Origin: a virus
Length of the DNA: 26,192 nucleotides
Virus record (IMG/VR): IMGVR_UViG_3300021091_003655
Coordinates: 1 to 26,192 of that record
Strand: one strand, 5' to 3'
Of the stretch, positions 1-26,192 are shown piece after piece. A model generated the notes under the pieces. It was not told the origin of the DNA and searched no databases. It saw only the letters and a program-made list of their open reading frames with translations. The translations under genes and the position numbers were made by a program. The number at the start of each line of letters is the position of its first letter. The first letter of the stretch is position 1.

Positions 1-1
1 T

Positions 2-82
2 TTTATGATTTCATTGTTATCGGTACCAGTTGCGGTTGAAATGTTTTCAAGATTAAATGATATATTAAAAAGAATAAATTAA
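2..82 (+). CDS. C-terminal end of an unknown protein (partial)
   Basis: An open frame enters from the left edge and ends at TAA 80-82. It encodes 26 residues ending in ...FSRLNDILKRIN. The tail looks amphipathic and helical. The stop lies 6 bases before the next start, which is the usual spacing in this window. Too little is present to identify a family. The other two forward frames hit stops early, which supports this frame. Confidence 0.45.
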   Translation, partial: FMISLLSVPVAVEMFSRLNDILKRIN

Positions 83-88
83 AAAATT

Positions 89-325
89 ATGACTAATCAA
101 AACAATTGGGATTATTCACAATTATCACATGTAGACTCCTTACAACAAAACAAAACAAAATTCCAAATAGGAGACAAGGCGGTAAAACTAAAAGGGTATA
201 AGTTTCCATGTACGATTGTGTCCGTATTCAAAACAGTAGATGGAAATGTCCGAGTGGTAGGTGAGTTGGACGATTATGGATTACTACATATTTTTAACGA
301 AGAACAATTAGAAAAAGCAAATTAA
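89..325 (+). CDS. small protein with SH3/KOW-like beta domain, function unknown
   Basis: A 78-residue protein. Residues 1-24 are polar, rich in Asn and Gln, and probably flexible. Residues 26-76 look like a small beta barrel: IGDKAVKLKGY, then PCTIVSVF, then VRVVGEL, then GLLHIFNEEQLE. This resembles short phage and bacterial proteins with a 'GD.v....Gy.f.g.Vv..f....g..r.vve....lLhif...ql' pattern, but I cannot assign a named family. It could bind nucleic acid or a protein partner, which is speculation. It starts 6 bases after the preceding stop and ends 1 base before the ATG at 327, so it is probably in the same transcript as the ClpP-like gene. Confidence 0.75.
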   Translation: MTNQNNWDYSQLSHVDSLQQNKTKFQIGDKAVKLKGYKFPCTIVSVFKTVDGNVRVVGELDDYGLLHIFNEEQLEKAN

Positions 326-326
326 T

Positions 327-422
327 ATGGATTACGGATAAGAGTTTAGAAGTTTCGCAAAGAGCGAAGGAATTAGTTCACTGGCGTTAGACCAGTTTGA
401 AGCATCATTAACACCATACATT
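327..422 (+). pseudogene. N-terminal extension of the ClpP-like gene, interrupted by an in-frame TAA
   Basis: ATG 327 sits 1 base after the previous stop and is in the same frame as the protease at 423. It reads Met-Asp-Tyr-Gly, then TAA (339-341), then an uninterrupted protein-like stretch (EFRSFAKSEGISS, LTPYILEEREL) that runs straight into the protease. From memory, phage ClpP relatives often begin with a similar extension and have a Lys near the interrupted codon (GGA-AAA-GAG would become GGA-TAA-GAG by one change). So 327 looks like the ancestral start, and the gene may be broken at codon 5, restarted downstream, or affected by a base error. Confidence 0.55.
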
Positions 423-1052
423 TTGGAGGAAAGAGAGTTGAGAGCAACTCAAATTGATATTTTCTCAAGATTGATGCGTGATAGAATTTTGTGGTTATCA
501 GGACTTGTTAATCAACACATGTCAGATATCGTACAAGCACAATTATTGTTCTTAGATTCGGTTGAGAATAAAGATATTACACTTTACCTCAATAGTCTTG
601 GAGGATCTGTCATGTGTGGTCTTGGTATTGTGGACTTAATGAACTATGTGAGTTCTGATATTGTGACTACAAACTTAGGTATGTGTGCATCTATGGGATC
701 TGTTTTATTATCATCAGGAACAAAAGGTAAACGATCATCATTGATCCATGCCAAAATAATGACTCACCAAGTTAGTCATAGAACACAAGGAAACATCCAA
801 GACACACGAATCAACCAAATGGAAGGTGAAAAGTATAACTACATTCTATTCAAGATCTTGGCGGAAAACTGTGGAAAATCATTCCAAGAGGTATTAGACT
901 TCTCAAGTCGTGACAGATGGTATAGTTCAGATGAAGCTGTAGAGTTTGGACTTATTGATGAGGTTATTGGGTCGGACAAAAATAAATCAATCACAAACTA
1001 CTTAGAAGGGTTTGATGATTACTACAAGAAAGAAGTATTGGGTGTGAAGTAA
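423..1052 (+). CDS. clpP: ClpP-like serine protease (peptidase family S14)
   Basis: A 209-residue ClpP-fold protease from TTG 423. Catalytic residues are visible: Ser90 in GMCASMGS, His115 in MTHQVS and Asp164 in SSRDRWYSS, followed by the usual EAVEFGLIDEVI. The YLNSLGGSV segment (about 55-63) matches the strand and oxyanion region of ClpP. ClpP forms barrel-shaped peptidases fed by AAA+ unfoldases; no ClpX or ClpA is in the window, so a phage subunit could use the host unfoldase or act alone. Some phages use ClpP-like enzymes as prohead proteases, but no capsid gene is adjacent. The start is unusual: homologous-looking sequence continues upstream to ATG 327 but is cut by TAA at 339. If not read through, translation must begin at a non-ATG codon such as TTG 423 or CTG 381. 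Confidence 0.85.
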   Translation: MEERELRATQIDIFSRLMRDRILWLSGLVNQHMSDIVQAQLLFLDSVENKDITLYLNSLGGSVMCGLGIVDLMNYVSSDIVTTNLGMCASMGSVLLSSGTKGKRSSLIHAKIMTHQVSHRTQGNIQDTRINQMEGEKYNYILFKILAENCGKSFQEVLDFSSRDRWYSSDEAVEFGLIDEVIGSDKNKSITNYLEGFDDYYKKEVLGVK

Positions 1053-1086
1053 TTTACACTCATACAATTTAATTTATAATTAATAA

Positions 1087-2016
1087 ATGAAAAACATAAA
1101 AAAATTAGTTATTGGTGGTTCTGGTTTTGTTGGTAGCATTATAGTAGAAAAATTAATTGAGCGAGGGTTTGAAGTAATCGTTTTTGATAATTTAAGATTT
1201 GGTAATTATAAAAATATTGAACATCTGCCGGTCAAATTTATTAATGGGGATGTTTTAAACCCAATAGAATTAGAAAATTACATGGACCAAATAGATATTG
1301 TGTATTATTTAGCCACTGTTAATATAATAGCTGCTGAGAATGATTATTCGGATTGTATTGGTAATAACATAACAGGAGTTAATAATGTGTTGGATATCGT
1401 TAGTAAATATAAAAACGTAAAAAGATTCGTATATACATCAACATCTTCAATCTACGGTAATGGTATTAATATTCTCGAAGACTCTAAAAGGGATTTTTTA
1501 AATATTTATTCAACCACTAAATACGCTGGTGAATGTTTATGTAGACTATATGAAAATACTAAAAATCTACCACTTACAGTAATTAGATATACTAATGTTT
1601 ATGGTAAAAATCAAAGACCAGAATCACCATATTGTGGTGTAATCGGTAAATTTATTCAAAAATCGGTATTAGGGGATGACATCCAAATAAACGGAGATGG
1701 AAGTCAATGTCGTGATTTCATGTATGTTGATGATGTTGCAAACCTAACAATTGATCTAAGTTTTATGGATAAAACTCTAGGTCAAGATATCAATTTTAAT
1801 ACTAATATTAGCCCAACTATTTTAGAAATTGCGGAATTAGTTAAAAAACTAACTAACTCTGATTCAAAAATAATTACCATACCTGAAAGGAAGATTGACA
1901 ACATCAAATATAGAAAATTAAAAAATGATAAATTGTTGAGTTTTAATGATTTTAATTTCACAAATATTGAAGACGGTATAAACAAAACAATAAAATGGTA
2001 TAAACAAAACTATTAA
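1087..2016 (+). CDS. NAD-dependent nucleotide-sugar epimerase/dehydratase (extended SDR)
   Basis: A 309-residue extended short-chain dehydrogenase. The Rossmann motif G10-G-S-G13-F-V-G16 binds NAD. Asp34 in VFDNL is the adenosine-ribose contact. TSTSSIYG (117-124) carries the catalytic Ser/Thr, and Y141-S-T-T-K145 is the catalytic Tyr/Lys pair. RYTNVYGKNQRP and DFMYVDDVA are typical of the UDP-glucose 4-epimerase / UDP-glucuronate decarboxylase / dTDP-glucose dehydratase group. The exact sugar cannot be read from sequence. It acts in the cytoplasm on nucleotide sugars. Only 1 base separates it from the downstream glycosyltransferase, so the pair probably makes and transfers one sugar, perhaps onto phage structural proteins or the host surface. 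Confidence 0.9.
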   Translation: MKNIKKLVIGGSGFVGSIIVEKLIERGFEVIVFDNLRFGNYKNIEHLPVKFINGDVLNPIELENYMDQIDIVYYLATVNIIAAENDYSDCIGNNITGVNNVLDIVSKYKNVKRFVYTSTSSIYGNGINILEDSKRDFLNIYSTTKYAGECLCRLYENTKNLPLTVIRYTNVYGKNQRPESPYCGVIGKFIQKSVLGDDIQINGDGSQCRDFMYVDDVANLTIDLSFMDKTLGQDINFNTNISPTILEIAELVKKLTNSDSKIITIPERKIDNIKYRKLKNDKLLSFNDFNFTNIEDGINKTIKWYKQNY

Positions 2017-2017
2017 A

Positions 2018-3139
2018 ATGAAATTTAGTATAGTATCAACATTTTATAATAATACTATTGAAGAAATCCAATTACTAAAAGATTCAATTCTGAATCAAAC
2101 ATATAGTAATTGGGAATGGATTATTAGTGATGATTTTAGTCAAGAAAGTACCATTCATGTTGATTATTTAAAAAGTTTACCTTTAGAGGATAAAAGGATT
2201 AATTACATACAACAAAAAAGTAAAAAAGAAATTTTTTGGAATCCCCAAACATATGCAAATGGCGATATTGTTATATTAATTGGTGGTGATGATACTATAT
2301 CACCCAAAACTTTAGAAATATATGTTAACCATTTTTTAAAATATTCTGAAGTAGTTTTTATTACATCTGAGTCAAATATTTTTACACCAAATTTAGCTTA
2401 TAGTTCTTTTTTAGATTATAAAGATTTTAATAATATATTTGACAAAAGACATTTATTTCCATTAGGATGGTTAAACATGGGCGTTCCTTTAGCTTGGAGA
2501 AACATACCCATAAATTTTATTAGTGATGTTCAGTTGAATGGTAGAGAAATAACAAACGACTATTTTATTCACACCAGATTAGAAGAGATCGGTAATTTTA
2601 TACATCTACCGAGAGTATTTTATAATTATAAAATAAGACAGGAGTCAGTGTCAAGAAAGATTGATGAAGACAATAGTTATTCTGAGGCCTCTATATTCAA
2701 TTACGATGATATAATTGAAAAAAGAAGAGAAGGTAAAGAAATTCCAGGTTGTTTAGATGTTTATAATGAGATTGTAGAAGAGTCCCAAGCGTTTTATTAC
2801 ACTAAACTTAACTCAGAAAAAAAATCACAATTTGTTTCATTTATCACAACAAACGACCTACCAAAAAATAAAAAAAGAAAAATAAAAGAAGTGTGGTCCG
2901 ACCATAACATGCACTTCAACGAAACCAATAATAAAATTGACTACTACATTTTTTACCTGAATGAAAATAGTAGTTTTGATGATTTCATAAAAAGATATAA
3001 TAAAATTACAACATCAAAAGAAATCTTCATATTTGTTAGAAATAATAAAAATTTATATAATATGATATCAGGAAATATTAATAATTTTTCTTGGTTTTCA
3101 GTCGAAGATTTTGATTTCATTGTTAAAACAACAAAATAA
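2018..3139 (+). CDS. glycosyltransferase, GT-A fold (family 2-like)
   Basis: A 373-residue protein. The N-terminal half is a family 2-like glycosyltransferase: FSIVSTFYN (3-11), WIISDDFS with D38/D39 for the nucleotide, and LIGGDDTISPKT with D91/D92 in the position of the metal-binding DxD. The later HTRLEEIG and YNYKIRQESVS segments fit the acceptor side of such enzymes. The C-terminal 130 residues are Asn/Lys-rich and unassigned; they could be a second domain. It follows the epimerase by 1 base and probably uses its product. Donor and acceptor are unknown. There is no membrane segment, so it should be cytoplasmic. Confidence 0.85.
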   Translation: MKFSIVSTFYNNTIEEIQLLKDSILNQTYSNWEWIISDDFSQESTIHVDYLKSLPLEDKRINYIQQKSKKEIFWNPQTYANGDIVILIGGDDTISPKTLEIYVNHFLKYSEVVFITSESNIFTPNLAYSSFLDYKDFNNIFDKRHLFPLGWLNMGVPLAWRNIPINFISDVQLNGREITNDYFIHTRLEEIGNFIHLPRVFYNYKIRQESVSRKIDEDNSYSEASIFNYDDIIEKRREGKEIPGCLDVYNEIVEESQAFYYTKLNSEKKSQFVSFITTNDLPKNKKRKIKEVWSDHNMHFNETNNKIDYYIFYLNENSSFDDFIKRYNKITTSKEIFIFVRNNKNLYNMISGNINNFSWFSVEDFDFIVKTTK

Positions 3140-3157
3140 AAAAAAATAAAATATATA

Positions 3158-3454
3158 ATGGAAAAAGTTATTTTAAAAGAAACGGTTATTAATACAAAAC
3201 CGAATGAATATAAAAAAAAGTTTTACAAACTTGGAAAGAAAAAAGAACCTAAATTTGATTTAAGTGAGGAATTTGTTATGAGATCTCAAGAAGTCCCCAA
3301 CATCAAAGGATTGCCAAAACAAGTTGGCTATTATAAAATTGGTAAGAGTTTTCATATATTCTTCGAACAGAAACCAAACGGTATTCATAGATACTTTACC
3401 AAGTTGTTTTTGGGTTGGAAATGGCACGACCTTTTAACAAAGTGGAAATCTTAG
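3158..3454 (+). CDS. hypothetical small basic protein
   Basis: A 98-residue Lys-rich protein with no family I recognise. Residues 1-35 are highly charged. Residues 50-98 contain a compact stretch, VGYYKIGKSFHIFFEQKP then HRYFTKLFLGWKWHDLL, with alternating aromatic residues that suggest a small beta-alpha fold. It lies 18 bases after the glycosyltransferase and has an A-rich leader before ATG. A 37-codon frame (3421-3534) overlaps its 3' end. Confidence 0.65.
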   Translation: MEKVILKETVINTKPNEYKKKFYKLGKKKEPKFDLSEEFVMRSQEVPNIKGLPKQVGYYKIGKSFHIFFEQKPNGIHRYFTKLFLGWKWHDLLTKWKS

Positions 3455-3534
3455 GACCATCCGAAATTATTCACGGAGGCAGTGGATGTTATTCAAACCC
3501 CATACTAAGTTTTAGTGCAAGAGTTGTCATATAA
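3421..3534 (+). CDS. possible 37-residue small ORF
   Basis: ATG 3421 to TAA 3532-3534 gives 37 residues including VEILGPSEIIHGGSGCYSN. The composition is protein-like (Gly, Ser, Pro, aromatics) and unlike most random AT-rich frames here, which are Asn/Lys/Ile-rich. It overlaps the 3' end of the 3158-3454 gene by 34 bases in another frame and fills most of the following gap. It is too short for a functional call and could still be chance. Confidence 0.35.
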   Translation: MARPFNKVEILGPSEIIHGGSGCYSNPILSFSARVVI

Positions 3535-3565
3535 ACAACGAGTAAAGTAAAAATAGTTTTATAGG

Positions 3566-3576
3566 TATATTTATTG
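3566..3576 (+). promoter_or_regulatory. TATTTAT-type motif upstream of the amidase gene
   Basis: TATATTTATTG ends 13 bases before ATG 3590. It shares the TATTTAT core (3568-3574) with motifs before the genes at 6590, 8616, 13101, 18347, 23610 and the reverse-strand gene ending at 7914. It may be a phage-specific promoter or an AU-rich initiation element. No -33 TTTG is visible at the right distance, so host-type recognition is not supported. The rest of the 3455-3589 gap holds only the small ORF. Confidence 0.35.
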
Positions 3577-3589
3577 AAAAACAATTGAT

Positions 3590-4474
3590 ATGAAAGTACT
3601 CAAATTAGGATCAAAAGGTAAAGAAGTAGAAAACCTCCAAGAATCCCTTAAAATCCAAGTAGATGGAGACTTCGGACCAAAAACTGAAGAAGCCGTAAAA
3701 AAATTCCAAAAAGAAAACAAATTGACCGCAGATGGTGTGGTGGGTGAAAAAACATGGAATGCTTTGGGATTTGGTATTACGACCGATCTTCAAGAATCAA
3801 CATTTTCATCTGAAAAGTTAATTTTTAACAAAAAATTTTTAGATAAGGATGAATACCTTCAAGGGCCAACAAAAAAAGAATATTTGTTTTTACACCACAC
3901 CGCAGGAGGACATGATCCATATCAGGTTGTTACAATGTGGAATAACGATACACGAGGAAGAATTGGAACGGAATTCATAATGGGTGGACAATCAGTCTTT
4001 AATGGAAATGATCTTTATGATGGAACTATAGTACAATGTTTTCCTGAGGGATGTTATGGTTGGCATTTGGGCGATAATGGATCTGAATATATGCACTCAC
4101 ACTCAGTGGGGATTGAAGTTTGTAATTTTGGACCAATCAAAAATGGTTTAACATACACAGGACAAAAAGCTAATCCACTCCAAATAGTTGAACTTGAAAA
4201 ACCATTTAGAGGATCTAAATTCTATCACAGATATTCTGACAAACAGATAGACAGACTCAAATCATTCATTTTGTACATTGCAGAAAGGGATAGTATTGAC
4301 GTTAGAAAAGGTTTGGTACAAGAAATAAGAAATAAAGGAGCTAATGGATTTGAATTTAATTCGGACGCATATTACGGTAAAGTAAAAGGAATGTGGACTC
4401 ACACTAATACAAGAAAAGACAAGTCCGACATGTTTCCCCAACAAGAGTTAATAGACATGTTGTTATCTTTGTAA
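3590..4474 (+). CDS. N-acetylmuramoyl-L-alanine amidase with peptidoglycan-binding domain (endolysin-like)
   Basis: A 294-residue protein with two domains. Residues 3-60 are a PG_binding_1 domain (LKLGSKGKEVENLQ, VDGDFGPKTEEAVKKFQ, DGVVGEKTWNALG). Residues about 96-290 are an Amidase_2/PGRP-like zinc amidase: LFLHHTAGG (H102/H103), a central CYGWHLGDNG and HSVGIEVCNFG, and a late H271 followed by K278 and D280. The Amidase_2 family cuts the bond between muramic acid and the stem peptide. There is no signal peptide, so it would need a holin or would act from the virion. It has its own upstream motif and is followed by a strong terminator, so it is probably a single transcription unit. Lysis enzyme versus virion-associated hydrolase cannot be decided here. 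Confidence 0.88.
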   Translation: MKVLKLGSKGKEVENLQESLKIQVDGDFGPKTEEAVKKFQKENKLTADGVVGEKTWNALGFGITTDLQESTFSSEKLIFNKKFLDKDEYLQGPTKKEYLFLHHTAGGHDPYQVVTMWNNDTRGRIGTEFIMGGQSVFNGNDLYDGTIVQCFPEGCYGWHLGDNGSEYMHSHSVGIEVCNFGPIKNGLTYTGQKANPLQIVELEKPFRGSKFYHRYSDKQIDRLKSFILYIAERDSIDVRKGLVQEIRNKGANGFEFNSDAYYGKVKGMWTHTNTRKDKSDMFPQQELIDMLLSL

Positions 4475-4495
4475 AATATTAAAAAACTTTCAAAT

Positions 4496-4526
4496 AACCC
4501 CATTACATTAACGTGGGGTTTTTTAT
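4496..4526 (+). terminator. intrinsic terminator after the amidase gene
   Basis: AACCCCA (4496-4502) pairs with TGGGGTT (4514-4520), leaving an 11-base loop, and is followed at once by a T-rich run. The GC-rich stem stands out in this AT-rich DNA. It lies 22 bases after the amidase stop and just before a host-type promoter candidate. Confidence 0.8.
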
Positions 4527-4557
4527 TTGACATATTTTTTTTATTTCATTAAATTTA
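4526..4557 (+). promoter_or_regulatory. Bacteroidota-type promoter candidate
   Basis: TTTG (4526-4529), a 20-base spacer, then TAAATTTA (4550-4557). The Bacteroidota primary sigma consensus is TTTG-N19-21-TAnnTTTG, so this matches all but the final G. It lies directly after the terminator and 7 bases before ATG 4565, which would give an mRNA with almost no 5' leader. Confidence 0.45.
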
Positions 4558-4564
4558 ATTCATT

Positions 4565-4888
4565 ATGACAGATCAGCAAATCTTTATATACGGAGAAATA
4601 CAATATCTCAAAGGGAGATTAGACGAACTTTTCAAAGCTCTACCAACAATAACCAACATTGATAGAAAAAGAAAACTCGACCAACGAATTGAAAAGTATC
4701 TTCAAAAACTAAGAAAGGTTGATGAGGTCGCGTTTCATTTATATCAAGTAGAGTTGAGTAACAGACAACGATCAAAAGAAAAATCTAAAAATGAAATCAA
4801 AGACCTTTTGGAACAAATTTTAATTAATGAGAAAATCATGAATGAAGATATTCTTGAAAGAATTAAAAAACAAATTGATAAATATTAA
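4565..4888 (+). CDS. hypothetical helical protein
   Basis: A 107-residue, highly charged, almost entirely helical protein. Residues 10-60 (IQYLKGRLDELFKALP, RKRKLDQRIEKYLQKLRKVDE) and 70-105 (Lys/Glu/Ile-rich) have heptad-like spacing and may form a coiled coil. No family recognised. Its stop overlaps the next start by one base (TAATG at 4886-4890), indicating translational coupling with the DUF2452-like gene. Confidence 0.75.
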   Translation: MTDQQIFIYGEIQYLKGRLDELFKALPTITNIDRKRKLDQRIEKYLQKLRKVDEVAFHLYQVELSNRQRSKEKSKNEIKDLLEQILINEKIMNEDILERIKKQIDKY

Positions 4889-5265
4889 TGAGTGATAAAA
4901 AACCTGATAATGTTTCTGATAACCCTGGTTTGTTACCATACGGTAGTAATGTGGGTGCACCAGCAATAGTCGTAACGGACATACAACATTGGAAGGAACC
5001 AAGAGTTATGTCTGTCAATCAACAATTCGAAGATAAGTTTTTGGAACTCAAAAAAAAGTATGAAAAGTTAATCGAAGAATATAGATGGAACGATTTGGTT
5101 TACAAAGCAAAGTTTAGTTTTGAACCTGTAATTGGTAAGATATATCATTTGTATTATAATAAAGAAGGTAAGATATTTCTTTCCCTTATTTCACCAAGTG
5201 AATGGAAGTTTGAACACATCGGATCTTTCAAATACAATCACGATAATAATTGGATAAAAATATAA
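4888..5265 (+). CDS. DUF2452-like protein
   Basis: A 125-residue protein matching my memory of the DUF2452 family: NPGLLPYGSNVGAPAI (12-27), a charged helix at 47-67, then FEPVIGKIYHLYYNKEG and IFLSLISPSEW (about 78-107). Family members are found in bacteria, mainly marine ones, with no established function. All characteristic blocks are in order and the length is near the family size, so the gene looks intact. It is co-translated with the upstream helical gene and directly abuts the thioesterase gene (stop 5263-5265, ATG 5266). Confidence 0.75.
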   Translation: MSDKKPDNVSDNPGLLPYGSNVGAPAIVVTDIQHWKEPRVMSVNQQFEDKFLELKKKYEKLIEEYRWNDLVYKAKFSFEPVIGKIYHLYYNKEGKIFLSLISPSEWKFEHIGSFKYNHDNNWIKI

Positions 5266-5688
5266 ATGGTTATGGATTTAATCACAACACACCCAATTAA
5301 AAAATCAGACTTAGGATTTCATGGTAATCTTTTTGGTGGAAAATTATTGTCTCTTTTGGATGCTTCTGCGGCAGGATATGCAATGCAACTTTGTGATACG
5401 CCAAGAATGGTCACAGTATCAATAGATCAGTGTAATTTTGAAAAACCTGCTAAAGAAAGTCAATTATTAAAAATTTATGGTTACCCTTGTAAATTAGGAA
5501 ATACTTCATTAACTTTGTATATGGAAGCAAGGACTCACAGTGTTTACACAGGAAAACAAGATTTGGTTTTGAAAACACAAATCACATTTGTTCAAATTGA
5601 TGAAGGGGGTAATCCGATTCCACTTGGAGAAAAGGCAAAAAAAAGAATATCTAATTTAATCGAAAACAATGAAAATAACCCCATCTAA
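5266..5688 (+). CDS. hotdog-fold acyl-CoA thioesterase (YciA/BACH-like)
   Basis: A 140-residue hotdog-fold protein. The block HGNLFGGKLLSLLDASAAGYA (from residue 19, with D32 on the central helix) is the hallmark of the acyl-CoA hydrolase group related to YciA and BACH; the Asn20 and Asp32 positions correspond to the usual active-site region. VTVSIDQCNFEKPA and YMEARTH form the following strands. The family hydrolyses acyl-CoA to free fatty acid and CoA in the cytoplasm. A second in-frame ATG at 5272 is an equally possible start. Finding it in a phage would be unusual; it may alter host lipid or CoA pools. The 3' end overlaps the next gene by 20 bases. Confidence 0.85.
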   Translation: MVMDLITTHPIKKSDLGFHGNLFGGKLLSLLDASAAGYAMQLCDTPRMVTVSIDQCNFEKPAKESQLLKIYGYPCKLGNTSLTLYMEARTHSVYTGKQDLVLKTQITFVQIDEGGNPIPLGEKAKKRISNLIENNENNPI

Positions 5689-5881
5689 CGAACTTAAACA
5701 CATTTTTAGAATTTTAGAATCATGCGAGAACGACCTACATTTAGAAAGTACTCAAAGAATGTTTAAAAATTTCAAAACCAAATGGGAGAATAAAATCGAC
5801 CCAATACAAATGGTTGAGTTTATGTACGACTTTCATAACAACTACATTAAGAAAAAAAATAAATTATGTTACTTACAATAA
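5669..5881 (+). CDS. hypothetical small protein
   Basis: A 70-residue, probably all-helical protein (ELKHIFRILESCENDLHLE, TQRMFKNFKTKWENK, QMVEFMYDFHNNYIKKK). Not recognised. It overlaps the thioesterase gene by 20 bases and the phosphoesterase gene by 16 bases, so it is likely co-translated with both. The overlaps lower confidence somewhat, but the frame fills an otherwise empty stretch of about 180 bases. Confidence 0.55.
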   Translation: MKITPSNELKHIFRILESCENDLHLESTQRMFKNFKTKWENKIDPIQMVEFMYDFHNNYIKKKNKLCYLQ

Positions 5882-6558
5882 TATCAGATACTCACAATCA
5901 CCATAAAAGAATTACAGATGACTTACTTGGTGGTGACTTACTGATTCATGCTGGAGACCTTAGTTCCATGGGTTACGAGCACGAGATCCGTGAGTTTGCA
6001 AAATGGTATAATGGGTTGGACAATTACACAAGTAAAGTTTTTATTTCAGGCAATCACGATTGGGGATTTCAAAATAATATTGATAAGGTAAAAGAGATTG
6101 TGGGATCCTACAAAGACATTGATTATTTGGAAGATAGTTTTATGGGAATAATACAAAGTGGTGAACCTGAAGTTAAGATTTGGGGTAGTCCCTGGCAACC
6201 TGAGTTCTATGATTGGGCGTTTAACTTACCTCGAAATGGTGAGGAGTTGAAGGCAAAGTGGGATATGATTCCTGAAGATACTGACATCTTGATTACCCAC
6301 GGCCCTGCTTGGGGATTCTTAGATGATGTTGAGGGTCGTAGAGGACAACATCTTGGTTGTGAGTTACTATCAGAACGAATCAAACAAATCAAACCTAAAA
6401 TTCATATCTGTGGGCATATTCATACTGGTTACGGTCATTACTACAATGGACACACACACTTTTTTAATGCTTCTGTTTTGAATGAAAGATATGCTTACGC
6501 TCACCTTCCATGGAACATTGATTGGAATCCAATAACAAATGAGATTAAGTTTTTATAA
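5866..6558 (+). CDS. calcineurin-like metallophosphoesterase (MPPED2-like)
   Basis: A 230-residue metallophosphoesterase with the complete motif set: D8-x-H10, G30-D31, G62-N-H-D65, H145 in ILITHGP and G183-H-I-H186. These residues bind two metal ions. The WGSPWQPEF and HGPAWGFLD segments resemble the MPPED1/MPPED2 branch, whose members hydrolyse phosphodiesters such as cyclic nucleotides; the substrate here is unknown. A nucleotide signal or a nucleic acid would fit a phage. It is cytoplasmic, with no signal peptide. Its stop codon lies in the loop of a terminator hairpin. Confidence 0.88.
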   Translation: MLLTIISDTHNHHKRITDDLLGGDLLIHAGDLSSMGYEHEIREFAKWYNGLDNYTSKVFISGNHDWGFQNNIDKVKEIVGSYKDIDYLEDSFMGIIQSGEPEVKIWGSPWQPEFYDWAFNLPRNGEELKAKWDMIPEDTDILITHGPAWGFLDDVEGRRGQHLGCELLSERIKQIKPKIHICGHIHTGYGHYYNGHTHFFNASVLNERYAYAHLPWNIDWNPITNEIKFL

Positions 6559-6573
6559 CTTAATCTCATTTTG
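6537..6573 (+). terminator. intrinsic terminator overlapping the phosphoesterase stop codon
   Basis: AAATGAGATTAAG (6537-6549) pairs perfectly with CTTAATCTCATTT (6559-6571): a 13-bp stem and 9-base loop. The TAA stop of the phosphoesterase gene (6556-6558) is inside the loop, so a translating ribosome would disrupt the hairpin until it leaves. The T tract after it is short, so termination strength is uncertain. Confidence 0.65.
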
Positions 6574-6576
6574 ATG

Positions 6577-6589
6577 TATTTATAATAAA
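6577..6589 (+). promoter_or_regulatory. TATTTATAATAAA motif before the Dps-like gene
   Basis: TATTTATAATAAA abuts ATG 6590. The same 13-mer occurs at 8596-8608 before the gene at 8616, and shorter versions occur before several leader-bearing genes. It follows a terminator, where a new promoter is expected. It may be a phage promoter; an AU-rich translation element is the alternative. Confidence 0.45.
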
Positions 6590-7099
6590 ATGCGTGTTAT
6601 GAATAAGTTTAATTTAACCGAAAAATTAAAAGAAGAGTTAAAAAGAAGAAATCTTTGGGAACAAGAAGATGATGAAGATCAAGATGAAGAAGATAATGAC
6701 GATGATGATTCTCAAGATGAGTCATCTAATCATAACGATGATTTTTGTGAAATGGTTTGTCAGTTATTACATTCACAAACACAAGTTCATATTTTTCATT
6801 TAGGAACCAAATCATACGCTGAACATAAAGCACTTCAAAAGTTTTATGAAAGTATCGATGCTTTAACTGATGGTTTGATTGAATCTTATCAGGGAAAATA
6901 CGGACTATTAAGTAATTATAAGTCATATAAAAACCAATCCTATAAAAACAAAAATCAAGTATTAAAATACTTCAAAGGTTTGCTGAATAGTATCGAAGAA
7001 AAAAGAGATTGTTGTGATGATTCATACATCCAAAACCAAATTGATACGGTTCAAGAATTGATTTATTCAACAATGTATAAGTTGAGATTCCTTAACTAA
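6590..7099 (+). CDS. Dps/ferritin-like protein with acidic N-terminal tail (DUF5856-like)
   Basis: A 169-residue protein. Residues 25-52 are almost solid Asp/Glu with some Ser and Asn. From residue 54 it is helical: LLHSQTQVHIFHLGTKSYAEH (H67, H70, H79), then FYESIDALTDGLIESYQGKYG. The spacing of His, Glu and Asp resembles the Dps/ferritin-like metal-binding pair of helices and phage proteins grouped, as I recall, as DUF5856. Dps proteins sequester iron and protect DNA. The N-terminus FNLTEKLKEELKRRNLWE has LTE and LWE, like the leader proteins further on. A second ATG at 6599 is an equally good start. It converges on the zinc-motif gene with a 4-base overlap. Confidence 0.7.
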   Translation: MRVMNKFNLTEKLKEELKRRNLWEQEDDEDQDEEDNDDDDSQDESSNHNDDFCEMVCQLLHSQTQVHIFHLGTKSYAEHKALQKFYESIDALTDGLIESYQGKYGLLSNYKSYKNQSYKNKNQVLKYFKGLLNSIEEKRDCCDDSYIQNQIDTVQELIYSTMYKLRFLN

Positions 7100-7914
7100 T
7101 CTATTTCGTAAATATTATTTATTACAACTAAAGGATCTCCTTCACATTCACCCTCATAATTTCTACATACTTGGTCAACTTCAACTTTGTCGTCAATCTC
7201 ATTAATCTCAAGTAATATTGGTTCCGAATGATATATCATATTAATTTGACTATCATTCAAAAATGTATCTTCGGGTAATGACTTAAGTTCAGGATCTAAA
7301 CCAAAAAAGTCAATTTCATCTTCAGTGTAGTAATCGTCAATTGATTCATATTCACCATCACCATCGCAGTAATCACAATTAGTTGATCCATAACCATCAC
7401 ACCTATGACAGGTAAATTCACCATCACCATCACACCAAGAACATTCAACATCTCCATTTCCTTGACAATCTGAACATGGTTCACCATCTACTTCACCACT
7501 ACCATCACAGTTTCTACAATTTTCAGTTCCATTTCCTGAACATCTATCACAATATACAACACCTCTACCATCACACTCAGAACAATACTCATTTCCTGAT
7601 CCGTCACATTCATGGCAGCTTTCCATACGAGTTCCTAAATCTCTATAATGATACATCCCAATGTTTATAAGATTACCACGAACTTTAGAAAAAGATGATT
7701 CAATATCGTGAGTCTGCGAAAAGAAATAGACCATAAAGGAAATCTCAACCTTTTCTATTCTTTTGACATTTTTCAAAAGAAGTCTTAAAAGTTCGTCATT
7801 CTTAATGTGATTCATAATAAATCCAACATTCATATTATCATCACCATATTCATCAATTAAATGATTATAAACTTGTTTTGTGAATACTTTATATTTTGAA
7901 GGTTGAAGAGACAT
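7096..7914 (-). CDS. protein with eight CxxCxGxG zinc motifs (DnaJ-type zinc region without a J domain)
   Basis: A 272-residue protein, the only reverse-strand gene in the first 19 kb. Residues 100-187 contain eight CxxCxGxG motifs (CHECDGSG, CSECDGRG, CDRCSGNG, CRNCDGSG, CSDCQGNG, CSWCDGDG, CHRCDGYG, CDYCDGDG). DnaJ has four such motifs binding two zinc ions, so four zinc sites are expected here. The J domain and its HPD motif are absent. The N-terminal 95 residues are mixed helical and the C-terminal 85 are acidic; neither is recognised. It might be an unfolded-protein binder or an assembly scaffold, but function is open. TATTTATA lies 10 bases before its ATG. Confidence 0.85.
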   Translation of the reverse strand: MSLQPSKYKVFTKQVYNHLIDEYGDDNMNVGFIMNHIKNDELLRLLLKNVKRIEKVEISFMVYFFSQTHDIESSFSKVRGNLINIGMYHYRDLGTRMESCHECDGSGNEYCSECDGRGVVYCDRCSGNGTENCRNCDGSGEVDGEPCSDCQGNGDVECSWCDGDGEFTCHRCDGYGSTNCDYCDGDGEYESIDDYYTEDEIDFFGLDPELKSLPEDTFLNDSQINMIYHSEPILLEINEIDDKVEVDQVCRNYEGECEGDPLVVINNIYEID

Positions 7915-7924
7915 TGTTTAGTTT

Positions 7925-7932
7925 TATAAATA
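7925..7932 (-). promoter_or_regulatory. TATTTATA motif in the divergent 38-base gap
   Basis: Read on the reverse strand this is TATTTATA followed by 10 bases and the ATG of the zinc-motif gene. This is the same orientation relative to the gene as the forward-strand copies at 6577, 8596, 18336 and 23598. On the forward strand the same bases spell TATAAATA, so a role for the divergent gene at 7953 is not excluded. Confidence 0.4.
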
Positions 7933-7952
7933 AATATTGTATTTTTTTTGTT

Positions 7953-8237
7953 ATGGGACAAACTCCAACAATTAATAAAGATTTATTCTTTTATTTGGTA
8001 AGACACAACAAAGTGTTCTTTCCGGCCAATTCTTTATTCAATTCAAATAAACCCCATGTTGTAGTGGAGGATAGATTCTTTCAAATTGAGAATAATAAAA
8101 AGTATTTGAAAAAAAAGATCTATAATTTAATAGAACAAGAGAAACCAGAATTAGTTGAAGGAAAAGAAAATATTTCAAACACCCATAAAACAATCAAGTA
8201 TTTTTTACAAGAATCTAATAAAATTAAAAAACTATAA
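7953..8237 (+). CDS. hypothetical protein
   Basis: A 94-residue protein from ATG 7953 (MGQTPTINKDLFFYLVRHNK). An in-frame upstream start at 7896 would overlap the divergent gene's coding region and its promoter-like motif, so 7953 is preferred. Residues 9-50 are aromatic and beta-rich; residues 55-94 are a charged helical tail. No family recognised. It ends 1 base before the DUF6915-like start, so the two are probably co-translated. Confidence 0.6.
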   Translation: MGQTPTINKDLFFYLVRHNKVFFPANSLFNSNKPHVVVEDRFFQIENNKKYLKKKIYNLIEQEKPELVEGKENISNTHKTIKYFLQESNKIKKL

Positions 8238-8238
8238 A

Positions 8239-8592
8239 ATGGCACATCCAATTTTACACGCAAAAAGTTCCGCTAAAAAGTTTGGCGGAAAATGGGAAGA
8301 TTATATACATCTTCATAATTATCTTGATGAAACTAAAGGATGGTATGGACATTCTTTACATAGAATGTGGAGACACCACTCTGAAGGTATATTTGAGATG
8401 GAACAAAGGTTTGGGTCAGAATTCAAAAATAGTGACGGGAAAACCGTTTATATTAGATACGTGGGTGAGCTCCATGTAAAAGAAGATTGTGATGGAATTA
8501 TACCATCGGCGTCTGATTGGATGAGAATTTTAATTTCAGGTGAAAGACCAACTTGGGCAACAAGAACAAAAAAATTAGAGTTTGAAGATTAA
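8239..8592 (+). CDS. DUF6915-like protein
   Basis: A 117-residue protein from ATG 8239, one base after the previous stop; the frame stays open upstream but that part overlaps the neighbour. The order of motifs matches my memory of DUF6915: MAHPILHAKSSAKKFGGKWE, then YIHLHNYLDETKGW, then HRMWRHHSEGIFEMEQRFG, then VRY/IRYVGELHVKEDCDG and ASDWMR. The many conserved His and Glu residues hint at metal binding, but no activity is established. The family is found in phages and bacteria. Confidence 0.7.
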   Translation: MAHPILHAKSSAKKFGGKWEDYIHLHNYLDETKGWYGHSLHRMWRHHSEGIFEMEQRFGSEFKNSDGKTVYIRYVGELHVKEDCDGIIPSASDWMRILISGERPTWATRTKKLEFED

Positions 8593-8595
8593 AAG

Positions 8596-8608
8596 TATTT
8601 ATAATAAA
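8596..8608 (+). promoter_or_regulatory. TATTTATAATAAA motif before the gene at 8616
   Basis: This is an exact copy of the 13-mer at 6577-6589. It lies in a 23-base gap and ends 7 bases before ATG 8616. The preceding bases (AAAAG) also match the copy before the gene at 23610 (AAAAGTATTTATA). Confidence 0.45.
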
Positions 8609-8615
8609 AGTTTAT

Positions 8616-9353
8616 ATGGAACTAACAGACAAACAAAAACATGATCTAAGAAGATTTTCTTTAATACTAAATTCCTTGAACATGGAAGATGGTGTTGAGT
8701 ATGTGTATAGACATTATGATGATTGGGAGGGTTATGAACCTGAAGGACCTTATTATAGAAATAAAAATGTAAAAGGTGAATTAGATTTTATACCAGGATC
8801 AATAGGTCCTTTGTTTGAAGAAATAAAAGATAATTTTGATACAGATCTTTTTTATAATGAGTACTACGACAACTATACTGGAGGTCTTCAGTTGATTGTG
8901 AATGCAGAAAAGAAAATGTTAATTGTAAAATATTACTATTACACCATGATTACAGAAGATAGTAGAATAGAAAGATCTTTCAAAGACTTGTCTGAAATGA
9001 CTAATCCATGGAGAAGTGGTGAAAGAGAACTAACCAAACTTACAAATGAAGACTTCTTAAATAAAATGAAAGAAGAATACGGTTCTTATGTTGAATTGAA
9101 CTATGATGGTAGTGGTGATAGTGGATGGATTGATAATAATGTGAATAGTGATAAAGGTTATAAAAGATCAACACCACAACTTGAAAATATTGCATACGAA
9201 GCCTTAGAAATGTTTCATGCTGGGTGGGAAATAAATGAAGGATCAAGTGGATCAATGAATTTTAATTTTGAAGATCAAACATTTTCAGTGACTCACTATC
9301 AAAATATTGAAGACGAAGTTGAAGACTTCTATAAATCTTTTTCTTTCGAATAA
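8616..9353 (+). CDS. hypothetical acidic protein with a DGSGDSG motif (DUF6878-like?)
   Basis: A 245-residue acidic protein. The C-terminal part has VELNYDGSGDSGWID (about 155-169) followed 35 residues later by FHAGWEINEGSSGSMNFNFE. This pairing of a Gly-Asp-Ser motif with 'GWE.N.G..G' is seen in bacterial proteins I recall as DUF6878; the match is tentative. The N-terminal 140 residues are aromatic, with YYNEYYDNY-like runs, and unassigned. It has its own upstream motif and ends directly against the next start (TAA 9351-9353, ATG 9354), so it may be the first gene of the leader-gene operon. Confidence 0.65.
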   Translation: MELTDKQKHDLRRFSLILNSLNMEDGVEYVYRHYDDWEGYEPEGPYYRNKNVKGELDFIPGSIGPLFEEIKDNFDTDLFYNEYYDNYTGGLQLIVNAEKKMLIVKYYYYTMITEDSRIERSFKDLSEMTNPWRSGERELTKLTNEDFLNKMKEEYGSYVELNYDGSGDSGWIDNNVNSDKGYKRSTPQLENIAYEALEMFHAGWEINEGSSGSMNFNFEDQTFSVTHYQNIEDEVEDFYKSFSFE

Positions 9354-10217
9354 ATGGACAAGTTAATTAAAGAAGAGATACTAAGAATAAACGAGTTGAT
9401 GAATACAAAAATTCTTAACGAATCGGCGTATAAACAATGCTCAAGATTTTCAAACTCTGCGCAAAAATTACTTGTTTGTAAAAAAATAGCATCACTGAAA
9501 AGTTGGTTATACAAAGATGATGGTTTGGGAATGAAAAATGTAATAAATAATAAAATCAAAGATTTAGAAACTTACATTCCTCAAAACTTAAAACAACAAT
9601 TTATTCAAGGGGCAAACTTATTGTATTCACTAAATAAAATAAATAAAAGACAACTTGATTTTTTCATAAACACTAAAGTTAACACAGGTAAATTGGTATA
9701 CGTGGATGGTAATTGGCAGTTTGTTAATAAACTTAATACCAATTATTATGATATTTCAGAAATGTTAACGGATATGATTTATAAAGGAGGAGACAGGGCT
9801 AAACCAATAATACAAAATGTTATTAGAGATCCCAAATCTGCTTTGTCATCTATACAACCCAAAATAACAGAATTAGTTGATAAGTATTTTAAGGATCCTA
9901 ATGAGTTAATTGATTATACAAAGAATATAGAAAGAACAACATATATTGGTGAAATTGGTGAAAAACAAGTTGAAGATGAGTTAATAAAAAAAGGATTTAC
10001 AACCAATTACTTTGGAGGTAATGGTGATTTAATTGATATGTCTTTTGGAACGGATCTAGTTATGACATCACCTGAATACGGGACAAAAACAATACAAGTG
10101 AAAAATTCTGATAGATCTTGGAATAAATCCGATGAATATCCTTATGTGGACTGGGTTATAATTTCAGATCCTTTTACGATTTATGATAATAAAACAAAGG
10201 AAGTTGTTGAGTTATGA
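9354..10217 (+). CDS. PD-(D/E)XK nuclease-like protein with N-terminal leader
   Basis: A 287-residue protein. Residues 1-23 form a variant leader ending in KILNE23-S, so LNE matches the [LI]-x-E pattern seen in its neighbours. Residues 29-140 are a helical domain (VCKKIASLKSWLYKDDGLG, VNKLNTNYYDISEMLTDMI) I have seen in other phage proteins but cannot name. Residues 195-265 look like a PD-(D/E)XK nuclease: GEIGEKQVEDEL helix with Glu203, GNGDLIDMSFGTD with D234, and TIQVK with Q248-V-K250, the QxK form found in Mrr-like enzymes. It would cut DNA, host or competitor. It overlaps the next gene by 4 bases (ATGA), starting a run of coupled leader genes. Confidence 0.7.
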   Translation: MDKLIKEEILRINELMNTKILNESAYKQCSRFSNSAQKLLVCKKIASLKSWLYKDDGLGMKNVINNKIKDLETYIPQNLKQQFIQGANLLYSLNKINKRQLDFFINTKVNTGKLVYVDGNWQFVNKLNTNYYDISEMLTDMIYKGGDRAKPIIQNVIRDPKSALSSIQPKITELVDKYFKDPNELIDYTKNIERTTYIGEIGEKQVEDELIKKGFTTNYFGGNGDLIDMSFGTDLVMTSPEYGTKTIQVKNSDRSWNKSDEYPYVDWVIISDPFTIYDNKTKEVVEL

Positions 10218-10768
10218 AAATAGTAATATCAGAACGGCAATTTAATTTGATCAACGAAAGTGATGTTAATAGAAATATTACTGCACTTCAAAAACATTGG
10301 AGAAAAAAACTTAAAAACGGCACACAAATTAGATTCGATAAAGACGAACTTGAAATGTGGGGGATTACTAAAAGATCAGATAAAATACATGCTCAAATAT
10401 TATTTCAAATATTAGTTGGAGACGAAGAATTTGCAAAAAAAACCATTGAAAGTCTGTTAGATGAAACATTCTCAACAAAAAACTTCAGTGATAGAATTGT
10501 TGGGGGTTTTGATTTTGAGTGGATCATTAATCAAATGAATTATCAAGATTTTGATTTCTTTTTATATGGTCAAACATTACCTGGAGGTTCTGTTAGTTTG
10601 ATGAATGGTAGACATTTATCTTTAGAAGAGGCATTAGAAGACGAAGATATCGGTTACGAAATTCAACAGGAAGTTAACGATGTTGTTCAGGATTGTATGA
10701 ACGAAATAATTTTACCTATAACAGGGTATGAGGTAGATGTACCAGTGGTTTATATTTCAGAAGGATGA
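10214..10768 (+). CDS. leader-family protein, body unknown
   Basis: A 184-residue protein. Residues 1-15 MKIVISERQFNLINE are the leader, with ISE7 and INE15 candidate processing sites, followed by Ser16. The body is acidic and unrecognised: an N-terminal helix rich in Lys (TALQKHWRKKLKNG), a central helical part, then GGFDFEWIINQMNYQDFDFF and a C-terminal segment ending YEVDVPVVYISEG. It overlaps both neighbours by 4 bases (ATGA), so translation is coupled. The leader is the only link to a family. Confidence 0.75.
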   Translation: MKIVISERQFNLINESDVNRNITALQKHWRKKLKNGTQIRFDKDELEMWGITKRSDKIHAQILFQILVGDEEFAKKTIESLLDETFSTKNFSDRIVGGFDFEWIINQMNYQDFDFFLYGQTLPGGSVSLMNGRHLSLEEALEDEDIGYEIQQEVNDVVQDCMNEIILPITGYEVDVPVVYISEG

Positions 10769-11154
10769 AAATAATAATTACAGAACAACAACAAAAAATA
10801 TTAAACGAGTCAAAAAGTCTTGAGTTCGCACAAAATCTTATTGATCAGGCATTTGATGATCTAAAGGATGATTGTGAAAATAGTTTAATTAATTCTTATA
10901 CTTGCGAAGAAGTTGAAACAGTAGAAAAAATAAAAGTTGTTGATGTTCAAAAAGTTTTTGTAAAAACACAAACAACCAAAGAAAGTTCTTTTTTACTTGT
11001 AAAAATTGATGTTGACTACAATTATATCAGAGAGTATAGAGATTTGTCTGATTTTGAAATACAACTTCAATGGGCAACAAAACAAATTATTGGAAATAAT
11101 ATTCGAGTTTCAATCAATAATCAAAATAACACAAGAAAACAATTTGATTGGTAA
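10765..11154 (+). CDS. leader-family protein, paralogue of the gene at 13101
   Basis: A 129-residue protein with leader MKIIITEQQQKILNE15-S (ITE7, LNE15). The body begins QNLIDQAFDDLKDDCEN, followed by KVVDVQKV and DFEIQLQWATKQIIGNN. The protein at 13101 has the same order (QNLVDMGVDDYVEGC, KVLDVTKI, DFEITLQIKVANIIG), so the two are divergent paralogues. Predicted alpha/beta with a long amphipathic strand region. Function is unknown. It has a 4-base overlap upstream and shares the A of TAATG with the next start. Confidence 0.75.
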   Translation: MKIIITEQQQKILNESKSLEFAQNLIDQAFDDLKDDCENSLINSYTCEEVETVEKIKVVDVQKVFVKTQTTKESSFLLVKIDVDYNYIREYRDLSDFEIQLQWATKQIIGNNIRVSINNQNNTRKQFDW

Positions 11155-11744
11155 TGAAAATAATAATATCAGAATCACAATATAACTTACTTTTTGAATC
11201 TAACTATGAGAAAAATAAAAAGTTGGTTGAAAAGATGTGGGATGATGGTATGTCTTTTAATGACATTAGAGAATTGATTGGGATAAAAAAAGATCAACTT
11301 TATTTTCTTTTGAAAGATAAAGAACACAAAATTAACTGTTCTACTGCTTATTATGATATTTTAGATATAATAGATAACACCGATTTGATAAATAAAAAAA
11401 TAAATATTAAAGACATTGAATTGGAATTAGGGTTTTATGATTTCGGAGGAACTCTAAACTTTATTTATAAAGACAATGATTTTCATATTGAAGGAATGGC
11501 AACTCCTTACTGGGATGGAAATTGTACTTTACCTGTAGAGATTGGATATTTTGAAGATTTATCAACAAATGAATATAATGACGAATACGATGGATTACAA
11601 ATGACCGTTGATTACGAGTTAGTTCCAAAACAGTTCAATTCATTTCAAGAGTTGGTTGATTTTATGAATAATGAATATCCGTATCTTATTGTTCCTAAAA
11701 TACAAAATTCTATACCACATTACATAGATAGACTTAGCAAATAG
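11154..11744 (+). CDS. leader-family protein with possible helix-turn-helix
   Basis: A 196-residue protein from ATG 11154 (overlapping the previous stop by one base). The leader MKIIISESQYNLLFE is identical to those of the next two genes and almost identical at DNA level (46 bases, one difference), yet the body is unrelated. Residues about 22-56 (LVEKMWDDGMSFNDIREL, then GIKKDQLYFLLKD) look like a helix-turn-helix. The rest is beta-rich and acidic (FYDFGGTLNFIYKDN, YWDGNCTLPVEIGYF). Function is unknown; DNA binding is possible. Confidence 0.75.
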   Translation: MKIIISESQYNLLFESNYEKNKKLVEKMWDDGMSFNDIRELIGIKKDQLYFLLKDKEHKINCSTAYYDILDIIDNTDLINKKINIKDIELELGFYDFGGTLNFIYKDNDFHIEGMATPYWDGNCTLPVEIGYFEDLSTNEYNDEYDGLQMTVDYELVPKQFNSFQELVDFMNNEYPYLIVPKIQNSIPHYIDRLSK

Positions 11745-11880
11745 AATATGAAAATAATAATATCAGAATCACAATATAATTTACTTTTTGAATCAAAATT
11801 GAAACAAAATCTTAAACAGGAAATTAAAGATTTTGGAATAAAAGATACTGCTGAACTTGTTAATGGGTTGGATAATTTAT
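11739..11880 (+). repeat. 142-bp direct repeat, copy 1
   Basis: Identical to 12206-12347. It begins 9 bases before the ATG of the first duplicate gene (AAATAGAAT) and covers the leader and the first 44 codons. After a two-base difference (GC at 11881-11882, TA in the other copy), high similarity continues for about 50 bases and then falls off. Confidence 0.9.
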
Positions 11881-12197
11881 GCGAAATACTTAATATAAAT
11901 TCACCAATGGAATTTCTTCATTTGTTTGACGACTTAGATATGGCTCAAAGTAAAGAATATCCTGATTTTACTCTATTTAGATATAAACCAAAACATAATT
12001 TAATGATTTACGATAGAAAAAGTAAAATTGCTTACATTAATTACTATGAAATATGGAAACCTTTATTGGATACTGGTCTGTTTCATCCTGATATTCAGGA
12101 ACTTATAAAAGAGTGGTTGTCTAATGTCTACAATATAAGGGGAGTCACACCTAAAAGTCAGTTCGCGTTAAGTTCGTCTAAATTGTTTGAGGTATAG
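11748..12197 (+). CDS. leader-family protein, first of a tandem duplicate pair
   Basis: A 149-residue protein with leader MKIIISESQYNLLFE15-S. Residues 17-62 are a helical region (EIKDFGIKDTAELVNGLDN, SPMEFLHLFDDLD). Residues 70-110 are beta-rich (FTLFRYKPKHNLMIYDRKS, IAYINYYEIW), and PDIQELIKEWLSNVYNIRG is a C-terminal helix. It is nearly identical to the next gene over the first 60 residues and then clearly diverged until the WLSNVYN block. No family recognised. The C-terminal tails differ completely, suggesting that the end has been rearranged in one copy. Confidence 0.75.
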   Translation: MKIIISESQYNLLFESKLKQNLKQEIKDFGIKDTAELVNGLDNLCEILNINSPMEFLHLFDDLDMAQSKEYPDFTLFRYKPKHNLMIYDRKSKIAYINYYEIWKPLLDTGLFHPDIQELIKEWLSNVYNIRGVTPKSQFALSSSKLFEV

Positions 12198-12205
12198 AAT
12201 TAGAA

Positions 12206-12347
12206 AAATAGAATATGAAAATAATAATATCAGAATCACAATATAATTTACTTTTTGAATCAAAATTGAAACAAAATCTTAAACAGGAAATTAAAGATTT
12301 TGGAATAAAAGATACTGCTGAACTTGTTAATGGGTTGGATAATTTAT
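12206..12347 (+). repeat. 142-bp direct repeat, copy 2
   Basis: Second perfect copy of 11739-11880, offset by 467 bases. Identity starts just before the gene and ends inside codon 45. It indicates recent duplication or gene conversion restricted to the 5' part of the gene. Confidence 0.9.
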
Positions 12348-12658
12348 TAGAAATACTTAATATAAATTCACCAATGGAATTTCTTCATTTGTTTGATGAC
12401 TTGGATGTTGTTCAGAGTGAAGAAAATCCTTATTTTACTTTATTTCGTCACAAAAAAGGTAAAAATATGATGATTTACAATAAGAAAAATAAGGATGTTT
12501 ATATTAATTTTGAAGAGATTTGGGTACCTTTACTTGATGTTGGTCTTTTTAATCCTGACATTCAGGAACTTACAAGGGAGTGGTTGTCTAATGTCTACAA
12601 TTTAAGGGGAGTTAAAACCCTTCCCTTGCTGGGTAGACCAACAATTGATGCTATCTAA
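12215..12658 (+). CDS. leader-family protein, second of a tandem duplicate pair
   Basis: A 147-residue near-copy of the preceding gene. The leader and first 44 residues are identical in DNA. The middle differs by substitutions (MIYNKKNKDVYINFEEIW against MIYDRKSKIAYINYYEIW), and the last 16 residues (from LRGV onward, ending PTIDAI) share nothing with the first copy. Function is unknown. The pattern of identical front and diverged back fits selection on the body after duplication, or gene conversion of the front. Confidence 0.75.
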   Translation: MKIIISESQYNLLFESKLKQNLKQEIKDFGIKDTAELVNGLDNLLEILNINSPMEFLHLFDDLDVVQSEENPYFTLFRHKKGKNMMIYNKKNKDVYINFEEIWVPLLDVGLFNPDIQELTREWLSNVYNLRGVKTLPLLGRPTIDAI

Positions 12659-12672
12659 TGTCTACAATATAA
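12654..12672 (+). repeat. remnant of a further duplicate copy
   Basis: The 19 bases TCTAATGTCTACAATATAA also occur near the 3' end of the first duplicate gene (around 12119-12137), where they encode SNVYNI. Here they lie across the stop of the second copy and in the gap before the next leader gene, outside that reading frame. This suggests that a third copy was mostly deleted. Confidence 0.55.
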
Positions 12673-12683
12673 AATAATAGAAT

Positions 12684-13085
12684 ATGAAAATAATAATATC
12701 AGAATCACAACTTAGTCTTCTTAAAGAAAATTCTATTGTAGATATGGATCTTCAACAACTATATGATAGGGCCATAAAATTAAAAAAAGTGGTTTCTAAA
12801 AATATACTAAGAGAATTGGAAGATTATTCTTGGTTTGATGGGTTACAGGTGAGTATTGAAAGAGATTGGGGAGGACTACCTTATTATTTTTTTAATATAA
12901 AAACAAATTTATCCCTAACAGAAGATAATTTTTATAGTGAGAAATTAGCTGAAGAAATTTATGAAAAAATTGAAGATGTCTTTACCGCCTATTTCCCAAA
13001 AGTTAATAAAAATACAAAAGAAAACTTAACTGGTGTTTGGGATGCTACAATATCCGACAGACATGATTATGTAACTCACATTTAA
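12684..13085 (+). CDS. leader-family protein, body unknown
   Basis: A 133-residue protein with leader MKIIISESQLSLLKE15-N. The first 27 bases of the gene are identical to those of the three preceding leader genes; the codons then differ. The body is alpha/beta: MDLQQLYDRAIKLKKVV helix, then WFDGLQVSIERDWGGLPYYFFNIKT strands, a helix at EKLAEEIYEKIEDVF, and a C-terminal WDATISDRHDYVTHI. It resembles no family I know. It is preceded by the same AATAGAAT sequence as the duplicate genes. Confidence 0.75.
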   Translation: MKIIISESQLSLLKENSIVDMDLQQLYDRAIKLKKVVSKNILRELEDYSWFDGLQVSIERDWGGLPYYFFNIKTNLSLTEDNFYSEKLAEEIYEKIEDVFTAYFPKVNKNTKENLTGVWDATISDRHDYVTHI

Positions 13086-13088
13086 AAC

Positions 13089-13097
13089 TATTTATTT
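13089..13097 (+). promoter_or_regulatory. TATTTATTT motif before the gene at 13101
   Basis: TATTTATTT in the 15-base gap, with its first T 12 bases before ATG 13101. The spacing matches the copies at 18336 and 23598 (11 and 12 bases). It is the only clear break in the otherwise coupled leader cluster, so it may give a second transcript start. Confidence 0.35.
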
Positions 13098-13100
13098 GAT

Positions 13101-13793
13101 ATGAAAATCATTATAACGGAAAATCAAAAAAATTTACTAGTTGAATCAAAACAAATTGAGTCAGTTCAAAATCTTGTTGATATGGGGGTTGATGATTATG
13201 TTGAAGGATGTTCTAGAAGACATGCATTTAGAAATCTTGAACTTGCACTTTGTAAGGGGTTCAAGAACGGAACAACAAAACTCAAGGTTTTAGATGTAAC
13301 AAAAATACAAGACCATTATAATGTAAAACTTTCTATACACACAGACCAAGAATGGTTTCAAAGGGCAGACTTTCAAGATTTTGAAATCACATTACAAATT
13401 AAAGTTGCAAATATAATAGGAACACACAAGTATGGGTTTATTATCAGAGATATGAAATTAGATGATGGTGAAGGAGAGGATATGATTTTTGAGGGTCGTG
13501 AAATGAGTATTAAACTTAAAAGAAGATTTGCTGAACTTGAAAAAATTGGAGAATCAATTGAGTATCAAACTGAAATACAAGATCCATGCAACTTTGAGGA
13601 TGAAAATGACTATGCCGACTTTTGTATTGGTGAAGGACTTTATTTTTATTATAACGATGATGAAGATGAAGATTATGAAAATCCACCAGAAGAAATGGTT
13701 GAAGTTAGAGATGAGGTAGAAGAATATCTACAAGAAAAATTCTATGACTATTTAGTAGATATTTATAATGACTTAGTAAAAAATTGTAACTAA
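13101..13793 (+). CDS. leader-family protein, longer paralogue of the gene at 10765
   Basis: A 230-residue protein with leader MKIIITENQKNLLVE15-S. Residues 16-110 match the protein at 10765 in order and motif (QNLVDMGVDDYVEGC, KVLDVTKI, DFEITLQIKVANIIG). The extra C-terminal 110 residues are very acidic: DDGEGEDMIFEG, YNDDEDEDYENPPEEMVEV, then a helix ending LVDIYNDLVKNCN. Function is unknown. The stop shares a base with the next start (TAATG), so the zinc protein behind it is coupled. Confidence 0.75.
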   Translation: MKIIITENQKNLLVESKQIESVQNLVDMGVDDYVEGCSRRHAFRNLELALCKGFKNGTTKLKVLDVTKIQDHYNVKLSIHTDQEWFQRADFQDFEITLQIKVANIIGTHKYGFIIRDMKLDDGEGEDMIFEGREMSIKLKRRFAELEKIGESIEYQTEIQDPCNFEDENDYADFCIGEGLYFYYNDDEDEDYENPPEEMVEVRDEVEEYLQEKFYDYLVDIYNDLVKNCN

Positions 13794-14101
13794 TGAAAAT
13801 ACTATTAACAGAAAAACAGGCTGATAGGATATTCAACAATAAGGTTGAATGTGAAAAGTGTGAACACTCTTGGAAAAAAGAAAATAGTGATCCACATCCC
13901 AATCTTTGTCATGATTGTGGGTGGGATCAGAATAAAAAAGTTTACGATAAAGAAAATCTGTTTAAGTTTTGGAAAAACAAATTATCAAAAAAGGAGATAG
14001 ATGAAAAGTGGTCTCAAAAATATAAAAGATCGATAGATTGTAACAACCCAAAAGGATTTAGTCAAAGAGCACATTGTCAGGGGAGGAAAAAAAATAATTA
14101 A
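13793..14101 (+). CDS. leader-family zinc-ribbon protein
   Basis: A 102-residue protein. The N-terminus MKILLTEKQADRIFN keeps the first half of the leader (LTE7, then K-Q) but lacks Glu at position 15. Residues 19-45 are a zinc ribbon: CEKCEHSWKKENSDPHPNLCHDCGWD, with Cys pairs spaced CxxC...CxxC. The C-terminal SIDCNNPKGFSQRAHCQGRKK (about 80-100) is a block I recall from the ends of other phage proteins; its two Cys and one His may bind another metal. The basic C-terminus suggests nucleic acid binding. Last gene of the leader cluster. Confidence 0.75.
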   Translation: MKILLTEKQADRIFNNKVECEKCEHSWKKENSDPHPNLCHDCGWDQNKKVYDKENLFKFWKNKLSKKEIDEKWSQKYKRSIDCNNPKGFSQRAHCQGRKKNN

Positions 14102-14104
14102 AAT

Positions 14105-14662
14105 ATGTCTTTAATAACATTTATTATACCATCAATAAATAGACCTACAATTCAAAACACAATAAATTCACTCATAGACCAAACAAACCCGAATTGGAAT
14201 TGTATTGTATTATATGATGGTGTGGTAGGTAAACAATTTGATGATCCGAGGATCAAAACTCTGAATTTAAACAAATTGGGTAAAAAAGGTGAAAGACATG
14301 GTAATGCTGGTTTGGTTAGAAATGAAGGTATTAAAATGTGTGAAAGCGAATGGATTGGGTTTCTCGACGATGATGATACAATAAATTGTGAATATGTTGA
14401 AACACTGTTCCAAAAATACCAATCATATGATTTTGTTGTTTGGAGAATGAAAACCACTGATGGTAATATTTATCCTGAATTGACAAGAAATAATATTAAA
14501 ATAAACAGGGTAGGAATATCAATATCTTTTAAAAATAAATTTCCTGAGGCTTTATTTGATAATAATCACGATTCTGAAGATTTTGAATTTGTGAATAAAC
14601 TTAGAAATATTACTCATAATTTTATAATAACTTCAGAGATTTATTATAATGTTAAGCACTAA
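14105..14662 (+). CDS. glycosyltransferase, GT-A fold (family 2-like)
   Basis: A 185-residue compact enzyme. ITFIIPSINRP (4-14) and VLYDGV with D38 bind the nucleotide; ERHGNAGLVRNEG (63-75) carries the Arg-Asn pair common in this family; WIGFLDDDDTI has D88-D91 as the metal-binding DxD. DSEDFEFVNKLR near the end corresponds to the family's catalytic ED region. It is short but has all core motifs, so it is probably complete. First of five glycosyltransferase genes in a row. Donor and acceptor cannot be told. Confidence 0.85.
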   Translation: MSLITFIIPSINRPTIQNTINSLIDQTNPNWNCIVLYDGVVGKQFDDPRIKTLNLNKLGKKGERHGNAGLVRNEGIKMCESEWIGFLDDDDTINCEYVETLFQKYQSYDFVVWRMKTTDGNIYPELTRNNIKINRVGISISFKNKFPEALFDNNHDSEDFEFVNKLRNITHNFIITSEIYYNVKH

Positions 14663-14703
14663 TATAACTTTAGTTGTTAGTTAAATTTTTTATACTATAA
14701 AAT

Positions 14704-15321
14704 ATGAGAGTAATTACTTTTTATAACGAAGTTGTGAACCCATCATTCGCTAAATTACAAAAAAAGATATTTAATAAGTACGGATATAATATAGATCAAA
14801 TAAATGTAAAAAATTGGACAACGCATGGTGATGCTGTTAATCAATATTTATCGACTATAGATGATGAAAATGAAATTATAGTGTTGTTCGATATTGATTG
14901 TATTCCTTTAAATAATAATATAATTCAGAAAGCGGTTGATTGGTGCAAAAATAATATTGGTATATTTTCATTAGCGCAAAAGGCCGTTAAGTTAAAAAAC
15001 CCTATAATTCATGCCGCACCTGCCTTTATGGTATTTAGTATCAAAACCTATAATGTTTTGGGTAGACCAAGTTTTGAGGAAAACTTGAGATCTGACTGTG
15101 GTGCTGAAATGACACATGCTGCAAGAAAAAAGGGTGTTGAAATAAGAATGTTATACCCGAGTCATGTTGAATCACCATATGCTCAACTTGACGGACCAAT
15201 ACAGTTTGGATTCGGGACAACTTATGGTAATGAAATCTACCACGCATTTGAATCAAGATTTAGACAAAGAGATAGTTTTTTTATCAATAAATGTAATTCT
15301 ATAATTAACACAAATGGATGA
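14704..15321 (+). CDS. putative glycosyltransferase (GT-A-like)
   Basis: A 205-residue protein. IIVLFDIDCIPL (58-69) has D63-x-D65, a clear DxD in the right context. The N-terminus MRVITFYNEVVNPSF and the later HAAPAFMVFSIKTYNVLG, LRSDCGAEMTHAARKKG and YPSHVE segments look like a compact GT-A sugar transferase. It resembles uncharacterised phage glycosyltransferase-like proteins rather than a named family. It follows a 41-base gap with no clear promoter and overlaps the next gene by 8 bases. Confidence 0.65.
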   Translation: MRVITFYNEVVNPSFAKLQKKIFNKYGYNIDQINVKNWTTHGDAVNQYLSTIDDENEIIVLFDIDCIPLNNNIIQKAVDWCKNNIGIFSLAQKAVKLKNPIIHAAPAFMVFSIKTYNVLGRPSFEENLRSDCGAEMTHAARKKGVEIRMLYPSHVESPYAQLDGPIQFGFGTTYGNEIYHAFESRFRQRDSFFINKCNSIINTNG

Positions 15322-16006
15322 AGTTTTTGATTATTGTGTTTTTATAACAACATACAATAGATCTGAAATGTTGGAATATTTAATTCAACAGATACAGAGT
15401 CAAAGAAACAATTTAAAACTTAAAATAATAGTTTTTGATGACGGTAGTGATGAAAAATACCAACTGTCAGATCAAGTATCGTACTTCAAGTTTTTCCCCA
15501 ACATGGGTAAAAAAAAGTTTTGGAAAATCATAGATACTAGTCTAAAACTAATCAAACAAATCGATGCTAAATATTTTATATTTTTACAGGACGATGTAAC
15601 AATAAAAGAAAATTTTTTCAACGACCTACGAAAAAAATATGAAGAAATTGAAGACCCAAAAAAAATAAGCTTAAGCTTCTTATCCGATTATAGAATAAAG
15701 TCACCTAATTGGACAAATTATCAACCAAGAGTTAGAGGAGAAGTCATTAAAACTCAATGGATAGAATTACATTTTATTTGTGAAAAAAAAATATTTGAGG
15801 CTTTAGAATATAAAATGGAACCAATTAACCCAACAAGGTGGGACGACAATCCTTTATTGAGTTCTGGTGTTGGTTGGCAAATGTCATTAAGACTACATAA
15901 TAAAGGTTATGGTATGTATCACACTAAAGAATCATTTGTTTCACATGGTGATCACGAATCAAAAATGAATAAACAAGAAAGAGTTAAGAATAAACTTATT
16001 GTATGA
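15314..16006 (+). CDS. glycosyltransferase, GT-A fold (family 2-like)
   Basis: A 230-residue family 2-like enzyme: FITTYNR (10-16), IIVFDDGSDE with D42/D43, and FIFLQDDVTIKENF with D93/D94. The downstream WDDNPLLSSGVGWQMSLRLH segment fits an acceptor-binding region. It overlaps the upstream gene by 8 bases and the downstream gene by 4 (ATGA), so it is tightly coupled in the operon. Substrates are unknown. Confidence 0.82.
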   Translation: MDEVFDYCVFITTYNRSEMLEYLIQQIQSQRNNLKLKIIVFDDGSDEKYQLSDQVSYFKFFPNMGKKKFWKIIDTSLKLIKQIDAKYFIFLQDDVTIKENFFNDLRKKYEEIEDPKKISLSFLSDYRIKSPNWTNYQPRVRGEVIKTQWIELHFICEKKIFEALEYKMEPINPTRWDDNPLLSSGVGWQMSLRLHNKGYGMYHTKESFVSHGDHESKMNKQERVKNKLIV

Positions 16007-16977
16007 TTTCAGAAAAAAAAATAGTAAATGTTGCTTCATATGGTCGTTTGGATTCTTTAGTAAAAACTTTAGATAGTATTATAGATCAATGTGATGTTGT
16101 TAATGTCGTTTTAAATTCTGAAATACACGACATACCAAAAATACTTTTACATGAAAAAATAAATTTGGTATTCAGTGATAATTCTTACGGTGATGCCATG
16201 AAATTTTATTTCTTACAGGAAAGTGATGGGTATTATCTGACAATTGACGATGATATAATTTATCCACCTAATTATGTTGATTTTATGATATCAAGATGTA
16301 AAGATTATAATAACACAAGAGTAATAACTTTACATGGTAGAAGTTTTAATAAATTCCCAATAATTAGTTATTATAAATCGGCAACCGAAAGATATTCTTG
16401 TTTTAAGGGACTTAAAAAAAATGTTTTAGTGCAGTTTGGTGGTACTGGAGTGATGTGCTTTCACACATCCTTATTCAGATTACCCTTGGAATACTTTGTA
16501 TATCCTAATATGGCGGATGTTTGGATTGGTAAATATTGTATGGAAAATAATTTAGAAATTTTTTGTATTAGACATGACGATGGATTTGTAAAATATATTG
16601 AGCAAAAAACAACAATTCACGGTAATTACATTGGTAATGACGGATTACAAACAAAAGTGGTAAATTCTATTTTTGATAAGTCTATTGTATTTGGGGATCT
16701 AAGAGTGGAAACTGTAGAAAATACCCATCAAGAAGTGTTAAGAGTAAATGAAATAAAAACAAGAATTAAACCTACCATTGAAATTAAAAAATCAACAATT
16801 AATTATGATAGAATAAATCAAATTTTTCAAAACTCGAACACAAATAATTATGATAGAATAAATCAAATTTTTCAAAACTCGAACACAAAAAAAAATAATG
16901 ACCAAAATAAAATTTCATCAACACAATTTACTAAAACCAATACCTCTATGTTAAATAAATTTAATAAAAAGAGATAA
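16003..16977 (+). CDS. glycosyltransferase (family 2-like) with repeated C-terminal tail
   Basis: A 324-residue protein. The catalytic part (about 1-230) has IVNVASYGRLDSL at the start and YYLTIDDDIIYPPNY with D82-D84. FGGTGVMCFHTSLF and DVWIGKYCMENN are typical of the acceptor half. The tail (about 235-324) is Asn/Lys/Thr-rich and has two perfect copies of a 15-residue unit starting NYDRINQIF at residues 267-281 and 282-296. The next gene's tail has a related INYDKIN motif. The tail may be a flexible linker or docking segment. Both ends overlap neighbours (ATGA, TAATG). Confidence 0.82.
   Translation: MISEKKIVNVASYGRLDSLVKTLDSIIDQCDVVNVVLNSEIHDIPKILLHEKINLVFSDNSYGDAMKFYFLQESDGYYLTIDDDIIYPPNYVDFMISRCKDYNNTRVITLHGRSFNKFPIISYYKSATERYSCFKGLKKNVLVQFGGTGVMCFHTSLFRLPLEYFVYPNMADVWIGKYCMENNLEIFCIRHDDGFVKYIEQKTTIHGNYIGNDGLQTKVVNSIFDKSIVFGDLRVETVENTHQEVLRVNEIKTRIKPTIEIKKSTINYDRINQIFQNSNTNNYDRINQIFQNSNTKKNNDQNKISSTQFTKTNTSMLNKFNKKR
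16801..16890 (+). repeat. tandem 45-bp duplication in a glycosyltransferase tail
   Basis: Copies 16801-16845 and 16846-16890 are identical except for the last base. The unit is a multiple of three, so it adds 15 residues without breaking the frame. The near-perfect identity indicates recent slippage or unequal recombination. Confidence 0.92.
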
Positions 16978-17933
16978 TGGGACTTTCAATAATAATACCC
17001 ACATTCGATAATACAGAATTTATTGATGAGTTATTTGAGTCTATTATAAATAATAAAACAAAAATACCTTACGAAGTAATGATCGGTATTGATGGTTGTG
17101 AAAAAACTAAAGAATACTTTTCATCTAAAACATATCAAAATAATTTTTTATTTTATTATTTTGTAAAAAATGAAGGTCCTTATAAGATTAAAAATACTTT
17201 AGCTGAAATTTCAAACTACGAAAAAATATTTTTTTTTGATTCAGACGATATAATGGGAGAAAATGCGATAGAAAAAATAAATGAACTATTGGACAAGTAT
17301 GAATGTGTAAAACCAAAATTCAATAACTTCAAAGACTTTAAAGGGGTAAGAAATTTTGATAATACGCCAAATCAATATGGTGAAGGTGTTTTCGGAATAA
17401 ACAAAAGACTATTTTTAGGGATGAATGGATTCGAGGGTTGGAGATGTGCTGCGGATTCAGATTTTATGGGACGTATCTATAAAACAGGTAGAAAAGTGAG
17501 TCTTACTCAAGATATACTTTTTCATAGAAGAATACATAATAAAAGTTTGACAAAGAGAAAAGATACTGGTTATGCCTCAGATATGCGAGGTGAATACTCA
17601 AGACTTTCAAAAAATAAATCTTATTTTGGCCCTTTACCTTTTCTATCAAAAAATGATTATCAAATTCTTGATATTGAAACTTATGAATGGTCAAACACCA
17701 TTTTAGAAATCCCAAATGAACAAAAAAACTTTCAAAAAGATTTAAAAAATAAAAAACATGAGTTACTTGATGTAATTTTTGGAAACCAATTAAAAGAAAC
17801 TGTTCAAAAAAAAAATAACCCCATAAATTATGATAAAATAAATAAAATAACAAATTATCAAACCCAATCTAAAGTTTCTGAAGCATTAAAAAAAGCAAAA
17901 TTACAGGAAATATTAAGAGGATCGCGGCGTTGA
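16977..17933 (+). CDS. glycosyltransferase, GT-A fold (family 2-like)
   Basis: A 318-residue family 2-like enzyme: LSIIIPTFDN (3-12), MIGIDGC with D39, NEGPYKIKNTLAE (65-77), and KIFFFDSDDIMGENAI with D88-D91. GWRCAADSDFMGRIYKTGRK and FHRRIHNKSLTKR match the C-terminal half of chain-extending transferases. The tail contains INYDKIN, like the repeated motif of the preceding protein, and ends with a basic helix (LKKAKLQEILRGSRR). Last of the five-gene set. The related tails suggest that the last two enzymes work together or dock on the same partner. Confidence 0.85.
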   Translation: MGLSIIIPTFDNTEFIDELFESIINNKTKIPYEVMIGIDGCEKTKEYFSSKTYQNNFLFYYFVKNEGPYKIKNTLAEISNYEKIFFFDSDDIMGENAIEKINELLDKYECVKPKFNNFKDFKGVRNFDNTPNQYGEGVFGINKRLFLGMNGFEGWRCAADSDFMGRIYKTGRKVSLTQDILFHRRIHNKSLTKRKDTGYASDMRGEYSRLSKNKSYFGPLPFLSKNDYQILDIETYEWSNTILEIPNEQKNFQKDLKNKKHELLDVIFGNQLKETVQKKNNPINYDKINKITNYQTQSKVSEALKKAKLQEILRGSRR

Positions 17934-17947
17934 TCAATTTTTTTTTG

Positions 17948-17955
17948 TATATTTG
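17948..17955 (+). promoter_or_regulatory. Bacteroidota-type -7 box candidate (TATATTTG)
   Basis: TATATTTG is the same -7 box used upstream of uvrC and likewise ends 4 bases before the start codon (ATG 17960). No TTTG lies 19-21 bases upstream; the nearest is GTTG with a shorter spacer, so this is half a promoter by sequence. Confidence 0.35.
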
Positions 17956-17959
17956 TTAT

Positions 17960-18325
17960 ATGAAACATCCAAGAAAAAAAGGGAGGGCAATTGTTGATAA
18001 GGACCAAAAGTTTATAAAAAAACTTTTGAAAAAAAATCCTATTAATTTTGAAGGTAGTATTGGTAATAAAGATGACTGTTTGTTTGAAATCACAAATATT
18101 AGAAAATATGTAAATAATTGGTATCGTGCTACAAACGATAAATTTGTGTATGAAGTGGATGTTAAAGTTAAATCTACTAAGAAAAGTAGTTGGATTTTCC
18201 GACGTACAGGAATTCGATATAAAAACCGAAGAGTAAGGTCTTGGACAATGGAAAAATTATTTCAAGATGAGTTATTTTATTTTAACATTGTTGACTTTTG
18301 TATATCAAAGATATCCTACGAATAG
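17960..18325 (+). CDS. hypothetical basic protein
   Basis: A 121-residue protein from ATG 17960. A TTG at 17930 is in frame but would place the promoter-like box inside the gene, so the ATG is preferred. The N-terminus is strongly basic (MKHPRKKGRAIVDKDQKFIKK). The rest is beta-rich, with WYRATNDKFVYEVDVKVK and SSWIFRRTGIRYKNRRVRSW, which looks like a small nucleic-acid or membrane-binding sheet. No family recognised. It sits between the glycosyltransferases and the lysozyme. Confidence 0.65.
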   Translation: MKHPRKKGRAIVDKDQKFIKKLLKKNPINFEGSIGNKDDCLFEITNIRKYVNNWYRATNDKFVYEVDVKVKSTKKSSWIFRRTGIRYKNRRVRSWTMEKLFQDELFYFNIVDFCISKISYE

Positions 18326-18335
18326 AACTTGTTTA

Positions 18336-18346
18336 TATTTATAAAC
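18336..18346 (+). promoter_or_regulatory. TATTTATAAAC motif before the lysozyme gene
   Basis: TATTTATAAAC abuts ATG 18347, with its first T 11 bases before the start. It matches the core and spacing seen before the leader genes at 13101 and 23610. Confidence 0.4.
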
Positions 18347-19264
18347 ATGAAAGTTTCTCTTACAGAAAAACAATTCGAAAGAATTCAAACTAAATTAGTG
18401 TATGAAAGAATTTTAGATGACATGGTGTTCAAATTATCATTAATTACTGAAAATGATGGAAAAAATGAACCCGACATGGAATGGGATTTCATTAAAGTAA
18501 AACAAGATATTGATTTTGCCAAAAAATGGGTCCAAACTAAAAAAGACGCTCAAGAGTTTGTTGAAAAACTATTCAACAAAATAAAAAATATACCACCAAA
18601 AGTCAAAAGAAAAATACTTAGATACGTATTATTTTCATTTTTAGGTTTGATCAGTCTCGAAAAAATTGATAATTTATTAGATTTACCACTTGAAACTGCG
18701 GTTAAACAAGAAAAAAAAGTTATTAAAAATGTTGTTAAGAATTTAAGAATTAGAAAGTCATCATACAAATTATTAGATCATTTGAAATGGGAAGAAGGTT
18801 CAATAGTCCATAAAGGTGAACCGGTATTAACGGCTTATAATCTTGGTGATGGTGCAAAGACAATTGGTTTTGGTCACGCTATATTTCCAAGAGAAAAAGA
18901 AGGATATAATTTTCTTCCAAGATATAATAAAATCATTTCAGGTAAAACCAAAATCACAAAAGAACAGGCAGAAACACTACTTAAAGACGATATTAAAGAG
19001 GCCGAAAGTATTATTAATAGAATTCTTGATCAGTGGGAGGAAGAGGGTATAAAACCCAAGATTACTCAAAGTATGTATGATGCAATGGTCTCAATGGCAT
19101 ACAATATGGGACCTAGTATTAGAACATCTGACTTTATCCAATATGTTAAACAAGGTGACTTTAAGGCGGCCAAAGAAGAAATATTAAACACAAGTTCTCA
19201 CATGTTTAACGAATACCCCGGTTTGAAAACAAGACGAGAAAGAGAACATAAAATGTTTGTATGA
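18347..19264 (+). CDS. T4-type lysozyme (GH24) with leader-family N-terminus
   Basis: A 305-residue protein from ATG 18347; an upstream TTG at 18329 would swallow the promoter-like motif. The N-terminus MKVSLTEKQFERIQTKLVYE keeps LTE7-x-Q9 of the leader and has LVYE at 17-20. Residues 20-130 are helical and charged, with a hydrophobic stretch at about 91-112. Residues 140-305 form a GH24 muramidase: LKWEEGS with E150, LTAYNLGDGAKTIGFGHA with D168 and T172 (the Glu-Asp-Thr set of T4 lysozyme), and AYNMGPS near the C-terminus. It cleaves the glycan strand of peptidoglycan. The leader suggests packaging in the virion rather than only late lysis. A 4-base overlap joins it to the next gene. Confidence 0.88.
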   Translation: MKVSLTEKQFERIQTKLVYERILDDMVFKLSLITENDGKNEPDMEWDFIKVKQDIDFAKKWVQTKKDAQEFVEKLFNKIKNIPPKVKRKILRYVLFSFLGLISLEKIDNLLDLPLETAVKQEKKVIKNVVKNLRIRKSSYKLLDHLKWEEGSIVHKGEPVLTAYNLGDGAKTIGFGHAIFPREKEGYNFLPRYNKIISGKTKITKEQAETLLKDDIKEAESIINRILDQWEEEGIKPKITQSMYDAMVSMAYNMGPSIRTSDFIQYVKQGDFKAAKEEILNTSSHMFNEYPGLKTRREREHKMFV

Positions 19265-19929
19265 TGGATAACGAAAAAATATTAAAATTATTCAAACAGT
19301 TTGCAGGAAATCCTTTAGATATTCATGGATTGATAGTAACACCAATTAAAGTTGAACCATGGAATCGAAGTTCACAAGGAGTCAATATGTATTTTAGAGT
19401 TACAAATCCTAATGATGTTTCATATTTTTCACCATTAGTTGAAAATTATATTTACGATGAAACAGCTAGTTTTAGTGAGTTTATAAATAGTAAAATTGGT
19501 GTTCATTTTGTTCCAAGTTTTAAACAAGGAGTTTATTTAAATGAAGAATTAAAATCAAAAATTCAAAAAGTATTTGATTTGGTTAAAGTAATTGAGTTTA
19601 CAACAGGAACTCCTTTTATTGGTTATGAGAGATACAAATTGTTTATAGAGTCGGTTGGAGTATCAACGGCATATTGGGATGAGGAAAGTTTATACATAAT
19701 CAATAATGTAAAAGTGGTAAGAGCTGAAAAAAATGGTGAATGGTGGGATCCCAAAGTTGTTCAAAGAGAATATACTGAAGTATTTTTACCTAATAAAGAA
19801 AGTTACTGGGAAACAGAAAATCTTTACTCCGAAATTGATTATATCTTAAACGATTATCCCCTCTTTGTAGATCCATGGGTAACACCGCAGGTTATTACGA
19901 CACCAAGTTTATCCAATAACTTTCTTTGA
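19261..19929 (+). CDS. hypothetical protein
   Basis: A 222-residue protein; ATG 19261 (overlapping the lysozyme stop as ATGA) or ATG 19264. It is alpha/beta, with VTPIKVEPWNRSSQGVNMYF, YIYDETASFSEFI and a later EWWDPKVVQREYTEVFLPN, then LYSEIDYILNDYPLFVDPW. Tryptophan and Tyr content is high for this window. No family recognised. It runs convergently into uvrC, sharing the last 21 bases with it. It may act with the lysozyme, given the coupling. Confidence 0.7.
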   Translation: MMDNEKILKLFKQFAGNPLDIHGLIVTPIKVEPWNRSSQGVNMYFRVTNPNDVSYFSPLVENYIYDETASFSEFINSKIGVHFVPSFKQGVYLNEELKSKIQKVFDLVKVIEFTTGTPFIGYERYKLFIESVGVSTAYWDEESLYIINNVKVVRAEKNGEWWDPKVVQREYTEVFLPNKESYWETENLYSEIDYILNDYPLFVDPWVTPQVITTPSLSNNFL

Positions 19930-21183
19930 TCTTTTTTGTCGGTGAAAAGAAATTACAAATCTGTGAACTTCATTTTGAACTTCAGCGAGCAAAAACCCAA
20001 ACTCATTTCGTTGAATATCAAATGACGATCCATCCACTAAATGAATTGTTTGAGACTGGTGTTTGTCGTTTTTAGAAATAGAAATTAAGTCAATACGAGA
20101 CAACAAACCAAGAGACTCAAATACTTGTTTTGCAACACCCAACTGACCTTTACCACCATCAATAACAACAAGTGAAGGTAATTCTTGTTTCTCACTTAAA
20201 AGTCTTGTAAAACGACGAGAAAGAACTTCAGAGAAAGAAGCATAGTCATCAGGTCCCTCAACAGTTTTGATGTTGAACTTACGATAGTTTGACTTATCAG
20301 TTTTACCATTCTTGTAACGAACAAGAGCAGATACCTGACAATCACCAGCAGTGTGAGAGTTGTCAAAAGCCTCAATTAAAGTTGGAACATTGATTAAACC
20401 CAAAGACTCTTTGAACTGACGGGCAACATCATTATATTTTCTAACACGAAAAGGTTCAAGTTTTTTCTGTAATGAATCAACCACAGAGATTTTAGTTTTG
20501 AACTCATTTGCTTTCTCAAACTCCATAGAATCAGAAAAGTATTTCATAGATTTTTTCAAACGAGAACGAACCTTGTCAAACTCAAAAGAAAATAATTCTT
20601 TCATTTCATTTACTATCTTCTTGTAGGAAAATTTCAGAATATTTGAAACGCAAGGAGCGTTACAACGACCAAGATGAAACTCCAAACAAGTTTTAAACTT
20701 CTCGTTTGAAATGTTTTCTTCAGTCAAGTTGTAAGAACAAGATCGTAAATTGAATATGTCGTGAACCATCTCATAGATTTCATAACAAGAGTTGGAACTT
20801 GTGGACTCAAGAAGGATCTGACCTGAAAAGTTAGAAGGATTACAAACAAGTAATCTTGGAAAGTCCTCATCAGTCAAAGTAATAAACCAACGACGAGATC
20901 TGTCGTCTTTTGCTTTGATGTTGTATTTAGGTTTGAGTGACTTGATAAGTTCATCTTCCAATAAAAGAGCTTGAGACTCATCATTCGTAGTCATGAACTC
21001 AACATCACGAATCTCACTCACAAGAGAAGTAGTCTTTTGGTCTTTGTTATTTTTTTGAAAGTAAGACTTCACTCGTTTAGGAAGATACTTTGACTTACCC
21101 ACATAGATGATCTGACCTTTCTCGTTCTTGAAAAGGTAACAGCCACTAGATTGGGGAATGTTTGAAAGTTTCTCTGTTATCAC
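19909..21183 (-). CDS. uvrC: UvrC-like excinuclease subunit lacking the C-terminal HhH domain
   Basis: A 424-residue UvrC homologue starting at GTG 21183-21181. Domains in order: GIY-YIG nuclease (GCYLFKN 14-20, IIYVGKSKYLPKRV 25-38, Glu76), a four-Cys region (C149, C166, C174, C178) matching the iron-sulphur ligands of UvrC, a UVR helix pair (about 205-245), and the RNase H-like 5' nuclease with D274 (EAFDNSH), D342 (VVIDGGKGQL) and H407/H414 (EVHRFVISFHR). UvrC cuts on both sides of a lesion in nucleotide excision repair with UvrB. Usual length is about 600; the C-terminal HhH2 DNA-binding domain is missing. All catalytic residues are present, so this looks like a compact functional form that could use host UvrAB. 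It has a textbook Bacteroidota promoter. Confidence 0.93.
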   Translation of the reverse strand: MITEKLSNIPQSSGCYLFKNEKGQIIYVGKSKYLPKRVKSYFQKNNKDQKTTSLVSEIRDVEFMTTNDESQALLLEDELIKSLKPKYNIKAKDDRSRRWFITLTDEDFPRLLVCNPSNFSGQILLESTSSNSCYEIYEMVHDIFNLRSCSYNLTEENISNEKFKTCLEFHLGRCNAPCVSNILKFSYKKIVNEMKELFSFEFDKVRSRLKKSMKYFSDSMEFEKANEFKTKISVVDSLQKKLEPFRVRKYNDVARQFKESLGLINVPTLIEAFDNSHTAGDCQVSALVRYKNGKTDKSNYRKFNIKTVEGPDDYASFSEVLSRRFTRLLSEKQELPSLVVIDGGKGQLGVAKQVFESLGLLSRIDLISISKNDKHQSQTIHLVDGSSFDIQRNEFGFLLAEVQNEVHRFVISFHRQKRSKKVIG

Positions 21184-21187
21184 AAAA

Positions 21188-21218
21188 CAAATATAATTAA
21201 ATTTTACCTTATGGCAAA
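21188..21218 (-). promoter_or_regulatory. Bacteroidota sigma-ABfr-type promoter for uvrC
   Basis: On the reverse strand: TTTG (21218-21215), a 19-base spacer, TATATTTG (21195-21188), then 4 bases and the GTG start. This is an exact match to the TTTG-N19-TAnnTTTG consensus. Transcription would begin at or beside the start codon, giving a leaderless or nearly leaderless mRNA. It is the strongest evidence in the window for a Bacteroidota host and suggests early expression by host polymerase. The other half of this 132-base divergent gap (21219-21315) holds no clear forward promoter. Confidence 0.75.
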
Positions 21219-21315
21219 GTTAATTCTTAACATATATCAATTAAAAATCAATTTACAAGTCAATTTATAAGAACTATTCTTTCAATAGAAAATAAACCAA
21301 AAACAAATATAAAAA

Positions 21316-21858
21316 ATGAAACAACTTGTAATTGATCCTGCCCATTCTGATTTGGGTTTTAAAATCAGACACTTAATGGTATCGAATGTGAAAGGTACAT
21401 TAACTAACTACTCAGGTGGTATGAAGTATTCTGCGGAAGATATGAGCGATGCTGAAGTAAGATTTGAGGCTGAAGTAAACTCTATTTCTACAGGAAACTC
21501 TGACCGTGATACACATCTGAACGCAGAGGATTTCTTTAACACAGAAAGATTTCCAAGAATGTATTTCGAATCAACAATGGTTAATTTTGAAAACCAAAAA
21601 ATGAAAGGTGAGATGACCATTAAAGATACGACAAAAGAAATTGAGTTGAATCTTGAATATAACGGTAAAAGTGTTGATCCTTGGGGTAATACAAAACACG
21701 GTTTTGAAATTACAGGAACAATCAACCGTTCTGATTTTAATCTTACTTGGAACACACTCCTTGAAACAGGAGGACTTCTTTTAAGTGATGAGGTTAAATT
21801 GACACTCGATGTTCAGATGATGGAAATGGTTGAACAAACTGAAGAACAACCAGCATAA
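21316..21858 (+). CDS. YceI-like domain protein
   Basis: A 180-residue lipocalin-like YceI domain: LVIDPAHSDLGFKIRHLMVSNVKG (4-27) is the family signature, followed by ISTGNSDRDTHLNAEDFFNTERFP (56-79) and MTIKDTTKEIELNLEY. The family binds polyisoprenoid-type lipids in a beta barrel; members are usually periplasmic, but this one has no signal peptide. The length equals a single domain plus a short acidic Gln/Glu tail. Why a phage would carry it is unknown; isoprenoid or quinone trapping is one idea. It diverges from uvrC and ends before a terminator. Confidence 0.9.
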   Translation: MKQLVIDPAHSDLGFKIRHLMVSNVKGTLTNYSGGMKYSAEDMSDAEVRFEAEVNSISTGNSDRDTHLNAEDFFNTERFPRMYFESTMVNFENQKMKGEMTIKDTTKEIELNLEYNGKSVDPWGNTKHGFEITGTINRSDFNLTWNTLLETGGLLLSDEVKLTLDVQMMEMVEQTEEQPA

Positions 21859-21862
21859 TATA

Positions 21863-21883
21863 ATTTTAGTACAACACTAAAAT
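21863..21883 (+). repeat. inverted repeat ATTTTAGT-N5-ACTAAAAT
   Basis: Perfect 8-bp arms with a 5-base spacer, between the YceI stop and the terminator hairpin. The 9-mer ATTTTAGTA recurs at 21944-21952, just before umuD. It may be an operator or just an RNA hairpin. Confidence 0.5.
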
Positions 21884-21887
21884 ATAG

Positions 21888-21924
21888 AAATCCCCACTAA
21901 AAAAGTTGGGGATTTTCTTTTTTA
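21888..21924 (+). terminator. intrinsic terminator after the YceI-like gene
   Basis: AAATCCCCA (21888-21896) pairs with TGGGGATTT (21907-21915): a 9-bp stem with a 10-base loop, followed by a T-rich run. Like the terminator at 4496 it is one of the few GC-rich spots outside genes. It separates the YceI-like gene from umuDC. Confidence 0.82.
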
Positions 21925-21952
21925 TATCGTTTACTTTTACTATATTTTAGTA
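21918..21952 (+). promoter_or_regulatory. candidate umuDC promoter with overlapping dyad
   Basis: TATATTTT (21941-21948) resembles the Bacteroidota -7 box (last base differs), with TTTT at the -33 position 19 bases upstream. The dyad TACTA-N5-TAGTA (21938-21952) covers this box and ends 1 base before ATG 21954. A repressor binding here would block transcription, as expected for a damage-inducible umuDC operon. Both the box and the dyad are weak individually. Confidence 0.35.
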
Positions 21953-21953
21953 T

Positions 21954-22271
21954 ATGTTACGACACCAAAACCCAATTCACATTAACACCACAACAACAGG
22001 ATTTGCGTCACCAGCAGAAACCTATGTTGATAAACGACTTGACTTAAATGATCTAATTGTAAAGGATCATTACACGACATTTTATTTCAAGTATTCAGGA
22101 CCAAGTGTTTTTGGAATCAATCAAGGAGATACAATAGTAATTGACAGAACAGAAGATCCCAAAGATGGAGATTTGGTAATACTAACAGAAAAAACACACT
22201 TCAAACTTAGAGAATATAAAGGACAAAAAAACTTATGGGGAAAAGTAACATGGGTACTAAAGAAAATGTAA
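21954..22271 (+). CDS. umuD: UmuD-like LexA-fold autoprotease (short form)
   Basis: A 105-residue S24 peptidase. The block [23 protein letters not shown] (from residue 15) aligns with the UmuD region starting at its Cys-Gly cleavage site, so Thr15-Gly16 is the likely self-cleavage point. Catalytic Ser51 (SGPSVFG) and Lys84 (HFKLREY) are present, and LWGKVTWVL is the C-terminal strand. E. coli UmuD has 139 residues; the loop before the last strand is missing here, so this is a compact form. After RecA-stimulated cleavage, UmuD' joins UmuC to form polymerase V. It overlaps umuC by 37 bases, or 22 if umuC starts at 22250. Confidence 0.88.
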
Positions 22272-23467
22272 GAAAGATTGGAATTATTGACTGTAACAAC
22301 TTTTATGTTAGTTGTGAACGGTTGTTTAATCCCGAATCAATTGGAAGACCTACCGTTGTATTATCAAACAACGATGGGTGTGTTATTGCACGATCTCAAG
22401 AAGCAAAAGCCCTTGGAATTAAAATGGGTGAACCATTTTTCAAAAGTCGAGAGTTTATGGATGAACATAGATTCTGCGTGTACTCATCAAACTACAACTT
22501 GTACGGTGATATGTCAGATCGGGTAATGAAAGTGATTGGTGAGTTTGGAAATGACATTGAAGTTTATTCTATTGATGAGGCGTTTGTTGATTTTTCAAAC
22601 ATTCCACTTAAAGATCTAACAGAAACCTTACTAGCAATCAAAGAAGAAGTAAGAAAAAAAGTAGGGATTCCTGTTTCCATTGGTGTTGGTCCAAACAAAA
22701 CTTTAGCCAAACTAACATCTTATTTGGCTAAACAACAGCTAAACTATAATGGTGTATGTTCTTATTGGGACTTACCAAACTTTAGAAATATGTGTTATGG
22801 AATTGATGTTGATGAGGTTTGGGGTATTGGTCGTAAATGGTCAAAAAAACTAAAAAACATTGGTGTTGAATCTGTGGGTCAATTCATAAACACAAACGAG
22901 TATACTGTTAGAAAGTTAATGAATATCAATGGTGTGAAAACACAATTGGAGTTAACAGAGATGTATTGTTTTCCAATTCAAAAAAAACTAAAACCAAAAA
23001 GAAATATTGCTTCCACTCGTTCATTTGGAAAAGATGTACAGGACTTTGATCAGTTGGGGGAAGCAATGTTTACATATATTAAAAATGGTGTTAAGAAATT
23101 AAAACAGAACAAATTGTTTGCAAACAAAGCAACTATTTTTGTTTCAGGAAATTATCATAAAGGAGACAAATACCACCATTCTAAAACTATTAAACTCCAA
23201 ACTTCAACAAGAGATGCGGACCTTATTTGGTCTCAAATATACGAACAATATAAAATTCTTTGTAATAAATCAGAGAAGTATAAAAAGTGTGGTATTGTGT
23301 TTAATGAACTCACACCTGATAACGTAATTCAAACGTCCTTATTTGAAGATGAGGTTAAAGTTATCGAAGTTCCACAGAATGAAACTCATGAGTGGAAAAT
23401 GAGACAAGACTATATTACTCAAAAATATACTACATCTTGGGACGAATTACCTAAAGTATTTGTTTAA
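22235..23467 (+). CDS. umuC: UmuC-like Y-family DNA polymerase (polymerase V catalytic subunit)
   Basis: A 410-residue Y-family polymerase. [16 protein letters not shown] (16-31) holds metal-binding D19; [10 protein letters not shown] has catalytic D114-E115; [14 protein letters not shown] (147-160) and [16 protein letters not shown] form the fingers and thumb Hh[15 protein letters not shown] begins the little-finger domain. QTSLF (366-370) is a sliding-clamp-binding motif in the usual C-terminal place. It copies past DNA lesions with low fidelity. The start is uncertain: ATG 22235, or ATG 22250 which leaves a smaller overlap with umuD. All key residues are intact and the length is near the family's 420. 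Confidence 0.93.
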
Positions 23468-23498
23468 CTGACACGTACCAATTGGAATAATATCAATA

Positions 23499-23512
23499 TT
23501 TCAAATTTGAAA
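23499..23512 (+). repeat. 14-bp perfect palindrome in the gap after umuC
   Basis: TTTCAAATTTGAAA lies 31 bases after the umuC stop and 98 bases before the next start. It is a plausible operator for a dimeric regulator, but the AT content makes chance palindromes likely. Nothing else stands out in the 142-base gap apart from the TATTTATA motif at its end. Confidence 0.4.
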
Positions 23513-23597
23513 CAATCACTTTTTCTATCTTTATAAAAAACAAAAATACAGTTTGGAATGGAAAAAATTAATTTTTTATTAAATAAAATTGTAAAAG

Positions 23598-23609
23598 TAT
23601 TTATATAAT
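23598..23609 (+). promoter_or_regulatory. TATTTATATAAT motif before the DHH gene
   Basis: TATTTATATAAT abuts ATG 23610, with its first T 12 bases before the start. The preceding AAAAG also matches the copy at 8596. Same arrangement as the lysozyme and 13101 genes. Confidence 0.45.
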
Positions 23610-25955
23610 ATGAAAGATCTGATTATTAAAATTATGATTGAGGAGTCAAAAAAATTATTAGTCGAAAGTGGTATTAGAGATATAAGAAAACTTGCCAAAA
23701 GATATCAAATGGCAAAAATATATTTTCATCAAGATTTAGATGGCGTAACTACGGCAATAGCAATGAAAAACTATTTGGAAAACAATGGAATAAAAGTCGT
23801 TGACGCTGAAATTATTCAATATGGCTCAAAAGAGTTTGCAATCCATAAACCTGAAGGTGGAGGTGATATAATGCCAGTTTTAGTTGATTTTGCTCATGGT
23901 AAACCAATGTTTGTCATTCATACAGACCATCACGATAGTCAAGCTGGTGTAGAACAAGGAACATCAACAAACTTTAAACCATCAAGATCTAATGTCGAAA
24001 CTATTTCACAATCAATTTCACCAAAAGACATCTTTAGTCAAGATGACATAGAAACAATTTCAATGATCGACTCAGCTGATTTTGCTAAACATGATATCAC
24101 TCCTGAACAAGTTTTAAAATACTTATTTAAATTTGATAAAACAAAAGGGGTTAAAGAAAATAAAAAAATGATGGGGCTTGTCGCTAACAAGTTGTTATTG
24201 GCATTTAAAAACAAAACAGGATTCTTGAAAAAGTTAGTTATGGATTCCAAACCATCTCTTCAAAGTATTTTATTGAATATTAAAGAAATCATGGAAAAAG
24301 AGGGTTATCCCCCTATAGATCAATTAATAAAAAATCAAGAGTCATACATTGAATCAAGAAAAAATAAAGGAGTTACATATGAAGACGGTATTATTTCTCA
24401 ATATACTTTGGGCCCAACACAAAAATCAGGTGGATACGATAGATATACACCATTTATGAATCATCCAAACGCCGAGTTTTTAGTCACAGGACTTCCAATT
24501 GGTATAGTTCAAGCATCTTGTAACCCATATAAAAAAGAACGAGAATTGAAAGGTGTCGATTTGGGTCAAATAAAAAATGAGGTACTAGAAAAGTTTAAAC
24601 CTGAATTAAAAAAACAAAGGATTACATTTGGAACATTAAAAAGAATATCAGAAATGGATGCTGATAAATCTTCAGTTGGATTTACATTCAAAGATTTTTT
24701 AGCAATTTACGGAAACGCACCATCTCTAACAATAAATGGATCAGAAAGACTAGAAAAATATCTTAACTATAAATCAAAAAAACTTTTCAAATCAATACCA
24801 GTAGAAGATAGAAAAAAATTTAATGAAGTTTTTGTGAATGGTTATGATGTTATTATGGCTAACTCAGGAGGACATAAATGTATTACAAATATTTCAGGTA
24901 TTAATTATATATATTCAAACGCTAAGTTCCAAGAACCCGAACAAAGGGTCAGAGAATCTTATGTTGATTTGTTAAAAGATATACAGGCTGAGTTTGTAAA
25001 AACTTTAAAAGAAAAAATAAAGTTTTCGAGCAATATACAAGAGAAATTTAAAAATAAAAAATTTTTTGACAATAAATTGATTGAAAATAAATTTTTTTAT
25101 ATTAGAAAAAAACAAATTAAGAATGAACCTATTAATAAAATCAAAATAATTTACGAAAATGTAACGAGTTTACCAATCAGAATTGGAACAACTTGGCAAT
25201 CACCTATCAAAGGTGATGGTGATCTTTTGCATTCATTTGAAACTAGGAGATCAGATAAAAAAGGGGCACTTATTTTAACTCAAATAAAGGAAAAATTAAA
25301 ACAACTTTATAATTCAGGTATAAATCCTGATATTACAGAATTGAAATTAGACGTAGACTCAAAAAATTATACAGTTACTTGGAGTGCAACAATCGACGAA
25401 AGTAAAGACGGTAAAGCTTACATGGGGATCGCAACTAGGGGATCTGCTGGGGCTTCAAACGATGAAAGGGCATTACAACAAATTGAACCAATGAAAAATA
25501 GTTTAAAAAAAATGGGGGCTGAAGACGTTACATTATTTTTAGATTTTGACAACCCTAAGGGGATACCAATTAGACAATATTTTTACAAATACACTTTACC
25601 TGAAAAATACCCACCATTGAGTCAAAGTAGTAATTATTTAAGGACAGAAAAACCAACTGAAATTGAAACTTCAACTGATGGTATTATATTAGGAAAAGGT
25701 TCAACAGAAGACGTTTCAAAATTAACATTAGGAAAATATAAATCATGTGGAGGACCAACATTCCAAAAAGGATGTAAAGATCCGAATACTGAATATAAAA
25801 AACCAAACATAAAAGGAAACATTTATAAAATTCAAGGATGTATTGGGACAGTTAAAGATGGATATTTTGGAAATAAAACAGAAGCTGCATTATTAAAAAA
25901 AACAGGTAAAAAAGAATTTAATGTTGATGAGATTGGTGGTATTTGTAAAAATTAA
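23610..25955 (+). CDS. large DHH-family phosphoesterase-like protein with leader-like N-terminus and PG-binding-like C-terminus
   Basis: A 781-residue multidomain protein. Residues 1-20 form a variant leader ending KKLLVE19-S, with LVE as candidate cleavage site. Residues 34-165 carry the DHH motifs: H40-x-D42-x-D44-G, D93 (LVDFAHG), D106-H-H108 and D154 (MIDSADF), which bind the catalytic metals in nanoRNase, RecJ and pAp-phosphatase relatives. Residues about 280-460 and 540-690 are unassigned alpha/beta regions. Residues about 735-770 (IQGCIGTVKDGYFGNKTEAAL) resemble half a PG_binding_1 repeat, flanked by Cys residues. It probably hydrolyses a small nucleotide or RNA end, which is inference. 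The combination of nuclease-like domain, wall-binding-like end and leader suits a virion-packaged enzyme. Confidence 0.75.
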   Translation: MKDLIIKIMIEESKKLLVESGIRDIRKLAKRYQMAKIYFHQDLDGVTTAIAMKNYLENNGIKVVDAEIIQYGSKEFAIHKPEGGGDIMPVLVDFAHGKPMFVIHTDHHDSQAGVEQGTSTNFKPSRSNVETISQSISPKDIFSQDDIETISMIDSADFAKHDITPEQVLKYLFKFDKTKGVKENKKMMGLVANKLLLAFKNKTGFLKKLVMDSKPSLQSILLNIKEIMEKEGYPPIDQLIKNQESYIESRKNKGVTYEDGIISQYTLGPTQKSGGYDRYTPFMNHPNAEFLVTGLPIGIVQASCNPYKKERELKGVDLGQIKNEVLEKFKPELKKQRITFGTLKRISEMDADKSSVGFTFKDFLAIYGNAPSLTINGSERLEKYLNYKSKKLFKSIPVEDRKKFNEVFVNGYDVIMANSGGHKCITNISGINYIYSNAKFQEPEQRVRESYVDLLKDIQAEFVKTLKEKIKFSSNIQEKFKNKKFFDNKLIENKFFYIRKKQIKNEPINKIKIIYENVTSLPIRIGTTWQSPIKGDGDLLHSFETRRSDKKGALILTQIKEKLKQLYNSGINPDITELKLDVDSKNYTVTWSATIDESKDGKAYMGIATRGSAGASNDERALQQIEPMKNSLKKMGAEDVTLFLDFDNPKGIPIRQYFYKYTLPEKYPPLSQSSNYLRTEKPTEIETSTDGIILGKGSTEDVSKLTLGKYKSCGGPTFQKGCKDPNTEYKKPNIKGNIYKIQGCIGTVKDGYFGNKTEAALLKKTGKKEFNVDEIGGICKN

Positions 25956-25990
25956 CAACCTTAAGATGTTTCTTTTCTAAAAGGTGGTGT

Positions 25991-26192
25991 TTAATTAACT
26001 GATATAATTTTAAACCATCCTCTATCATCAGTTTCACCAACTTCAATTTTACTAAACTCACAATCATTCATTTTTTTTAAATTTCTCATTGTTGACTTAA
26101 CTGAACGTCGTTCTAAACCTTTAGTTAGACCTATTACTGCGCTAAGTTGACCCTTTTTTGATTCTGGGAAATATTCAGCACGAACTGAAAAT
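25991..26192 (-). CDS. C-terminal end of an unknown protein (partial)
   Basis: A reverse-strand frame enters from the right edge and ends at TAA (25993-25991). It gives 66 residues: FSVRAEYFPESKKGQ, then SAVIGLTKGLERRSVKSTM, then a C-terminal DRGWFKIISVN. The basic central helix (LTKGLERRSVKSTMRNLKKM) resembles the recognition part of a small regulatory or DNA-binding protein, but no family can be named. It converges on the DHH gene with a 35-base gap that has no convincing terminator. Confidence 0.6.
   Translation of the reverse strand, partial: FSVRAEYFPESKKGQLSAVIGLTKGLERRSVKSTMRNLKKMNDCEFSKIEVGETDDRGWFKIISVN

Follow-up and report, generated by a model that had tools for sequence, protein, structure and literature searches.

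The window, a 26,192-nucleotide stretch of viral DNA (IMG/VR record IMGVR_UViG_3300021091_003655), encodes a set of mostly unrelated proteins that begin with a common short leader ending in a motif, [LI]-x-E, matching the capsid-maturation cleavage site of related phages. These leaders very likely act as capsid-targeting sequences, in the manner of the T4 internal-protein leaders. Because the common tag ends in the phage's own capsid-maturation protease site, the heads of these large lake phages probably carry dozens of different proteins, to be delivered together with the DNA. The preliminary description of the window had proposed a packaging leader on head-packaged, injected proteins, and the computational evidence supports this reading, with no experimental proof as yet of cleavage, packaging or injection. 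The leader, its site, the consensus in the capsid proteins, the exchange of modules and the association with a promoter-like box can be read from the sequences themselves; docking, cleavage, packaging, injection and any anti-host function are inferred.

The leader was originally described as common to eight adjacent genes (10214–14101) and to gene 9354, and this is borne out with small corrections: each of the eight ATG-started ORFs, at 10214, 10765, 11154, 11748, 12215, 12684, 13101 and 13793, has the leader start. All are on the + strand. The class A leader MKIVISERQFNLINE (10214–10258) opens gene 10214–10768, and is followed by MKIIITEQQQKILNE (10765–10809) in gene 10765–11154. The leader MKIIISESQYNLLFE is found in three genes, 11154–11744 (leader 11154–11198), 11748–12197 (11748–11792) and the paralogue of the latter, 12215–12658 (12215–12259), with MKIIISESQLSLLKE (12684–12728) in gene 12684–13085 and MKIIITENQKNLLVE (13101–13145) in gene 13101–13793. 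Each of these seven leaders ends at a putative cleavage site (marked / below), in keeping with the earlier statement that nearly all have [LI]xE at residues 13–15. The exception is gene 13793–14101 (MKILLTEKQADRIFNNK), in which the short leader MKILLTE (13793–13813) provides only LTE7 and residue 15 has no site. Gene 9354–10217, also on the + strand, has a class D leader, MDKLIKEEILRINELMNTKILNE (9354–9422), followed by Ser, with a predicted cut after Glu23. Its ILNE/S site is kept in the orthologue from the 140 kb contig G007; one other orthologue (L228) has NPNE/S, without the Leu or Ile.

Leader genes also occur on the + strand outside this region, in the lysozyme gene 18347–19264 (leader 18347–18451, predicted cut LITE35/N), in the DHH-like gene 23610–25955 (MKDLIIKIMIEESKKLLVE, 23610–23666, LVE19/S, with the site conserved in its family), and probably in gene 6590–7099 (6590–6661, NLWE/Q), which has a late-type box ahead of it. 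A DNA pattern for the leader start has seven matches on the + strand of the window and none in a reversed control, so the repetition of the leader is far beyond chance.

The same DNA pattern is present in at least 120 IMG/VR stretches, compared with 12 matches in 257 Gb of cellular genomes, and a full-text search retrieved no paper containing the leader strings. Conservation was assessed in 213 non-redundant class A leaders, all of which, by selection, have [STN]E7. Information content is 3.3–4.3 bits at residues 1–7, 3.8 bits at Gln9, 2.4 bits at position 13 and 1.3 bits at Glu15, and from residue 16 onward it does not exceed 0.7 bits; similarity thus ends at Glu15, as first described. The motif [LIVM]xE ends exactly at residue 15 in 90 of the 213 and, beyond residue 16, in no more than about 8% at any position. 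A site lies near residue 15 in 126 leaders and is missing there in the other 87 (41%). The residue after the Glu (P1') is Ser, Asn, Ala or Gln in 67% of the E15 sites (p 2e-28) and 69% of the E7 sites (p 2e-51), compared with 21% for the motif elsewhere. If leaders without a Glu15 site were cut at Glu7 instead, Ser, Asn, Ala or Gly should be preferred at residue 8; the observed difference (72% against 61%, p 0.11) is not significant. As this is so, and as 87 leaders are without the residue-15 site, the sequences leave open whether the predicted cut falls at Glu7, at Glu15 or at both.

On a genome-wide scale, [LI]xE[SNQA] at residues 7–26 is enriched 3.2–5.5-fold in seven related contigs, compared with 2.0-fold in T4 and 0.8-fold in crAss001. 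There is no enrichment (1.0-fold) in Mel-JY01, despite its related major capsid protein (MCP) and protease, and shifted control motifs show nothing comparable. Candidate leader genes with a site number about 33–49 per ∼300 kb genome.

The head genes of related phages provide the link to capsid maturation. A gp21-type protease and a gp23-type MCP are encoded in all four ∼300 kb contigs, and G007, which has the leader-gene cluster in syntenic order, likewise encodes a gp21-type protease (gene at G007:36843), a scaffold-position protein and a gp23-type MCP. The MCP carries FLINE/A or HLINE/A in seven of seven genomes, aligned with FLTE/A of T4 gp23, and the protease and scaffold of related genomes bear [LIVM]xE/S, whereas replication and tail homologues, ThyA excepted, lack the site. 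The leader therefore co-occurs, in related contigs, with a gp21-like protease and its capsid and scaffold sites, as the packaging reading anticipated. A different consensus at the capsid sites would have refuted that reading; when tested, the motif of the MCP, protease and scaffold was found to match that of the leaders. Nor does the leader occur chiefly where capsid genes are missing, given the protease and MCP of the four ∼300 kb contigs and the 140 kb contig. Leader contigs without these head genes do include mid-size ones (107–214 kb), which may be fragments; the window itself is a fragment without head genes.

Comparisons between relatives suggest that the leader is a separable unit, since several leader classes swap on the same bodies with the junction at [LI]xE. 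In the DHH-like family of 23610, [LI]xE/SG[IL]R is kept in 14 of 14 members with at least four leader types, and the motif is kept in all eight listed relatives of the lysozyme 18347. The body family of 11748 bears a class E leader in G003_54642, and relatives of the 13793 body (L097, G011) bear other leaders in which the site is present. An isolated relative, Flavobacterium phage immuto, has a small number of leaders of this kind, one of them ending AGIITE/S. The T4 leader motif Y-x-x-F-I-x-E is absent from the window leaders, but homologues of the 23610 protein in phages of 635–642 kb (LR745206, LR756502) carry a near-T4 version of it, Y-x-[QE]-F-I-x-E. When weighted by family, the exchange statistic is modest (20 families, compared with 6–12 at shifted positions). 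Internal copies of the leader within longer proteins are few, only two having the strict pattern.

Capsid targeting is thus supported independently by exchange at [LI]xE, the P1' preference, the late-type box described below and the T4-like sequence on the same body. Counting against it are the 87 leaders without a residue-15 site, the NPNE/S orthologue, a helix in the 12215 model, the acidic bodies, the dissimilarity of the window leaders to the T4 sequence, the lack of enrichment in Mel-JY01, the absence of head genes from the window and the modest exchange statistic. Some of these points would suit a leader that directs proteins to another destination (a phage compartment, the tail or the membrane), with [LI]xE terminating an amphipathic helix instead of marking a protease site. 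The leader looks strand-helix, the AlphaFold2 model of 12215 (pLDDT 89) has one helix (residues 7–29) that passes through Glu15-Ser16, and the second site is missing from 41% of class A leaders. Such a destination nevertheless seems improbable to us, as P1' Ser, Asn, Ala or Gln is far over background at both sites, unlike leaders are swapped with only [LI]xE kept, and the same motif is borne by the MCP, protease and scaffold and not by tail homologues.

A box resembling a late promoter, TATTTAT, precedes 52% of leader genes compared with 21% of others. On the + strand of the window it is found at 8596–8602, 20 nt before gene 8616, the first of operon 8616–12684; at 13089–13095, 12 nt upstream of the start codon (ATG) of 13101; at 18336–18342, 11 nt before that of 18347; and at 23598–23604, 12 nt before that of 23610. 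Helicase homologues likewise have the box. Its fixed distance from the ATG, and the preference for ATA among leader Ile codons (61% compared with 33% in the rest of the genes), could point to a common 5' end that is a nucleic-acid element, a translation enhancer or regulatory site copied among genes, the peptide having no role. We regard this as very unlikely, since the leaders are alike in amino acids rather than bases, with synonymous positions varying, other leader classes have only [LI]xE/ in common, and leader genes inside operons have no box of their own. Recent tandem duplication, with N-termini slower to diverge and no common function implied, would account for the paralogous pairs 11748/12215 and 10765/13101 and for a family with many copies in G001; it can hardly explain why most bodies are unrelated, why one body bears several leader classes, or why class A leaders are found on many body families in distant phages, and we give it scant credence.

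If the leaders are capsid-targeting sequences, their proteins would be made late, from late-type promoters also used by head genes (there are no transcript data), and the leader would dock each protein to the scaffold core while the prohead is growing. A cut by the gp21-type protease after [LI]-x-E, at Glu15 and/or Glu7, the motif also used on the capsid protein, would then free the mature protein within the head, to be ejected alongside the DNA at infection. As the leader would be an exchangeable module, unrelated bodies could be recruited by acquiring one.

Capsid targeting sequences are known from the T4 internal proteins IPI, IPII, IPIII and Alt and the ip loci of T-even phages (PMC9026906, PMC3012670, PMC12373910). 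The present proteins similarly have a short N-terminal leader ending in the gp21 motif (L/I)xE on otherwise unrelated, variable bodies, and relatives of the window phage have gp21/gp23-type head genes. In contrast to T4, with its handful of such proteins, the group has dozens of candidates per genome, other leader sequences, several classes in one genome, often two sites, a cargo that includes wall hydrolases, DHH-like proteins, a candidate nuclease and superoxide dismutase, and polyprotein-like fusions. The internal proteins of T4 are described as basic, whereas most bodies of the window cluster are acidic (pI 4.4–5.9); those of 9354, 13793, 18347 and 23610 are basic. We regard the system as a novel form of the T4 internal-protein system, much more extensive and built on other leaders.

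In SPN3US and phiKZ, the prohead protease removes propeptides from ejection (inner-body) proteins, some with conserved N-termini (PMC5694885), cutting at A-x-E or S/A-x-E; the propeptides mostly exceed 100 residues (PMC5694885, PMC9026906). Many head proteins are processed in this way there, as is predicted here, but [LI]xE and a length of 7–35 residues do not meet the phiKZ/SPN3US-type criterion. The related contigs probably belong to the clade of bS21-encoding Bacteroidetes phages, as they have the same layout of head cluster and reverse-strand bS21 that is reported, in the part of the source available, for genomes of up to 331 kb (Chen et al. 2022, PMC9723584). That part suggests that bS21 itself is possibly packaged, and neither leaders nor internal proteins were found to be mentioned in it. 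For the ∼300 kb Bacteroidetes phage clade, we lean towards a general protein-delivery platform in which interchangeable leader classes and one prohead protease serve dozens of proteins per head, small acidic ones of unknown function among them and some released from fusions by internal cuts, that prepare the host before phage gene expression.

It was by their leader that the T4 internal proteins were identified in T-even phages, and they proved to inhibit the restriction enzymes of the host (PMC12373910). In the present phages, a simple sequence rule flags some 33–49 candidate delivered proteins per genome in an abundant uncultivated phage group, most without a known domain, and the list is one of candidate anti-defence and takeover proteins. 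The exchangeable leaders suggest a route by which new cargo is recruited, and could be used as packaging tags in Bacteroidetes phages.

With leaders removed, most of the bodies are unrelated, as first described, with the exception of two paralogous pairs, 11748/12215 (79% identical, E 4e-68) and the more distant 10765/13101 (E 5e-5); the match of 10214 to 9354 is marginal (E 0.002). One family is present in many copies in G001. Searches of the cluster bodies against Pfam and PHROGs gave no match, the lysozyme at 18347 (Phage_lysozyme, E 1e-19) being the sole exception, and isolated phages likewise yielded no tblastn match to 11154 or 12215. Foldseek found no known fold for the 12215 model, with nothing significant and its matches rejected as noise. 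The body of 9354 (9423–10217, + strand) is a candidate PD-(D/E)XK nuclease, judged by the conservation of E203, D234 and Q248-x-K250, invariant in the alignment; with its AlphaFold2 model (pLDDT 79) Foldseek gave nothing significant, the best match being AvaII endonuclease (E 0.04). The 13793 body is zinc-ribbon-like. Among 73 leader proteins, nearly all Pfam matches are to wall-degrading, wall-binding or surface-type domains and none is replicative, in a census without a matched non-leader control; PADLOC matches among leader proteins are marginal. Leader proteins elsewhere include superoxide dismutase fusions, zinc ribbons and many unknowns.

In this 26-kb viral contig, the eight consecutive genes from 10214 to 14101 (genes are named by start coordinate) all start M-K-I-[IVL]-[IL]-[ST]-E-x-Q, the common N-terminal leader ascribed to them in the preliminary description; the preceding gene, 9354, has a different leader, with the KILNE↓S ending (↓, predicted cut) given there. 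The [LI]xE motif said to occupy residues 13–15 of nearly all these leaders is missing there from 13793. Once the leaders are removed, most of the bodies show no mutual match, in keeping with the claim that they are mostly unrelated, although 11748 and 12215 are close paralogues and 10765 and 13101 distant ones; 10214 and 9354 match only marginally. The lysozyme gene 18347 (LITE35↓N) and the DHH-like protein gene 23610 (LVE19↓S) also fit the leader pattern, and gene 6590 (NLWE↓Q) is probably a third additional leader gene. Many scattered copies of the 11748/12215 family are present in the related contig G001 (at about 79, 117, 167, 239–242 and 284 kb), mostly with the window-type M-K-I leader (class A), and zinc-ribbon proteins (CEKCxHSWK...CHxCGWD) such as that at 13793–14101 of the window recur at many loci (L008, L017, L040, L097), following several different leader classes.

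Over 213 non-redundant class A leaders, the information content is 3.3–4.3 bits at residues 1–7, 3.8 at Gln9, 2.4 at residue 13 and 1.3 at Glu15; beyond Glu15 it falls to 0.7 bits or less, and the earlier placing of the end of similarity at this residue is therefore correct. Residue 15 is the last of an [LIVM]xE motif in 42% of these leaders; the corresponding share is at most about 8% at any position past residue 16. A site lies at or a few residues from residue 15 in 59%, and in two fifths of class A leaders Glu7 is the sole site. The DNA pattern of the leader start matched at least 120 IMG/VR stretches, and gave just 12 matches in the 257 Gb of cellular genomes searched.

Capsid and scaffold sites with a consensus of their own would have counted against the leader being a packaging tag cut by a prohead protease, but a common motif is found. 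The capsid protein of seven related genomes carries ...ENQASFLINE↓AT... or HLINE↓A, with its Glu-Ala aligned to that of FLTE↓A in gp23, the T4 major capsid protein; [IM]xE↓S or a similar site stands in the protease N-terminus, and LVKE↓S in the scaffold-position protein, along with a conserved LIE↓S close to the C-terminus of the latter. Ser, Asn, Ala or Gln follows the leader site in 67% of cases at Glu15 (p 2e-28) and 69% at Glu7 (p 2e-51), compared with 21% after the motif elsewhere in the proteomes. Genome-wide, [LI]xE[SNQA] is enriched 3.2–5.5-fold at residues 7–26 in seven related contigs and 3.0-fold in Flavobacterium phage immuto, the values for T4, Microcystis phage Mel-JY01 and crAss001 being 2.0, 1.0 and 0.8; no comparable rise was seen for control motifs (Asp, Lys, shifted Glu).

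The expected co-occurrence with head genes is also found. Among 30 leader contigs, 11 encode a gp21-type prohead protease (PF03420) and 12 a gp23-type capsid protein (PF07068); both are present in all four contigs of ∼300 kb and in several others, and G007, a 140-kb relative, has both as well as most orthologues of the window cluster in conserved order. The leader contigs with neither gene (18 to 214 kb) may be fragments. By capsid protein, the closest cultured relatives are immuto and Mel-JY01. Ribosomal protein S21 was matched in 8 of 9 contigs tested, on the strand opposite the head genes in those inspected, a placement like that known from a freshwater-lake Bacteroidetes phage clade of up to 331 kb (PMC9723584). 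The portal ORF is enlarged to 1031 aa in G001 (162873–165968, equivalent to L171:2873–5968) and 925 aa in the contig G032 (79876–82626), compared with 602–624 aa in relatives; the added length falls between residues 151 and 575 and is possibly an intein or inserted gene.

Reading all proteins with a site revealed several leader classes, such as MKK(I/V)IRLTESDLxRIVRRVINE↓, MKKFLITEEEKxRILxMH...LxE↓, xEEIxRIxxLMxxxLNE↓ and MKxLIRxILKE↓. A regular expression finds 33–49 genes with leader and site per ∼300-kb genome, including a few certain false positives. Different leaders occur on one and the same body, joined at [LI]xE. This is clearest in the 23610 family: the leaders of its 14 sequences range from 7 to 31 residues and fall into four or more types, and all 14 share the junction [LI]xE↓SG[IL]R. 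In 20 of 107 families with divergent N-termini, both partners carry [LI]xE at the joint, compared with 6–12 at shifted positions, a modest but consistent excess. Two uncultivated phages, 635 and 642 kb in size (LR745206.1/LR756502.1; loci L315, L316, L347–L366), have 23610 homologues that start MISKYNQFINE↓EVG and MLRKYGQFINE↓EVG, and about 18 further genes there have Y-x-x-F-I-x-E, mostly just after the ATG (M..K[KR]Yx[QE]FIxE↓). These leaders are very near the T4 capsid-targeting sequence MKTYQEFIAE↓A, in which residues 4 and 7 are important for targeting, and processing involves residues 8 and 10 (PMC9026906). Both phages encode a gp23-type capsid protein, with a sub-threshold PF03420 match 2–3 kb upstream. 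Since the 23610 homologue has a T4-like leader here and window-type leaders elsewhere, one body is served by both, group by group.

Most computations, with exceptions, support the interpretation of the leader as a packaging tag with a prohead-protease site. What the sequences establish is the leader, its termination at [LI]xE, the presence of this motif in the capsid protein that these phages encode, and the exchange of leaders at that point; scaffold docking, cleavage at Glu7 and/or Glu15, packaging, injection and anti-host roles are inferred. T4 internal proteins combine the T4 leader sequence with basic cargo, whereas the window set, tested for both, conforms to neither, and its bodies are mostly acidic. 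It is for failing these two tests that we regard the set as a novel variation on the T4 internal-protein system, outside the T4 family itself.

Pfam searches of 73 leader proteins matched just nine families, including phage lysozyme, LysM, peptidoglycan-binding, SLT transglycosylase, GDSL lipase and a few Ig-like or carboxypeptidase-regulatory domains, with no replication families among the matches. In the 9354 body, the residues E...D...QxK, typical of a PD-(D/E)XK nuclease, are invariant, but a fold search with it gave nothing significant. Some fusion proteins include superoxide dismutase domains (PF02777, 6e-40), with LNE↓S- or LNE↓Q-type sites as the joints between domains; one joint repeats the leader motif internally (ILITETQKNILE↓A). 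Such Fe/Mn domains are found at L175:193–1716 (G001:240193), L023:3598 onward, G002:165304 and G003:204901, where [LI]xE↓S/Q/A joints link them to a peptidase-like domain (LAHEWVH), to nuclease-like domains or to the 12215-family domain.

The TATTTAT box keeps fixed spacings ahead of start codons, with peaks at −11/−12 and around −21, and lies upstream of 52% of leader genes versus 21% of the remaining genes (p 9e-23, from pooled related genomes). It also precedes many head genes, and is absent from most replication homologues but present for the helicase in 4 of 4. Six window gene starts have it (3590, 6590, 8616, 13101, 18347 and 23610), 8616 being the first gene of an operon extending through 12684. 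Across the whole window its frequency is not above chance, so that placement is what counts. By analogy with T4, the box is read as a putative late promoter. At −11/−12 (in G001–G004, which also have the −21 position, and at 13089, 18336 and 23598 of the window) it would set the transcript start at the ATG, which suggests leaderless late mRNAs.

Among the genes at 14105–17933 and 1087–3139 of the window, several are glycosyltransferase-like and one is sugar epimerase-like; none of these carries a leader. Pfam also identifies a ClpP-type protease (423–1052), a 4HBT thioesterase (5266–5688), a UvrC-like nuclease (19909–21183, minus strand), a YceI protein (21316–21858) and a UmuC-type polymerase (22235–23467).
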